Positions 1 to 64,000 of a DNA stretch of 64,000 nucleotides are shown here, piece after piece. The notes beneath the pieces are model-generated. The model made no database searches, was not told where the DNA came from, and saw only the letters and a list, made by a program, of their open reading frames with translations. Where the stretch lies: assembly GCF_034480035.2 (NCBI RefSeq), contig NZ_CP118753.2, positions 581,001 through 645,000 on the forward strand, read 5' to 3'. The stretch comes from Methanosphaera sp. ISO3-F5. GTDB lineage: Archaea > Methanobacteriota > Methanobacteria > Methanobacteriales > Methanobacteriaceae. Position numbers and translations under genes: made by a program. The stretch's first letter is position 1. Each line of letters begins with the position of its first letter.

Positions 1-516
1 CTAAACGGAATTACCCTTAAGAATGCAGATGGAACACCAGTACGTGTAAAAGTAGTGAATAACGAAGCAACTTACACTTATCATGTTCCACTAGGAACAA
101 GTGCAATAAGCAGTAAGACTGGCTTACCTACAAACTACACTGTCACTGCAATATATGATAACAAGGCTTACTATGATGTAGTGAGAAATAATACAACTTA
201 CCACGTTGAACCAAAAGCAGTAAAATTCATTTTCAATGAAGTAAGTGTCCAAAACGGAAAATTATCAGTGAAAGCTGATCTAAAAGATGTTGACGGAAAC
301 TACGTTGTTGGAAAGAACACTATATGTGTAAAAATCAACGGAAAAACCTACAAGGAAAACGGTAAAACAAAATATTTCTCAGTACGTAACGGTAAAGTAA
401 ACCTAACAGGTATCAACACTAATGGTAACAAAATTAAAAACTTAACATTAGTTTCAGGTAACCGTGAACCTTACCTAAACACACAAACGTCCCTAGATAA
501 AATAGGAACATCAGTG
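1..516 (+). repeat. Long direct repeat, first copy (963-bp period)
   Basis: Bases 1-516 are repeated nearly exactly at 964-1479, a period of 963 bp or 321 codons. The landmark GTGTAAAAGTAGTGAA occurs at the same offset in both. The two copies diverge mainly at their ends and in a short stretch encoding VNGKLS-type strands. The repeat is in frame, so recombination between units would change protein length without breaking it. Confidence 0.85.
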
Positions 517-1479
517 AAAGTAGATAAAGTAATCGGAGTACGTGGAGATAAGATACAACTAAAAGCATATATCAATGACATAAATGGAAATCCAGTAACT
601 GGTGGAAACATAGCATTCAAGATAAACGGAAAAACCGCTACAAAAGGACTGCTGTTCGGAACAAACGACACCACAGTCTACAAATTAAGCGTAAGAAATG
701 GTATGGCATCCGTAACAGTAACAGCATCCAAACAATTACATGGAGCAGTTGTAATAACAGCATCCTACAGTGGATCAAACAAATACTTATCAAGCAAAGC
801 AAACGCAGCAAAAATAAGTATAAAAATGAGAAAAGCAGTAATAAGTGTTAAAACAGTAGAAACAACTGAACAAGACACTAACATAAAATTCACAGCCACA
901 CTCAAAGATACCACTAAAGGATCAAACAACAGCTACATAAACGGAGGATACGTCCAATTCAAAGTAAACGGAATAACCCTCAAGAATGCAAAAGGAACAC
1001 CAGTACGTGTAAAAGTAGTGAACAACAAGGCAACTTACACTTATCATGTTCCACTAGGAACAAGTGCAATAAGCAGTAAGACTGGCTTACCTACAAATCA
1101 CACTGTCACTGCAATATATGATAACAAGGCTTACTATGATGTAGTGAGAAATAATACAACTTACCATGTTGAACCAAAAGCAGTAAAATTCACATTCAAC
1201 CAGGTAAAAGTCCAAAACGGAAAATTATCAGTGAAAGCTGATCTAAAAGATGTTGACGGAAACTACGTGGTTGGAAAGAACACTGTAAGCATAAAAATCA
1301 ACGGAAAAACCTACAAAGAAAATGGTGAAGTAAAATTATTCTCAGTCAAAAATGGTAAAGTAAACTTATCAGGTATTAACACTAATGGTAACAAAGTCAA
1401 GGAATTAACTCTCGTTACAGGTAACAGAGAACCTTATCTTAGCACAAAAGCAACTACCAAAAAAATCGTAGTTGCATAA
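1..1479 (+). CDS. Adhesin-like surface protein with long repeats, 3' end only
   Basis: The reading frame is open from base 1, so this is the C-terminal 492 codons of a larger protein; the GTG at 55 is internal. It is made of beta-rich Ig-like/Big-type modules with Gly-Asn, Lys and Thr-rich strands (for example VQFKVNGITLKN and GNYVVGKNT). A 321-residue unit starts at codon 1 and restarts at codon 322. This is the architecture of the extracellular adhesin-like proteins abundant in gut Methanobacteriales, which are exported and bind host or microbial surfaces. No C-terminal membrane anchor or cell-wall-binding motif is visible; the protein ends in a short Lys-rich tail. The signal peptide must lie upstream of the window. 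The class call is fairly sure; ligand and function cannot be told. Confidence 0.8.
   Translation, partial: LNGITLKNADGTPVRVKVVNNEATYTYHVPLGTSAISSKTGLPTNYTVTAIYDNKAYYDVVRNNTTYHVEPKAVKFIFNEVSVQNGKLSVKADLKDVDGNYVVGKNTICVKINGKTYKENGKTKYFSVRNGKVNLTGINTNGNKIKNLTLVSGNREPYLNTQTSLDKIGTSVKVDKVIGVRGDKIQLKAYINDINGNPVTGGNIAFKINGKTATKGLLFGTNDTTVYKLSVRNGMASVTVTASKQLHGAVVITASYSGSNKYLSSKANAAKISIKMRKAVISVKTVETTEQDTNIKFTATLKDTTKGSNNSYINGGYVQFKVNGITLKNAKGTPVRVKVVNNKATYTYHVPLGTSAISSKTGLPTNHTVTAIYDNKAYYDVVRNNTTYHVEPKAVKFTFNQVKVQNGKLSVKADLKDVDGNYVVGKNTVSIKINGKTYKENGEVKLFSVKNGKVNLSGINTNGNKVKELTLVTGNREPYLSTKATTKKIVVA
964..1479 (+). repeat. Long direct repeat, second copy
   Basis: This is the second copy of the 963-bp-period repeat. 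It ends at the stop codon of the surface-protein gene, so the last unit is partial (about 172 of 321 codons). Confidence 0.85.
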
Positions 1480-1506
1480 TACACTAAACACATAAAATTA
1501 CAATAA

Positions 1507-1534
1507 TTTTTTTCCTTTCTTTTTATTTTTTTTT
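1507..1534 (+). terminator. T-rich terminator of the surface-protein gene
   Basis: A run of T tracts broken by short CC and A interruptions lies about 30 bp after the stop codon. Archaeal RNA polymerase terminates at such oligo-T tracts without needing a hairpin, and none is obvious here. Confidence 0.6.
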
Positions 1535-1618
1535 AACAAATATTAAACACCAAAATAAGAAACACCTAATTTTAATTAAAAAAAATTAATAATACACCTT
1601 AACCCCATAATATACTAT

Positions 1619-2344
1619 ATGAACATAGAAGAAACAATTTTTAAAAGACAATCATGCAGAACATATTCTCAAACACCCCTAGACGAAGAAACAATAGAAG
1701 AAATAAAAACCTTCATAAAACAAGCAAAACCACTAAACAAGAACATAAAATGGGATTATGATCTAGTAACAAGCAATGAAGTAAAATCATTACTAAGATG
1801 GGATGCACCACATTACCTTCTACTATTCTCAGAAGAAAAAGAAAACTACAAAGAAAACATAGGATTCATATTCCAACAATTAGACCTATACCTTCAATCA
1901 AGAAACATAGGATCATGCTGGCTGGGAATGGTAAGTCCAAACTCAAACTACAAAAACAAAAACCCCCAACAAAAATTTATCATAACAATATCCTTCGGAA
2001 AACCAGCAACAACAACACACAGAAAAATAGAAGAATTCAACAGAAAAAAACTAGAAGAAATAACAGATACGGCTGATGAAAAACTAAAACCAGCACAATA
2101 CGCCCCATCAGCAACAAACAGCCAACCATGGTACTTCACACACAACAATGATGGAACATATAACATCTACAGGAAAAACTTCGGATTCATCAAAAAACGA
2201 ACAATAGGAAAATGGAATCCAATAGACATTGGAATAACATTAGCACACCTATACATAACAAACAAGGAAACATTCAATTTCCATATTGAAGAAAACCCAT
2301 CAGAAAAGAAAGGTTACACCTATGAAGGAACATTTGAATTATAA
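1619..2344 (+). CDS. Nitroreductase-family FMN oxidoreductase
   Basis: A 241-residue protein opening with a nitroreductase FMN-binding segment (FKRQSCRTYSQTPLD, near residues 8-22). It has the dimer-interface region around FIFQQLDLYLQSRNIGSCWLGM and a second conserved segment, PAQYAPSATNSQPWYF, near residue 160 that would contact flavin phosphate. The arrangement resembles the putative TM-nitroreductase subfamily of methanogens and clostridia, which are soluble despite the name. These enzymes reduce small electrophiles with NAD(P)H or another reductant; the physiological substrate is unknown. The gene stands alone between the surface-protein terminator and argH. No strong Shine-Dalgarno sequence precedes the ATG, so a leaderless or short-leader transcript is possible. 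Confidence 0.8.
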   Translation: MNIEETIFKRQSCRTYSQTPLDEETIEEIKTFIKQAKPLNKNIKWDYDLVTSNEVKSLLRWDAPHYLLLFSEEKENYKENIGFIFQQLDLYLQSRNIGSCWLGMVSPNSNYKNKNPQQKFIITISFGKPATTTHRKIEEFNRKKLEEITDTADEKLKPAQYAPSATNSQPWYFTHNNDGTYNIYRKNFGFIKKRTIGKWNPIDIGITLAHLYITNKETFNFHIEENPSEKKGYTYEGTFEL

Positions 2345-2451
2345 GTTTCTCATTTTACCATTTTACTGATTAATTCTACTTTTAACCACAAATAAAATTA
2401 AGGTTTAATTACAAAAATTATAAATAGTTTATTAAAGGATGTAAGATTATT

Positions 2452-3849
2452 ATGGATTTAAGAGCAGGACGTTTTGATGGACAGATGACTGATGATGCAG
2501 CCGCTTTTTCATCAAGTATTGAATTTGATAAAAGACTCTTCGATGCAGATATTAAATGTAACAGAGCACATACTACTATGCTTATAGAACAAGAAATCAT
2601 ACCTGAAGAGTCTGGAAATAAAATATTAGAAGCACTGGATAAACTTGAAAACGAGGGAATAGAAGCATTGGATCTTAACCCTTCCTTTGAAGATATTCAC
2701 ATGGCATTAGAGGATTATGTTACCAAACAAATAGGTAAAGAAGCAGGATTCATGCACACAGGTAAAAGCAGAAATGATCAAGTATGTACTGATGTCAGAC
2801 TTACATTAAAATGGGAAATTGAGAACACCATAGCAAATATTAAAGCTTTCATTGAAACAATAGTAGAAATGGCTAAAGAGAATACTGACACTTTATTCAT
2901 TGCTTACACTCATCTACAGCATGCACAACCAACTACTTTTGCACATCATTTAATGGCTTATGCTAATGAATTAAGACGTGATTGTGAACGTTTCATGGAC
3001 ACATATAAACGTGTAGATATGAACCCGTTAGGATCTGCAGCATTAACCACAACAGGTTTTCCAATTAACAGGCAAAGAACCACTGAACTCTTAGGTTTCT
3101 CAAATGTAATGGATAACTCTATTGATGGTGTTAGCAGCAGGGATTTTGCAGCTGAAACGGTATTTGATTATGCAATGCTTTCAACAACATTGGGTAAAAT
3201 TTCGGATGAGATTGTTATCTGGAGTACATATGAGTTTAGGATGGTTGAATGTTCCAACCAGTATTCATCCACATCCAGTATCATGCCACAGAAGAAGAAT
3301 CCTGATATTGCTGAGTTAGCTAGGGGTAAAAGTACTATAGCTTATGGTGAGCTTATGACAATACTTTCAATGATTAAGGGCATTCCTCATAGTTATAATA
3401 GGGATTTGCAGGAAGTTTCTCCTCATGTTTGGAATGCTATTGATAATACAAATGATATTCTAAGAATTGTTCATGGTATGCTTGCTACTTTAACTGTTAA
3501 CAAGGATAGAACAGAAGAGCTTGCTGGTGCAAACTTTGCTACTGCAACTGAACTTGCTGATGTAATGGTAAGGGAGAAAAATCTTCCATTTAGGACTGCT
3601 CATCAGATTGTTGGTCGAATAGTGTCTGATGCTATTAGTGAAGGAATTAATACAAAGGATATTGATGATGATTATGTTGACAGGGTTGCTGTAGAAGTAA
3701 CTGGTGAAAAACTGGGGCTTGGCGAGGAATCTGTGAAAAGAGCACTTGATCCTTTGTTGAATGTTAAAAGTAGGATTGTGAAGGGTGGCTGTGCACCTGA
3801 GGCAGTTATGGATTCTATTGAAATTATGGAAAGTTTTTTAAAAGAGTAG
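2452..3849 (+). CDS. argH: Argininosuccinate lyase
   Basis: A 465-residue protein of normal family length that cleaves argininosuccinate to arginine and fumarate in the last step of arginine synthesis. Visible hallmarks are the N-terminal [24 protein letters not shown] segment, [10 protein letters not shown] (substrate binding), [14 protein letters not shown] with the catalytic histidine region, and the fumarase/aspartase superfamily signature [11 protein letters not shown] near residue 280. An AAAGGATG Shine-Dalgarno lies about 12 bp before the ATG, with an AT-rich TATA-like element (TTATAAATA) near 2418. Codon style changes along the gene: the first part is rich in A-ending codons and the second in T-ending codons. 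The annotation is secure. Confidence 0.97.
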
Positions 3850-3901
3850 TAAGTTATAGTAATAATAGTATTACATATAAACTTTCATGAAGGGTGATTA
3901 A

Positions 3902-4039
3902 ATGTTTGAGAAAAGGGATGATATTTATTATGTGGCAGCGATTGTTGTCGGGATTTTAATTATTGTTTATCCTGCATTGGTTGCTTACATTTTAGGTCTT
4001 GTCCTCATTATATATGGTGCATTAATGGTTATTAAATAG
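3902..4039 (+). CDS. 45-residue membrane mini-protein (DUF3096-like)
   Basis: A short ORF with a well-placed AGGGTGA ribosome binding site 5' of the ATG. The product starts with a charged MFEKRDD segment, followed by two hydrophobic stretches separated by a short YPALVAY turn, which is the pattern of a two-helix hairpin membrane protein. It resembles the small DUF3096/DUF308-type proteins in which each helix pair carries a conserved proline-containing turn. Its function is unknown. It is 52 bp downstream of argH and could be co-transcribed. Its last 8 bases overlap the end of the convergent KH/PP-loop gene. Confidence 0.7.
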   Translation: MFEKRDDIYYVAAIVVGILIIVYPALVAYILGLVLIIYGALMVIK

Positions 4040-5057
4040 TTCGTATTAATTCAAGAGCTTCGCCTGGTTCCAGTATGCCGGCTCTTGTTTCTCGCAGTAC
4101 TCTTTGTATGGAGAATGATTTGTATTGTGGGTATTTCTTATGTACTTGGACTATTAGTGGACAGCCATATCCTTTTATTTTTTTCACATTATATTTTGTT
4201 ATAATATTTTTTATTTCTGATTTTTCCATCCGTAGTAGTGCGGGTAGGTTTATTCTTATTTTGTCATTGTGTTTTACTATTGCCTGGGATCCTGTTGATA
4301 GTAAGTCTCCGAATATCATTACAGTTGTGTCTTCTTTTTCTAGTTGTTCTTCTATTTTTGTATGTATATTCTTTGAGCATCTTCCACATGGGTGTATTTT
4401 ACCATTTAATGCATCGGTTATTATTTCGTTCATGTCTGTTGGTACGTATTCGTGTTCTATGTTTATGGCTTCTGTTAGATTTTGTATATTGTATTTGAAT
4501 TGTTTTGGCAGTATTATTGTTCCAGGGTCTATTGTTATGCTTTTTACATTAAATCCTAGTGCTTTTGCCATTACTGTTGAGAAGCTGCTGTCTACTCCTC
4601 CTGATAGGGCTATTATTGCTTTTGCTTCGGGGATATTTTCTCTGTTTATGTTTTTTTCCACATATTTTTGTATTATGTTGTTGTTGTATGGTGCTTCTTG
4701 TTTTCTTTTTAGTAGTTCTAGGAGGTTGGTGAATACTGTGGTGTATTCTTCTGGTATTTGTTTCTTGTTTAATAGTTTTTCAAGGTGTTTTACTGATAGT
4801 TCTAGCTGGTATTCCTTTAGTATGAGGTCTGTGTATGATATTACATGGATTGATTTGATGCCTAGTTTTTCTCTTAGTTTGCCTACTACCCATCCTCCTT
4901 TTCCTATTATTATTGATTTTTCTGGCCTGTCTGGTGCTATTATTGTAAGTTCGTCATCTTCGTAGTGTATCTCTTTTATTTCAGGTTCAACGTAGTCGTG
5001 TCCTATTTCTTCTCGTATTTGTATTATTTCTTGTATTAGTTTTTCTTTGTTTATCAT
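4032..5057 (-). CDS. KH-domain / PP-loop ATPase, probable RNA-modifying enzyme
   Basis: A 341-residue protein with two parts. Residues about 25-75 carry a KH-like RNA-binding fold with the GxxG loop IIGKGGWVVGK. From about 145 onward there is a PP-loop ATP pyrophosphatase domain with SGGVDSS at 152-158. A CGRC motif (near 240) and a later GYGCP cysteine recall the TtuA/NcsA/TilS group that thiolate or otherwise modify tRNA. The likely role is adenylation or sulfur insertion on RNA, but the substrate is unknown. The stop of the upstream glycosyltransferase abuts this start codon (5058/5057), so the two are probably one transcript. The domain calls are firm; the reaction is inferred. Confidence 0.75.
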   Translation of the reverse strand: MINKEKLIQEIIQIREEIGHDYVEPEIKEIHYEDDELTIIAPDRPEKSIIIGKGGWVVGKLREKLGIKSIHVISYTDLILKEYQLELSVKHLEKLLNKKQIPEEYTTVFTNLLELLKRKQEAPYNNNIIQKYVEKNINRENIPEAKAIIALSGGVDSSFSTVMAKALGFNVKSITIDPGTIILPKQFKYNIQNLTEAINIEHEYVPTDMNEIITDALNGKIHPCGRCSKNIHTKIEEQLEKEDTTVMIFGDLLSTGSQAIVKHNDKIRINLPALLRMEKSEIKNIITKYNVKKIKGYGCPLIVQVHKKYPQYKSFSIQRVLRETRAGILEPGEALELIRTI

Positions 5058-6704
5058 TTAATCGCACTCGTATATTTTTATTCTGATATTTTCTTTGTTG
5101 TTATCGTATATGGGGTGGTATCCTGTTATGTTTGTGAGGTTGCTTGTTGAGTCTATGTAGTATTTTGCGTTTATGCTTTTTAGTTTATCTGTTAAGTTTT
5201 CATTGTTTGCTTTGAGTACTCTTGGTATTGTTGTGTATGTGTATTTTTTCAGGTACCAACTGTATGTTACTCCTCTGTCTGATGATATGTTGTATTTTTT
5301 GTATTGTGGGTCGTAGTCTTTCAGGTAGTTGCTTGCTAGTTTTTCTTCGTGTGTATGTGGTGGTTCCTGTGTTATTGATGTTATGTAAATTGCGTTTATT
5401 GGTATTAGTAGTATTAGTATTATTGTTAGTGTGGTTAGTGTTTTCTTTTTGTCTTTGAATATGTTTTTGGTTGATTTGCATATGAAGTATGTTATTGGTA
5501 TTAGTATTGGTATTATGTATCTATCAACTTTTACCGGATGATAAGAATGCATTATAATGAAAATTCCCATCCATAAAAACATAACATAGTCCATCTGGTT
5601 ATCTTTATCTGGAAGCCATTTATAATATAATAATAGTATGGACGTAAAGAGTAATTCTGTTATTATATAAGATACATGATTATAACTAATTATTGCAATT
5701 ATTGATAAAAGCACTATAAACGAAACTTTCAAATACCTATAATCTATCTTCTCCTTATCATAACATACCAAATTAGAAGCAAACTTAACAATATAAACAG
5801 CAACTAAAGCCAAAAGCACATACGATAAAACAGTAGGACTATTATAACTAATGGACAAATTACTAAAATATTCATTAGAAATCGCGTTACTTGTTAAATA
5901 CTGGGGCAAATTCTGGAAATAATAAAACGGATTTAAATCATAACCCACATTAATACTTGAAACCTGACTACTACTAGACACCTCTAAAAATTGACTAATA
6001 AAAGGAATTGTGCCCTGAAAACTAATATAAACTCCGCTGATAATACCAGCAATAATAATACAATATACCACTACGCTACAAACACGTCTGAAAGTTAACT
6101 GCCTCTTAAAATCATCAAAATTCAACAAAAGATAAAAACCCATAACAATAAGAATAAAACCCTCAGTAAACCTGGTGAAAAATGCTAGGACAAAGAATAA
6201 TATAGCCAAATAATAATACTTAAAATCATTCTCCAAACCCTTGATAGTACAATACAAAGCCCAAACACTAAAACATAATGCAGGAACATCAGTAGCACCA
6301 GTTAAAGCCCAGGTCACAACAAGTGAAAACATTGAAAAAATCAAACTACCAACAAATGACACTTCCTCATCAAAATACTTATTAAACAATAAGAAAATTC
6401 CAATAACAAGGAAAAAGAATAAAATACCTGAAACAACAAACATTGAAGTTTCAGAAACAAAGCCCAACTGAAAAGGAACAGAAACAAGCAATGAAAACAC
6501 TGGTGGAACACTCAACTGACTACCAATATTAATATGTGAAAAAAGCATAGCATTCTGTAAGTAAACAAAAATATCCCAATAACTCACTCCTCTAATATTC
6601 TGACAGCAAACAAGAATAAAAGAATAAACTAGCATAATAATAGAAAGCAGGGTAAGCAGGGAATTATCCTTCAAAATCTTCTTTAAATCATACATAATTA
6701 TCAT
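5058..6704 (-). CDS. Polytopic membrane glycosyltransferase, GT-C type (1)
   Basis: A 548-residue protein with about a dozen hydrophobic segments and a soluble C-terminal domain of about 100 residues. The first extracytoplasmic loop contains SYWDIFVYLQNAMLF, which fits the loop-1 acidic residue of GT-C glycosyltransferases (GT39/GT83-like, polyprenol-phosphate-sugar donors). Such enzymes add sugars to exported proteins, lipids or pseudomurein-associated polymers. It is a paralog of the next gene upstream (6688-8481), which it overlaps by 17 bp, and the pair is almost certainly an operon with the KH/PP-loop gene. An in-frame ATG at 6695 is an alternative start. Strand composition switches sharply inside the gene near 5,520. 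Acceptor and donor are unknown. Confidence 0.7.
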   Translation of the reverse strand: MIIMYDLKKILKDNSLLTLLSIIMLVYSFILVCCQNIRGVSYWDIFVYLQNAMLFSHINIGSQLSVPPVFSLLVSVPFQLGFVSETSMFVVSGILFFFLVIGIFLLFNKYFDEEVSFVGSLIFSMFSLVVTWALTGATDVPALCFSVWALYCTIKGLENDFKYYYLAILFFVLAFFTRFTEGFILIVMGFYLLLNFDDFKRQLTFRRVCSVVVYCIIIAGIISGVYISFQGTIPFISQFLEVSSSSQVSSINVGYDLNPFYYFQNLPQYLTSNAISNEYFSNLSISYNSPTVLSYVLLALVAVYIVKFASNLVCYDKEKIDYRYLKVSFIVLLSIIAIISYNHVSYIITELLFTSILLLYYKWLPDKDNQMDYVMFLWMGIFIIMHSYHPVKVDRYIIPILIPITYFICKSTKNIFKDKKKTLTTLTIILILLIPINAIYITSITQEPPHTHEEKLASNYLKDYDPQYKKYNISSDRGVTYSWYLKKYTYTTIPRVLKANNENLTDKLKSINAKYYIDSTSNLTNITGYHPIYDNNKENIRIKIYECD

Positions 6705-8481
6705 GCGTCCTATTATACTCGTTTATATCATTTCTTAGTTTATTATTATAATCTTCAGTCCTCAGGTAGTCATAACCCTTATTCAAATACTTATTCTCAT
6801 ATATTCCAACACTTCCAACTTGTTTAATTAAATTTAAGCCAGGATAATCATATTTTACACTGCTTGTTGTGTCAAGATAATATGATGATGGCTGATGTTC
6901 CGGAGAATACGTTAATATTTCCTCAGCAAATTTCACACGCGCTGACACATTACTCGTGTTTATCACGCCACGCTGAGCATATATATTCAAGTACCATGTA
7001 ACTGCGGGCCAATTATCCGAATGAACATAAGTCGTATTATTTATATGTCTATTTTCAAAGAGCCACTCACATGCATCACCTATATCCTCATAATCGTTTC
7101 TTGTAGGAATTTCACCTACAAACAGCAAAGTATTAAACAGTAACGCCAATACAATAACTACTGTTGCTATTTTTCTTAATTTAATTCCGTGCTCATATTT
7201 ACTTAAATAAGTAAACAATGAATCTATGGCATATGTAATAAAGTATGCTATGAATGGAAGTACTGTGATAAAGTACCTGTCATTCTTTGTAAACAATATA
7301 GACTGAAATATCAGGTATGTTACAAACAGTGAAATCATTACTAGTTCATAGTCTAAGTCTTTAATATCATATGGTTCTAAGACTTTCCAATATATGAATA
7401 ATATGATCAAAAAGATGACTGAACTAAAAATGTATGATATAGATCCTAACGTAAACAGGAAAATTATAAACAACACTAATGATAATCCAATCCCTATCTT
7501 ACTAATACCATTTAATTCATGTTTGCTGCTTTTAACGGCATCATATAATTTATAAAAGAGTAATATGAATCCTAACAGGAATAATAGGATATATGCATAT
7601 GCTATAATGGATGGCATATTTCCCATAGGATTAACAATGGCGTTAAAAGTATCTACATTTGGAACATAACTCATTAAGTAGTTAGGTAAGTGATTAATAT
7701 AATACCAGCTATCCGGAAGAAAACCTGAATCTAAAACAACTGTATTAGAAACGGTTCCACTGAACTGTCCTAAAAATGGGAAAGCTGTTCCAAGATGAAT
7801 ATAAAACTGGTATAAGAACCAGCTAACACTAATAACACCTAAAATTCCGCCAACAATGATGTGTTTTATCTCATGAAGGTTTACTCTATTAATAATAAGA
7901 TAAAATAGTAATGTAAAAATCATCACTCCCGCAGTATATCTTGAAAGGAATGCATATGCAGCAATAGGGAATGCTAACAAATACCATTTGTGGTTGAATT
8001 TATGGGCAATAATAAACAGGTATACTGTAAGAATTGTTCCAGTAACTCCTATAATGTCATTTCCACCGATTGCAACCCATGAGTATAATAAAGTAAATGT
8101 TGAAAAGATGACACTTCCAATAAAACTAATATTTTCATTAAATTTTAGTCTTAAAAGTAAATAAAATGATAATATTCCTATAATATAAAATACTGCATCA
8201 ATATTGAATATTGCTTCCTTGTATGTGTGGCCGGCTATCAGGAACATTTTTGATAGAATTATTGGCAGTACTGGAGCAATGCTGGGAACGTCACCCCAGC
8301 CCATTTTAGCAAAAACTCTACCATTTTCTAAATAGAGGTATGTGTCCCAGTTTCCTATTCCAATATTATATTGGGCATATAATTTGGGAATGGTAATTAT
8401 TAGTAAAAAAATGGATAATGCTAAAATGTATAGTAAATCCTTTTTATTATCTGTGATAAAAGTTTTTATATTATTAATCAT
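6688..8481 (-). CDS. Polytopic membrane glycosyltransferase, GT-C type (2)
   Basis: A 597-residue integral membrane protein built like its downstream neighbour: an N-terminal helix, a loop with NWDTYLYLENGRVFAKMGW containing the candidate catalytic aspartate, many membrane helices, then a hydrophilic C-terminal domain (from about residue 455) with VHSDNWPAVTWYLNIYAQRG. The paired conservation of the WD.YLY-N loop in both proteins supports a GT-C fold (dolichyl-phosphate-sugar dependent). It is first in a three-gene minus-strand operon. A role in cell-surface glycosylation is inferred from fold and context only. Confidence 0.7.
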   Translation of the reverse strand: MINNIKTFITDNKKDLLYILALSIFLLIITIPKLYAQYNIGIGNWDTYLYLENGRVFAKMGWGDVPSIAPVLPIILSKMFLIAGHTYKEAIFNIDAVFYIIGILSFYLLLRLKFNENISFIGSVIFSTFTLLYSWVAIGGNDIIGVTGTILTVYLFIIAHKFNHKWYLLAFPIAAYAFLSRYTAGVMIFTLLFYLIINRVNLHEIKHIIVGGILGVISVSWFLYQFYIHLGTAFPFLGQFSGTVSNTVVLDSGFLPDSWYYINHLPNYLMSYVPNVDTFNAIVNPMGNMPSIIAYAYILLFLLGFILLFYKLYDAVKSSKHELNGISKIGIGLSLVLFIIFLFTLGSISYIFSSVIFLIILFIYWKVLEPYDIKDLDYELVMISLFVTYLIFQSILFTKNDRYFITVLPFIAYFITYAIDSLFTYLSKYEHGIKLRKIATVVIVLALLFNTLLFVGEIPTRNDYEDIGDACEWLFENRHINNTTYVHSDNWPAVTWYLNIYAQRGVINTSNVSARVKFAEEILTYSPEHQPSSYYLDTTSSVKYDYPGLNLIKQVGSVGIYENKYLNKGYDYLRTEDYNNKLRNDINEYNRTHDNYV

Positions 8482-8855
8482 AAGAAAAAATATCCATTAT
8501 TCTTTTTATGTTTACTTTATTTTTTAAAAGATTTAAATTTTGGTTCTATGCTAATCTGGTGGTGACGATTTAATATTATTCTGGGGTAGTGTATTATTTG
8601 ACCAAATGGCCTATATTAATTATTATGGTAATTGTATTACTGTAATTTTATAAAATCGCCTTTATAAATGGTAAATATAAAAAAGACTTTTTTGTAAAAT
8701 CAATTACAAAAAGTTCAAATAATAAAATAAGTTTTAATTTATTTTTTTTTAAAAAAAATAAATAAATGATTAAATTATATCAAAAATATGATATTTTAAT
8801 CATTATTTCCTATAAATTTTTCAACGTTCAATTTTAATTTCTTTCTTTATACTAT
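8482..8855. other. Intergenic region, no gene seen
   Basis: This 374-bp AT-rich spacer holds the upstream region of the glycosyltransferase operon and the 3' flank of the histone gene. A slightly more GC-rich patch near 8,555-8,620 has no open frame on either strand beyond a few codons and no tRNA-like fold. Confidence 0.5.
8738..8767 (-). terminator. Probable histone-gene terminator
   Basis: About 100 bp past the histone stop codon, the minus strand reads TTATTTTTTTTAAAAAAAAA, an oligo-T tract within a T/A palindrome. This is a typical archaeal stop for a highly expressed short transcript. Confidence 0.5.
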
Positions 8856-9065
8856 CTAGAATTTTAACTTAATAGCTAATTGAACATCAGAAGCTTTAAC
8901 AGTTTTTCTACCAGAGTGTGTAGCAATTTTAACTGCTTCTTCAGCTATTTCTTCACCGTGTTCAGATAAAATGTTTGATAATTCAATTTTAGCGTCTTTT
9001 GTTGCTCTAGGAGCACCACCATTTGATAAAATTCTGCCTATAGGTGCTATTGGTAAAGTTTCCAT
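8856..9065 (-). CDS. Archaeal histone (HMf-like)
   Basis: A 69-residue single histone-fold protein that packages DNA as dimers and longer hypernucleosome stacks. It shows the family core: LPIAPIGRI at the start, the alpha-1 to loop-1 segment with GAPRATKDAK, the long alpha-2 (ELSNILSEHGEEIAEEAVKIA), and the C-terminal SGRKTVKASDVQLAIK with the L2-loop RKT triad. The ATG at 9065 is preferred over an in-frame TTG 18 bp upstream because AGGAGTG lies at 9071-9077, just before it, and homologs begin with ME-LPIAPIGRI. The gene is monocistronic with its own promoter and terminator. Confidence 0.96.
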   Translation of the reverse strand: METLPIAPIGRILSNGGAPRATKDAKIELSNILSEHGEEIAEEAVKIATHSGRKTVKASDVQLAIKLKF

Positions 9066-9100
9066 ATAATCACTCCTATACAAAATAATATATTTTTGTA

Positions 9101-9110
9101 GTATTTATAT
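9101..9110 (-). promoter_or_regulatory. TATA box of the histone gene
   Basis: The minus strand reads ATATAAATAC, a strong archaeal TATA box preceded by an A-rich BRE-like stretch. Transcription starting about 25 bp downstream, near 9080, would give a leader of about 15 nt containing the AGGAGTG ribosome binding site. The spacing of box, leader and start codon is self-consistent. Confidence 0.65.
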
Positions 9111-9790
9111 GTATTGTTTTCTTTTTCTTAAAAGTATTAACTTGATATATGATTATACAAGACTTATTGTTATAGTATGAAAACTAAAAATAGCAATAAA
9201 TTTGTTTTTAAACCATAAATCAATTTACCGTTATTTTTTCTAAAATGAAAAATGAGGTTTTTTCATTGTACATATTAACCTAACTTATTATTACTTTAAC
9301 CATAATTTGAAATACAAAATTAGATTGAATTATATTATAATCAAGACTTTAAAATATATTTTTATTTTCTATAAACAATATTTATTGAAAACTAGCTTAA
9401 ATGATTTTTTTTAATATTTAAATATCTAATATCAGTTATTTATTATTGATTTAAGGTTTATGACTTAATGGACTAAAATAGACTTCAAAAAAGATTTTAA
9501 ATTAAAAATTACTAAAATTTATTACAAAGATTGAAAATAATACTCTCCCAATAGTTAATATGTTTAAACATTTTTCAAAAAAATAAAACAAATTAAATAA
9601 ATTTTCTAAAATAATAAAATTATTTCCAAATGGTTCATTTTAACATACAATAACTAATAATTTCAACAATCCCAACAAAAACAAAAATATTTAATAAATA
9701 CAAAAAACATAATATTATAATGATAAATCATTGAAAAAATACCAGTCAATGAAAAAAAGGGAAAAAAATACAAAAAGGGGAGTGTATTAC
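9111..9790. other. Long AT-rich intergenic region
   Basis: About 680 bp between the histone promoter and the ABCE1 start. It is very AT-rich with many short A and T runs, and no convincing ORF, tRNA or stable hairpin was found. It presumably carries the ABCE1 promoter. The only clear site is a GGGGAGTG Shine-Dalgarno at about 9777-9784. Confidence 0.5.
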
Positions 9791-11566
9791 TTGTCACGAA
9801 TAGCAATATTAGAAAAAGACAAATGTCAACCAAAAAAATGTAACTACACCTGCATAGAATACTGTCCAGGAGTACGAATGGAAGAAGACACAATCATAAT
9901 TGGAGAAGACAAAAAACCAATCATCTCAGAAGAACTATGTTCCGGATGCGGAATCTGCGTAAACAGATGCGTATTCAACGCAATAAACATAATCAACCTA
10001 CCAGAAATGCTACAAGAACAACCAATACACAGATACGGACAAAACACATTCGAACTATTCGGAATGCCAACAATAGAAGAAGGATCAGTAGTAGGACTAC
10101 TAGGACCAAACGGAATAGGAAAATCAACAATACTCAACATACTATCAGGACAAACAATACCAAACTTCGGAAACTACCAAGAAGAAGGAAACTGGGACAA
10201 AGTAATAGAACACTTCAAAGGATCACAACTACAAAACTACTTCAAAAAACTATCAAACAACCAAATAAAAATAGCATACAAACCACAAATGGTAGACCAA
10301 CTACCAAAAGTAGTAAAAGGAAAAGTATCAGAACTACTAGAAGGAGTAGATGAAAGAAACAAAATGGAAGAAGTAGTAGAAAAACTAGAACTCCAAAACA
10401 CACTAAACCGCAAACTAGGAAAACTCTCAGGAGGAGAACTACAACGAATAGCAATAGCAGCAACAATACTAAGAGATGCAAACTTCTACTACATAGACGA
10501 ACCAACATCCTGGCTAGATGTAAAACAAAGACTAAACACAGTAGAAGTAATAAGAGACCTAACAGAAGAAAACAGAAACGTACTAGTAATCGAACACGAC
10601 CTAGCAACCCTAGACGCAATGAGTGACTACGTACACGTAATGTACGGAGAAGAAGGAGCATACGGAGTAGTAAGTAAACTAAGAGGAGTAAGAGTCGGAA
10701 TAAACGCATACATAAACGGATTCTTAAACGAAGAAAACATAAGAATAAGAAAACAACCAATAGAATTCGAAATAAGACCACCAAGTGACCTGATAGAATC
10801 AGAAACAATAACAAAATACACAGACTTCCACAAAAAATACGACAACTTCGAACTAGAAGTAGAAGAAGGAGAAATAAACCAAAGCCAAGTAATCACAGCA
10901 TTCGGACCAAATGGAATAGGAAAAACAACCTACGCAAAAATACTCGCAGGAGTAACAAAACCAGACTCCGGAGAAATCGAAGAAGAAATAAAAATAGCAT
11001 ACAAACCACAATACATACTATCAGACTTCGAAGGAACAGTACAAGACTTCCTATATATGAACGCAAAAGGATACGGAACAAACGTCTTCAAAACAGACAT
11101 ATCCAAACCATTCGACCTAGACAAAATACTGGAAAAACAAGTGAACAAACTCTCAGGAGGAGAACTACAAAGACTAGCAACCGCAGTAACACTCTCACAA
11201 GAAGCAGACGTATACGTACTGGACGAACCAACAGCATTCCTAGATGTAGAACAAAGACTTAAAGTAGCAAAAGCAATAAAACACTTAATAACAAGAGACG
11301 ACACATCAGCACTAATCATAGACCACGATATAGTATTCATAGATTACATATCAGATCGGGCAATGGTATTCTACGGAGAATCAGCAAAAAGTGGACATGC
11401 AACCGCACCAATAAACCTAAGAGATGCAATGAACAAATTCCTATCTGATGTAAAAATAACATTCAGAAGAGACAAAGAAACAAACAGACCAAGAGTAAAC
11501 AAACAAGAAAGCTACCTTGACAGAGAACAAAAAGAAAAAGGAGAATATTACTACCTGGAAGAATAA
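9791..11566 (+). CDS. ABCE1/RLI ribosome-recycling ATPase
   Basis: A 591-residue iron-sulfur ABC ATPase that splits terminated ribosomes into subunits together with aPelota/aRF1. The N-terminus has two 4Fe-4S sets ([17 protein letters not shown], then [13 protein letters not shown]). The first ABC domain has Walker [10 protein letters not shown], signature LSGGELQR and Walker [10 protein letters not shown]; the second has [17 protein letters not shown] and LDEPTAFLD. The TTG at 9791 is chosen as start because GGGGAG lies about 8 bp before it and the family begins [13 protein letters not shown]; the frame runs upstream to 9731 but that extension is not family-like. Codons are strikingly A/C-ended with almost no T, which produces long meaningless frames on the other strand. 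Confidence 0.95.
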
Positions 11567-11596
11567 ACTAAAAAACAAAATAAAGGTATGATAAAA

Positions 11597-12766
11597 ATGC
11601 ATATAATGATAGTGCCAACAATGGGATGTCCAGCAAATTGTAGCTACTGCTGGAACTCAGAAACAGTATCCAAAGTAATGACAAAAGAAACAGTCAATGA
11701 CATAGTAGACTGGTTAAAAGACTTCAAACAAGAACCAGTAACATTCACATTCCATGGAGGAGAACCATTACTTGCAGGATATGAATTCTACGAACATGCA
11801 CTAAAACAGATATCAACAAAACTATCACACTTATACCCAGCATATGCAATACAAACAAACCTATGGCAAATGGATGATAAAACAGCACAACTATTCAAAC
11901 AATATGAAATACCAGTAGGAAGCAGTCTGGACGGTCCAAAAGAATTAAATGACAAACAAAGAGGACAAGGATACTACGATAAGACACTAAAAGGATATGA
12001 AATAGCAAAAAAACATGATTTACGGGTAAGTTTCATAAGCACATTCACCAATTACTCCATAAAACATAAAGAAGAAATATTCGAGTTCTTCAAGAAAAAT
12101 GGATTAAATCTTAAAATACACCCAGCACTCCCATCCATAAAAGATGACAATGGTGACGGCTACGCATTAGAACCAAAAGACTACGGAGAATTAATGCTAT
12201 TCCTACTTGACCAATACTTGGACCTTGCAGATACAATAGAACTCAAAAATATTGACCATCTCTGTAAGGGAGTATTTATGAAAAGAGGATTTGTTTGTAC
12301 ATATGTAGACTGTATGGACAGCACATTCGCAGTAGGTCCTGAAGGAAAAATTTATCCATGTTATCGATTTGTAGACATGCCTGAATATGAAATAGGCCAC
12401 GTTAAAGATAAGCCAACACCAGAACAACTGATGAATACCAGGGCAGAGAAACTATTGCAGGAATACAAGGAATTTGTGGATGAAGACTGTAAGGAATGTA
12501 AGCATATTGATTACTGTAGGGGTGGATGTCCGTACAATGCATTAGCAATTAGTGATCATAAAGTAGAAAATGTTGATCCACACTGTGAAGCTTATAAGAT
12601 GATATTTGACAAGATTGATGAATTAATGAATGAGAAGTTAGACTTTGCATTTGAAGAACTTGATCAAACAGTGGAAAAAGATTATAATTTCACATTAAAT
12701 GTTGGATTTGAGAATATGCCAAAGGGTGGTAAAAAGTTCACGGTAATGGATATTGCAATGAAATAA
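11597..12766 (+). CDS. Radical SAM/SPASM maturase-like enzyme
   Basis: A 389-residue enzyme with the radical SAM 4Fe-4S motif CPANCSYC (Cys 11, 15, 18), the SAM-binding GGEP segment, and a C-terminal SPASM region. SPASM cysteines appear in CTYVDCMD, PCYRF, CKECKHIDYCRGGCP and PHCEAY. This layout matches anaerobic sulfatase-maturase-like and peptide-modifying enzymes, which use a 5'-deoxyadenosyl radical to crosslink or oxidise residues in a partner protein or peptide. The ATG at 11597 is preferred because AAAGGT lies 9-10 bp before it; the ATG at 11588 directly abuts that site. It starts 30 bp after ABCE1 and is probably co-transcribed. No obvious precursor peptide is adjacent, so the substrate is unknown. 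Confidence 0.85.
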   Translation: MHIMIVPTMGCPANCSYCWNSETVSKVMTKETVNDIVDWLKDFKQEPVTFTFHGGEPLLAGYEFYEHALKQISTKLSHLYPAYAIQTNLWQMDDKTAQLFKQYEIPVGSSLDGPKELNDKQRGQGYYDKTLKGYEIAKKHDLRVSFISTFTNYSIKHKEEIFEFFKKNGLNLKIHPALPSIKDDNGDGYALEPKDYGELMLFLLDQYLDLADTIELKNIDHLCKGVFMKRGFVCTYVDCMDSTFAVGPEGKIYPCYRFVDMPEYEIGHVKDKPTPEQLMNTRAEKLLQEYKEFVDEDCKECKHIDYCRGGCPYNALAISDHKVENVDPHCEAYKMIFDKIDELMNEKLDFAFEELDQTVEKDYNFTLNVGFENMPKGGKKFTVMDIAMK

Positions 12767-12788
12767 GATTTATTTCATACAACTACTA

Positions 12789-12797
12789 TTTTTTTTT
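12789..12797 (+). terminator. Oligo-T terminator
   Basis: A T9 tract 22 bp past the radical SAM stop codon, in the gap between two convergent genes, with a second T-run shortly after. It is likely to end the ABCE1-radical SAM transcript. Confidence 0.55.
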
Positions 12798-12837
12798 GGA
12801 TAAAATTTTTAAAAGAGGAATGTGGGAGAAGGTTAGT

Positions 12838-14424
12838 TTAAGGTAATGGGATTGGTACATCTGCTACTTCTATGTTGAATAGGTGTGGTTTCTTTTCTTC
12901 TATTGCTTTGGCTAGTTTTTCGTTTAGTTCTTCGATGCTTGTTATATTATCTGCTTCTATATTGTAAGCATTTGCTATTTTTATAAAGTCTGGATTTTCT
13001 AGGGTTACCTGGTATTTTGGTAGGTTTTCCATATCCTGCCATTGTTTAATGATTCCCAGCATGTTGTTGTTTATTATTATTACTATTATTGGGAGTTTGT
13101 ATGTGTTAATGACGGCTAATTCTTCTATTGTCATTTGAAGTGCACCGTCTCCAGTTACTGCTATTATCACATCTTCTGATCGTGTGTATGTTGCTCCTAT
13201 TGCTGATGGTATGGCATACCCCATTGGTCCTAGTCCTCCGGAGAATAGTATTTGACCATATTTTTCTACGGTCGAGTCAATTGTGAAGTATGTTGGTATG
13301 GTTCCTGCATCTATGGTTAGTGTGATGTTTTTATGAACGTGTTGTAGTATGTTTTTTATCACTGTTTCTGGGTGTAGTTTTGTTGTTTGTTCTTGTATTT
13401 TTCTAGGTTTTTCTTGTTGTAGGTTTATCCTGTTTGTCCATTTGTGTATATTTGTTTTTATTTCTTTTTTGTTTATTTCTTGTAGGAATTCTTTTATGTT
13501 GTTGTTGTGGAATGTTTTGGCCTTGTTGTGTTCTAGGTTTGTGTTGACTTGTATGATGTTTTCTGTGTTTATGTGACTTGTTGTTCTCTCGGATAGTCTT
13601 GTTCCTAACGCCAGTATTAAATCAGCATGTTCTGATGCATAATTTGCTTTTTTTGTTCCTCGGGTTCCTGTTAGTCCAAGGTTTTGTTCATCTTTTTCGG
13701 TTATGATTCCTCTTGCAGTCCATGTTGTTGTTAGTGGTATTTCTGTTTTTTTCATAAACTCTTCCAGTTCTTTTATAGCATCTGCATAAATAATACCGTA
13801 ACCTGCAATAATTAATGGTTTTTCACTTTCTTCTATACGTTTAATCATATCAATAATATCAGATTCATTAGGTGACTTAATTTTCTTGGTATGAATTACC
13901 TTGTGAGATATATTCATAGGTTTATTTTGAACATTTTTTGGTATATTAATATGGAACGGACCAGAAACACCATCATCAAAATGCATAAAAGCCTCATTAA
14001 TACTATTCTCTAACTTCTCAGGAGAACGAGCATGATAAGACTTAATAGTAATAGGCTTAAACACATCATTCAAAGGCAAATCCTGAAACGTATCCAAACC
14101 CTTAACATCAGTAGAAACATCACCCGTAAGAACAAGAAGAGGAACATTATCCTTAAAAGCCGTAGCAACACCCATAGTTAAGTTCATAGCACCAGGACCA
14201 GCAGTAGCAAGACAAACACCACACTTACCACTACAACGAGCATAACTATCAGCAGCATGAACAGCAGCCTGCTCATGCCTAGTTAAAACATGCTTAATCC
14301 TTGACTTACGCAGAGCCTCATAAATCGGGATAATCTGCTCACCAGGATAACCAAAAACATATTCAACACCATGCTCCTCCAAAAGTTTAACAAGATACTC
14401 AGCAGTATTTTTATCAGTCTTCAT
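12838..14424 (-). CDS. Acetolactate synthase-family TPP enzyme
   Basis: A 528-residue thiamine-diphosphate enzyme. The N-terminal PYR domain holds FGYPGEQIIPIYEAL and the activating glutamate at residue 51 (TRHEQAAVHAADSYAR), followed by ATAGPGAMNL. A central domain and a C-terminal PP domain follow, with the TPP motif GDGALQMTIEELAV...NNN. Overall it resembles the large subunit of acetolactate synthase (IlvB). No regulatory small subunit (IlvN) is next to it, so it may be a paralog acting on another 2-oxo acid. The ATG at 14424 is selected because GGGGGGAG lies about 8 bp upstream; the open frame extends 18 codons further but overlaps the previous gene. It follows the dUTPase-like gene by 16 bp. 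Confidence 0.8.
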   Translation of the reverse strand: MKTDKNTAEYLVKLLEEHGVEYVFGYPGEQIIPIYEALRKSRIKHVLTRHEQAAVHAADSYARCSGKCGVCLATAGPGAMNLTMGVATAFKDNVPLLVLTGDVSTDVKGLDTFQDLPLNDVFKPITIKSYHARSPEKLENSINEAFMHFDDGVSGPFHINIPKNVQNKPMNISHKVIHTKKIKSPNESDIIDMIKRIEESEKPLIIAGYGIIYADAIKELEEFMKKTEIPLTTTWTARGIITEKDEQNLGLTGTRGTKKANYASEHADLILALGTRLSERTTSHINTENIIQVNTNLEHNKAKTFHNNNIKEFLQEINKKEIKTNIHKWTNRINLQQEKPRKIQEQTTKLHPETVIKNILQHVHKNITLTIDAGTIPTYFTIDSTVEKYGQILFSGGLGPMGYAIPSAIGATYTRSEDVIIAVTGDGALQMTIEELAVINTYKLPIIVIIINNNMLGIIKQWQDMENLPKYQVTLENPDFIKIANAYNIEADNITSIEELNEKLAKAIEEKKPHLFNIEVADVPIPLP

Positions 14425-14440
14425 AACAATCTCCCCCCTT

Positions 14441-14905
14441 TTAATCCTTACTCTCCTGGTAACTACCAGAATACTCACCAGAACCAGTCACCTTAAAGAC
14501 AACAGCCTGCGCAATACGTTCACCCTTTTTAATCTCATAATCATAATCCCCATTATTCACAATCAAAAACTGTAAAGTACCATAAAAACCAGGATCACCC
14601 ACAGCAGTATGAACACTAATAAAACTCCTTAAAAGAGTTGAACGAGGAAGATAAAGCATAGCATAACCTACAGGAATATTAGTTTTACCCATAATAGTAA
14701 CACTATAACTTGATTTAGCCTTCAAAGTATAAATTCCGTCAACACACTCAACCTCTTCAAGCTCTGGAAGATTCTTTTTATTATCAACTAAAGAACCACC
14801 ACCAACCTGTCGATACAACTTATCCATTTTAAGGTCAATACCAGATGGCTGAATAGAATCATCATACTCTGGAAACAACCTTCTTAACTCTTCTTCTCCT
14901 AACAT
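14441..14905 (-). CDS. dUTPase / dCTP deaminase-family nucleotidohydrolase
   Basis: A 154-residue trimeric-type dUTPase fold. Conserved motifs seen are the motif-1-like SIQPSGIDLK, the motif-2-like LPRSTLLRSF, the motif-3 region HTAVGDPGFYGTLQF and the motif-4-like GERIAQAVVFKV. The enzyme would hydrolyse dUTP to dUMP and pyrophosphate, keeping uracil out of DNA. The family also contains bifunctional dCTP deaminases, and this short form fits the monofunctional archaeal dUTPase better. The ATG at 14905 is chosen because GAGGG lies 8-10 bp before it. It is promoter-proximal to the TPP enzyme; this pairing has no obvious metabolic logic. Confidence 0.85.
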   Translation of the reverse strand: MLGEEELRRLFPEYDDSIQPSGIDLKMDKLYRQVGGGSLVDNKKNLPELEEVECVDGIYTLKAKSSYSVTIMGKTNIPVGYAMLYLPRSTLLRSFISVHTAVGDPGFYGTLQFLIVNNGDYDYEIKKGERIAQAVVFKVTGSGEYSGSYQESKD

Positions 14906-15008
14906 AAAACAGACCCTCAAAATTATCAATACTAATAGTATGAATTAAAAATTATTTAACTTTTTTTAAACAAAAATAGTAGTAACAAAAAAAATAGGGA
15001 GTCACTAA

Positions 15009-15869
15009 ATGTTTAACTACATGGAAATGATAAAAATATTCCTAAGAGGAGTACTAATGGGAACAAGTGATATCATGCCCGGAATATCCGGAGGAACAAT
15101 AGCACTCATAACAGGAATATACGATAAACTAATAAACTCCATAAGTAACATAAAATTCTTATTCCTAAAACCATTACTAAAAGGAAACATAACCGAATTT
15201 AAAAAACAATTACTCGAAGAAATAGACTTTGAATTCTTCATACCATTAGGACTCGGAATGGTATTAGCCATGATACTAATGGCAGGCATAATTAACTACT
15301 TACTAGGAAATTACGCAGCATTCACATATTCATTCTTCGCAGGACTAATACTAGCATCCATATTCATATTATACAAACAACTGGATGCATTTAACATCAA
15401 AGCAATAACAATAACAGTAATATTTGCAATATTGGCATACATCTTCGTAGGACTAAATCCAATGCAGGCATCACACTCACTGCCAATACTATTCGTATCA
15501 GGATTCATAGCAATCTGTGCAATGCTACTGCCAGGAGTATCAGGATCATCACTACTATTACTACTAGGACAATACGAATACATGATAAACGTAATACACC
15601 AAATCTCAATCATAGAAATAATAGTCTTCGTAGTCGGAGCAGGACTAGGATTCATGAGTATGAGCAGAATAATAAAATACATGCTAGAAAACCATAAACA
15701 AATCACCGTAGCAACCCTCATAGGAATCATGCTAGGATCAATGAGAGTACCTGCACAACACATAATAACCGCACCAACCACAGCACTACCCATCTGCATA
15801 ATCATAGGAATAATAGGAATGGCAATAGTCCTAATTGTAGAAACAAAATTTAATTACGAACTAATATAA
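15009..15869 (+). CDS. DUF368 membrane protein (polyprenyl-phosphate translocase family)
   Basis: A 286-residue protein with about eight membrane helices. It contains the family hallmark MGTSDIMPGISGGTIALITGIYDKLI near the N-terminus and a second, symmetric signature ICAMLLPGVSGSSLLLLLGQYEYM near residue 185, an inverted-repeat transporter architecture. Bacterial DUF368 proteins (PopT-type) recycle undecaprenyl phosphate across the membrane. An archaeal version would plausibly flip the polyprenyl carrier used for pseudomurein or glycan export, but that is inference. A GGGAGT ribosome binding site precedes the ATG. A methyltransferase follows after 17 bp, probably in the same transcript. Confidence 0.85.
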   Translation: MFNYMEMIKIFLRGVLMGTSDIMPGISGGTIALITGIYDKLINSISNIKFLFLKPLLKGNITEFKKQLLEEIDFEFFIPLGLGMVLAMILMAGIINYLLGNYAAFTYSFFAGLILASIFILYKQLDAFNIKAITITVIFAILAYIFVGLNPMQASHSLPILFVSGFIAICAMLLPGVSGSSLLLLLGQYEYMINVIHQISIIEIIVFVVGAGLGFMSMSRIIKYMLENHKQITVATLIGIMLGSMRVPAQHIITAPTTALPICIIIGIIGMAIVLIVETKFNYELI

Positions 15870-15886
15870 AGAGAGGAAAAAAATAT

Positions 15887-16570
15887 ATGAACAATTTAAA
15901 AAAACACTTTAACCAAGAAGCAGAAGCATTCGACAAACAAGTACTAAAAAACATACCAAAATATCCAGAAATGCTAACAGCATTAATAAACGCAATACCA
16001 GACAAAAAAGAAAAACCTAAAATACTGGACCTGGGATGCGGAACCGGAAACATAACAAAAAAAGTATTGGAAAGATACCCTCAAGCAGAAATAACATGCC
16101 TAGACCTATCAGAAAACATGATAGAAATAGCTAAAGAAAAACTCTCCCAATACAAAACAATAAAATACATAGTAGGAGACTTCACAAAAACAGACATCAC
16201 AGAAAAATATGATGCAATCATATCATCACTAGCACTACACCACATACCAACAGATGAAGAAAAACAAGAAATGTACAAAGCAATATACGAAGCATTAACA
16301 GATGAAGGAGTATTCTATAATGCAGATGTAATACTAGGAAACAGCACATACAACGAAAAACTAAACAATACAGTAGCTACACAAGACATGAAAAAAGTTG
16401 GAGTAACACAAGAAGAAATAAATGAACATAAACAAAAACGAGACGATAATGATATTCCAACAACCGTATACAATCATATACAAATGCTAGAAAAAGTAGG
16501 ATTCAAAGAAATAGATATTATCTGGAAATACTATGCAAATGTAGTGTATGGCGGTACAAGAAAAGAATAA
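15887..16570 (+). CDS. Class I SAM-dependent methyltransferase
   Basis: A 227-residue Rossmann-fold methyltransferase. Motif I is LDLGCGTGNITKKVLERYP near residue 46, the acidic end of strand 2 is CLDLSENMI, and motif IV is YDAIISSLALHHIP with the post-motif loop that often defines the substrate pocket. The C-terminal part (YNHIQMLEKVGFKEIDIIWKYYANVVYGG) resembles UbiE/Coq5-like and small-molecule methyltransferases rather than RNA methylases. The substrate is unknown. An AGAGAGG ribosome binding site and the 17-bp gap to the DUF368 gene indicate an operon. Confidence 0.85.
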   Translation: MNNLKKHFNQEAEAFDKQVLKNIPKYPEMLTALINAIPDKKEKPKILDLGCGTGNITKKVLERYPQAEITCLDLSENMIEIAKEKLSQYKTIKYIVGDFTKTDITEKYDAIISSLALHHIPTDEEKQEMYKAIYEALTDEGVFYNADVILGNSTYNEKLNNTVATQDMKKVGVTQEEINEHKQKRDDNDIPTTVYNHIQMLEKVGFKEIDIIWKYYANVVYGGTRKE

Positions 16571-16641
16571 ACTCCCACCTATTTAACATTTTTCTTATTT
16601 TAATATATTTTATTTCAAACAAAAAGAAGTATTTGAAGAAA

Positions 16642-18219
16642 TTATTCTTCTTCAAAAATTTGCTGAATCATCCACTCAGGTTTAAATTCCATTAAATCCT
16701 CATAAGACTGACCAGTACCAATAAATAATATAGGTTTGTGAATAACATGACCAATAGATATTGCAGCCCCACCTTTAGCATCAGCATCAGCTTTTGTTAA
16801 GATGATACCATCAACATCAATCACTTCATTAAACTTGGTTGCTTGTTCGGTAGCATCATTACCCATTAATGCATCTCCAACATATAATACAATATCTGGT
16901 TTTGAAACTCTTTTAATTTTCTTCATTTCATCCATCAAGTTTGCATTTGTCTGCATACGGCCTGAAGTATCAATCAATACAACATCTTTTCCAGTAGCTT
17001 TTGCATGATCAACAGCATCAAATGCTACTGCAGCAGGATCTGAGTTTCGTTCATGTTTAATGATTTTAAGGTTCAAATTCTTTGCATGATGTTCTAATTG
17101 TTCTATTGCACCTGCTCTGAACGTATCTGATGCACCTAGTACTGAGGAGTATCCGTGTTGTTCAAGATATTTTGCTATTTTGGCGATTGTTGTGGTTTTT
17201 CCAGTACCGTTTATTCCTACAAACATTATTTTGTATGGTTCACCTTTTTGTTTGGATGCTTCTATATCACCTAATAAATCATAGGAACCATTATCAATAA
17301 TTTCGGTTATTGCCTTTTTAAGTGCGTTTGTGGTGAATAACTCCATATCTCCTCTACGTTTAATTTTTCTACCGATTAGGTCTTCTTTAACAGATTCAAC
17401 TATTCTGTCAGCTACATCAAATGCAACATCTCCTTCTATGAGTGAGAATTCAAGGTCTTCCAGTATTTTGGATATGTTTTCTTCTTTTATTGTTTTCTTG
17501 GTTATGAATGAGAAGGCTCCGCCTTTTTCTTCTTCACCTTCATAAGCTGGTTTGTCTTTTTTTGGTTCTTCTTTTTTGTCTCTTTTTAAGAATCCGAATC
17601 TGCTTTTTTTCTCTTCTTTTTCTTCTTTTTCTTGAGGTTCTTCAGCTGTTTCTTTAACTTCACTGACTTCTTCTTCTTTTTCTTCTTCAACAGGTTTTTC
17701 TTCTACTTTTTCAGGTTCGGTTTTTTCTTCTGTTTTTTCGTCTTCTTTTTTATCTTTAGGTTCTTCCTTGTTTCTTCTTAAAAATCCGAAAAATCCTTTT
17801 TTCTCTTCTTTTTCTTCAGTTTCTTCAACTTTTTCTTCAGGTTTTGATTCTTCTTCTGAGGTACTGGTTTCTTCTTCTGATGTGACTTCTTCCTCTTCTG
17901 TGACACTAGTTTCTACAGTTTCTTCATCCGTGGTTGTTTCTTCTTCTTCTTTTTCTATATCTTCTGATGCTTTGTCTTCTGGTGTTTTATCTTCTTGTTT
18001 TTCTTCAATACTCTCTGAAGGTTCTTCAGCAGTTTCTTCAACTTTTTCTTCAACTTCTTCTGTTTTATCTTCAGAATATTTGTCTTCTATTTCTTGAAGC
18101 CCTGATTCTAGGTTATCTAATTGGTCACTAATCTGTGATTCTGGTAATTCTTCTTCAGGTATGCTGTCAGATGCATCTTTAATTGTTTTATTTAATTTTT
18201 TTCTTAGAAAATCAAACAA
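16642..18219 (-). CDS. ftsY: Signal recognition particle receptor FtsY
   Basis: A 525-residue SRP GTPase that receives ribosome-SRP complexes at the membrane. The NG domain occupies about residues 235-525, with G1 GINGTGKTTTIAK, DTFRAGA, G3 DTSGRMQTN and G4 TKADADAKGG. The N-terminal 230 residues are an unusually long Glu/Lys/Thr-rich acidic linker. Three short aromatic-basic motifs punctuate it: MFDFLRKKL (1-9), GFFGFLRRNK (142-151) and SRFGFLKRDK (206-215), which look like repeated membrane-docking helices. In related archaea ftsY follows prefoldin alpha directly; here an MFS gene sits between them. Confidence 0.96.
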   Translation of the reverse strand: MFDFLRKKLNKTIKDASDSIPEEELPESQISDQLDNLESGLQEIEDKYSEDKTEEVEEKVEETAEEPSESIEEKQEDKTPEDKASEDIEKEEEETTTDEETVETSVTEEEEVTSEEETSTSEEESKPEEKVEETEEKEEKKGFFGFLRRNKEEPKDKKEDEKTEEKTEPEKVEEKPVEEEKEEEVSEVKETAEEPQEKEEKEEKKSRFGFLKRDKKEEPKKDKPAYEGEEEKGGAFSFITKKTIKEENISKILEDLEFSLIEGDVAFDVADRIVESVKEDLIGRKIKRRGDMELFTTNALKKAITEIIDNGSYDLLGDIEASKQKGEPYKIMFVGINGTGKTTTIAKIAKYLEQHGYSSVLGASDTFRAGAIEQLEHHAKNLNLKIIKHERNSDPAAVAFDAVDHAKATGKDVVLIDTSGRMQTNANLMDEMKKIKRVSKPDIVLYVGDALMGNDATEQATKFNEVIDVDGIILTKADADAKGGAAISIGHVIHKPILFIGTGQSYEDLMEFKPEWMIQQIFEEE

Positions 18220-18362
18220 GTTTTCACAATCCTTATAAATTTTAGATATTATTAAATTATAATATGTATTTTCTAAGTAAAATAAGTAATTATAAATACG
18301 AAATAGCTAATAATAAAATTTTCAAAAAAAAGAGGTTATGATCAAAAAAATAGTATAATAAC

Positions 18363-19913
18363 TTATTTTTTTAATCGTTTAATCTGATATAATTTAACAT
18401 CATTTAATGTTAAAGTAAACAAAAGACCCAATGCTAAAAGAATCGAAGTAACACTCATAACTAATTTCATAGCATCAGTCAAAACAGTATTAACCACTTT
18501 CTCCTTAATACTGGTGTCTCCACGTAATTCAGTAACATTAACATGTCCCACCTTCTGAAGATATTCCTGACTTTCAGCATGGAATTGTTCATCACTAACC
18601 TGGCCAGGAGCATAAGTATTAACAGCATCATGTAATCCCCAAGTAGCACCAACAATAAGAATACAACCAATTATTGCAGTACCCATAGAAGTACCTAATG
18701 TCTGTCCTGTAGATAACAAACCTGAAGCAGAATTCTGATTTTCATCATTAGTACCAACTAAGGAAATATCCATTCCTAATGCCAATATAAATCCTAAACC
18801 AAATCCGAATAAGAACATTCCTGGTGCAATAGTATTAAATGTTGTGTTAACTCCAAACTGAGTTGAAAGAATTGTGGACGCAAACATTGAAATTAAAAAT
18901 CCTAATGTCATAATATTCTTATGATTAATCTTAACCGTAAGTTTAGGGGCAATTATTGATGCTAATAACAATCCTATAGTTGCAGGCAATAAGTTCAGAC
19001 CGGTTGAGAAAGCATCCAGTCGCAATACGCTCTGTAAAAATAAAGATATTGCAAATAATGAACCGCCCATAGCAAGACTAGTTATTAATCGTATAATTGT
19101 TCCAACACTTAAGTTGCGAACTTTAAGCATGTTAATATCAAGTATTGGTGTTTTATCCTGTTTTTTAATACCGTACTCATATGAAGCAAACAAGTATAAC
19201 ACTACTAATGATATGAGTACTAATGCAATGGTTATGAATACATGCTCTTCTAACAGGAGAATACCAAGTACAAATGTAATTAATCCGAATATTAATAGTA
19301 TTGAACCGGTTATATCAAAGTCTTTCATAGTTAATGAAGGTTTGAAATCCTCAATCTTACCAGAGAATAGGAATACTATTACTATGATTATTAATTCTAT
19401 TATAAAACCATATCTCCATGTAAGAAATGTGGTTACTACACCACCAAATAATGGTCCTACTGCAGCAGCAATTCCGGCCATTGCACTTATTATTGCTAAT
19501 GCAAGGGTACGTTTATCTTTTTTGTATGTTTGACTAGCTATTGATATAGTTGCAGGTGTCATTAATGATCCACCAATTCCCTCTAGTAATGACCATCCTA
19601 TGAATAACATTAATGCATTCTGACTGATTGATGCAATTAATGCACCTATACCATATATTCCTGCACCAAGAAGGAATACTTTCTTTTTTCCTATAATATC
19701 TTGTAGTTTTGATCCAACTAACATTAATGATGCGGTAATTAATGTATAAAAACTAATAATTAATTGTATTGTGCTGACTGTTGTATTCAAATCGGATACT
19801 AACTGTGATATTGCCACGTTCATGAATGTAGAATCTAGGGTAATTATGAAGGTGGCTAGGGATATTAGTATCAGTGGAATCCAAGTAACTGTCACTATTT
19901 CATTTTCATCCAT
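18363..19913 (-). CDS. MFS drug-efflux transporter (DHA2/EmrB-QacA type)
   Basis: A 516-residue protein with about 14 membrane helices. The N-terminal TM1 motif LDSTFMNVAISQL (motif D1 of 14-TMS exporters), the loop 2-3 motif GSKLQDIIGKKKVFLLGAGIY and the motif-C segment AMAGIAAAVGPLFGG in TM5 identify a proton-driven multidrug exporter. A large extracytoplasmic loop lies before the last helix (HDAVNTYAPGQVSDEQFH...). The start is supported by GGAGGATAA 8 bp upstream. The gene lies between prefoldin alpha and ftsY, inside an otherwise translation-related cluster, with wider spacers on both sides (142 and 165 bp). That suggests a later insertion, possibly by horizontal transfer. Confidence 0.9.
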   Translation of the reverse strand: MDENEIVTVTWIPLILISLATFIITLDSTFMNVAISQLVSDLNTTVSTIQLIISFYTLITASLMLVGSKLQDIIGKKKVFLLGAGIYGIGALIASISQNALMLFIGWSLLEGIGGSLMTPATISIASQTYKKDKRTLALAIISAMAGIAAAVGPLFGGVVTTFLTWRYGFIIELIIIVIVFLFSGKIEDFKPSLTMKDFDITGSILLIFGLITFVLGILLLEEHVFITIALVLISLVVLYLFASYEYGIKKQDKTPILDINMLKVRNLSVGTIIRLITSLAMGGSLFAISLFLQSVLRLDAFSTGLNLLPATIGLLLASIIAPKLTVKINHKNIMTLGFLISMFASTILSTQFGVNTTFNTIAPGMFLFGFGLGFILALGMDISLVGTNDENQNSASGLLSTGQTLGTSMGTAIIGCILIVGATWGLHDAVNTYAPGQVSDEQFHAESQEYLQKVGHVNVTELRGDTSIKEKVVNTVLTDAMKLVMSVTSILLALGLLFTLTLNDVKLYQIKRLKK

Positions 19914-20078
19914 GGAAGTTATCCTCCAATTTAATTATAATTAAATGTTATTTATGGTAATATTCAATATTTATTTTTTTATTAAAATGAAAATAGCGTC
20001 TTTCAAAATAAGTGATATCTAAAAATATGAGTTTAATGTTGGTGGTTAAAATAAAAGAAAGTAGGATACATAGAGTAA

Positions 20079-20495
20079 TTATTGTACTCCTGTTTCTTTC
20101 ATTAATCTTTCTACTTCTGGTCTTCTTTGAGTAATGTAATCATTAATTTTCTGTAATTGTTCAGTTAATGATCTGATTAATTTTTCTACTTCTTCTTTGT
20201 CTTGTTTAAGAGTTTCCTCAGTTTCTTCTCTGCTTCTTTTTATTGCTACATCAGAACCTACGCCAACAATAATATCTTCATTTTTAAGTTCTGTTGTGAT
20301 GAAACATCCAGCTCCTATTGGAATTAAGGTTTCTTTTCCGGTAGCTCCTTTAATTCCTTTAACAGCTTCCTGGGCAGAGCGAATATCATTTAATGATACG
20401 TTTAATTGTTCAATCTGTTGGGTGATTGTTTCCCCTTGTTGTTGTAACTGATTAATCTCCTTAACCATTTGTTCTAATTTTTGTCTATCTTCCAT
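20079..20495 (-). CDS. pfdA: Prefoldin alpha subunit
   Basis: A 138-residue subunit of the hexameric prefoldin chaperone, which holds nascent chains for the thermosome. Two long coiled coils (residues about 1-50 and 88-138, Gln/Glu rich) flank the central double beta-hairpin region LIPIGAGCFITTELKNEDIIVGVGSDVAIKRS. The length is normal. A TAGGAGTG ribosome binding site precedes the ATG. It lies 35 bp downstream of the L18Ae gene in the archaeal translation cluster. Confidence 0.95.
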   Translation of the reverse strand: MEDRQKLEQMVKEINQLQQQGETITQQIEQLNVSLNDIRSAQEAVKGIKGATGKETLIPIGAGCFITTELKNEDIIVGVGSDVAIKRSREETEETLKQDKEEVEKLIRSLTEQLQKINDYITQRRPEVERLMKETGVQ

Positions 20496-20530
20496 TGGAA
20501 CACACTCCTATTTATAGTGTACCATGAAGT

Positions 20531-20755
20531 TTATAATAAACTTTTTACGATAGGATCAGTTACTTCATCTGCTGATATTTCAGAGATATCGTCGAAGATG
20601 ATTTGGTCTCTGTTTAATCTGTGTTTACTACCAAATTCAGAATATAATTTTTCTTCAACATCTTCTACTTTTATTGCTTTTAATTCTCTTGTGAATACTT
20701 TGGTCTTATCAACATCTAAAAGTTTTCCTTTTACTCTAAATATTTTTGTTTTCAT
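20531..20755 (-). CDS. rpl18a: Ribosomal protein L18Ae (LX/L20a)
   Basis: A 74-residue large-subunit ribosomal protein. The conserved start KIFRVKGK, the central [24 protein letters not shown] and the final [14 protein letters not shown] match archaeal L18Ae/LX. Its ATG overlaps the aIF6 stop by 4 bp, indicating translational coupling. This gene order (aIF6, L18Ae, prefoldin) is conserved in Methanobacteriales. Confidence 0.92.
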
Positions 20756-21426
20756 AATGTTCCCTCAAATAAGTTGAATACTTGATCAATCCTTGCTAGT
20801 TCGGGTCCTGTAGTTTTATTTCCTACAATAACTCCGTTAGAATTTGCAATGATACATGCTCCTACGAGTTTTACTCCACGGTTAACTGTACCAATCTCTG
20901 CAGGTACTCCTAATACATCTTCAACTAAGTCTAGTTCTTCATCTGTTGCATCAGGATGAACTAAAGCACCTTTATTGGTTGCTGCAATTGTTGAACCAAC
21001 AATATCCAGACCGGCTATGGTACTTTCTACAATTTCCACATCTAAGGTATCTCTGATGATTTTCTTTGCATCACTTGACAATTCTGGATTTACAATAGCT
21101 CCATTGTCGTTAGCTACAATAATGTTACCTATTGCAGTTAATTTGTCTGGTATTATTTCCACGTTAATATCATGTTCACTTAGTATATCTAATTCATGTG
21201 AAAAGACATATGGTGATACAAGTAGACCGTTAGAATTTCCAGCCATTAATGCTCCTGCTAGATTACTACCACAGATTGGCGTTTTTATTATTGGTACTTG
21301 TAAAGTTTCTTCGATACTTTTTAAATATGTATCTTGGAGTCCCTGTGAAACTATAGCAACATTATCTTTTGCAAGTATAGAAACACCTAAATTAGGATTT
21401 CCATCAATATCGAATCTTTGTATCAT
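20752..21426 (-). CDS. eif6: Translation initiation factor aIF6
   Basis: A 224-residue pentein-fold factor that binds the 50S subunit via L23/uL14 and prevents early subunit joining. Five quasi-identical repeats are visible, each built around a motif such as [39 protein letters not shown] and [16 protein letters not shown]. Length and repeat number are as expected. It is 4 bp overlapped with L18Ae downstream and 214 bp from L31e upstream; that larger gap could hold an internal promoter. Confidence 0.96.
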
Positions 21427-21640
21427 TTTATCACTCCATCTGTGAGTTTTATTAAATATGTATCAATATAATTAAAATGCCCACCTCTCAAACATTCTAA
21501 ATTATATTTAAGTAGGGAAGAGAGTTGATTAAGTTCTCTTGTACATGTATACATTATTATCTACTTCTTTAGTAACTCGTAATTTATGATAAAGAAAATA
21601 GATAACATAATAATCTCATAGTTAGCATTTAGTAAAAAAA

Positions 21641-21886
21641 TTATTCATCTACTAATGTTACTTCTACTGTACCGTCTTCTTCAACAGCTTTAACTTTAAT
21701 TTTTGATGGGATTTTTTCTCGTCCTCTTTCCCAAATTTTTTCGTTAACAGCTGTGTCAATTATAACATCTTCAGCTTTCATATGTTTTTGAATGAATTCT
21801 CTGATGTATCTCATTGCTTTTGGTGACCTTTTAGTTCTAGGTACTCTTTTTACATCTCTAAGAGGAATTGTGTAAATTCTTTCCAT
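21641..21886 (-). CDS. rpl31e: Ribosomal protein L31e
   Basis: An 81-residue large-subunit protein located near the peptide exit tunnel. The sequence [34 protein letters not shown] is characteristic, and the C-terminal beta strands ([17 protein letters not shown]) are complete. An AGGAGCG ribosome binding site precedes the ATG. It is 51 bp downstream of L39e. Confidence 0.96.
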
Positions 21887-21937
21887 TCTAATACGCTCCT
21901 ATAAATTATATAAAAATCAAAGATAAACTCTAAAAGC

Positions 21938-22093
21938 TTATACTTTAATTTTGCTTCTTCTCCATTGTCTAGCTTTTGGATGAGTTCTTAATTTTCTTGA
22001 TGTTTTTATCATAGCAAATATAGGAACTCTTCTGTTTTGTTTGCCTTTTTTAGCTAATCTTAATTTTTTTGGTAAATTTTTGTTACGACTCAT
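21938..22093 (-). CDS. rpl39e: Ribosomal protein L39e
   Basis: A 51-residue, very basic protein that lines the ribosomal exit tunnel. The reading frame begins [20 protein letters not shown], continues through [17 protein letters not shown], and ends WRRSKIKV, the standard archaeal L39e pattern. It begins 2 bp after the stop of the upstream PP-loop gene and sits directly before L31e, its usual partner. Confidence 0.95.
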
Positions 22094-22095
22094 TT

Positions 22096-22677
22096 TTACT
22101 TCCATCCTATAACTCTTGATTGAATATGCTGGGGAAATATTTCATTAATGTTCTGTCCCTTCTCTTCAAGCAATACTCTAATTTCCATCTCATAATCTGA
22201 ACTATTATGAATATCACTCTCAGCCTTTTGGAGATTAAATAATCTGTCACTAGTATCATTGATTGTCTTATAACCAATACCTGTTAAGTTAACATACTGG
22301 ACATTCTTCCTATCCTCTAAACTTTGAATCTCATTCTGTGTAAGCTTAGGAATTCTGTCTTCACGTCTAGTGCCATCAGCTATTAAATCAAACTCATCAG
22401 CTAAATACTCAATAACCTCATGATGAATATGGTTAATTCCATTATTAGGAAATTGATCTTCAATTATCATATCCACAGCAGTATTTAAAATACTAGTATC
22501 TAACTTCAATACTCTGTGCTTAAATCCTAAACTGTTTGCTGATTCTATTGCTGGCTTGGATGAATTAAAAACACCAAAGTTAATGGTTATTAATTCAACA
22601 TCATAACCAAGTTTATCCAAAATAACGGCCATTAATGAACTATCTTTACCGCCACTATATAATACAGCTGTCTTCAT
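22096..22677 (-). CDS. Small PP-loop ATPase of the translation cluster
   Basis: A 193-residue adenine-nucleotide alpha-hydrolase-like protein. The PP-loop is SGGKDSS at residues 8-14, right at the N-terminus as in QueC, Dph6 and asparagine-synthase-like enzymes. A second conserved patch, [19 protein letters not shown] near residue 98, would bind the substrate or AMP. The family is conserved next to L39e/L31e in methanogens, and a role in tRNA or translation-factor modification is likely but unproven. It stops 2 bp before L39e, so the genes are co-transcribed. The specific reaction is unknown. Confidence 0.7.
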
Positions 22678-22712
22678 AAAAATACACGATATATCATATA
22701 ATATGAAAAAGA

Positions 22713-23069
22713 TTATTTTCTTGTGATATGAATTTCACGTTTAGTATTAGTTGTTTCTCTTAAGATTTGTTTTAATGTAGCATCACTAACTGGAATCTGT
22801 ATTCTACCAGATTGTGCCATTTGAATTAGTTGCATTTCAATTGCATTAACTAGTTCTGCCTTTGTTAATCTTAAGTTAGCGAGTCTTTGACGTGCTTCTG
22901 GGGACAAAATCTGTCTAAGTGCATTTTTCTTTTGCGCTTCATACTGTTGTCTCATCTGCTCTTCTTGTTGCATTTGTTGGTAATTAGTACCTTGCTGTTG
23001 TTGAGCAGCCATTTGCTGTTGTTGAAGTTGTTCCATTCTTCTACGTCTAATTTCGTCAAGTTCACTCAT
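22713..23069 (-). CDS. PDCD5/TFAR19-family DNA-binding protein
   Basis: A 118-residue protein with a Gln-rich helical N-terminus ([13 protein letters not shown]) followed by the compact three-helix core: [37 protein letters not shown] and [20 protein letters not shown]. Archaeal members bind nucleic acid and are conserved beside S19e; the eukaryotic relative is PDCD5. The exact function is unknown. The Gln-rich segment is longer than usual. It lies 46 bp downstream of S19e and 35 bp upstream of the PP-loop gene. Confidence 0.93.
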
Positions 23070-23115
23070 TTAATACAACTCCCTTTTGTTTTAGTATCAT
23101 ACCAAAATAATTTAA

Positions 23116-23553
23116 TTAGTATTTTGATAATTCAGGAATATCTTTTATGATTTCAGCAGCTTTTTTATCTAAGTAAGATTGACCTGCAGGTGATACAGCT
23201 CTACCTTCTTCTGTTTTAACTACGTAACCTGCTTCTTCAAGTTGTTGTAAAGCAGTTCTTATGATGGATCCACTTCCTTTTCTGAATTTTTCAGGACTGG
23301 TTCCTCTGTCTTTGTTTCCACCATATTTGGTTTGTAATCTGCTAAGTCCTACTGGACCATCCATATAAACTCTTCTTAATAAAGCTGCTGTTCTTACATA
23401 CCACCAATCTGGGTTTTCAGGTCTGCGTTCTTTGTGAACACCAGTTTTAACAAACTGTGACCATGCTGGTGCGTTTATTTTATCATTTTCTTTAAAATCT
23501 TCACTTAATGCGCTGATTAAACTTTCAGCAGGTACATCGAATGCTGTTGTCAT
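23116..23553 (-). CDS. rps19e: Ribosomal protein S19e
   Basis: A 145-residue small-subunit protein of winged-helix fold that binds 16S rRNA in the head. Signature segments are TAFDVPAESLISALSEDFKE, WYVRTAALLRRVYMDGPVG, and the C-terminal SGSIIRTALQQLEEAGYVVKTEEGRAVSPAGQSYLDK. Length and start are as expected, with a TAGGAGG ribosome binding site just upstream. Confidence 0.96.
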   Translation of the reverse strand: MTTAFDVPAESLISALSEDFKENDKINAPAWSQFVKTGVHKERRPENPDWWYVRTAALLRRVYMDGPVGLSRLQTKYGGNKDRGTSPEKFRKGSGSIIRTALQQLEEAGYVVKTEEGRAVSPAGQSYLDKKAAEIIKDIPELSKY

Positions 23554-23623
23554 TGTTTAATTAGCCTCCTATTAAATTATAATGTTTTATTTTTAAAAAA
23601 TTGCCTATACTTAATAGAGATAA

Positions 23624-23884
23624 TTATTTTCTCTTATATAATACTGCAACATTACCACGAACATCAATTAACTTGGATTTTGTAGCTGAAACAATTTCTT
23701 CTAAAAACTCATCCTTATTGGATGCAATAGTTCTAGAAAAACGAATCTTAACAATTTCACCATTCTTTAACTGACGTTTGATTTCTTCAATAACATTTTC
23801 ATTAATACCATTCTTACCAATATTAATTTCAACTGCATTTAAAGAATTTCTCATTATTTCTTTTCTACTCTGGACTTTGCTCAA
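23624..23884 (-). CDS. YhbY/CRM-domain RNA-binding protein
   Basis: An 86-residue CRM-domain protein with the sequence NIGKNGINENVIEEIKRQLKNGEIVKIRFSR carrying the GxxG-type RNA-binding loop (GKNG). Bacterial YhbY binds pre-50S particles; the archaeal form is linked by context to ribosome or RNase P function. It lies between the RNase P component 4 gene, 33 bp upstream, and S19e, 70 bp downstream. Confidence 0.9.
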   Translation of the reverse strand: MSKVQSRKEIMRNSLNAVEINIGKNGINENVIEEIKRQLKNGEIVKIRFSRTIASNKDEFLEEIVSATKSKLIDVRGNVAVLYKRK

Positions 23885-23917
23885 ATTATCATGACTCCAA
23901 ATAATTAATATTTTAAC

Positions 23918-24235
23918 CTAGTTTTTCTTATGAGTGTAAGGAACTTTAGTTAAGTTACCACATTCAAGACATTTTCGGGTAATTGTATTACCAGAAAGTC
24001 TTACTCTTAAGTTAGCCCCTGGTTTAAGGAATTTATTACAATTTTTACAAAACCTTCCTCGCCAATAATAAGGTAATGTTATATTATATTTAGTAGAGAT
24101 ATTACGAGTTAACTTAACATAACGATCAGAACGTTCTGGGTGAGATGAAAACTCTTTTTCAGCCTGATTAAATAAAATCTGCATTCTTTCTAATGCTATT
24201 TTATTAACATACTTTGGTCGTTTTCTTCTACTCAA
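23918..24235 (-). CDS. rnp4: Ribonuclease P protein component 4 (Rpp21/Rpr2)
   Basis: A 105-residue zinc-ribbon subunit of RNase P, which trims tRNA 5' leaders. The N-terminal helical part (ALERMQILFNQAEKEF and RSDRYVKLTRNISTKYN) docks on Rpp29. The C-terminal ribbon has two cysteine pairs, FCKNCNKFL and RKCLECG. It is the first gene of the minus-strand translation cluster. Confidence 0.95.
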   Translation of the reverse strand: MSRRKRPKYVNKIALERMQILFNQAEKEFSSHPERSDRYVKLTRNISTKYNITLPYYWRGRFCKNCNKFLKPGANLRVRLSGNTITRKCLECGNLTKVPYTHKKN

Positions 24236-24574
24236 AAATATCTAATCCTCTAAAAAATATAGAATATTCTTCTTAAGTGCAAGGAATGAAATTATGAAAA
24301 ATACATAAAATCTAGATAGTAAACTTAAGAATAATAATATAATTTATGTAATCAATTACTTAAATATGTTATGCCCATAAAAGATAGACAAAATAATAAA
24401 CCCCATAAAACAGGTATAAACAATAATACAAACAACAATTAAAGTAATAAATGAGGGATAAAAAAATAAAAAATAGAAAAGTATTAATAACAGAACAGAT
24501 TAAACACCACAAAACCAATCACATATTTCTAGAAATTTTGATGGTGATGATTATATTTACAATATAATATAATA
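24236..24574. other. Intergenic region upstream of the translation cluster
   Basis: A 339-bp AT-rich gap between RNase P component 4 and the kinase-like gene. Both neighbours are on the minus strand, so it should contain the cluster's promoter and the end of the kinase transcript. A 23-codon frame on the plus strand at 24370 is Asn-rich noise. No RNA gene was recognised. Confidence 0.45.
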
Positions 24575-25117
24575 CTATAACATTTGGAAATAATCTGCTA
24601 AATAATCAATTTCTCCTAAACTAAAAGACACATCACCATTAATAACATCAACAATCTCATCTGCCAACTCATCAATACTTTTATTGCTTGTTTCAATCTC
24701 TTGTATACAGTCACCATATGTTTCATAACTTTCTGATGTACAAATTCCAAGTATCTCAGCAGAAACATTCTCCTGTATCTTTTCATCTTTCCAATCACGA
24801 GTATTTAACCTATCCCTAAGAATAAGCGGATCACATCTTAATACAATAACCAAGTCTGCATTAGGATAATCCTGTGCCAAATGACCTTCAAAAATTATCA
24901 GTTCCTTCTGAGAATCTCTGACAATAGCATCAACAACTGGCACCATTTTATCAGTATCAACAATTTTATACCCTCTTTTTTCATCAGTACCTAAATTAAG
25001 ATCATAATCCTCAAGCAAACTGTTTATACTAATAAATGTAGCATCAATCTTCTCTCTTAGTTTAGATGTAACTGACGTTTTTCCTGTACCTGGAGTTCCA
25101 GTAATAATTACTAACAT
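24575..25117 (-). CDS. Fap7/hCINAP-like adenylate kinase
   Basis: A 180-residue P-loop kinase with Walker A GTPGTGKTS at residues 7-15, an NMP-binding region FISINSLLEDYDL and the lid segment LRCDPLILRDRLNTRDWKDEKIQENVSAE. This matches the archaeal adenylate-kinase-like Fap7 group, which acts in the final maturation of 16S rRNA with uS11 in archaea and eukaryotes. A plain adenylate kinase role is the alternative. It follows the interrupted SpoIIM-family gene by 15 bp, an arrangement that is probably ancestral. Confidence 0.85.
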   Translation of the reverse strand: MLVIITGTPGTGKTSVTSKLREKIDATFISINSLLEDYDLNLGTDEKRGYKIVDTDKMVPVVDAIVRDSQKELIIFEGHLAQDYPNADLVIVLRCDPLILRDRLNTRDWKDEKIQENVSAEILGICTSESYETYGDCIQEIETSNKSIDELADEIVDVINGDVSFSLGEIDYLADYFQML

Positions 25118-25132
25118 AATAATTCTTCCTCA

Positions 25133-25645
25133 TTATACAACCATACTTAAAAGTAATGGTGTAACTGCTGCTTCAATAATTGCTGCAAATACTAATAGTA
25201 CAAATGATACTACAATAGTAAATATTATGTCTTTGAAGCAAATTTTCATATTCTCTACCTGTGAACTTAAATTCCCTGCAAATAATGCCTGAATACAAAG
25301 TAGTTCAGTCTTTGTTATTATAAATGCCCCTGTTAATGACAATATCAGTGCGGTTATTTCAAATATTCCATGAGGTACTGTTCCAACAAGGAATATTAGG
25401 GGTGTTGTTAATGTATAAACATATCCAATCAGAATACCATTTACTATTATTGCAAATATGGATAATAATGAGAATATTATTCCACCCGCAAGAATCACCA
25501 GATTTGCAGTAATATTGTTCACAAATAAGCTTACAACATTTTCACTAACGGATTCCATAGAAATTTCCTTTAGCATTTGTCTGATAATCTCGGTTACTAT
25601 TGCTTCAAAGCTTTTATTAAATACTGCTCCTATGATTATAGAGCC
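25133..25645 (-). pseudogene. SpoIIM/DUF95-family membrane protein, 3' part (interrupted)
   Basis: This segment encodes residues 33-202 of a SpoIIM/DUF95 integral membrane protein with about four to five helices, including NLVILAGGIIFSLLSIF, LIFLVGTVPHGIFEITALILSL and the conserved PHGIFE motif. The first 33 codons lie at 27399-27497, beyond a 1,753-bp inserted TnpB element. Codon 33 (Gly, GGC) is present on both sides as the duplicated target. A shortened product could start at the internal ATG at 25576, but it would lose the first membrane helix. SpoIIM in bacteria is a membrane component of engulfment; the archaeal role is unknown. Confidence 0.85.
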
Positions 25646-25668
25646 TGAGACTTGGCATAAATTAGTTT
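25646..25668 (+). repeat. Terminal inverted repeat, copy 1, tnpB 3' side
   Basis: The first 23 bp of the element match the inverted right end with three differences (positions 5, 6 and 19). A further shared GTAATACTT block follows inside both ends. Confidence 0.8.
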
Positions 25669-25699
25669 CAAGAGAAAAAAAGTAATACTTGAAAAAATA

Positions 25700-25870
25700 T
25701 TAACCTTTTTTTTCAAAATGATAACCTGTATTATGTCTTTGTTCAAATCAAATGTAACAATACCATTTTCTTTTATTGTTTATTTTTGAAAATGGTCTTG
25801 TATTTTTTTGATTTTCTCTGGGGCAGTCCGTGCCCACTTATACAGTCGTTCCTTGGGGAAGTTCTGCTTA
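25700..25870 (-). ncRNA. Candidate omegaRNA (guide RNA) of TnpB copy 1
   Basis: TnpB guide RNAs derive from the 3' end of tnpB and the adjoining element end. Here the minus strand contains a GGGCA-CGGAC-TGCCC stem-loop (plus coordinates 25821-25835) within the last codons of tnpB, followed by more than 130 nt of non-coding sequence to the element end. The guide would be read from the flanking SpoIIM sequence below 25646. The limits given are approximate, and no transcript evidence exists. Confidence 0.4.
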
Positions 25871-27108
25871 CTTTTACGTATGATGTTACATGCTGCGTTG
25901 ATATCTGCATTTATTAATGTTCCGGTGTTTGTTTTATAGAGTCCTCTTTTTATTCGTTTTCCTTTAAATTTATATTCCTCTTTTTTTTCTTCGTTTGTTT
26001 TGTAGGTTGGTAGTATGTCGTTGTCTAGGAAACTGCTTTTGCTTGTGTAGGATTCTTCGGTAATAATTAGTTTGATGTCGTATTTTTGGCATTGTGTTTT
26101 TAGTTTGTTTATGAATTTTTTGAAAGCTATTTGTGTGAATATTTGGTTTTGTTTTTTTCTCATATCTGTTTCGTATTGGAAGTTTTTGTTGTATCCGAGT
26201 ATTATGGTTCCTATGTCTTGTTTTTTGCATGTTTCTATTATGAATTTGGTTGTGTGATCTAGGAAGTTGTTTTGTATTGCTTTAAATTTGGTGTTTATTT
26301 TTTGTATTCGTTTGGATGTTTTTAGTCCCTGTTTGTTTAGTATTGATTGGTATTGTGCTGTTTTTTTGCATTTGAAGGCTATTTGATTTTTTAAAAATCG
26401 CCCGCCCACAATGTATGGGGTCCCTTCACTTGTAACAATGCTTGCAAAATTATTAACACCCAAATCAATACCCATCATTTTACTTTCGTCTAAATTTAGG
26501 GGCTCTTTTTTCATTTTGTATGTGAAATTGGCTTTAAACGTTTGTCCATTTTTTAGTGGTATAATTTCTACTTGTATAATCTTTTTGTCACGTATATTTT
26601 CAGGAATTCTAATACGTGGTCTGCAATCTTTGGATTTTAATTGTTTTTTATATTCTCTGCTTAAGGGTAATTCGATGTAACCCTGGGCTAATTTTTTCTT
26701 GGAAGAAGTTATTGACTCCTGTGGTATTAGGATATTATGTAAACGGTTATCTCTGGTTTTAGGTTTATTTGATGGTCGTTTATATTCATTATCGATGCTT
26801 TTATTTGTTAATGCCACATAGGAATTAAAAGATTCAACATGCTTTTTAATAACATTGTTTGCTATATGGGCTTGAATAAGTGAATAATCTTTACTGAATT
26901 CGGTTTTAACTTTAGTGATTATTGATTTGAAATTCAACTGTTTAAAATGTTTATCATCAGCACATTTGTCTAATTTAGTAGTTTTTATAGCATTATTTCT
27001 TAATTTATTTAATTTCAATGAAATATCCACTAAAACATTGAATTGTTTCTTAGAAAGACCTCGAATAAGAGTACTTTGAGTTAAATATATACAATTTTCA
27101 TCTATCAT
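25780..27108 (-). CDS. tnpB: TnpB, RNA-guided nuclease homolog lacking the zinc ribbon (copy 1)
   Basis: A 442-residue TnpB/OrfB protein. The RuvC-I motif is MMGIDLGVNNFASIV (catalytic Asp). At the position where most TnpBs have a glutamate (xxxExLxxK) this one has TIILGYNKNFQ, without it. The RuvC-III region is INADINAACNII. Between them the usual CxxC...CxxC ribbon is replaced by SYTSKSSFLDNDILP...KFKGKRIKRGLY, a layout known from one TnpB subgroup. The glutamates in ITEESYTSK are candidate replacements for the catalytic residue. TnpB nucleases cut DNA at the donor-joint sequence and favour retention of the element. It is nearly identical to copy 2, differing by roughly twenty substitutions and in the C-terminus. 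Confidence 0.85.
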   Translation of the reverse strand: MIDENCIYLTQSTLIRGLSKKQFNVLVDISLKLNKLRNNAIKTTKLDKCADDKHFKQLNFKSIITKVKTEFSKDYSLIQAHIANNVIKKHVESFNSYVALTNKSIDNEYKRPSNKPKTRDNRLHNILIPQESITSSKKKLAQGYIELPLSREYKKQLKSKDCRPRIRIPENIRDKKIIQVEIIPLKNGQTFKANFTYKMKKEPLNLDESKMMGIDLGVNNFASIVTSEGTPYIVGGRFLKNQIAFKCKKTAQYQSILNKQGLKTSKRIQKINTKFKAIQNNFLDHTTKFIIETCKKQDIGTIILGYNKNFQYETDMRKKQNQIFTQIAFKKFINKLKTQCQKYDIKLIITEESYTSKSSFLDNDILPTYKTNEEKKEEYKFKGKRIKRGLYKTNTGTLINADINAACNIIRKSKQNFPKERLYKWARTAPEKIKKIQDHFQK

Positions 27109-27245
27109 AATAATTAATACTGCTTATTTCACTCCATTAACTTTAAAACCGAAAAATCAAGAAAAGAATTTCATAAATAACAATTCTATGACTTCGATAA
27201 TATAAATTATAGAATAAAATGTATATAAGTTTAATCCAAGAGCAG

Positions 27246-27306
27246 TTGGTAAGTAATCAAGGGGGTCTTGGTAAGTAATCAGAGGGGGTCTTGATAAGTA
27301 ATATAT
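27246..27306 (-). repeat. Short tandem repeat in the tnpB upstream region, copy 1
   Basis: On the plus strand three units follow one another: GGTAAGTAATCAAGGGGGTC, then GGTAAGTAATCAGAGGGGGT, then GATAAGTAAT. Unit length is 22-23 bp. Copy 2 of the element has only two units (60892-60925), so repeat number is variable. The position, near the tnpB 5' end, suggests a transposase- or TnpB-binding array or promoter element. Confidence 0.75.
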
Positions 27307-27375
27307 TTCATATTCCTATACATACTTAACAATCATACTAAAAAAAAAGTTTCATCTACATAAAAAGTATTACAA

Positions 27376-27398
27376 AAACGAATTTATGCCAACACTCA
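27376..27398 (-). repeat. Terminal inverted repeat, copy 1, tnpB 5' side
   Basis: Reading inward on the minus strand it begins TGAGTGTTGGCATAAATTCG and mirrors the other end. The adjacent GCC is the target-site duplication. Confidence 0.8.
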
Positions 27399-27497
27399 GC
27401 CTATAAAAATAATTAATGATAATATTATTAAGTTCTTGTTTCTGGAGAAGTATTCTCTGGTGTAAGTTTTAGTAAAAATTTGTTTAAGATCTTTCAT
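27399..27497 (-). pseudogene. SpoIIM/DUF95-family membrane protein, 5' part (interrupted)
   Basis: Thirty-three codons from the ATG at 27497 to the glycine codon GGC at 27401-27399, encoding a basic start (MKDLKQIFTKTYTREYF) and the first membrane helix (LIILSLIIFIG). Joining this to TCT at 25642 continues as SIIIGAVFNKSFEAIV without a stop. The reading frame also remains open upstream to 27626, but the ATG at 27497 with GGAAG before it gives the normal N-terminus. It lies 58 bp downstream of thrC. Confidence 0.85.
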
Positions 27498-27555
27498 ATG
27501 GAATACTTCCATTTGTAATTTATTTAAAAAGAATGGGTGGTTAAAAAGAGAGTTT

Positions 27556-28752
27556 TTACATTGTTTGTAAAACTCTTCTAATTTCTTCAGGGTCTGAAGA
27601 TACTTGGGTTGGTTCTTCACATGCATCTATTGCAACATTAGGATCTTTAAGTACATGTCCTGTTACTACACAGACTACACGTTCACCTTTGTCTATTTCA
27701 CCATTTTCCACTAGTTTTCTTAGTCCTGCTATGGATGCTGCACTTGCAGGTTCTACTCCAATACCTTCTGTTCTTGCAAGATATTTCTGTGCATCTAATA
27801 TTTCATCATCAGTTACAGTATCTGCTGTTCCATTGGATTCTTTTATTGCTCTCATAGCTTTAACACTACTTACAGGTGCTCCTATTCTTATAGCTGTTGC
27901 TATTGTCTCTGGGTTTTCTACTGGTGTTACTTCTTCTTTTCCAGCTTTCACTGCATTTGCTATTGGGGCACTGTTTACTGCTTGAATTCCTGTCATCATA
28001 GGAGTGTCTTTTATGTATCCTGCTTCTTTAAATTCTGTTATTCCTTTCCATATTGCGGATATGTTTCCTGCATTTCCAACTGGCAGTACTATTCTATCGG
28101 GGGATTGCCATCCAAGATCATGTACTATTTCCATACCTATTGTTTTTTGTCCTTCTAGTCTGTATGGGTTTATTGAGTTAAGCAGGTATAATTCTCCGTT
28201 TAATGCTAGTTGGGTAATTGTTTCTAGTGCATCATCGAAGTTTCCATCTACTCCGAATACTTTTGCTCCATGGAACATTGCTTGTGCTAGTTTTCCTAGT
28301 GCTACTTTTCCTGAAGGTAATAATACTGCACATTTTAGTCCTGCACGTGCTGCATAAGCTGATAATGATGCGGAGGTGTTTCCTGTGGATGCACATCCTA
28401 TCATGCTTACTCCTAGGTCAACTGCTTTTGTTGTTCCTACACTCATTCCTCTGTCCTTGAAACTTCCGGTTGGATTTGATCCTTCTACTTTAACATATAA
28501 ATCTACGCCTAGTTCTTCACCTATTTTTTCACATTTACAGAATGGTGTTCCTCCTTCGTCTAGGCTGATTCTGTTGTCAGCATTTACTGGTAAAAATTCT
28601 TTATATTTCCATATGTTGTCTCTTCTGTTTTCGAATGTTTCTTTTGGTATGTTATCTACTTCTGTTACTACTTCTAGTATTGATCCACATTCGCAGGTAT
28701 ATATTATTTCATCATCGTCGTATTCTGCTCCGCATGAAATACATCTTATCAT
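27556..28752 (-). CDS. thrC: Threonine synthase
   Basis: A 398-residue PLP enzyme converting O-phosphohomoserine to threonine. An N-terminal zinc-ribbon-like segment, CISCGAEYDDDEIIYTCECG, is typical of archaeal ThrC. The PLP lysine is in NPTGSFKDRGM near residue 100, and phosphate-binding glycines lie in PVGNAGNISA. Other conserved stretches are ASTGNTSASLSAYAARAGLKC and GVEPASAASIAGL. The length is normal, and an AGGAGAAT ribosome binding site precedes the ATG. The interrupted SpoIIM gene follows on the same strand. Confidence 0.96.
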   Translation of the reverse strand: MIRCISCGAEYDDDEIIYTCECGSILEVVTEVDNIPKETFENRRDNIWKYKEFLPVNADNRISLDEGGTPFCKCEKIGEELGVDLYVKVEGSNPTGSFKDRGMSVGTTKAVDLGVSMIGCASTGNTSASLSAYAARAGLKCAVLLPSGKVALGKLAQAMFHGAKVFGVDGNFDDALETITQLALNGELYLLNSINPYRLEGQKTIGMEIVHDLGWQSPDRIVLPVGNAGNISAIWKGITEFKEAGYIKDTPMMTGIQAVNSAPIANAVKAGKEEVTPVENPETIATAIRIGAPVSSVKAMRAIKESNGTADTVTDDEILDAQKYLARTEGIGVEPASAASIAGLRKLVENGEIDKGERVVCVVTGHVLKDPNVAIDACEEPTQVSSDPEEIRRVLQTM

Positions 28753-29235
28753 TATAATTCTCCTATTAATGTTATTATTTTGTTTGGATATTTTGATTTA
28801 CCCTAACTAATTAATGTATAATTATTTGTTATTGGTATAATAAGTATTTTTAAGAATGTTGTTTAAAATTAGTGTTTAGGATGTGTAGGGGGGTTTGATG
28901 TAGGGTGATTTTTTTTAACAATTCAAGTGGTGAATGAATTTATTCAAAAAAAATTTTTTTCCTAGCTATTTACATCAAATCCCTTACAGTATTAAATTTG
29001 TCCACATAGTTAATAAACTTATTGGTTTAGGTATATTAAAATTCAAAGTACATTAAATGATAATGAAATTTAACATTATTTATTAAATGATTAGAATAAA
29101 CGATAATAATAATTTAAATATAAGTTTTTTAAAAAATAAAACATCAACAATAAACTAATACGGATAACAATGTGTCTTTTATTAAAAAATAGATTAATAA
29201 TAGGGGAGTTTCCTGGAAATAAGCATATAAATTGC
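28753..29235. other. Intergenic region upstream of thrC
   Basis: About 480 bp, very AT-rich, with no ORF of note. It contains the imperfect inverted repeat at 28884-28988 and an internal A8-T7 palindrome. It should hold the thrC promoter and the leader end of the next transcript. Confidence 0.45.
28884..28988. repeat. Imperfect inverted repeat with 68-bp loop
   Basis: The left arm TGTAGGGGGGTTTGATGTA (28884-28902) is complementary, with a one-base bulge and about two mismatches, to the right arm TACATCAAATCCCTTACA (28971-28988). The loop is AT-rich. It could be a small non-autonomous mobile element, an RNA structure or a control site; no target duplication is visible. Confidence 0.45.
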
Positions 29236-29823
29236 TTATCCATGACCACCACCCATAAGGAAACTTATGATAACAATCAAAACCCCAACACCAATAATCT
29301 GTAGAGCAGTTTTTGACATGCTTTCACGAGCAATCTTACCAAGATAACAGCCAAGAACAGTTAACATGACAAAACAAACAATTAATGTTGCAGTAATTGC
29401 AGTATAAATGTCACCAAATATGAAAAATGGTATTGAAGGAATAAAAGAACCAAGAAAACTTGCAGAACCATGAGTCAACATACTCATAAATACTCTATAT
29501 TTTGCCTGTTCATGAATAACAGTATCATCAAGTTTACGTTCCTTAAGGAGCATTTGATTTTCCAAATCCCGTATAATTTTTCCTTCCTCGGCATGTTCAC
29601 CAACATAAGAACCAAAACCATTACTTAAAGCAATAGCAATACCACCACTAAGGCCTGTAAGACCAACAGTCCATGGATTAACGTTACCACCCGTTGAAAT
29701 ACCCATCAAAGCAGCCGTTAATGAAATACTGAGAACAGTTAAAATACCGTCAAGGGAACCTAAAGCAACATATCTACTTAAAGCAATATAATCTCTAATA
29801 ATTTTTCTTAAAGTAATCTTCAT
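29236..29823 (-). CDS. VIT/CCC1-family membrane transporter
   Basis: A 195-residue integral membrane protein with about five helices. SRYVALGSLDGILTVLSISL and GLSGGIAIALSNGFGSYVGEHAEE are the first two membrane segments of VIT1/CCC1-like proteins, which move Fe(II) or Mn(II). The cytosolic segment (LENQMLLKERKLDDTVIHEQAKYRVF) and the small-residue-rich HGSASFLGSFIPSIPF segment also fit. In archaea the substrate is unverified. It lies 20 bp downstream of hmgA on the same strand, so the two may be co-transcribed. Confidence 0.8.
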   Translation of the reverse strand: MKITLRKIIRDYIALSRYVALGSLDGILTVLSISLTAALMGISTGGNVNPWTVGLTGLSGGIAIALSNGFGSYVGEHAEEGKIIRDLENQMLLKERKLDDTVIHEQAKYRVFMSMLTHGSASFLGSFIPSIPFFIFGDIYTAITATLIVCFVMLTVLGCYLGKIARESMSKTALQIIGVGVLIVIISFLMGGGHG

Positions 29824-29843
29824 TTTTAATCAAATTCTCCAAA

Positions 29844-31055
29844 TTATCGGCCTAATTCTTTATGTGCTCTTGCCAAATGTCCGGCAGCTAAAGCACCAAC
29901 TAATGATAATTCACCTGCAAGAACAATGCTTGCAACGATAGAAGCAAATTTATTAACCTTGCCACTACCCTTCACATCCATAATGTTCATTGATTCAGTA
30001 GCAGTTTCAAGTCTTGTACCTCCACCAACAGTAGCAACAGGCAAATCAGGTAAAGTGATACTAAAGTATAAATCGCCATCCACATCTTCAGCAGTGGTAA
30101 TTCCAATACTTCCCTCAACAACATGGGCAGGGTCTTGACCACATGCTAGAAATACTGCTGCAACCATATTGGCAAAATGTGCATTATAACCATAACTTCC
30201 ACTAATAGCAGAACCTACCAAGTTTTTAGCATAATTTACTTCCACAATTGCTTCGGGAGTAGTTTTCAATGTTTTTTCAACAATTTCCTTAGGAACTGTT
30301 ACTTCTGCAACCAGACTTTTTCCTCTTCCTTCAATCATATTGAGAGCTGATGGTTTTTTATCAACACAGAAGTTACCACTAAGAGCTATTACATGGATAT
30401 CATTCTCTTTTTCCATAAAATTAATTGCTTCTTGGGTAGCAATTGTCACCATGTTCATTCCCATACTGTCTCCAGTTTCATATACAAAACGTGGATATAC
30501 TAGTTTACCTACGATTGCTATTGGATCAATTTTTATGAGTTTTCCATGGTTTGTTGTGCTTTCAGCAACTTTTTTAATTTCATCAAAGTGTGTTTCGATC
30601 CATTTTTTTAGTTTACTTGCATCATGTACATTTTTGGTCTTAATAACTGGTGCTCTTGTCATTTGATTATTAAGTATTGATACTGAGCATCCTCCTGACT
30701 TTCTTATAACTGAACATCCCCTGTTTACGCTGGCAAGTAATGCTCCTTCTGTTGTTGCCATGGGAACATATGTTTCTATTTTTTCATCTTCTTCTGTGTT
30801 TATGATTACTGGTCCTGCAACTCCGACTGGTACTTGTATGGTTCCTATTTGGTTTTCTATATTTTTTTGTGCTGTTAGTGTCATGTCAATGGAGTATTTT
30901 CCTATATGTTCTAGTTGTGTGCCTGACTTGTTTTCAATGTATTTGCGTCTAATGTCTGTGGCCTGGTTTGCATTTTCTGCATATTTTTCTATTTCGTGAA
31001 TTCTTATTTCACCAGAATCTAATTTTTCAATTATTTCATCTGTATTTAAATTCAT
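29844..31055 (-). CDS. hmgA: HMG-CoA reductase
   Basis: A 403-residue class I HMG-CoA reductase making mevalonate for archaeal isoprenoid lipids. The N-terminal dimer motif ENKSGTQLEHIG, catalytic Glu in TTEGALLASVNRGCSVI, DSMGMNMVTIATQEAINFM, catalytic Lys in VDKKPSALNMIEGRGKS, catalytic Asp in ACGQDPAHVVEG, the GGGTRLETA loop and catalytic His in AAGHLARAHKELGR are all present. There is no membrane anchor, as expected for archaea. An AAGGAAGC ribosome binding site precedes the ATG. Confidence 0.97.
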   Translation of the reverse strand: MNLNTDEIIEKLDSGEIRIHEIEKYAENANQATDIRRKYIENKSGTQLEHIGKYSIDMTLTAQKNIENQIGTIQVPVGVAGPVIINTEEDEKIETYVPMATTEGALLASVNRGCSVIRKSGGCSVSILNNQMTRAPVIKTKNVHDASKLKKWIETHFDEIKKVAESTTNHGKLIKIDPIAIVGKLVYPRFVYETGDSMGMNMVTIATQEAINFMEKENDIHVIALSGNFCVDKKPSALNMIEGRGKSLVAEVTVPKEIVEKTLKTTPEAIVEVNYAKNLVGSAISGSYGYNAHFANMVAAVFLACGQDPAHVVEGSIGITTAEDVDGDLYFSITLPDLPVATVGGGTRLETATESMNIMDVKGSGKVNKFASIVASIVLAGELSLVGALAAGHLARAHKELGR

Positions 31056-31225
31056 TTTAATGCTTCCTTTATAATGTTGTTTTATAAAATTGTTATCTTA
31101 TTTGTTTTTGGATTAATATGAAATTATTTGTTAAATATTTTTTTTGGTTAAAAATTAGTAAAGTGTATAGATTTATTATTGTTCTATACATTATGAATGT
31201 TAGGGATGATTTTATAGAGTAGGTA

Positions 31226-32089
31226 TTATATATTTTCTTTTAGTAAGTCTACAATATCACTTGGTTTATCTGCTACTTTTATTCCATGTTGTGCTAATAT
31301 TTCTTTCTTGTTTTGAGCGGTTCCATCAGTACCTTCAATAATTGCTCCTGCGTGTCCCATACGTTTTCCTAGTGGTGCGGACACTCCGGCTATGAATGAT
31401 ATGACTGGTTTTGTAACGTGTTTTTCAGCATATTCTGCTGCTTTAATTTCTGCTATTCCACCGATTTCTCCTAGTAACACTATTTGTTCTGTTTCTGGGT
31501 CTTCTTCAAATTTTCTTAGTGCTGTAATAAAGTCCATACCTGTTACTGGGTCTCCTCCAACACCTAAACATGTACTTTGACCTAATCCTGCATCTGTTAT
31601 TTGACTTGCTACTTCATAGGTTAATGTTCCGCTTCTAGATACTAGTCCTATTTTTCCTTTGTTGAATATGTGTGTTGGCATAATTCCTAGTTTACCTATT
31701 CCTGGTGTAATAATACCGGGGGTGTTTGGACCTATGATTGTTGTGTTGTTTTCTTTTGCATATTTAACAATTTCCATTGTGTCGTGGATTGGAATATGTT
31801 CTGTTATTATTATCACTAGGTCGACTTGTGTTATTGCTTCAAATGCTGCATCCTTTACAAATGGTGCTGGGATGAATATGATACTTGCGTTGATGTCTGG
31901 ATGGTATTTTTTGATTTCCTCGATGGAATTGTATACTGGTACTCCTTCAACTGTTTGTCCAGCTTTTCCAGGACTGGTACCGGCTACTATGTTTGTTCCA
32001 TATTCTATCATTTCTTTTGTATGGAATCTTCCTTGTTTTCCTGTTATTCCTTGAACTATTGCTTTTGTGTTTTCATCTAATAAAATCAA
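31226..32089 (-). CDS. sucD: Succinyl-CoA synthetase alpha subunit
   Basis: A 287-residue CoA-binding subunit that forms succinyl-CoA from succinate in the partial reductive citric acid pathway of methanogens. The CoA site [31 protein letters not shown] lies at the N-terminus, [14 protein letters not shown] is central, and the phosphorylated histidine is in [12 protein letters not shown] near residue 240. The beta subunit gene (sucC) is not adjacent, which is common in this group. An AGGAGAATG site precedes the start. Confidence 0.96.
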
Positions 32090-32341
32090 TTTAACATTCT
32101 CCTAAAAAATTATTAATATTGATAATCTATTTTATATCATTATATTTTCTATGATTAATTACCTTATTTTTCTATCTGTTTAAAGTAATATAAAAACTTT
32201 CTTTTAATGTTGTAACAAAAAATTATAATCTCTTAATAAAAATAGATAATTTCTAATAATAATAAAATATAATTAAACATTTACAAAATATAAAAAATAT
32301 TTAATGAAAAAAAGTAAATTATATAAAATAAAGAGGTACAA
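32090..32341. other. Intergenic region, AT-rich
   Basis: A 252-bp gap upstream of sucD with no gene detected. A/T runs dominate. Confidence 0.4.
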
Positions 32342-33073
32342 TTATTTATTCATAATCCTACTACGAAACATAAAACTTTCAGCCAAATCAATAATATTAC
32401 CATTCATAATTGCACTAACAGAAAAAATAACACTCCCAGGTATAACATTTATAGGAGTGTGCCTTTTAACAAGATACGTATTTTTATTACCAAGAATAGC
32501 ACCAACCATAGCACCAGCAACAACACCCACCTGTTCAACATTAGTAACATTAGCAACAACCACAGGATCATCAGTCTCATTAGAAACAAAACCAACACCA
32601 GGTATATGAGTAATACCATTCACTACACTAGATTTAACACTATAAACATCATCCATCCCACTAGCAGCTCTCACAGCACTCTCCGCAACATTACCTACAA
32701 AATACTCACCACAATAAGTGTCAAAACTAATCACAACAGCATCCGGAATAAAATTATCATCCAAATCAAGCTCAACATAAGATATGCCCTCACCAGCATC
32801 TTCACGTCTTAAACTAACACCATTCAAATCATCAAAACCAAGAGCATTCTCCTTAAAACACTCAAAAATAGCTTGATTAACAGATTCTAACAAGGAATCA
32901 TCATCAATAATAGCAGTGATAACAATATCATCACCAGTAACATTACTTAATAATGCATGAATAGCACCAGCATCCCTAATCTTATATAAACTCTTCTCAA
33001 CATTTTCAATCAACGAATCACTACAGGAAACATCATTATCTGATATGTCAATTCCATGACAAAGCATTTTCAT
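32342..33073 (-). CDS. Conserved archaeal protein of unknown function
   Basis: A 243-residue soluble, acidic protein that I do not recognise. The first 120 residues are an alpha/beta region (KSLYKIRDAGAIHALLSNVTGDDIVITAIIDDDS). The second half carries small-residue-rich motifs: NVAESAVRAASGMDDVYSVKSSVVNGITHIPGVGFV and NVEQVGVVAGAMVGAILGNKNTYLVKRHTP, followed by VIPGSVIFSVSAIMNG. The glycine-rich turns would suit nucleotide or cofactor binding, but this is a guess. GAGGT lies 7 bp before the ATG. It is monocistronic, divergent from aroD, with the coding strand strongly T/G-rich. Confidence 0.7.
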   Translation of the reverse strand: MKMLCHGIDISDNDVSCSDSLIENVEKSLYKIRDAGAIHALLSNVTGDDIVITAIIDDDSLLESVNQAIFECFKENALGFDDLNGVSLRREDAGEGISYVELDLDDNFIPDAVVISFDTYCGEYFVGNVAESAVRAASGMDDVYSVKSSVVNGITHIPGVGFVSNETDDPVVVANVTNVEQVGVVAGAMVGAILGNKNTYLVKRHTPINVIPGSVIFSVSAIMNGNIIDLAESFMFRSRIMNK

Positions 33074-33194
33074 ATAATAACCTCACAAAAAAGAATTATA
33101 TAAATATCTTTAATTAATCATACATAATTTTTTTTAGTCATTACCAAGAAAAATAATACATAATACAAAAATATTAGAATGGGAGTAGATTAAA

Positions 33195-33866
33195 ATAAAA
33201 ACAGTAGTGTGTGCTTCAATAGTAGAAGAAAACCAGGAAAAAGTTATACAAACAGTTAAACAAATAACAAATGAAGAACTAGGATATATTGAACTTAGAT
33301 TAGATACAATACAAGAAATAAACTCAGAAAAAGCAACAAAAATAATAAAAGCAATAAAAGAAATAACACCCATACCAATAATCCTAACAAACAGAACACC
33401 CAAAGAGGGAGGATACTTCAAGGGAACCGAAAAAGAAAGAATAAAAATATTAGAAGAAAACGCTCCCCTAGTCGAAATAACAGACATAGAATTAATGACA
33501 GAAACAACACTCAGACAAAAAGTAATCAACAAAGCAAACAAAACAATAATATCATACCATAACTTCCAAAAAACACCAACAATCGAAAAACTACAAGAAC
33601 TAGTAAATCAAGCCACTAAAATTGGAGACATACCAAAAATAGCAGTACAACCCAACACAAAAGAAGACACATATACCCTGATAAAATTAATAATGCAAAA
33701 CAATGGAATTATAGGAATAAGCATGGGACAACTAGGAGCATACACGAGGATAATGGCACCAATAATGGGTTCACCAGTAACATACGCTTCAATAACAAAA
33801 GAATCAGCACCAGGACAATATGATATAAAAACAACAAATGAACTAATAAAAAAACTACAACAATGA
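33195..33866 (+). CDS. aroD: 3-Dehydroquinate dehydratase, type I
   Basis: A type I (Schiff-base) enzyme of the shikimate pathway, about 220 residues. Conserved sites are VCASIVE at the start, the substrate-binding IELRLDTIQE, LTNRTPKEGGYFKG, the catalytic histidine in ISYHNFQKTP and the Schiff-base lysine in IPKIAVQPNT. No ATG, GTG or TTG stands at a normal distance from the clear GGGAG ribosome binding site (33181-33185). ATA at 33195 has ideal spacing and gives the family-like start (M)KTVVCAS; ATT at 33189 is another possibility. GTG at 33207 is the first standard start codon but is 21 nt away and would cut the first beta strand. The start is therefore uncertain. It heads the aroD-unknown-aroC operon. 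Confidence 0.88.
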   Translation: MKTVVCASIVEENQEKVIQTVKQITNEELGYIELRLDTIQEINSEKATKIIKAIKEITPIPIILTNRTPKEGGYFKGTEKERIKILEENAPLVEITDIELMTETTLRQKVINKANKTIISYHNFQKTPTIEKLQELVNQATKIGDIPKIAVQPNTKEDTYTLIKLIMQNNGIIGISMGQLGAYTRIMAPIMGSPVTYASITKESAPGQYDIKTTNELIKKLQQ

Positions 33867-33872
33867 TTAAAA

Positions 33873-34529
33873 ATGAACACAGAAGAAAAAACAATAATAA
33901 AAACATTAAACAAGATAGGAGTCGATACAAGGTTTATAAGCTTATACAAAGACAATATCTATATAAACAATCTTAAATTCTCAAAATTTTCCAGAAAAAA
34001 AGAAGAAGAATTCCAGGAATTATATCCACAAATAAATATCATACGATCAAAAATATTCCAGAAAATATGCATAAAAGTGTCAAGAACAGTAAAAAATCAG
34101 ATAAAACCACGACAAACATTATACATAAAAAATGATGAAAGCATAGAAAACATACTATTATACATCCTCCTAGAACCATACAAAAGAAAATATGGAATAA
34201 AAATAACCGACAAAAAAGAAAAAAAACATATAATCGTAAGTAACAATTGCTTAGATGACTTTACAATAAAATACATAGATTTAATGACAAATGCAGAACA
34301 AATAACAAACAAACTGGAAGAAAACAGGATATATCCATTAACTCACGTTCCACACCAATGGATAACCGACTGGGCAACAACAAACAATATAAACTACAAA
34401 AAAACAAAAAAATATGATGAAACAATATCAAATGAAATAATAAACTTCCTAGAAAAACACATACCAAATGTGCAGGAATCAATAATTCAATCAGTAAACT
34501 ATTTAGATGAAAACAATAACAAGAGGTAA
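33873..34529 (+). CDS. Unknown protein within the aroD-aroC operon
   Basis: A 218-residue Lys/Ile/Asn-rich protein that I do not recognise. Charged helices dominate; the middle contains HIIVSNNCLDDFTIKYIDLMTNAEQ and the latter part THVPHQWITDWATTNNINYKKT, which might be a Rossmann-like or PP-loop-like fold lacking its signature. It starts 6 bp after the aroD stop with no separate ribosome binding site, so it is translationally coupled, and it ends 6 bp before aroC. Tight packing suggests it is functionally linked to the shikimate pathway or merely co-transcribed. No function is assigned. Confidence 0.7.
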   Translation: MNTEEKTIIKTLNKIGVDTRFISLYKDNIYINNLKFSKFSRKKEEEFQELYPQINIIRSKIFQKICIKVSRTVKNQIKPRQTLYIKNDESIENILLYILLEPYKRKYGIKITDKKEKKHIIVSNNCLDDFTIKYIDLMTNAEQITNKLEENRIYPLTHVPHQWITDWATTNNINYKKTKKYDETISNEIINFLEKHIPNVQESIIQSVNYLDENNNKR

Positions 34530-34535
34530 AAGATA

Positions 34536-35630
34536 ATGGCATCAAATACAACAGGAGAAATATTTAAAGTAACAACTTTCGGAGCAAGCCATGGAACAGC
34601 ACTGGGAGCAACAATTGATGGATGTCCAGCAGGAATAAAAATAAGCAGAGAAGACATACAAGAAGAACTAAACAAAAGAAGACCAGGAACAAGCAACATA
34701 ACAACAGCACGTGACGAAAAAGATCAAGTAGAAATACTCTCAGGAATATTCAATGGAAAAACAGATGGAACACCACTAACAGCTATAATCAGAAACAAGG
34801 ACCAAATCAGTAAAAACTATGAAAACCTAAAAAACAATCCAAGACCAGGACATGGAGACTACTGTTGGCAAAAAAAATACGAAAACTATGACTATCGTGG
34901 TGGAGGAAGAGGAAGTGGACGAATAACCATAGGACATGTCATAGGAGGAGCAGTAAGTAAAAAAATACTGGAACAATATGATATATCAACAACAGCACAC
35001 GTAACAGCAATTCATAACATAAAAACAGATAAAAAATTCACATTAGATGAAATCAAAGAAAACATTACAAAGAATAATGTACGCTGTGCAGACCTTGAAA
35101 AGGCTGCTCAAATGGAAGAAAGAATACTTGAAGCAAAAAAAGATGGAAATTCAGTAGGTGGGGTAGTAGAAATAATTATAGATAACGTCCCTGTAGGACT
35201 TGGTCAACCAGTATTTGATAAACTTGATGGTGATTTAGCAAAAGCATTAATGAACATTGGAGCAGTAAAAGCTGTGGAAATAGGATTAGGTGTTCAGAGC
35301 AGTCAATTAACTGGAAAAGAATATAATGACCAATACATACTGGAAAATGATATTATAAAAACAGAAACCAATAATTCTGGAGGAATACTTGGTGGAATGT
35401 CAAATGGTATGCCTATAATATTAAAAATTACAGTTAAACCAACTCCATCTGTAAGCGGTATTCAAAAAACAGTTAACCTGGAAGAAAACAAGCAATCAAT
35501 AATAGAAATAGAAGGCAGACATGATCCATGCATATGTCCTAGAATCACAACTGTAGCAGAATCTGCTTGTAATATGGTTCTTGTTGATCATATGATAAGA
35601 GCAGGATTCATACATCCCGATAAAATTTAA
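34536..35630 (+). CDS. aroC: Chorismate synthase
   Basis: A 364-residue FMN-dependent enzyme making chorismate from EPSP. The signatures are [20 protein letters not shown] at the N-terminus, [60 protein letters not shown] (FMN site) and the C-terminal [26 protein letters not shown]. The length is normal. AGAGGT lies 8 bp before the ATG. It is the last gene in the three-gene aro operon. Confidence 0.98.
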
Positions 35631-35636
35631 ATTATA

Positions 35637-35710
35637 AGCCCCGAGGGGGATTTGAACCCCCGATCCCCTGATTACGAGTCAGGTACTGTGCCGGGCTGAG
35701 CCATCAGGGC
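35637..35710 (-). tRNA. tRNA-Thr (CGU anticodon)
   Basis: The minus strand folds into a full cloverleaf. The acceptor stem GCCCTGA pairs with TCGGGGC (one T-G pair), the anticodon stem is CCTGA/TCAGG with loop CTCGTAA (anticodon CGT), and the T arm is GGGGG-TTCAAAT-CCCCC. The discriminator base is U, as in archaeal tRNA-Thr. CCA is not encoded. It lies 6 bp past the convergent aroC stop codon. Confidence 0.95.
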
Positions 35711-35773
35711 ATTTATATTAAAAAAAAATTTAACTAACAAATTAACTATTACTATTTCTTCATATTAATAATT

Positions 35774-36547
35774 TTATATGAATTGGTCTAAATTCATAGT
35801 TAACCCGTCAGTTGCAGCAATTGTTCTAACACCAGTATTCTTGGTGATTATCCTCGTATTTTGGAAAGGATTATTCATAATTAAGTTAACGCCTAAATGG
35901 GTCATTATAGCAATTCTTGGTTGAACTTCTCTAACTAGCTCTTCAAAGTCAATCGTTCTTAGATGGCCCTTAATTTTTCTTTCTCCTTCTTTAATCACAC
36001 AACCTATTAATACGTCAGCATCTTCATGTTCATCGGCTAGTTCTGGAAAATACTCGGTATCTGCCGTGTAATTAATATTTAATCCTTTGTAATTAATGTT
36101 AAATCCTACACAAGTGGGATCTCCATGATTTGTTTTTGTACCCCTAATCTGAATATTTTTTTCTTTTATCACTTCACCCGGTTTTAAAACCGATATTTTA
36201 GGCTTTGATTGATGATATTTTGAGATACTAGGACCTAATTCTTCAGTTCCATTAATTACACTATCACTTGCAATAACATGTCCTGTTTTTTTGGTCATTC
36301 CCTGAGTCATTGCTTCAATTAGCACTTCTGCGTCATTATAATGGTCGGTATGACAGTGACTAACTAGCAACATGTTAATTTTTCTAGGATTCAGGCCGAA
36401 TTGGTGGCTTCTAACTAAAGCACCTGGTCCTGGGTCTACATGGATATTCTGGCCATCAATATCATCGATTCTAAACCCACCAGTCATTCTTTTTTGGCTG
36501 ATTGTTGCGAACCGACCCCCGCCTGTTCCTAGGAATTGTAGTTTCAT
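35774..36547 (-). CDS. MBL-fold metallohydrolase
   Basis: A 257-residue metallo-beta-lactamase-fold protein of the RNase Z/PhnP-like kind. Metal ligands are visible in LVSHCHTDHYND (HxHxDH, near residues 64-69), a histidine in GTKTNHGDP, the aspartate in NYTADTEYFPEL and a C-terminal IMTHLGVN. A GTGGGR loop at residues 7-12 opens the fold. It could act on a phosphodiester or cyclic nucleotide; the substrate is unknown. It lacks the RNase Z exosite arm. Confidence 0.85.
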   Translation of the reverse strand: MKLQFLGTGGGRFATISQKRMTGGFRIDDIDGQNIHVDPGPGALVRSHQFGLNPRKINMLLVSHCHTDHYNDAEVLIEAMTQGMTKKTGHVIASDSVINGTEELGPSISKYHQSKPKISVLKPGEVIKEKNIQIRGTKTNHGDPTCVGFNINYKGLNINYTADTEYFPELADEHEDADVLIGCVIKEGERKIKGHLRTIDFEELVREVQPRIAIMTHLGVNLIMNNPFQNTRIITKNTGVRTIAATDGLTMNLDQFI

Positions 36548-36723
36548 AATATCCCAATCCTAGTTTTTTCTAACGGATAATAAAATAAATATTATCTACT
36601 TGTTAATATGCTTAGATAAATATATATATTTTCCTATATTTAATAAAATAATACATTTGATTAGGATTAAAAACATCGTTTAAGTATTATTGAATAAATA
36701 ACTTATAATCTTTTTTTCAACTG

Positions 36724-39591
36724 TTATTCAAGCATAGGCTTTAAATATAATCCAGTATACGAATCTGTCTTAGCTACTTCCTCAGGAGTTCCTTCTGCAA
36801 CTATTTGACCACCCATATCTCCACCTTCCGGACCTAAATCAATGATATGGTCAGCTGTTTTAATAACATCTAAGTTATGTTCAATAACAACAAGAGTATT
36901 ACCTTGATTTCTTAATTTAATCAATACTTTAAGTAAACGATTAATATCATCAAAATGAAGACCCGTGGTAGGTTCATCAAGGATATATAATGTATTGGAC
37001 GTACTTTGTCTACTTAATTCCTTAGCAAGTTTAACTCTCTGAGCTTCACCACCAGAGAGGGTAGTTGCAGGCTGACCCAGCTTAACATAGCCTAACCCAA
37101 CATCAACAAGTGTCTGTAATTTTTTTCTTATTTTAGGAATGTTTTCAAAGAATTCAAGTGCTTCCTCACTAGTCATCTCCAATACATCATTAATATTTTT
37201 ACCTTTATATCTTATGTTTAATGTTTCCCTATTGTATCGTTTACCTTCACAAACTTCACATGGCACATAAACATCTGCCAAAAAGTGCATTTCTATCTGT
37301 ACAATTCCGTCTCCATTACATGCTTCACATCGTCCACCTTTCACATTAAAACTAAATCGTCCAGGTTTATATCCTCTTTGTTTAGCCTCGGCAGTCTGAG
37401 CATATAATTCACGGATGTATGTAAACAGTCCAATATATGTTGCAGGATTGGATCTAGGCGTACGACCAATAGGAGATTGATCTATTACGATAATCTTATC
37501 AATATTGTTTATTCCCGTGATACTTTTATGTTTACCTACCTTAAACTTGTGTTTATGGGTTAATTCCTCATCAATTCCATGATATAATATTTCATTCACA
37601 AGAGTACTTTTACCAGAACCTGAAACTCCAGTAACACATATAAATTTACCAAGAGGGAATTTTACATTAATATTTTTCAGATTATTTTCTTCTGCTCCAT
37701 TTATTGTAATGAATTTACCGTTTCCTTCATGTCTTTCTTTTGGAACAGGTATTTCCTTAGCTCCTGATAAATATTGGCCAGTAAGTGATTTCTCATTATT
37801 TTTAATGTCTTCTGGTGTTCCCTCGGCGGTTAAGATTCCTCCATGTTCACCAGCACCAGGACCTATGTCTACCACATGGTCTGCTTCCAGTATTGTCTCT
37901 TCATCATGTTCAACAACTATTAAAGTATTACCTATGTCACGTAAATGTTTAAGTGTGCCAATCAGTTTCATATTGTCTCTTTGATGTAAACCTATACTAG
38001 GTTCATCCAGGACATATAATACACCTACGAGTCTACTTCCAATCTGTGTTGCTAATCTTATACGCTGAGCTTCTCCACCAGAAAGTGTTCCTGATGAACG
38101 AGCTAATGTTAAGTAGTTTAATCCCACATCATTAAGGAATTCAAGTCTTTCCTTAATTTCTTTAAGAATTTCTTTTCCTATAAATTCTTGTCTTTCTGTT
38201 AATTTAAGGTTTTCAAAGAATTCTCTGCTGTCACTTAATGAAAGTTTTGTTAAATCTGCTATGTTAATATCTCCAACTGTAACTGCAAGCATTTCAGGTT
38301 TTAATCTGTCTCCATGACATGTTGGACAGTCATTTAATGTCATGTATGTTCTTGCAGCTTTTCTCCGGTATCTTGAGGATGTTTCTATGAATAACCTTTT
38401 CATATAAGGGATTACTCCCTCGAATGTTTTGGTTACATTGCGCTGTTTGTTACCTGAACCAAAAGAGAATGATATTTTCTCGTTTCCACTACCATATAAT
38501 ATGATGTCCTGATGTTTTTTGGATAAGGTGTGGAATGGTACATCTAGTTTAAATCCGTAATGGTTTGCTACACTTGCTATCATCTTATTATAGTATGTGT
38601 CTGTTTTCTGTGAATTACTCCATGGTTTGATTGCTCCATCACGAAGACTTAATGTTTTATCTGGTACTATTAGGTCAGGGTCTGCTTCCAGGGTGCTTCC
38701 TATACCATTACAACTTGGACATGCGGCTTGTGGATTGTTGAATGAAAACATTCTTGGACTAATTTCTGTGAAATTTATTCCACAATCAGGACAGGCTAAT
38801 GCTTCACTATAGTATTGGTCAGCTACTTCCGGGTTGCTGTTGGCTATTGTTATTAATCCTTCTCCTATTTCTAATGCTGTTTCAACTGATTCTACTAGTC
38901 TTTTTCTGAAGTTTTCATTATTTGCTACTTTAAGTCTGTCAACTACTATTTCGATGGTGTGTTTATTGTTTTTGTTTAGTTTAATTTCATTGTCTAATGA
39001 TAGTATTTCTCCATCTACTCTTGCTCTTACAAATCCTTTTTCTTTGTATGATTCAAATACTTTCTGATGCATTCCTTTTCTGTCTTTTATAACTGGTGCG
39101 AGTAGTATTATTTTTTCTTGTTCGTTTTCGTTGATTATTGCTTCGGCTATTTGTCCTGGTGTTTGTTGTGATATTTCTTTTCCACAATTGTAGCAGTGGG
39201 CTATTCCTATTCGGGCATATAATAGTCTTAGGTAGTCATAAATTTCCGTAACTGTTCCTACTGTTGATCTTGGATTTACTCTTGTTGTTTTCTGGTCAAT
39301 TGATATTGCGGGTGATAATCCTTCTATGTAGTCTACTTCTGGTTTTTCCATTTGTCCAAGGAATTGTCTTGCATATGCTGATAGTGATTCTACGTATCTT
39401 CTTTGTCCTTCTGCGTAGATCGTGTCGAATGCTAGGGATGATTTTCCGGATCCACTTAGTCCTGTTATTACTATGAATTGGTCTCTTGGTAGTGTTAGGT
39501 CTATGTTTTGTAGGTTGTGTTCTCGTGCTCCTTTTATTATTATTTTTCTGTCTTGTATTGCTCTGTTTCTTATTTCTTCTTTGCTTTCCAT
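36724..39591 (-). CDS. uvrA: UvrABC excinuclease subunit A
   Basis: A 955-residue damage-recognition ATPase of nucleotide excision repair. It has two ABC ATPase modules: Walker [10 protein letters not shown] near residue 45 and GVSGSGKST near 655, with signatures [12 protein letters not shown] and [12 protein letters not shown]. Zinc-binding motifs are CPDCGINF...CPSCNGIG and CEACNGDG...CEVCEGKRY. The length is normal. It begins 1 bp after the uvrB stop, so the two form an operon (uvrB-uvrA). UvrABC is bacterial in origin and is found in only some archaea, including Methanobacteriales. Confidence 0.98.
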
Positions 39592-39592
39592 T

Positions 39593-41542
39593 TTATTGCT
39601 CCTTTAATTCTTGTATTCTATCTCTTAGTTTTGCTGCTCTTTCAAAGTCTAGTTTTTCTGCAGCTTCTTTCATTTCAATTTCTAGTTCTTCTATTAACAT
39701 GTCAACTTCTTCGATTGTTATGTTGTCAATTTCTTGTATGTCTTCAACTTTGCTCTTAATCTTTTTATCTTTAAGTTTACGTACAACATTTCTAGGTACA
39801 ATATTATGGTCCTTATTGTATGAAAGTTGTATTTTTCTTCTACGTTCAGTAATGTTTACAGCATTTCTAACAGAATCTGTTATATTATCAGCATACAATA
39901 TAACTTCACCGTCAACATTTCTTGCAGCACGACCAATAGTCTGAATAAGAGATGTCTGTGAACGAAGAAAACCCTCCTTATCAGCATCAAGAATAGCAAC
40001 CAAAGAAACCTCAGGAAGATCAAGACCCTCCCTGAGAAGGTTAACACCAACAAGACAATCAAACTCCCCACGACGAAGATCATCAATAATCTCCGTACGC
40101 TCAAGAGTAGTAATCTCCGAATGCAAATACCTGCACTTAACATTCATCTTAATATAATAATCAGTCAAATCCTCAGCCATCTTCTTAGTAAGGGCAGTGA
40201 CCAGGACACGCTGATTCTTCTCCACACGATTTCTGATTTCACCAAGCAAATCATCAACCTGATTCTTCACAGGCCTAATAATAGGCTTAGGATCAACAAG
40301 ACCAGTTGGACGAATAATCTGCTCAACCTTATTCTTACTCCTACCAATCTCAAAAGGAGCAGGAGTAGCAGACACATACAACACCTGATTCTGAGCCTTC
40401 ATAAACTCATCAAAACGTAAAGGCCTATTCTCCTTAGCACTAGGCAATCTGAAACCATACTGGACAAGAGTCTCCTTACGGGCACGATCACCCTCATACA
40501 TACCACGAATCTGAGGAACAGTAACATGAGATTCATCAATAATAGTCAGATAATCATCAGGAAAATACCTTAATAACGAATAAGGAGTTTCACCCCACTT
40601 CCTACCATTCATATGCATAGAATAATTTTCAATACCAGAACAATAACCAATCTCCTGAATCATTTCCATATCAAAATTTGTTCTCTGCTCAATACGCTGA
40701 GCCTCAACATACTTACCCGTAGCCTTGAAAGTAGCAACACGTTCAGCTAACTCTTTCTTAATATTCTTAATAGCCACATCCTGTTTCTCACGGGCAATAA
40801 CAAAATGCTTTGCAGGGAAAATAATAACCTTACGAACTTCCTCAATAATATCACCCTTCAAAGGATCAATCTTATATATGCAGTCAATCTCATCACCCCA
40901 CAACTCAACACGAAGAGCATAATTAGCATTTATAGGGAAAATTTCCACAACATCTCCCCTAACCCTGAAACGACCCCTAATAAATTCAATATCATTACGT
41001 TCATACTGCATTTCAACAAGAGCACCTAAAATATCTTCACGACCAATAATCTGCTCACTTTCAAGTTGAAGAGTAAACTCCGCATAATCATCAGGACTAC
41101 CAATACCATAAATACATGAAACACTACTAACCACTATAACATCATCACGAGTAAGAAGAGACTGAGTAGCAGAATGTCTTAAACGATCAATCTCCTCATT
41201 AACAGCAGATTCCTTATCAATAAACGTATCAGTTTGAGCAACATAAGCCTCCGGTTGATAAAAATCATAATAACTGACAAAATATTCCACAGCATTATCA
41301 GGGAAAAACTCCTTAAACTCTTCAAACAATTGGGAAGCAAGAGTCTTATTATGGCTCATAACAAGAGTAGGCTTATCTAACTGCTCAATAACATTAGCCA
41401 TAGTGAAAGTTTTACCAGAACCAGTCACACCCTCAAGTGTCTGCTCTTTATCACCATTTTTGAAGTGTTCAACAAGAGACTCAATAGCTTTAGGTTGATC
41501 ACCAAAAGGTTTATAATCAGAATGTAATATGAATTTTGACAT
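39593..41542 (-). CDS. uvrB: UvrABC excinuclease subunit B
   Basis: A 649-residue DNA helicase-like subunit that loads onto lesions and recruits UvrC. It has Walker [13 protein letters not shown] near residue 40, the beta-hairpin [21 protein letters not shown], the DEAD-like DESH box, motif [21 protein letters not shown] and a C-terminal UVR coiled-coil ([22 protein letters not shown]) that pairs with UvrC. The first gene of uvrB-uvrA. Plus-strand composition flips from A/C-rich to T/G-rich near 39,780, inside this gene. The upstream side is occupied by a broken tnpB and an IS4-type element. Confidence 0.98.
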
Positions 41543-41692
41543 AATACATCTATATTTCTACAAAGTAATTTAATAATATTTTGGGCTCTGTAGAAAACCT
41601 TGCTTTGAGTGAAGTATGAGTAATAACCCAAATATAGTTTTTTTACAGAGGGAAATATTTTATTTCAATATTTTCCTTTCTTCATCATAATA

Positions 41693-41718
41693 CAATTCTC
41701 ACTCATATTGAGTAATTG
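41693..41718 (-). repeat. Subterminal hairpin of the IS605-type element
   Basis: On the minus strand CAATTACTCA-ATA-TGAGT-GAG-AATTG forms a two-part stem (5 + 5 bp) with a 3-nt bulge. Bulged hairpins near element ends are what Y1 transposases of IS200/IS605 recognise. Confidence 0.5.
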
Positions 41719-41734
41719 TATTTTTCATATTGAT

Positions 41735-41830
41735 TCCTGCCTAATTGCCGCTAATGCTAAGCATAGTAAGTGGTACAGGCGATCTCCGGGAAACCCTCGG
41801 TTCATATAAATTAATGTGTGATTAATAATG
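41735..41830 (-). ncRNA. Candidate omegaRNA region of the IS605-type tnpB
   Basis: Directly after tnpB the minus strand contains CCGAGGGTTTCCCGG, GCCTGTACCACTTA and the near-palindrome GCTTAGCATTAGC. This is a compact, more GC-rich and structured stretch than its surroundings, in the position where TnpB guide RNAs are encoded. No transcription evidence is available. Confidence 0.35.
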
Positions 41831-42947
41831 ATTTTGTTTGATTTTTTTTAATCCTTCATGGTGTATGTTTTTGGCTGCGTTTATGTCTCTGTCGTGTTTG
41901 TTACCACATTGGGTGCATGTCCATGTTCGGTTGTTTAGCGTTAAGTCTTCATTGTAGTATTGACAGTTGTTGCATGTTTTGCTGGATGGGTACCATTGGT
42001 TTATGTGTATTAGTTTTCTTCCGTGTTCGTATGCTTTTTGTTCTATTATTTTTGTGAACATGTGCCATGATTTTTCTTGTATACTCTTGGATAGTCTGCT
42101 GTTTTTTAGCATACCTTTGATGTTTAGTGTTTCCATGCAGATTACTTGATATTTTTCTGTTAATCGTTGTGCTATCTTATAGAAATGATAGTCTAGTATG
42201 TTATGTCTTTTTTCATATGTTTGTGCTATCTTCTTTTTGATTTTATTGTAGTTTTTGCTGCCAAATTCTTTCTTGGATAGTTTTCTTTGTAATCTTCGTA
42301 TTCTATTATTTAGCTGTGCGATTTTGTTTTGTTGTGGGAACTGTATTATTTTGCCCGTGTTTATTGTGACAAAACGTGATACTCCCAAATCAATACCACA
42401 ACTACGATTATTACTCTTAAAAACATGTCTTGTAACATTTTTTACATAAAATAGAAACAAAATATTTGCCGGATGCTTTTTGTTTAACTGTTACAGATTG
42501 TATTTTGCCGGTTATCTTTTGTTGTGTACGAAATCGTATCCAACCTACCTTAGGAAGACGAATACATTTACCATCAATCCGGGTATTGTTATTGATATTA
42601 TTGGTTTTATAAGATTGTACTGGATTATATTTATTTTTATGGCGTGGATACTTGCTGATTTGGTTAAAGAATCTGTTAAATGCATTTTCTAAATTTTTCA
42701 ATGATTCAATTAAACCTGTGGAATCAACTCGTTTTAACCAAGTTTTAGACTTTTTTAGCTCAGTTAACATAGCTGAACAATCATAAAAAGACAAATACTC
42801 CCCATTTTCAGTATATACTTTCTTTTTGGCATCCAGAAAAGTATTAAAAACAAACCGACAACAACCAAACTGATTGGTGAAAAAATTCTCCTGAACCTCA
42901 TCAGGATAAATACGAACAACAAAACTCTTATACATAACAACTTTCAA
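41822..42947 (-). pseudogene. tnpB: TnpB with canonical zinc ribbon, frameshifted
   Basis: Two overlapping frames (42947-42417 and 42460-41822) together make one TnpB of about 370 residues. The N-terminal half has the helix-turn-helix and wedge region (FGCCRFVFNTFLDAKK). The C-terminal half has RuvC-I CGIDLGVSRFVTI, the glutamate motif VICMETLNIKGM, the zinc ribbon TCNNCQYYNE...TCTQCGNKHDRD and RuvC-III DINAAKNI. The frames separate at a run of six A (plus T6 at 42438-42443); with five A the sequence would read ILCKNVTRHVF without interruption. This is a pseudogene, a slippage-expressed gene or a sequencing error. Confidence 0.8.
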
Positions 42948-43002
42948 AAAAATACACCAAATAATAAAATATTAAATATAGATAATAAATTATTACTTAT
43001 TG

Positions 43003-43012
43003 TATAGTTAAT
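43003..43012 (+). repeat. Target-site duplication of the IS4-type element, left
   Basis: TATAGTTAAT directly precedes the left inverted repeat and is repeated at 44849-44858. Ten base pairs is within the range usual for IS4-family insertions. Confidence 0.9.
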
Positions 43013-44848
43013 CAATGTCGTCAGGTTAAGCTTTTGATATGAAAATATTTTCCTGTTTTTTTTTGGCATATTAACTTTTTTTTTTAAAATGTTGGTTTGT
43101 ATTGTGTTTGTATGTATCTGTTGGGTGTTGTTTTCTTTCTTTCATATTGACGGGGCTTTTTAACTTTGTTTGGTGCGGGTGTGCATTTTTTTATTAAGTT
43201 ATTGATGAAGTTTTTGACTTTTGATGGATCTAATATTGTTTCGAATAAATCTATTTTTAATCTGCTGATAAGATGGGATTGATTTACATCATAATAATCT
43301 TTTTTTCCTTTTTTTCTCATATTTTTGTTAATTATTAGATTTAAGTATATTCTGGAATAGCAAAATATGTTATATAGTAAAAATGTAGAGTATATGTCTT
43401 GTTGTATTCCAATTTCTGTTTGTGCGGTGTAGTTTTGTATTTGTAGTCTTTGTTTAAGTGTTTTATATGTGCATTCTATTCCCCATCTGGCTTTATATAT
43501 TTCTTTTAATTGTTCTTTACTCATAGTTTCTTGTGGTAAATTTGTTATTAATGTTTCTATTTCTCCAGTTTCTAGTTTTATATTTACAATTCTTAAATTT
43601 AATGAATTAAAGAATCTTATTTTATTTTTAAAATAGTTGTTTTGGAATTGGTTTCGTCTTGTTTTGTCTAATTCTATTTCAACTATTTCATCATCAGAAG
43701 TCATGGATTCACGTTCTCCTATGTATGTGTCTTTTCTTAGTCTGATAACAAAATAACTATGCATTTCTATTATTCTAACCATTAATTCAATAGAATTATA
43801 TCCTCTATCGAATATAAATATGGATTTTTCAGGAATTATCAGTCTTTTACACTTTTCAATATTTTTATGAATCAAAGTATGCTCGCCAACACCCCTTTTG
43901 CCAATTAAACCATCAATCATGAAATCATTTAGAACATCAACAACACCTGAAAAGACAACATTAATCTTTTTATCATAATTTTCTTTAAACCCAAATTCTT
44001 TCAATGTTAACTTTTTATTTGGTAATTCAAAACGAGATCCATCACCAGCAAATAAACGAAACCCATAAAAAGTTCTAAAGAACTCACAATTCTTTTGTAA
44101 ATTTATATAACCAATATTTCTCAAATAATTAATGCTTATTCTTTTAAATACATCTGGATTGATATTAATTCTCTGTTCTGAAAAACTCTGTTTACTATAA
44201 CTACCAACACAATCTTTTGAATACTTTAAATGAGTATCAATATTGTTCTGAATAGTTTTACGTTGATTAAACAATATATGTTTAACATAATCACCAAAAC
44301 CCCATATACGATTACGAGTAAAAGCAGAATCATTCAAAACATGTTTTCTAAAATCAACACACTCAGATTCTATAGAATCTTCAATAAAAGAGTATTTAAA
44401 ATTATCATTTTCATACGGACAAACATTTTCTAATCCATCAAAAATCAAAAAGTAAATCAATAACTTACAACAAAATAATATTGAGGGAATGTTTTTTAGC
44501 TTCATAATATAAACTATTCCCTCATTTCATATATAAACTATTCTACTATTTTTAAACATAAAATAAAAATCATATAACTTCTTAATTATGCTACTATTTG
44601 ATAAATATCAAAATAACAAAAAAATAAAACCAGAATAATCACTATCAAATAAATAAAATAAGGATACTGTAAAATAAACATCATGAAGAAATAATATATT
44701 ATAAAAACATCTAATTTTAATTATATGAGCCTATTTTTAAAAATAGTTAAATAATTAAGAAATTTAATAAAAATTAGTTTATAAAAATCAGTTAAAATTA
44801 AATTTAAATCTTTTACATAAAGAAAGAAATCTTAACCTGACGACATTG
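43013..44848 (-). mobile_element. Complete IS4-type insertion sequence
   Basis: A 1,836-bp element with perfect 18-bp terminal inverted repeats, CAATGTCGTCAGGTTAAG at 43013-43030 and its complement at 44831-44848. A perfect 10-bp target duplication flanks it (43003-43012 and 44849-44858). It encodes one DDE transposase. Intact ends, duplication and transposase point to a recent and possibly still active insertion, located between the broken tnpB and the uvrC transcript. Confidence 0.92.
43084..44505 (-). CDS. IS4-family DDE transposase
   Basis: A 473-residue transposase. The DDE triad is visible: first Asp in LFAGDGSRFELPN near residue 164, second in SIFIFDRGYNSIELMVRI near 246, and the glutamate in the YREK-like motif YKARWGIECTYKTLKQRLQ near 350, the hallmark of IS4. 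The C-terminus is basic (KKPRQYERKKTTPNRYIQ). Full-length and free of stops. It cuts and pastes the element at the inverted repeats. Confidence 0.9.
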   Translation of the reverse strand: MKLKNIPSILFCCKLLIYFLIFDGLENVCPYENDNFKYSFIEDSIESECVDFRKHVLNDSAFTRNRIWGFGDYVKHILFNQRKTIQNNIDTHLKYSKDCVGSYSKQSFSEQRININPDVFKRISINYLRNIGYINLQKNCEFFRTFYGFRLFAGDGSRFELPNKKLTLKEFGFKENYDKKINVVFSGVVDVLNDFMIDGLIGKRGVGEHTLIHKNIEKCKRLIIPEKSIFIFDRGYNSIELMVRIIEMHSYFVIRLRKDTYIGERESMTSDDEIVEIELDKTRRNQFQNNYFKNKIRFFNSLNLRIVNIKLETGEIETLITNLPQETMSKEQLKEIYKARWGIECTYKTLKQRLQIQNYTAQTEIGIQQDIYSTFLLYNIFCYSRIYLNLIINKNMRKKGKKDYYDVNQSHLISRLKIDLFETILDPSKVKNFINNLIKKCTPAPNKVKKPRQYERKKTTPNRYIQTQYKPTF

Positions 44849-44858
44849 TATAGTTAAT
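44849..44858 (+). repeat. Target-site duplication of the IS4-type element, right
   Basis: TATAGTTAAT, identical to 43003-43012. Confidence 0.9.
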
Positions 44859-45013
44859 AATTATTTGATAATAGTATTTAAATATTTTGATAAAAAGTAT
44901 TACTTTTCACACTTTATTCATATGATTTCTACAGGGCCATATTTTGAAAAAAAAATTTCAAATAGAAGCTTCATAAATAAGTATAATACAACTTCAAAGG
45001 AAAAATTAATAAA

Positions 45014-45403
45014 ATGATAGACTGGGACATAAAAGAAATAGAAAAAATCGAACAACATTACAAGAAAACACTCAATCCCAGCTTAAATTTAACATACTTC
45101 TGCAGACACTTCGAAGAAATCTACAGACTACTAACAGATGAAGAAGAACTACTCCCCGACATATTAAACGACATAACATATTACACAATCAATGGAATAA
45201 ACGCCAAATACAAGGTATTAATAAGTGCCGATACAGATAAACAACAAACAGAAAAATTATTAGCAAGAAGAATGAAACAAAGAGCACAAAGACAAGAAGC
45301 AAGAAATAAAGGATTAACAGAATATCATAAATTCATAATAAAAGAAGTAGCAGAATTCATAAAAAAATACCCATACTGGAAAGAATTATTACGATACAAA
45401 TAA
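45014..45403 (+). CDS. Unknown protein upstream of uvrC
   Basis: A 129-residue, strongly helical charged protein (WDIKEIEKIEQHYKKTLN, FCRHFEEIYRLL, LARRMKQRAQRQEARNKGL, YHKFIIKEVAEFIKKYPYWKELL). I do not recognise a family. It begins after an AAAGGA site and ends 33 bp before uvrC in the same orientation, so it probably shares the uvrC transcript. The first 75 residues could form a small helical bundle and the RR/QR segment might contact nucleic acid, but nothing specific is visible. Confidence 0.65.
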   Translation: MIDWDIKEIEKIEQHYKKTLNPSLNLTYFCRHFEEIYRLLTDEEELLPDILNDITYYTINGINAKYKVLISADTDKQQTEKLLARRMKQRAQRQEARNKGLTEYHKFIIKEVAEFIKKYPYWKELLRYK

Positions 45404-45436
45404 AAACAATATACAATTACCTAGGAGAATAATCTC

Positions 45437-47260
45437 ATGTCAATGAAAATCACAAGCCCCGAAGAACTCCCACAAAAACCAGGAGTATACATCATGCACA
45501 ACAGTGATGATGAAATAATATACGTGGGCAAAGCAAAAAAACTAAAAAACAGGGTACAAAGCTACTTCAGAGAAGAAGACAAACTAGACAGACCAAAAAC
45601 ACAAGTACTAATGAAACACTTCTCATACCTAGAATACATATTAACAGACACAGAAAAAGAAGCACTAATACTAGAAGCAAACCTAATAAAAAGACATAAA
45701 CCACGATACAACATAAGCCTAAAAGATGGAAAACAATACCCATACATCAAAATAACAAACGAAGAATTCCCCAGAATACACATAACCAGACGACTACTAA
45801 ATGACGGAGCATCATACTATGGACCATACACCGATGCAACAAATGCAAGAGGATTCATAGACTTCATAAACAAAAACTTCAAAATAAGAACATGCAAACA
45901 CATGGACGGACCATGCTTAAACTACCAGATAAAACAATGCAGTGCACCATGCGTAAACTACATCACACAAGAAGAATACAATAAAAACATCAGAAGAGTA
46001 AAACTCTTACTCATGGGAAGATACAAGACCATACTAAAACAATTAAAAAAAGAAATGAACAAATACTCCAAAAACATGGAATTCGAAAAAGCAGCCATAA
46101 TAAGAGACCAAATCGAAAACATACAAGTAACACTAGAAAAACAAAACATCCAACCAACAAAAGACGTAGACCAAGACATCATCGGAATAGACCATAACGA
46201 CTCAGAAGCAGCAGTAGTAATAATATCAGTACGAAACGGAAAAACCAACAAAAAAGACGACATAATACTAAAACAAATAAACGGATTCACAGACACAGAA
46301 ATACTAACAGAATTCATAAAACAATACTATTCAACAGCACCAGCACCAGACGAAATAATACTCGAAGACTCAATAGAAGATGAAGAAATAATACTAGAAT
46401 GGCTAGAAGAAAAACAAGGACATAAAATAAAGATAAAAGTAGCAGAAGAAGGACATTACCTGACACTCATACGAATAGCTAAAAAGAATGCACACATCAG
46501 CTTAACAGAAAACACCAAAGAAGAAGAAAATCCATTACTCACACTAGAACAATACCTAAGACTACCAAAACTACCATACCACATAGAAGCATTTGATATC
46601 TCAAACATTTCAGGAATACACGCAGTAGCATCAATGGTAGTATTCGAAAATGCAAAACCAGCCAAAAAAATGTACAGAAAATTTAAGATGAACACACCAG
46701 GACCTAACGATTTTGCAATGATGAAAGAAGTACTAACAAGAAGATACTCCAGAATAGCACCCGGATACGATGAACAAAAAGCATCATCCGATTCCATGTA
46801 CATCAAACCAGACCTAGTACTTATAGATGGAGGAAAAGGACAACTAGGAATGGCAGTAGAAGTATTTAAGTCACTGGGAATCAATGACGTTCCACTGGTA
46901 GGACTTGCAAAAAAATTCGAAGAATTATACGTGCCAGGCAGAAGCCAACCAATCATTCTTCCAAGAAAATCAACAGCACTACACCTACTACAATACGTAA
47001 GAGACGAATCACACAGATTTGCAATAACATTCCACAGACAACTAAGAAGCAAAGCATTCACAAAATCAATACTTGACGAAATACCAGGCGTAGGAAAAAA
47101 ACGAAAACAAGCCCTACTAGCACATTTCGAAAATCTTGACGCAATATATGATGCAAGCTATGAAGAAATATGTGAAGTAGAAGGAATAAACAAAAAATTA
47201 GCAAAAACAATATACGAAACATTAGAAAATGATAAAAATAATAAAAAAAAGGAAATTTAA
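45437..47260 (+). CDS. uvrC: UvrABC excinuclease subunit C
   Basis: A 607-residue dual-incision nuclease. It has an N-terminal GIY-YIG domain (KPGVYIMHN...IIYVGKAKKLKNRV), a Cys-rich segment RTCKHMDGPCLNYQIKQCSAPC, a UVR motif (NMEFEKAAIIRDQIENI) for UvrB, the RNase H-like domain with EAFDISNISG and LVLIDGGKGQLGMA, and a tandem helix-hairpin-helix region (IPGVGKKRKQALLAHF, VEGINKKLAKTIYE). Codons are almost all A/C-ended. It stands on the opposite strand from uvrA/uvrB, and its stop overlaps the convergent flavoprotein gene by 4 bp. Confidence 0.97.
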   Translation: MSMKITSPEELPQKPGVYIMHNSDDEIIYVGKAKKLKNRVQSYFREEDKLDRPKTQVLMKHFSYLEYILTDTEKEALILEANLIKRHKPRYNISLKDGKQYPYIKITNEEFPRIHITRRLLNDGASYYGPYTDATNARGFIDFINKNFKIRTCKHMDGPCLNYQIKQCSAPCVNYITQEEYNKNIRRVKLLLMGRYKTILKQLKKEMNKYSKNMEFEKAAIIRDQIENIQVTLEKQNIQPTKDVDQDIIGIDHNDSEAAVVIISVRNGKTNKKDDIILKQINGFTDTEILTEFIKQYYSTAPAPDEIILEDSIEDEEIILEWLEEKQGHKIKIKVAEEGHYLTLIRIAKKNAHISLTENTKEEENPLLTLEQYLRLPKLPYHIEAFDISNISGIHAVASMVVFENAKPAKKMYRKFKMNTPGPNDFAMMKEVLTRRYSRIAPGYDEQKASSDSMYIKPDLVLIDGGKGQLGMAVEVFKSLGINDVPLVGLAKKFEELYVPGRSQPIILPRKSTALHLLQYVRDESHRFAITFHRQLRSKAFTKSILDEIPGVGKKRKQALLAHFENLDAIYDASYEEICEVEGINKKLAKTIYETLENDKNNKKKEI

Positions 47261-47838
47261 AGTGTTGCAGAATCAAGGTCAAGCTTATGTGGGATAACCT
47301 CATATTCATCGAGTTCATAACCAATATCCTCATAATCTTCCAATACCCATTCATCAAGTTTACTATCTATCATCAAATCTCCAATATCTAATATTTTATT
47401 AACTTGGAAATTACCAGTAGCCAAGCATCGATGAGTATTCTCTATTACAAAATCATTAATATTTTTAGACATATGTGTAATCATGAGAAGAGCTTTTGTT
47501 TCAGGTATTGTTAACTCAGGATCATAATTACATGAACCCAGACGATCTAAGAACATTTTTGAATGACCTGCAATATCATTATAAAATACAGGGGCCGTGA
47601 ATATGAAATAGTCTGAAGCTCTGATTTTATCCATTATGAGGTTATAGTCATCATCAAGTACACAACCACCTCCTTTTTCACAGGCTCTGCAACCAGTACA
47701 ATATTTTATATCATAATCATCCATAAACAGAACTTCGTTACTTCCATCATTGTCTTTGATTCCAATAGTTAAACGGTCAACAATTTGTTTAGTAAATCCG
47801 TTCCTATGGGACGATGTTATCAAGGTTAATACTTTCAT
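47257..47838 (-). CDS. Iron-sulfur flavoprotein (ISF-like, NADPH-dependent FMN reductase fold)
   Basis: A 193-residue flavodoxin-fold protein with the phosphate-binding start LITSSHRNGFTKQIV, a compact cysteine motif CTGCRACEKGGGC (residues about 47-59) that binds a 4Fe-4S cluster in methanogen iron-sulfur flavoproteins, and the FMN-contacting TAPVFYNDIAGHSKMFLDRLG. These proteins take electrons from ferredoxin and reduce O2, peroxide or other acceptors. It is the last gene of a four-gene operon and overlaps the upstream gene by 4 bp. A paralog lies at 50848. Confidence 0.85.
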   Translation of the reverse strand: MKVLTLITSSHRNGFTKQIVDRLTIGIKDNDGSNEVLFMDDYDIKYCTGCRACEKGGGCVLDDDYNLIMDKIRASDYFIFTAPVFYNDIAGHSKMFLDRLGSCNYDPELTIPETKALLMITHMSKNINDFVIENTHRCLATGNFQVNKILDIGDLMIDSKLDEWVLEDYEDIGYELDEYEVIPHKLDLDSATL

Positions 47839-48536
47839 ATATAATCACCAGGATTAAGTTTTTCATTACCAAAAGGACAAATATATAAGCACATTCCACA
47901 TGCAACAGGATGACCCTCATTTTTTCGTGACATTAAAAATTCACCACACTTTTCAGGACTATAAGACTTTTTAGGGTCAGGTAAATCAGTAATTGCTTTA
48001 CCGGGGCATGCTTTAACACAAACAGTACATTTTCCACAAGGAGACTCCATAGTATCTCCGGCATATTCAGATAATGGTGCATTTGTAAGAATTGTTGCCC
48101 AAGTTAATCTTGGACCAAACTCCTTTGTAGTTAAAAGATTATTCTTTCCTAACCATCCAATACCAGCAAGATGGGCACTAGCTTTATTACTGAAAGGCAT
48201 TTTAAGGTTCAAATTCTCATTTTTACCTGATACATCAAGAACTAATGCATCATAGCCCTCTTTTTCAATTTCTTCAACAATTCTGTCAGCAATCTTAGAA
48301 ACCCTTTGATGGGAATTAAAGTATTCATCCAAGTATTCCTGTGCTAATTTATCATTACTATATGTTAGGGGTATGTTTTCAATAATTTCTTCAATCATTT
48401 TATGGCCAATAGCAATAGCATAGGGGTATTTGCAAATGTCCTCTCCATATGTTTCTATCAGTTCATCCTTATTTTTTGAAAAATCTGCAACACCGTAAAT
48501 GTCACTATATTCTTCTAAACATTCAATTATTGACAT
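47835..48536 (-). CDS. QueG-like 2[4Fe-4S] protein
   Basis: A 233-residue protein resembling the C-terminal part of epoxyqueuosine reductase and related reductive-dehalogenase-like proteins. IGWLGKNNLLTTKEFGPRLTWATILTNAPL is the characteristic segment before two ferredoxin clusters, CGKCTVCVKACPGKAI and CGMCLYICPFG. The N-terminal half is short, so a canonical QueG role is doubtful; an electron-transfer partner of the adjacent flavoprotein is more likely. It is coupled to the downstream flavoprotein by a 4-bp overlap. Confidence 0.75.
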   Translation of the reverse strand: MSIIECLEEYSDIYGVADFSKNKDELIETYGEDICKYPYAIAIGHKMIEEIIENIPLTYSNDKLAQEYLDEYFNSHQRVSKIADRIVEEIEKEGYDALVLDVSGKNENLNLKMPFSNKASAHLAGIGWLGKNNLLTTKEFGPRLTWATILTNAPLSEYAGDTMESPCGKCTVCVKACPGKAITDLPDPKKSYSPEKCGEFLMSRKNEGHPVACGMCLYICPFGNEKLNPGDYI

Positions 48537-48542
48537 CCTAAT

Positions 48543-49118
48543 CTACTCAGTAAATCCTATGATAAGTGTTCCTATTCTTTCTTCATGTGATAATTCAAAG
48601 CAATCCTTAATGTAATGGTCGGTTCCAGTGGATGGAACAGCCACTTTAAGGCTTGTTACCATACTTTCCAAGTCTTCATCAGTGAAAAAAGAACTTGTGG
48701 AACTTGTCATTACAAAGAATTGTTTTTCACCGAGTGTTGCAAGATTGTTATATGTTACAAAGTTATCTGATAAGAAGAACACATTTGGATCGTTTCGTAG
48801 GTCTTCTAACTCTTCTTCATCATATATTGTTTCACCAATTATTTGTCCGGATTCTGTTCGGAGTGTGAAAGAATTATTGTCCACGTCTTCAGGACCCATT
48901 TCTCGTTCTGGCCTTTCATCATTATTTAAAACTATTACTAATGCTTCTTCTTCTTTGAAAGCTTCTTCCATTCCCTGGTTAATAAATGGTACTAGTTCAT
49001 CTAATCGTTTCATTTCATGTTGCAGGACTTGTTTTTTCATGTCATCTGTCATTAACTCTACAATCATGACACCTGGTTCTTCTTCTATTGTTTTAATCAG
49101 GTCTGTTGTAGCACTCAT
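48543..49118 (-). CDS. Small acidic protein, paralog family A (1), SseB-like?
   Basis: A 191-residue acidic protein, one of three paralogs in this locus. Shared motifs are EMKRLDELVPFINQGMEEA near residue 40, a central GQIIGETIYDEEELEDLRNDPNVFFLSDNF, and the C-terminal TDHYIKDCFELSHEERIGTLIIGF. Spacing and the EEELEDL...TLIIGF pattern vaguely recall SseB proteins, but I would not insist on that. The ATG at 49118 is chosen because AGGTGA lies 5 bp upstream. It lies between its sister gene and the QueG-like gene, with a gap of 6 bp to the latter. Confidence 0.65.
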   Translation of the reverse strand: MSATTDLIKTIEEEPGVMIVELMTDDMKKQVLQHEMKRLDELVPFINQGMEEAFKEEEALVIVLNNDERPEREMGPEDVDNNSFTLRTESGQIIGETIYDEEELEDLRNDPNVFFLSDNFVTYNNLATLGEKQFFVMTSSTSSFFTDEDLESMVTSLKVAVPSTGTDHYIKDCFELSHEERIGTLIIGFTE

Positions 49119-49134
49119 TATCTTCACCTATTTT

Positions 49135-49737
49135 CTAATCTTTTTTAACATTAAATCCTACAAGAATTGAAGCAAGCTTTGCATCATCTTCAAAATTAAA
49201 GTATTCTTTAATATAAAGATCTGCTAATGGGTCGGGACTACTTGACACTACATCACATGTATCCTCTAATTCTTCTACTTCAATAAATTGGACTGGTGGT
49301 AATACAAATGCTTGTTTTGTAGGATTTTTTTCTAATGCTTCACTTTTAAGATTGTTTTCCAGTTCTTTAGGGTCTTGTGTTAACACGAAGTCTGGTGTTA
49401 CGAATGTAGCATTCTTGTTGGATTCATGTTTCTGTTTCTGTTCATTGTTTACTATTTCTTCTCCAAGAATGTTTCCATGATTATCAACTAATTGTACTGT
49501 TGGTGTTGGAGGTGGTCTGAATGTTGCTGTTTTAATTATTGCTACGGTAAATTCTCTGTTTAAACATTCATGTACTCCGTAATTGATTACTGGTATGAGT
49601 TCTCCACTTTTTTCCATTTCTATTTCAAGGATATGTTTACGTACTTCGTCATTTAAAACACCAACGCTTTGAACTCCTCTTAGAGGATTTATGGTGTCTA
49701 AAACTTCTTGCAGTACTTCTTCAGGATTTTTAGTTAT
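49135..49737 (-). CDS. Small acidic protein, paralog family A (2), non-standard start
   Basis: A paralog of the previous protein of about 200 residues, sharing LEIEMEKSGELIPVINYGVHECL and the end ADLYIKEYFNFEDDAKLASILVGF. An ATG occurs only at 49617, which would remove the first 40 residues conserved in the sisters. The frame is open further upstream to a perfect GGGAGG (49750-49745). There the in-frame codons are ATA-ATT-ATA-ACT-AAA, so ATA at 49737 (or ATT at 49740) is the apparent start. Pro- and Lys-rich insertions in the middle distinguish this copy. It heads the four-gene operon, divergent from the HxlR gene. Confidence 0.6.
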   Translation of the reverse strand: MTKNPEEVLQEVLDTINPLRGVQSVGVLNDEVRKHILEIEMEKSGELIPVINYGVHECLNREFTVAIIKTATFRPPPTPTVQLVDNHGNILGEEIVNNEQKQKHESNKNATFVTPDFVLTQDPKELENNLKSEALEKNPTKQAFVLPPVQFIEVEELEDTCDVVSSSPDPLADLYIKEYFNFEDDAKLASILVGFNVKKD

Positions 49738-49821
49738 AATTATTCCTCCCTATTTTTTAGATTAATACTTAAAACTTGTTTAACATTATTTAAGTATTTT
49801 ATTGTATTTTAAGAGCAACTG

Positions 49822-49837
49822 GTATGTTCAAACATAC
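49822..49837. promoter_or_regulatory. Candidate operator: 7-2-7 inverted repeat
   Basis: GTATGTTCAAACATAC has two perfectly complementary 7-bp arms separated by CA. It lies in the control region between the operon starting near 49,740 and the divergent HxlR gene at 49876, just upstream of an AT-rich TATA-like stretch for hxlR. A winged-helix dimer of the neighbouring HxlR protein is the obvious candidate to bind here. This rests on position and symmetry only. Confidence 0.5.
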
Positions 49838-49875
49838 TATTAAATTATTTTTAATCCTAGGGTCAATATAATAAT

Positions 49876-50295
49876 ATGGATGAATACAAAGAAATTTTTG
49901 AATCATGGGGTGGCCCAGATTGTCCAATGGAAGCAACTGTGGAATTAATTGGACGAAAATGGGTTATAGCATTAATTAGAGATATGTATGTAGGAAAAAA
50001 ACATTTCACCGAATTTAAAAAGAATAAACCTGCTTTAAATAATTCTGTCTTGTCAGATACTCTTAAATTCATGTGTGAAAAGGGATTGGTTGAAAAAATA
50101 ATTATTGATGAAGATAAAAGAAGTAACACGGAGTATCACCTTACTGACAAAGCTAAAAAACTTAATCATGTTATATATGCCATGATATTATATGGATTGG
50201 ATGTATTGGATTGTTGTGATGAATTACCCGAGATTAAACATAAGATGAAAAAGGGGTACTATGAATTATTTGAAATAGGGGATTATAAAGAGTAG
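49876..50295 (+). CDS. HxlR-family transcriptional regulator
   Basis: A 139-residue MarR/HxlR-type winged-helix regulator. The family start CPMEATVELIGRKWVIALIRDMYVGKKHFTEF, the recognition region NNSVLSDTLKFMCEKGLVEK and the wing DEDKRSNTEYHLTDKAKKL are clear. HxlR proteins often sense electrophiles or redox state through the N-terminal cysteine (here C17); a further CC pair lies near residue 113. It is surrounded on both sides by flavoprotein and acidic-protein genes that it probably controls. Confidence 0.9.
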   Translation: MDEYKEIFESWGGPDCPMEATVELIGRKWVIALIRDMYVGKKHFTEFKKNKPALNNSVLSDTLKFMCEKGLVEKIIIDEDKRSNTEYHLTDKAKKLNHVIYAMILYGLDVLDCCDELPEIKHKMKKGYYELFEIGDYKE

Positions 50296-50846
50296 CCGAG
50301 GATGATTGTAATTATCCGGTCAGTATAATCCATATTGTACAGGTCCTTAATGTAATGGTCTGATTCTGTTGAAGGTGCTGCAATTGATAAGCTAGAAACA
50401 AGTTCTTCTATCTTGTCTTCACAGGATAATTCACCTCTTAGTTGACTTACCATGAAAAACTGTTTTTCGCCTGGTGTGGAAAGATTAGGGTATGTTGCAA
50501 AATATTCGGATATGAAATATACGCTGGGATCATTACGCAGGTCCTCTAGTTCTTCGGGGTCATATACTTCTTCTCCAATAAGAGTACCGTTTTCACTCAT
50601 AAGTGTAAGTGTTGGTATTTGTTCTTCAACAGGAACAATAACATCAGTCTTATCCTTAATGATGACCAATGAGGTATCTTCATTCAAAGCTTCTTCTACT
50701 CCTTTATTAATGAGGGGAACCATTTCATTAAGTCTTTTCATCTCTATTAAGGTTATATTCTTTTTAGCTTCCTCATTTAAAGTATCAACTTTAATAACTC
50801 TGTCATCATTTTCCAGTAGTTCCTTAATTTTTTCATGTACTGACAT
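50283..50846 (-). CDS. Small acidic protein, paralog family A (3)
   Basis: A 187-residue paralog of the proteins at 48543 and 49135. It shares LIEMKRLNEMVPLINKGVEEA, GTLIGEEVYDPEELEDLRNDPSVYFISEYFATYPNLSTPGEKQFF and SDHYIKDLYNMDYTDRIITIILGY. It is closest to copy 1. The ATG at 50846 follows the flavoprotein stop with a 1-nt gap (TAATATG), and AGGTGA lies at a proper distance. Its 3' end overlaps the convergent HxlR gene by 13 bp. Function unknown. Confidence 0.65.
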   Translation of the reverse strand: MSVHEKIKELLENDDRVIKVDTLNEEAKKNITLIEMKRLNEMVPLINKGVEEALNEDTSLVIIKDKTDVIVPVEEQIPTLTLMSENGTLIGEEVYDPEELEDLRNDPSVYFISEYFATYPNLSTPGEKQFFMVSQLRGELSCEDKIEELVSSLSIAAPSTESDHYIKDLYNMDYTDRIITIILGYSL

Positions 50847-50847
50847 A

Positions 50848-51405
50848 TTATTGTTCACCTACCAGTTCCTGTGCAGTCATTCTAACTTCTTCTATTAACC
50901 TATGGGAATCGCCCCGTGTTGGCTTATTTTCTCCTATTGATAATATTTTCACTAATTCACATCCAATAGAATTAAATACTCGTGCTTTCTTAGCTATATA
51001 TTCATCATAATGTCCATCTCTAGCTCCATAAGTATGAATTACAACACATTTGGGATTATTTTTTAATTGATTAGGGGTTGTTTTGGTCATTGAATAGAAC
51101 CGGTCCATGAAAACACGTCCTTGACCACATATTTCACCAAAATAATTGGGACATGCAAAAATAAAAGCATCCGATTCACTCACTTTTTTCATAACACGGT
51201 TAAAATCATCATCTAAAACACACATTGTGGGTTTTTCAAAACTTTTGCATGCCCTACATGCTTGACAACCCCTTATTTTCATATCTTCAACAAAGTACAC
51301 AGTATTGTGTCCATTGTTTTCTTCTATTACCTCTGTGAATATGTCCACAATATGCTTACAATTCCCATTTTTTCTCGGACTAGCAATTACACTCACAACA
51401 TTCAT
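50848..51405 (-). CDS. Iron-sulfur flavoprotein paralog
   Basis: A 185-residue FMN-reductase-fold protein with SPRKNGNCKHIVDIF, the cysteine motif CQACRACKSFEKPTMC and the flavin-side segment FACPNYFGEICGQGRVFMDRF. It is related to the ISF at 47257 and, like it, is paired with a small acidic protein. The ATG at 51405 is preferred because AGGGTG precedes it by about 6 bp and the flavodoxin fold starts there (MNVVSVIASPRKNG). First gene of a two-gene operon with the acidic protein. Confidence 0.82.
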   Translation of the reverse strand: MNVVSVIASPRKNGNCKHIVDIFTEVIEENNGHNTVYFVEDMKIRGCQACRACKSFEKPTMCVLDDDFNRVMKKVSESDAFIFACPNYFGEICGQGRVFMDRFYSMTKTTPNQLKNNPKCVVIHTYGARDGHYDEYIAKKARVFNSIGCELVKILSIGENKPTRGDSHRLIEEVRMTAQELVGEQ

Positions 51406-51512
51406 GTATAACACCCTGTTTATTACTAATAAGTTTGTTTTATTCATTATTTAAAATAATTATATCAATTTTCATAATAATTATTTATATTATTTTCATC
51501 ATAACTTCATAT

Positions 51513-52046
51513 ATGAAAGAAAGAATTTCTCAGTTCTTTACAGAAAGTGGTCTAGTATTTTTAAATCCTGATGATTTATTTTATTTTAAAACAGAAGAAC
51601 CAGACAAAAATGGTATAATTTCATTAGTATTTTATAGTATTATGCTAGCATTAGTTATGGGAATAGCTACTGGTAACCTGGTTATTATCGGCGCATTAGT
51701 GGCAGCATCATTAATCCTCCCATTAGTTTACATGTTTATACATACAATATTCGTATTTATCTTTGCTAGACTTTTAGGTGGATCCGGCTCATTTATGAAC
51801 ACTTTTAACTTAATGAGTTATAGTGGTGTACTGAATATTTTACTAATTATTGCAATAGCATTATCTATTTTCAATCCTTTTGTTTTTGTACCAATATTAA
51901 TGTTGGTGTCTATCTGGAAAATTGTTCTAGAAATGATAGCTGTAAGTGAAGAACATAATATAGGTTATGGAAAAGCATTTTTATCAACAATAGGAATAGT
52001 CTTACTACTATCAGTAATAGTCCTGATAATAGGGGGGTTGATTTAA
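51513..52046 (+). CDS. Yip1-like integral membrane protein
   Basis: A 177-residue protein with a soluble N-terminus (KERISQFFTESGLVFLNPDDLFYFKTE) followed by five membrane helices, in the pattern of Yip1-domain proteins of archaea and bacteria (GIISLVFYSIMLALVMG, GSFMNTFNLMSYSGVLNILL). The ATG at 51513 is favoured over upstream in-frame codons because the N-terminal region is then family-like. No ribosome binding site is visible, but a TATA-like TTTATATT lies about 25 bp upstream, which suits a leaderless mRNA. It overlaps nothing and abuts the next gene (stop 52046, start 52047). Confidence 0.7.
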   Translation: MKERISQFFTESGLVFLNPDDLFYFKTEEPDKNGIISLVFYSIMLALVMGIATGNLVIIGALVAASLILPLVYMFIHTIFVFIFARLLGGSGSFMNTFNLMSYSGVLNILLIIAIALSIFNPFVFVPILMLVSIWKIVLEMIAVSEEHNIGYGKAFLSTIGIVLLLSVIVLIIGGLI

Positions 52047-52850
52047 ATGAATGGCGGTAAAATATTAGGTATTCTCATAATTATTGCAATGATATTATCA
52101 GTAGCAATGGTAGGATACAATTCAATAACACACAAGATGGATAATAAACAAAACATAGTTAAAACAGTTGACATACTTGACGAATCAGAAATCAATCAAA
52201 CATTCCCTGAAGAAAACTCAGAAGCAATACAAACAATAAACATTAACCTCGACCAAAAAGTGGGCGGAACTAACATAAAGTTTGCAGATAATTCAACCAC
52301 AATATATAACATCACATCAAACAATGAAAAAAACAATAAAACAACAGTTACAACAAACAAGAAAGGCACACAATTAGATGTAAACATTGACTCAGAGGAC
52401 TCACAAAACACGATAATCCTGAGTAACAAGTACAAGTACACAATAAACGGTGATATTATTGCTGGTGGATTTTCATCAGATTTAGGAAATAATGCACAAG
52501 TAGATGCAATTAACATTAACATAACTGCTGGTGGAGTAGATCTTAAACTTAATGGTGGACAGTTAACAACAGTAAATTCACAGATTAATACTGGTGGAAT
52601 AAACATATATGGAGAACCAAAAGGTGTAACAACCATTAACTCACAGATTGAAGTAGGTGGACTGAACCTACAAGCGAAAAATGCAATAGCAGATATTTTC
52701 TCCGATATTAAAGTTGGTGGAATAAACCCTGGAAAATATCAGAAAGTTGGAAACAATGAGTACAAAGGAAACTTATTTGATTCTTCAGAAAACAAGTTAA
52801 TTATTCATAATAACATTAGATTAGGTGGAGTTAACACTCAATCCTTCTAA
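52047..52850 (+). CDS. Membrane-anchored beta-repeat protein
   Basis: A 267-residue protein with one N-terminal membrane helix (ILGILIIIAMILSVAMVGY) and a long extracytoplasmic part rich in Asn, Ile and Gly. From residue 130 on it shows repeated strand-turn units: INITAGGVDLKLNGGQ, INTGGINIYGEPKG, IEVGGLNLQAKN, IKVGGINPGKYQ and IRLGGVNTQSF, a beta-helix or toast-rack-like fold with a GG turn in each rung. The GGVN/GGIN motif recurs about every 25 residues. Function is unknown. Encoded directly downstream of the Yip1-like gene with no gap. Confidence 0.65.
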   Translation: MNGGKILGILIIIAMILSVAMVGYNSITHKMDNKQNIVKTVDILDESEINQTFPEENSEAIQTININLDQKVGGTNIKFADNSTTIYNITSNNEKNNKTTVTTNKKGTQLDVNIDSEDSQNTIILSNKYKYTINGDIIAGGFSSDLGNNAQVDAININITAGGVDLKLNGGQLTTVNSQINTGGINIYGEPKGVTTINSQIEVGGLNLQAKNAIADIFSDIKVGGINPGKYQKVGNNEYKGNLFDSSENKLIIHNNIRLGGVNTQSF

Positions 52851-52858
52851 TTAAACTC

Positions 52859-52866
52859 TTTTTTTT
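52859..52866 (+). terminator. Oligo-T terminator of the Yip1-like operon
   Basis: A T8 run lies 9 bp after the stop codon at 52850, followed by AT-rich sequence. It ends the two-gene transcript. Confidence 0.5.
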
Positions 52867-52951
52867 AAAATTATATTTGGAATAAATTAGTTACTAATCA
52901 AACATGGGGCTGAAAAAATATTAAATGATTATAAGTGTGAAAAAAGATCAC

Positions 52952-53980
52952 TTATAAACGTTTTAAGAACTCAAGAATGAGTTTAACAGTGTCCTCAACA
53001 TCTTTAACATTCACAACACTAATAGGTGTATGAATATATCTAGAACCAGAGGATAATGTAGCTGTTGCAATTCCTTCACGGGTAAGATGAATAGCAGTAG
53101 CATCAGTTGTTCCACCATCACCTACTTCAACTTGATAATCTATTCCAGCAGCTTCTGCAGCTTCAACTAATAACTTTTTCATCATAGGATGGGTTAATAA
53201 TCCTCTTCCACTAGCATCTGCAAATGATATAACAGGTCCTTTTCCGGCTTTAATATATGCATCTTCCTGTTTAACTCCCGGATGATCACCAGCAATTGTC
53301 ACATCTAAAGCTATTGCCATATCTGGATTAAGTTTGAATGCTGAGGTTTTTGCTCCTTTTAATCCTACTTCTTCCTGTACAGTACCAACACCATATACTG
53401 TTGCATCACAATCGGTCTGTTTCATTACTTCAGCCATCACAGCACAACCTACACGATTGTCTAAAGCTTTACCCATTACAAGGTCGTTTAAACATTCTTC
53501 GAAGTCTGTGTGGAATACGATTGCATCACCAATTGACACTAAACTTTCTGCTTGTTCTTTGTCTTTTGCTCCTATGTCAATGAACATGTCTTTGTATGAA
53601 ATAATTTTCTTAGCTTCTTCTGCACTGGTGATGTGTGGTGGTTTTGAACCAATAATACCTGGTACTTCACCATTTTCTGTTTGAACATATACTTTCTGGT
53701 TTAATAACATTTGATCGTTGATTCCACCAATTTTCACGAATCTTAAAAATCCGTCATCATCAATGAAACTTACCATTAATCCGATTTCATCCATGTGTGA
53801 TGCTAACATAACACTAGGTTTTCCTTCTTTTCCTTTGTGTGTGGTTATTAGGTTACCCATTATGTCTGTTTCCATTTCATCCACGTAATCTTTTAGTTCT
53901 TCTTTTAGTATGTCACGTACTTCGTCTTCAAATCCTGAAATACCACATGCTTCGGATAATTTTTTTAATAAATCTTTCAT
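52952..53980 (-). CDS. M42-family metallo-aminopeptidase
   Basis: A 342-residue tetrahedral aminopeptidase of the PepA/FrvX (M42) family that trims N-terminal residues from peptides. Metal ligands and active-site residues appear in [13 protein letters not shown] (His and Asp), [14 protein letters not shown] (bridging Asp), [12 protein letters not shown] (catalytic Glu plus ligand), [12 protein letters not shown] and [15 protein letters not shown]. The length matches the family. The alternative name endoglucanase M is a historical misnomer. Confidence 0.93.
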
Positions 53981-54184
53981 TGTTAAACCTCTCTATTTAA
54001 TTTTTAAGTTTTTTTTTTATTCTTTTGGATATAACTAACTTTATCAATCCTATTATAATAACCTTTGTTAAGTTTTATATCATAACAATAATGTAATTAA
54101 ATACTAATAATATAATACACAAATAATATTATTATTGAATACAAATTGAATGAAAACCATTCAATAAAGAGAGTGGATTAAATT

Positions 54185-55336
54185 ATGGATGCTTTGACAA
54201 TAATAATAATGGTAGTCCTATTTGTTCTAGCAATGCTATTCGTATTCTCAACAGCACTACTAACACCCTATATTGGAAAGAAAAACCTAATCTCAGTATT
54301 ATTACTAGGATTAATAGTAGGAGTAGCAGCAGGCGCATTTCTATTATCACCAATATCAGAGGACATACCTGACTTTACCAGAACATTAGTAGAAGAAAGC
54401 GTTGATGGAAATGACAATATAGAACTGGACTTGTCAACCAATGGAAACTTAACACAAATAATACAAAACATCTCCTCAATAGAAGGAGTAGAAAAAGTAG
54501 ACTATAACGGAATAACCGTAAAAATAGACGAGGAATTTGATTCCAATACAGAAAAACAACTGATAATGACTGCATTAAACAACAGTGACCCGGGAGTATC
54601 AGATATAAAAGACAAGGGAAATAACACATTCTTCCTAGAAATGACAGATAATGCAGATCCACAATCAGTACTCGACAACATATACAAAACATTCAGCCGT
54701 GAAACATACACTCACCTAAAATACACATCAATGCAAGCAAACGTAACAGTAAAAGCAAAACAAGTAACACGAGCACTGAATCAAATATCAGAAAATGATG
54801 TGGTAGTACTGAATGTAACTGGTCCAACCGAAACACAAAGTGCAATGATAAACAAAGTCATACCAACAGGAAACAATCTCATAATAGTTTCAGGAATACT
54901 GGGAGTAATAGTAGCAGCAGCAGGATTCTTTGTAGATTCACTGATAACATTCATAGGAAACCTTAGGAAAAAACGCAACAAAAAACCTTCAAGAAAAGAA
55001 AACATAAAACGAAAAGTAGTTCCAGGAACAGAAAAACAGAAAGGATCTCCTAGAAGAAACAGAAGAAATAAAAAGAAATCAATAGACATATTTGATGATT
55101 CATTTGATAACAGTCCAAAACAAAACATTGGATCAAACAAGCATTTCAAACAATTAACAGTAGACGACTTCCAAGAAGAAAAAACTGTTAAACAGGAAAA
55201 ACCTAAAAAACGCTTCTCATTCAGACGTTCATCAAACAAAGATGAAAAACAAGAACAAAAAACAGAAAGTGAAAAGAAAACAAGAAACTCTCAGAAAAGG
55301 GGAACACCAAGGTTCAGACCTAAACGAAGAGAATAA
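54185..55336 (+). CDS. Membrane protein with basic cytoplasmic tail, unknown
   Basis: A 383-residue protein: two hydrophobic helices at the N-terminus, an extracytoplasmic domain (about residues 55-230) with two repeats resembling SecD-type or MMPL ferredoxin-like folds (LTQIIQNISSIEGVEKVDYNGITVKID and PQSVLDNIYKTF), a third helix around 240 (LIIVSGILGVIVAAAGFFVDSL) and a 110-residue Lys/Arg/Asn-rich tail. The tail could bind nucleic acid or acidic polymers. An AGAGAGTG site precedes the ATG. Likely specific to Methanobacteriales; no function known. Confidence 0.6.
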   Translation: MDALTIIIMVVLFVLAMLFVFSTALLTPYIGKKNLISVLLLGLIVGVAAGAFLLSPISEDIPDFTRTLVEESVDGNDNIELDLSTNGNLTQIIQNISSIEGVEKVDYNGITVKIDEEFDSNTEKQLIMTALNNSDPGVSDIKDKGNNTFFLEMTDNADPQSVLDNIYKTFSRETYTHLKYTSMQANVTVKAKQVTRALNQISENDVVVLNVTGPTETQSAMINKVIPTGNNLIIVSGILGVIVAAAGFFVDSLITFIGNLRKKRNKKPSRKENIKRKVVPGTEKQKGSPRRNRRNKKKSIDIFDDSFDNSPKQNIGSNKHFKQLTVDDFQEEKTVKQEKPKKRFSFRRSSNKDEKQEQKTESEKKTRNSQKRGTPRFRPKRRE

Positions 55337-55418
55337 CAAACAAATAATTCTAAATCCACTTTCAAACAAACATATTTTTTTTTATAATTATTATTTTTTT
55401 TTAGGAGTAATTATTCTT

Positions 55419-56114
55419 ATGAAATCCGTAATATTATACTCTGGAGGAAAAGACAGTACAATGGCAGTATATGAATCACAAAAAAATGGTGATGAAATAT
55501 ACGCACTACTAGCAATGGTATCCAGAAACAAAGAATCATACATGTTCCATGTACCAGACATACACATGGTAGACTACTGTTCAGCAGCAATGGAAATACC
55601 ATCAATAGATGTTTTAACCGACGGAGTGAAAGAAGAAGAACTAAACGACCTAGAACAAACATTAACAAAACTCAAAGACAAAGGAGTAGAAGCAGTATAC
55701 TCCGGAGCCCTAGAATCAGTATATCAAAAATCAAGAATAGACAAAATCTGCAAAAAACTAGGACTCAAATCAATATCACCATTATGGCATAGAAATCCAA
55801 TAGAATACATGCAAGAAATAGTAGACCTAGGATTTGAAGTAATCATCACAAGCGTATCCGCATATGGACTCACCAAAGAATGGCTGGGAAAAACAATAAC
55901 ACAAGAAACAATAGAAGAAATAAAAGAATTAAACACAAAATACGGGATACACCCAGCATTTGAAGGAGGAGAAGCAGAAACATTAGTACTTGATGGACCA
56001 ATGTTTGACAGAAAAATAGTAATAGACGAAGCAGAAATAACATGGAACTTTGATAATGGAATCTACGACATCAAAAAAGCTCACTTGGAAGAAAAATATG
56101 ATTACAGTCTATGA
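55419..56114 (+). CDS. Diphthine-ammonia ligase (Dph6-like)
   Basis: A 231-residue adenine-nucleotide alpha-hydrolase-type enzyme that completes diphthamide on elongation factor aEF2. The PP-loop SGGKDST sits at residues 8-14, and the conserved YSGALESVYQKSRIDKICKKLGLKSISPLWHRNP and AFEGGEAETLVLDGPMF match the MJ0570/Dph6 family. The ATG at 55419 is chosen because it gives the standard N-terminus and TTAGGAG lies upstream; the frame is open further 5' without family similarity. It ends overlapping the convergent RNA-binding gene by 6 bp. Confidence 0.9.
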   Translation: MKSVILYSGGKDSTMAVYESQKNGDEIYALLAMVSRNKESYMFHVPDIHMVDYCSAAMEIPSIDVLTDGVKEEELNDLEQTLTKLKDKGVEAVYSGALESVYQKSRIDKICKKLGLKSISPLWHRNPIEYMQEIVDLGFEVIITSVSAYGLTKEWLGKTITQETIEEIKELNTKYGIHPAFEGGEAETLVLDGPMFDRKIVIDEAEITWNFDNGIYDIKKAHLEEKYDYSL

Positions 56115-56513
56115 AGTAAACCAATCAAACACATAATCCTGATTATCCGTATAAATTTCCACTTCAATATCCCCCAATGAGGACATGCTCTCATCAATAA
56201 GATGTAAATTATTGTTCAAAGCAGATTGTTTATTAATAAAGAATGTTAATAAAGAATCTTCCCTATTTTTTTCCAATATATTACAAAGCAGTTCTTCCTG
56301 TTCATTCTTAACTATTCTATTCTTTATACTTGAAAGCAAACTTAAATCACCTTCAACCAGGATATAATTATCTTCTGTTACTCTTATGGTAGGTTTTCCG
56401 CTCACTATGTTTATGATGCTGCTTTCTACCCTTGATTGGTCTTCTGTTAGATTTACCTTTGCCCTTATTCTTACCCTGACTTCTTGGATGATTGTTTCTT
56501 GGTTTAATTTCAT
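56109..56513 (-). CDS. RNA-binding protein of the COG1325 family
   Basis: A 134-residue archaeal RNA-binding protein related to the exosome-associated COG1325 family. Segments VRVRIRAKVNLTEDQSRVESSIINIV, LLSSIKNRIVKNEQEELLCNILEKN and the final EVEIYTDNQDYVFDWFTS are typical. Its first 146 nt overlap in a different frame with the end of the upstream UPF0200 gene, and its ATG overlaps a CATGAA context inside that gene. Both frames appear coding, so translation of this gene is probably coupled. Confidence 0.75.
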   Translation of the reverse strand: MKLNQETIIQEVRVRIRAKVNLTEDQSRVESSIINIVSGKPTIRVTEDNYILVEGDLSLLSSIKNRIVKNEQEELLCNILEKNREDSLLTFFINKQSALNNNLHLIDESMSSLGDIEVEIYTDNQDYVFDWFTS

Positions 56514-57117
56514 GCTGTATCAACATCCTAACACTATTTTTAAAGTTCTGAATATGACCCTCATTAATAAGCATATAATCTGCTCTTGCAATAACATTAC
56601 CTATACCAAAGTTAAGCTCACGATTATCCCTTTCAAGAAAAACCTTATAATCTGGTGAATCATCACTACGTTTTCTTCTAATAAGACGATTAAATCTTTC
56701 CTGTGGATTAGAATGAATCGCAATAATCTTAAAGTTTTTAAAACGTCTCCTGAAATACTGCACTTCTTGAGGGCTACGTATACCTTCTATGATATAAACA
56801 TTCTGCTCAATTTTTTTAAACTTCTTAGGCTTATTAAACTTATTATTTCCCCTATGAATCTTCTTAACATGGCCATTACGATTGTTACGCCTCTTTGAAT
56901 GATTAAATATTTCCTGAATGCAGCGGTCAGCAACCACATTATTACCATACTGTTTTCTAAGGTTAACAGCAGCTTCACCCGGAGTACAATTTTGACGTTC
57001 AGCCTCTCTACGGATAACATCACCCATACTAATAGTATAAATGCCCTCCTTTTTAGCAATTCTGGAAATAATACTCTTTCCTGAACCGGGTAAACCTGTT
57101 ACACCAAAAACTTTCAA
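56368..57117 (-). CDS. UPF0200 dephospho-CoA-kinase-like protein with basic tail
   Basis: A 249-residue P-loop protein: Walker A GLPGSGKSI at residues 8-16, then ISMGDVIRREAE, VVADRCIQEI and VYIIEGIRSPQEVQYFRRRF, as in UPF0200 (archaeal adenylate-kinase/CoaE-like). Two departures from the usual length of about 180 are clear: a basic insertion at 72-104 (KRRNNRNGHVKKIHRGNN...) and a Lys/Arg/His-rich tail from about 204 to 249, read entirely within the overlapping RNA-binding gene in another frame. The tail would suit binding to RNA. The kinase substrate is unknown. Confidence 0.8.
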   Translation of the reverse strand: MKVFGVTGLPGSGKSIISRIAKKEGIYTISMGDVIRREAERQNCTPGEAAVNLRKQYGNNVVADRCIQEIFNHSKRRNNRNGHVKKIHRGNNKFNKPKKFKKIEQNVYIIEGIRSPQEVQYFRRRFKNFKIIAIHSNPQERFNRLIRRKRSDDSPDYKVFLERDNRELNFGIGNVIARADYMLINEGHIQNFKNSVRMLIQHEIKPRNNHPRSQGKNKGKGKSNRRPIKGRKQHHKHSERKTYHKSNRR

Positions 57118-57165
57118 TTTACATAACTCCTCAAAAATATGTCTAATTATATTATTTGTAACTAC

Positions 57166-57906
57166 TTATTCAAACCTTTTTATAATATCATGAATAGCAG
57201 TGCTTAAATTATCTTCATTACTAAAATTGTTAATACGTTCTTTTAAATCATTTTTATCATAATCCATTAACTTGTTTACAGATTCAATTAGTAATGGCAT
57301 GACTCGGACAATATTATCAACAATAGTTACAGTAGATGTTTGAGCAGTCCGGGATAATGGATTAAGATCAACATTAACAATATTCTTACCTAACTTTGCT
57401 AATTTCTCAGCACGATCACCATCTTCTAAAGGGATGAAAATAACATCAGACTTACTGATTCCTTCAATACTAACAGGTGACCGTGGACCATTCAAATCAG
57501 GAGTGTCAATAAAATCATCTTCATCAGTACCTAAAAGTTCAGTAACTCCAAGATTACTGTAAACCTTCTCAATGTTCGCTATTCTCTCAGGAGTTCTGTA
57601 ATAAAGGTTAATCTCTACAGGAATGTCTAACAATTTAGATAATTCTGCAACTTCCTCTGCAACAAGTGCTGTAGTATTACCATTAACTGATAATACTGGA
57701 TGTTTGCATGTTAAAAAATAGCAACTTGCAACTTCAATTGTATTATATGAGTTAGCAGTGGTTTTCTCACCAATAAGATAATCAAAGGTTTCTCCACGAC
57801 CATGAGCTATCATACCTGAATCTGCAAGTATTCCCTTCTTATGTGCTTCAACAATTTTCTCTCTATAAACTAATGATTCATATCTTGGATGGTCTTTATT
57901 CAACAT
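57166..57906 (-). CDS. 4-phosphopantoate-beta-alanine ligase (archaeal PPS)
   Basis: A 246-residue archaeal phosphopantothenate synthetase (the former DUF137), which replaces bacterial PanC in coenzyme A synthesis by joining phosphopantoate and beta-alanine with ATP. The start HPRYESLVYREKIVEAHKKGILADSGMIAHGRGETFDYLIGE is diagnostic, and NVDLNPLSRTAQTSTVTIVDNIVRVMP near 180 is also conserved. It lies next to the UPF0200 kinase, a CoaE-like protein, which makes a shared CoA-related role conceivable. Confidence 0.93.
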   Translation of the reverse strand: MLNKDHPRYESLVYREKIVEAHKKGILADSGMIAHGRGETFDYLIGEKTTANSYNTIEVASCYFLTCKHPVLSVNGNTTALVAEEVAELSKLLDIPVEINLYYRTPERIANIEKVYSNLGVTELLGTDEDDFIDTPDLNGPRSPVSIEGISKSDVIFIPLEDGDRAEKLAKLGKNIVNVDLNPLSRTAQTSTVTIVDNIVRVMPLLIESVNKLMDYDKNDLKERINNFSNEDNLSTAIHDIIKRFE

Positions 57907-57961
57907 ATATAAACTATTAGTATTTTATAATATTTTAGGATTTGTATTAGAAGTGTTGGGC

Positions 57962-59141
57962 TTAGATATTATTAATTTTCATGAAAATAGTGTATAATGG
58001 ATTAATGAATTCATAAGTTTCATCAACCTTATAATCAATGGATTCAATTATGCCTGCATTTTTAGATTCAATAATGAAAACGTCCAATAAATCTTTTTCT
58101 TCTTCAAGTAAATTCTGTTTAATCTCAGGAACTATTATCTGGTCATTTTCTCCGGGAGTGATATGTGTACTTATTTCTCTAAGAATTCTTTTATAGTTTT
58201 TATTTGCAATATTTTCATGTAAATACTTGGTTAATATGCTTTCTTTAGCTATTTTAATTCCAGTAAGTGCAGTATTACATGTAATTTTTTCATTTTTATC
58301 ACATAACCAAAATATATTATAACCAATCTCATGTATCATTAATGGCATACCAAAAGTGTATTTTACCATCAATTCTAATGCTTTATCATCAAGTTCCATG
58401 TTAATCTCATTAAAAACATTGGTATAAAATTTAGACACGTCATTGTCTGATAATTTTTCTATTGGTATAATGTTAAATATACGAGTAAATGATGGATTCA
58501 TCTTTTTAAATTTATTGAAGTTTTGTGGATAGCTAGTTAATATGAATCCAACGGGTATGTCTTCATCAATATATGAATCAAGTTTTGTTGCAAAGCTTTT
58601 ATACCAATTTGCAAATTTATCTGTTCTGCTTAAACCATTCACATCATCAATAATTATCATCAAACTTTTCTTTTCATTTTTAAAGTAACCACATAATTCT
58701 TTAATGAATTCTGCAAAATGTCTAATTAAATAGGATATTTCTTTTGACTCTTTATTTTTTAGTTTTACATTTAAGCTCATGAAGCCAACATTTTCAATGT
58801 TGTCCTCGAATGTATGAAATATTTTTTCTGCCCAGCTTTTCAGTTTCAATTTCTTCTAATAATGTTTCAATAATTGATGTAATTAAATTTTTTAAGGTAT
58901 TTATTCCATCATTTGATATATTAAGAACAATCATATCAAAATTTTTTTCAAGGATATGTTTTGTATTTGTTGATAATGATGATTTTCCCATACCTCTTTT
59001 TCCAATCATATAAAAATGTCTGTTGTTTCCATGGATAATATCGGGGATGTGTCTTAAGATAAGTTTAAGTTCATCTTCTCGACCTACAAAATATAATGGT
59101 TTTACTATATTTCCTGGAGTGAATGGACTTTCTTTGGTCAT
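57962..59141 (-). pseudogene. AAA-type ATP-binding protein, frameshifted
   Basis: Two overlapping frames (59141-58794 and 58849-57962) together encode one STAND/archaeal-ATPase-like protein of about 390 residues. The first has FVGREDELKLILRHIP and Walker A IGKRGMGKSSLS; the second has Walker B SLMIIIDDVNGLSR, the sensor region GFILTSYPQNFNKF and a C-terminal winged-helix-like part. The shift is +1 somewhere in 58825-58855, with a run of four A (plus 58837-58840) the likely site. Members bind ATP and often act as regulators or chaperones of mobile DNA. Whether the break is biological or a sequence error is not decidable here. Confidence 0.65.
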
Positions 59142-59311
59142 TTTGTAATTGTACCTATTATTCCTTTATTCTTATTTTTATTTTTAGTAGTCATATTTAT
59201 TATTTTTCACCTCAATATTATTACTAAAATTTTATTTGTTATTACTTATAAATGTGGTTATTATCATGGAGGATATCTATTGAATATTTTGAGACTTGGC
59301 ATAAATTAGTT

Positions 59312-60754
59312 TCAAGAGAAAAAAAGTAATACTCGAAAAAATATTAACCTTTTTTTCAAAATGATAACCTGTATTATGTCTTTGTTCAAATCAAATGTAA
59401 CAATACCCCCTTTTCTTTTATTGTTTATTTTTGAAAATAGTCTTGTATTTTTTTGATTTTCCCAAGGGGCAGTCCGTGCCCACTTATACAGTCGTTCCTT
59501 GGGGAAGTTCTGCTTACTTTTACGAATGATGTTACATGCTGCGTTGATATCTGCATTTATTAATGTTCCGTTGCTTGTTTTATAGAGTCCTCTTTTTATT
59601 CGTTTTCCTTTAAATTTATATTCCTCATTTTTTTCTTCGTTTGTTTTGTAGGTTGGTAGTATGTCGTTGTCTAGGAAACTGCTTTTGCTTGTGTAGGATT
59701 CTTCGGTAATAATTAGTTTGATGTCGTATTTTTGGCATTGTGTTTCTAGTTTGTTTATGAATTTTTTGAAAGCTATTTGTGTGAATATTTGATTTTGTTT
59801 TTTTCCCATATCTGTTTCGTATTGGAATTTTTTGTTGTATCCGAGTATTATGGTTCCTATGTCTTGTTTTTTGCATGTTTCTATTATGAATTTGGTTGTG
59901 TGATCTAGGAAGTTGTTTTGTATTGCTTTAAATTTGGTGTTGAATTTTTGTAATCGTTTGGATGTTTTTAGTCCCTGTTTGTTTAGTATTGATTGATATT
60001 GTGCTGTTTTTTTGCATTTGAAGGCTATTTGATTTTTTAAAAATCGCCCGCCCACAATGTATGGGGTCCCTTCACTTGTAACAATACTTGCAAAATTATT
60101 AACACCCAAATCAATACCCATCATTTTACTTTCATCTAAATCTAGTGACTCTTTTTTCATTTGGTATGTGAAATTGGCTTTAAACATTTGTCCATTCTTT
60201 AATGGTATAATTTCTACTTGTATAATCTTTTTATCACGTATATTTTCAGGAATTCTAATACGTGGTCTGCAATCTTTGGATTTTAACTCTTTTTTATATT
60301 CTCTGCTTAAGGGTAATTCAATGTAACCCTGAGCTAATTTTTTCTTGGAAGAAGTTATTGACTCCCGTGGTATTATAATATTATGTAAACGGTTATATCT
60401 GGTTTTAGGTTTATTTAATGGTCGTTTATATTCATTATCGATGCTTTTATTTGTTAATGCCACATAAGAATTAAAAGATTCAACATGCTTTTTAATAGTA
60501 ACATTTGCTATATGGGCTTGAATAAGTGAATAATCTTTATTGAATTCGGTTTTAACTTTAGTGATTATTGATTTGAAATTCAACTGTTTAAAATGTTTAT
60601 CATCAGCACATTTGTCTAATTTAGTAGTTTTTATAGCATTATTTCTTAATTTATTTAATTTCAATGAAATATCCACTAAAACATTGAATTGTTTCTTAGA
60701 AAGACCTCTAATAAGAGTACTTTGAGTTAAATATATACAATTTTCATCTATCAT
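59312..60754 (-). CDS. tnpB: TnpB lacking the zinc ribbon (copy 2), shifted C-terminus
   Basis: A 480-residue TnpB, the sister of the protein at 25780, with RuvC-I MMGIDLGVNNFASIV, the atypical TIILGYNKKFQ and RuvC-III INADINAACNII. The two proteins run together to KERLYKWARTAP, then part: copy 1 ends 12 residues later, while copy 2, after a replacement of CTCT by CCCAA that adds one base, reads a different frame for 52 residues and stops only inside the terminal repeat. The essential domains are untouched, so nuclease activity could be kept. The extended tail is rich in Ile, Lys and Phe and looks non-functional. Confidence 0.8.
   Translation of the reverse strand: MIDENCIYLTQSTLIRGLSKKQFNVLVDISLKLNKLRNNAIKTTKLDKCADDKHFKQLNFKSIITKVKTEFNKDYSLIQAHIANVTIKKHVESFNSYVALTNKSIDNEYKRPLNKPKTRYNRLHNIIIPRESITSSKKKLAQGYIELPLSREYKKELKSKDCRPRIRIPENIRDKKIIQVEIIPLKNGQMFKANFTYQMKKESLDLDESKMMGIDLGVNNFASIVTSEGTPYIVGGRFLKNQIAFKCKKTAQYQSILNKQGLKTSKRLQKFNTKFKAIQNNFLDHTTKFIIETCKKQDIGTIILGYNKKFQYETDMGKKQNQIFTQIAFKKFINKLETQCQKYDIKLIITEESYTSKSSFLDNDILPTYKTNEEKNEEYKFKGKRIKRGLYKTSNGTLINADINAACNIIRKSKQNFPKERLYKWARTAPWENQKNTRLFSKINNKRKGGIVTFDLNKDIIQVIILKKRLIFFRVLLFFS
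59340..59520 (-). ncRNA. Candidate omegaRNA of TnpB copy 2
   Basis: As in copy 1, a GGGCA/TGCCC hairpin is present (plus coordinates 59467-59481). Here an outer stem can also form between TTCCCAAGG (59459-59467) and CCTTGGGGAA (59497-59506), better matched than in copy 1. The guide portion would be read from the flank below 59290. Limits are approximate. Confidence 0.4.
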
Positions 60755-60891
60755 AATAATTAATACTGCTTATTTCACTCCATTAACTTTAAAACCGAAA
60801 AATCAAGAAAAGAATTTCATAAATAACAATTCTATGACTTCGATAATATAAATTATAGAATAAAATGTATATAAGTTTAATCCAAGAGCAG

Positions 60892-60925
60892 CTGGTAAGT
60901 AATCAAGGGGGTCTTGATAAGTAAT
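60892..60925 (-). repeat. Short tandem repeat in the tnpB upstream region, copy 2
   Basis: Two units (GGTAAGTAATCAAGGGGGTC, then GATAAGTAAT) occupy the place where copy 1 has three, a loss or gain of one 23-bp unit. Confidence 0.7.
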
Positions 60926-60997
60926 ATATTTCATATTCCTATACATACTTAACAATCATACTAAAAAAAAGTTTCATCCACATAAAAAGTATTACAA

Positions 60998-61020
60998 AAA
61001 CGAATTTATGCCAACACTCA
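60998..61020 (-). repeat. Terminal inverted repeat, copy 2, tnpB 5' side
   Basis: Identical over its last 20 bp to the corresponding end of copy 1, ending CACTCA at 61020. The other end is at 59290-59312. Confidence 0.8.
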
Positions 61021-61126
61021 TTTTTAACAAAAAATGAGTATGTACTGAAAAATTTAATATTTACTTCAAAAAAACTTTATAAAAAATGAAAATTATTAGG
61101 GGGTTAATATGAAAAGAAGTTATTAC

Positions 61127-62458
61127 TTATCTTTTCTTTTTCTTCTCTGCTTCTTCACGAGCAATAGTTTTTCTTCCTTTCTTCTTATTCTTTTTAGGTT
61201 TTGAGGAAGATTTATTAATACTTATTTCTTCTCTAGGATTTTTAACAAGGAATGTTTCCATGTAATCAGCAAATACTGGTCTGGTAACAAATATACCTAT
61301 AATTACCCCTACAACAGTAGTTACTGCGAACCCTGTGAGCATACCAATACCTGTTGCACCACGAGCAAATCCGATATATGCAAGTGGAAGCATAGCTGCT
61401 ATGAGTGTTCCTGCTGATGCATAAACTATGAAGAATGCATCTTTTATTCTTGTTTTCACAATGTTTTTACGATCACTTCTGTCACGTCTTGCAAGAACTT
61501 CATCGGTCATCACAATCTGGTCGTCTACCCCTGTACCTATTGTTGCTATCATACCTGCAATTGCTGACAGGTCTAAGTTCCAGTGGACGATTGATGCAAA
61601 TCCAAGTATAAGTACAAGTTCTGATAGGCTTGTAAATACGATTGGAATTACGAGTGATGGTGAACGGTATTTGATTGATACGATCACTACTATTGCTAAA
61701 AGTGCTAGGAATCCTGCTATGAGGGAACCGGTTTCAAATTGTGAACCCAGTTCTGCTGATACACTGTTTACTCCACTAATGGATAATTTTACAGGTAATG
61801 CACCTGATTCTAGAACTGTATGTATCTCTGTTGCCTGTTGTTGTGCCTGTTCTTTTGTCTGTTCTCCACCGGATACTTCTATGTCGGTGGTTCCCACACC
61901 ATTTGCAAGTCCTGCATCTAATTGTGGTGAGGAGATGAGCTTGTCATCCAAGAACATTTGCACTTCTGCACCGGCTTGTCCTTTTGCTACTTCAGCAAAC
62001 TTGTTTGAAGCATCTAAGGATACGCTGAATGGAACTTTCCATCTGGTACCTGTTACTTCTGCTGCACTTACTGTTGAAATATCTGCTCCTGTAAGTGCTG
62101 TTTTGTTGTTTATTTTTGCTTCGAATTTACCCGGTGTACTTATGATCCGTTCTACTTCTTCGGGTCGTACTCCAGCTATTTCTACTATTACGTCTTGGTC
62201 TCCACTCTGTCTTACTTGAACATCACTTATTCCGAAGGCGTTTAACCTTTTGTCCAGTACTGCTGTCACAGTATTCATTGTATCCTGGTCTACTGGTTCT
62301 TCTAGGTGTAATTGTATCATGGATCCACCATCTAGGTCTAATCCTTCCTGTAATCCAAATATACCTATACTTGCTATACTTACTATTAATAGTACTGCCA
62401 GTAAAATCGTTCTCGGTCTTTTTAAGAATTGTTTGGTGGCTGGTTTAATTGTGACCAC
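61127..62458 (-). CDS. secD: Preprotein translocase subunit SecD
   Basis: A 443-residue protein-export motor component that pulls secreted proteins using the proton gradient. TM1 ([35 protein letters not shown]) contains the D1-D2 signature GLDLDGG; the large P1-like extracytoplasmic domain follows (about residues 40-230), then five helices with [35 protein letters not shown], the conserved D/GxGVDD motif. The C-terminal tail is Lys-rich ([12 protein letters not shown]). Archaeal SecD follows SecF, as here, with a 14-bp overlap. Confidence 0.95.
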
Positions 62459-63296
62459 CTCTTTCCATGTGCCATTTTAGTATTCCTAAGTTCATAAGCC
62501 ATGTGGCAAGTAAATCTGAGAGTAATCCCATTATTAGAACTGCGGATATGTCTTCAAGTACCTGAGCGGATGGGATGAATATTTTTACTACAATAAATAG
62601 TACTATCATTGATGCAAGTGCAGAGATTGTGAGGGTTATACCCGTTTTACATGCTCCTTCTGCACGGTCATCAAGGTCTCCATCTTTTCTTTTAAGTAAT
62701 CTTGTTGTTAAAAGAATATCGGTATCTACTCCATACCCTATGAGCATTAGCAATGCACCTACGCTTGCAATGGATAATGGTATTCCGAATAGGGACATAC
62801 TTCCTACTGCAATTGAAAGGTTACATACTGCTGATAAGATAATAGCAAATGATGGTACGAAGTCTCTGAATACGAAGAATACTGTTGCTGCCATGAATAC
62901 GAATGCGAATATTAATGCGTATATTATTTGCACCATAGCTGCTTCACTTAGTAATGCTCCTACACTCTTGAAACTCAGTACCTTGAATTGGCCATTGACT
63001 TTTGATTCAAAGGCGGCCTGGTCAACATCACCTGCTATGGTTACAGTTGCAGTGTTTCCTGATATGGATGTTTCTACATCTGATATTCCAATGCTTCGTG
63101 ATATTGTGTTTGATACATCTGCTTCACTCATTGGTTTATTTAATTCTAATGTTACTAATGTTCCTCCCTTAAGGTCTACTCCTTCGTTGAGTCCGAATAC
63201 TCCTATGTAGGCTAGTGAGAGTATCATTAGTATTACTGGAATTAAAATCAGAGGCTTATGAGATTTTCTTGTAATATAATTGATTACATCTACCAT
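62445..63296 (-). CDS. secF: Preprotein translocase subunit SecF
   Basis: A 283-residue partner of SecD with six membrane helices. Motifs [18 protein letters not shown] after TM1 and [24 protein letters not shown] in TM4 are as in archaeal SecF, with [15 protein letters not shown] and a terminal [18 protein letters not shown]. It starts 177 bp downstream of the flavodoxin-like gene with GGAGAAC before the ATG, and is the first gene of secF-secD. Confidence 0.95.
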
Positions 63297-63473
63297 CTCA
63301 TGTTCTCCTTTTATTATGATGTGATTTTAACATTAGATGTTATTTTCACATTTTCATTTTTAATTTAGTATAAATCTAATTATATTGTTAAAAGTATATA
63401 ATCTTAAACCTTTTAATTACTAAATTTTTTCTTTTTAAAAATATCTTAAAATAAGGATAAAGATTGGGGGAGT

Positions 63474-63962
63474 TTAGGAGTATAAGTCAATGTCTAACTG
63501 TTTTATTAGTTTTATCGTGTTAATCTTCAGTTCTTCTTCGCTTTTATTGTTTACTCTCATGATGAATGAGTTTACAATATGGGCTTCTTTGTCTTCTAGT
63601 TTTTCTTTGATTTGTTTTAGAACATCATATCCTTGTCCTGTGTTTGTGGTTGTGAATATGATGATGTTCTTGTCTTTGAAATTGTTTTTTGATATGAATG
63701 TCTTTATGGCGGGTGATATTCCTCCTAGTGTGGAGGGACAACCTAGTATTATTAAATCGTAACCTGTCATGTCTATAATTTCTGGTTCTATACTTGTTTC
63801 TTGTGAGCGTAGTGCGTTGATGTTGTTACGTATGTTCTTCAGAAATCCTTGTTTCTTGTTTAAATCTTTTATTTCAGCAATGTCTGATTCAAGCTTTTCT
63901 TTTAGTGTGGTGGTGATGATTTTAATACTTTTATTTGATGAAAAAATTATTATAGAAGTCAT
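63474..63962 (-). CDS. Flavodoxin-like protein
   Basis: A 162-residue flavodoxin-fold protein. Expected FMN-contacting stretches are the N-terminal SIIIFSSNKSIKIITTTLKEKL (a degenerate TxTGxT loop), the central YDLIILGCPSTLGGISPAIKTFISKN and IIIFTTTNTGQGYDVLKQI. The phosphate loop lacks the usual Thr/Gly pattern, so FMN binding is uncertain. A stand-alone gene at the end of the window with an AGGAAATT site before the ATG. Confidence 0.65.
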   Translation of the reverse strand: MTSIIIFSSNKSIKIITTTLKEKLESDIAEIKDLNKKQGFLKNIRNNINALRSQETSIEPEIIDMTGYDLIILGCPSTLGGISPAIKTFISKNNFKDKNIIIFTTTNTGQGYDVLKQIKEKLEDKEAHIVNSFIMRVNNKSEEELKINTIKLIKQLDIDLYS

Positions 63963-64000
63963 TTTTCTAATTTCCTATTTTTAGGTTCAAATCCTTAATT

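Follow-up and report, generated by a model that had tools for sequence, protein, structure and literature searches.

We have found that a family of small acidic proteins, here termed ACI, is strongly linked to the methanol methyltransferase (mta) genes of Methanobacteriales, and that in a Methanosphaera genome consisting of a 2.51 Mb chromosome and a 174 kb contig, three ACI copies share a locus with two predicted FMN/[4Fe-4S] flavoproteins (ISFa and ISFb) and what appears to be a QueG/reductive-dehalogenase-like corrinoid-fold ferredoxin (QGL). This combination suggests that methane formation from methanol has an auxiliary system that is as yet undescribed. Our preferred reading, to which we tentatively assign a nearly even chance, is that the locus serves methanol-dependent methanogenesis in Methanosphaera as an accessory module, which probably keeps the corrinoid/redox machinery reduced. 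ISFa, ISFb and QGL would supply low-potential electrons to the MtaC corrinoid, which has to stay as Co(I), or would handle this corrinoid or assist RamA, and the ACI proteins may serve in docking or confer specificity. At the promoter on the ACI1 side, a thiol-based HxlR regulator could tune ACI1-ACI2-QGL-ISFa to oxidant or electrophile exposure.

Methanosphaera is a methanogen of the gut with methanol as its substrate. Passages in two published studies describe MtaABC in Methanosphaera and in several Methanobrevibacter-type gut methanogens, and report that growth on methanol has not been demonstrated for most Methanobrevibacter-type species (PMC13135261, PMC6120340). In two comparative papers on mtaABC distribution, the passages that bear on this subject name no ACI-like partner gene. 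An unnamed, conserved partner gene in all of these mta-bearing genomes provides a direct genetic handle on further needs of the pathway, and the locus would represent a candidate system for corrinoid maintenance in a gut archaeon that produces methane.

ACI occurs in 20/20 Methanosphaera genomes. Outside the genus, ACI was found in 16 of 131 Methanobacteriales genomes and MtaB in 16 of the same 131; the two sets are identical, so that ACI has the phyletic profile of MtaB down to the level of species within a genus. The probability of such a match arising by chance, stratified by genus, is about 1e-12, an estimate that takes genus sizes from genome numbering and ignores relatedness inside genera. 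In 15 of the 16 non-Methanosphaera genomes, the neighbor of ACI is mtaA or ramA within an mtaB-mtaC-ramA-mtaA cluster, with a few genes intervening in one of the 15 (G131); the sole exception to the linkage is G035. The identical profiles and the close linkage, which the sequence-only reading had missed, are reasons for favoring the methanol module, and the mta neighborhood points to methanol/corrinoid metabolism rather than to a general stress locus. The sequence-only reading was to be refuted if the acidic proteins stood mostly in unrelated contexts; the outcome was not the one foreseen, in that outside Methanosphaera the family has as its neighbors not flavoproteins but mtaBC-ramA-mtaA. A pattern-limited scan of GTDB contigs recovered Methanosphaera-type ACI records only, a weak result since Methanobrevibacter-type members were missed as well. 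Relative to MtaABC and its RamA/MapA activase, one clade of the family (clade A, below) is genetically linked and has the same distribution in Methanobacteriales, but ACI is none of MtaA, MtaB, MtaC or RamA, has no family match, and resides here in a locus without an mta gene.

The locus spans positions 47257-51405 of the window, the whole 64,000-nt stretch of DNA that was analyzed, and the seven genes proposed within it proved to be genuine open reading frames with correct coordinates. The usual order in Methanosphaera is ISFb-ACI-(ACI1)-ACI-QGL-ISFa, with uvrC next on the opposite strand, and because the whole gene set is conserved across the genus, the arrangement is not attributable to chance. 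ACI2 (48543-49118, minus strand; ATG at 49118, with the ORF open to a GTG at 49127), ACI1 (49135-49737, minus strand) and ACI3 (50283-50858, minus strand) are homologous, with 28-44% identity overall and 42% between ACI2 and ACI3, and a search of this genome found no fourth copy elsewhere. Two motifs had been ascribed to all three copies; YIKD/YIKE is indeed present in each, but EELEDLRNDP is limited to ACI2 and ACI3. Predicted isoelectric points average 4.4-4.6 against a neighbor median of 5.0, so the proteins are acidic without being extreme. Scanning 32 members against Pfam and NCBIfam gave chance-level matches only, and a sequence search of the PDB gave no convincing match. The AlphaFold2 model is a confident alpha/beta fold (mean pLDDT 87, pTM 0.81), for which Foldseek found no match below E 0.08 among PDB and viral models. 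The invariant residues are P, N, G, F and P, with no Cys or His among them, and it is therefore unlikely, judging from the alignment, that ACI bears a redox cofactor itself.

ACI is usually encoded on the strand opposite to mtaA, in convergent orientation, and divergently from mtaB. It is therefore not part of the mta operon, which counts against the module reading. The same orientation would fit a role for ACI proteins as regulators of methanol gene expression, for example anti-activators or sensors, rather than as enzyme partners, with the ISF proteins and QGL supplying a redox signal. The lack of invariant Cys/His, the expansion of paralogues, and the non-ATG starts of the ACI1 copies in the flavoprotein locus (below), which hint at tightly set dosage, would all suit such a role. 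We nonetheless consider it unlikely, as neither Pfam nor the fold search detected a DNA-binding domain in ACI and the proteins are strongly acidic.

Within Methanosphaera, ACI1 has relocated between the mta cluster and the flavoprotein locus. A tree built by a quick method with SH-aLRT support separates clade A (all genera, mta-linked) from clade B (Methanosphaera only) with support of 100; ACI1 belongs to clade A and is the orthologue of the mtaA-mtaB-linked gene, and ACI2 (by alignment and tree) and ACI3 belong to clade B. The clade-A gene adjoins mtaA in G001, G002/G003, G008, G012, G013, G016 and G017, and on contigs that extend far enough it is flanked by mtaA and mtaB. It is found in the flavoprotein locus in the present genome (G000) and ten others, and G017 has it at both sites. 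In G000, mtaB directly follows mtaA with no ACI between them (L131). Identity between ACI1 and the mta-side copy is 76% in L084 and 39% in L112. Clade A is kept at one site or the other in 18/20 Methanosphaera genomes; the two genomes that lack it have a completeness of 70-77%. This persistence despite a changing position, whether the mtaA-mtaB gap or the flavoprotein locus, argues for the module. It also makes it very unlikely that ACI is a passenger hitch-hiking with mta clusters and the flavoprotein locus with no functional connection to either; common descent or joint transfer can maintain physical linkage, but the clade-A gene has been retained even after leaving the mta cluster, and an ACI has been fused to ISFb. 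A divergent clade-B ACI, in some cases seemingly degenerate (152-154 aa), is found at a third conserved site, with an ArsA-type ATPase and further housekeeping genes nearby (L074/L077/L094/L096/L071). Separately, a probable DDE transposase gene, identified by eye at 43084-44505, lies ~3 kb from the locus and is possibly relevant to gene relocation.

ISFa (47257-47838, minus strand) and ISFb (50848-51405, minus strand) are 36% identical, and both score above the Pfam FMN_red cut-off (PF03358; 47.8 and 59.3 bits, respectively), which places them in the FMN-binding flavodoxin-like fold. Together with the homology of the ACI copies, this agrees with the proposed pairing of paralogous flavoproteins and acidic proteins, and with the redox character ascribed to the locus, to which the Fe-S protein also contributes. 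The Isf proteins of methanogens carry a compact motif, C-x2-C-x2-C-x4-7-C, with 4-7 residues before the last Cys. ISFa and ISFb resemble them in the FMN_red fold and in a compact Cys motif near residue 48; the ISFa spacing of five residues, in a motif present in every orthologue, is within this range, whereas the ISFb spacing of eight is outside it. The present pair also differs from Isf in comprising two divergent paralogues and in the fusion seen in one species (G002/G003), where ISFb and an ACI form a single ORF of 372 aa that retains the Fe-S cysteines. This fusion, along with the conserved gene order, supports a coupling of ACI to the ISF proteins and thereby the module reading.

QGL (47835-48536, minus strand; 233 aa) had been described as a 2[4Fe-4S] protein. 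A Fer4_16 match over a 2[4Fe-4S] region upholds that description, but the protein is not merely a ferredoxin, being of the QueG/reductive-dehalogenase type. It carries the core motif of this corrinoid-fold superfamily ('AGIGWLGKNNLLTT'), and its predicted model has the fold; the protein is conserved across Methanosphaera. By hmmsearch, QGL matched an epoxyqueuosine reductase (5d08, E=2e-15) as well as reductive dehalogenases, and Foldseek matched the model to PceA/QueG (5m8u, 5d0a; E about 1e-4, prob 1.00) and to the human B12 chaperones CblD/CblC. This likeness to corrinoid-dependent reductases and B12 chaperones is a further reason for the module reading, and corrinoid binding by QGL may be proposed from it. 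Some features of QGL count against the reading. The model has a pLDDT of 66 overall and is good in the N-terminal half only, the C-terminal half being poorly modeled. With 53.6 bits against a cut-off of 200 for QueG (TIGR00276) and 45.4 bits against 160 for reductive dehalogenases (TIGR02486), QGL falls far below membership of either family, and it further differs in having no C-terminal HEAT part. Its orthologues are essentially confined to Methanosphaera, so most mta-bearing genomes do without it. ACI-QGL pairs recur away from uvrC, in L079 and L066, the latter with an MtaA-like gene nearby, and this co-relocation supports a coupling of the two proteins and favors the module. The L066 region (3241-13557) is a second locus of the flavoprotein type. 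It encodes the MtaA-like protein, which scores under the equivalog cut-off, together with one more flavoprotein and a second protein resembling QGL, and it looks like a redox/methyl-transfer island. A close QGL orthologue with one TGA interruption, not beside ACI, occurs outside Methanosphaera in G029 (L144, 5092-5793).

The HxlR-family regulator (49876-50295, plus strand; convergent with ACI3, with a 13-bp overlap) scores 50.6 bits against PF01638, for which the curated cut-off is 20.8, in agreement with its initial identification. Its Cys16 is aligned to Cys14, the sensing residue of HypR (4a5m), and is invariant in 9 orthologues, and Cys113 is likewise conserved in the alignments. This archaeal protein shares the HxlR domain and the N-terminal Cys with the HypR/YodB/HxlR redox regulators, but it has no equivalent of HypR Cys49, a Lys occupying the aligned position, and has in its place a conserved Cys toward the C-terminus. 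A role in redox sensing is accordingly plausible. Eight loci have HxlR divergent to ACI1, and every locus with HxlR also has ACI1.

A 16-bp palindrome, GTATGTT-NN-AACATAC, forms a conserved putative operator in the HxlR/ACI1 intergenic region (GTATGTT-CA-AACATAC at 49822-49837, with no strand assigned), its single exact copy in this genome. The exact sequence has five occurrences in 5/20 Methanosphaera genomes, each in the HxlR/ACI1 intergenic region, and a reversed control pattern has zero across the 20 genomes. Exact palindromes stand 70-84 nt upstream of the ACI1 start and near matches (L062, L082) 81-86 nt. In L062 both arms are altered together (GTATTTT/AAAATAC), and in L066, where HxlR is farther off, the palindrome still accompanies ACI1. 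Position and conservation suggest that HxlR binds the palindrome, and the paired arm changes, like the alignment of Cys16 with HypR Cys14, are consistent with the switch proposed for the module. A site with one mismatch (C1:1358508) was taken as a chance occurrence, as it is surrounded by very long ORFs with no recognizable HxlR or redox gene. The sequence-only reading had placed both arms of the locus under one regulator; since the palindrome is always in the HxlR/ACI1 region, the regulator would control one arm and not both. The ISFb-ACI3 arm yielded no such site, and most orthologous loci lack HxlR while keeping the other genes, so common control is not supported; it was rejected for want of a second exact copy in the genome.

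The HypR-like Cys, the two conserved Cys of HxlR and the FMN reductase-fold proteins would also suit a general thiol/oxygen-stress locus, in line with the sequence-only reading, in which HxlR senses electrophiles, ISF/Fe-S proteins detoxify and the methanol link is incidental. That explanation appears doubtful to us: HxlR is missing from the majority of orthologous loci, in which the other genes persist, and outside Methanosphaera the acidic family has exactly the distribution of mtaB and is linked to mta genes.

Because ATG, GTG and TTG are absent at its conserved start, ORF finders shorten ACI1 to 160 aa, and canonical callers may miss it owing to its non-canonical start; homology extends the protein to about 200 aa. 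Of 12 ACI1 copies in flavoprotein loci, none begins with ATG; eight have ATT, two ATA, and the remaining two GTG and TTG. The ATT/ATA starts (window 49735-49750 and orthologues L061, L062, L063, L065, L066, L070, L072, L082 and L086) follow a purine-rich sequence that resembles a Shine-Dalgarno site (GGAGG or a near variant). In the window, GGGAGG (49745-49750, minus strand) precedes the probable ATA start at 49737 by 7 nt, and orthologues are similarly purine-rich. ATT/ATA is a putative initiation codon of these ACI1 copies. Mta-side copies mostly start with ATG, and one with ACG. In ten profile searches covering nine families, members with no ATG, GTG or TTG close to the start turned up for ACI alone (15 rows, including two fused proteins). 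A bolder proposal, which we hold to be possible and yet somewhat improbable, is that ACI is an undescribed family of unrecognized fold and a required Mta partner throughout Methanobacteriales, and that Methanosphaera elaborated it into an ISF/QGL corrinoid-maintenance module with a thiol-sensing switch and one copy translated from conserved AUU/AUA starts. ATG/GTG/TTG is likewise missing from the expected start of three ACI copies in a genome of another genus (G025, L102-L104).
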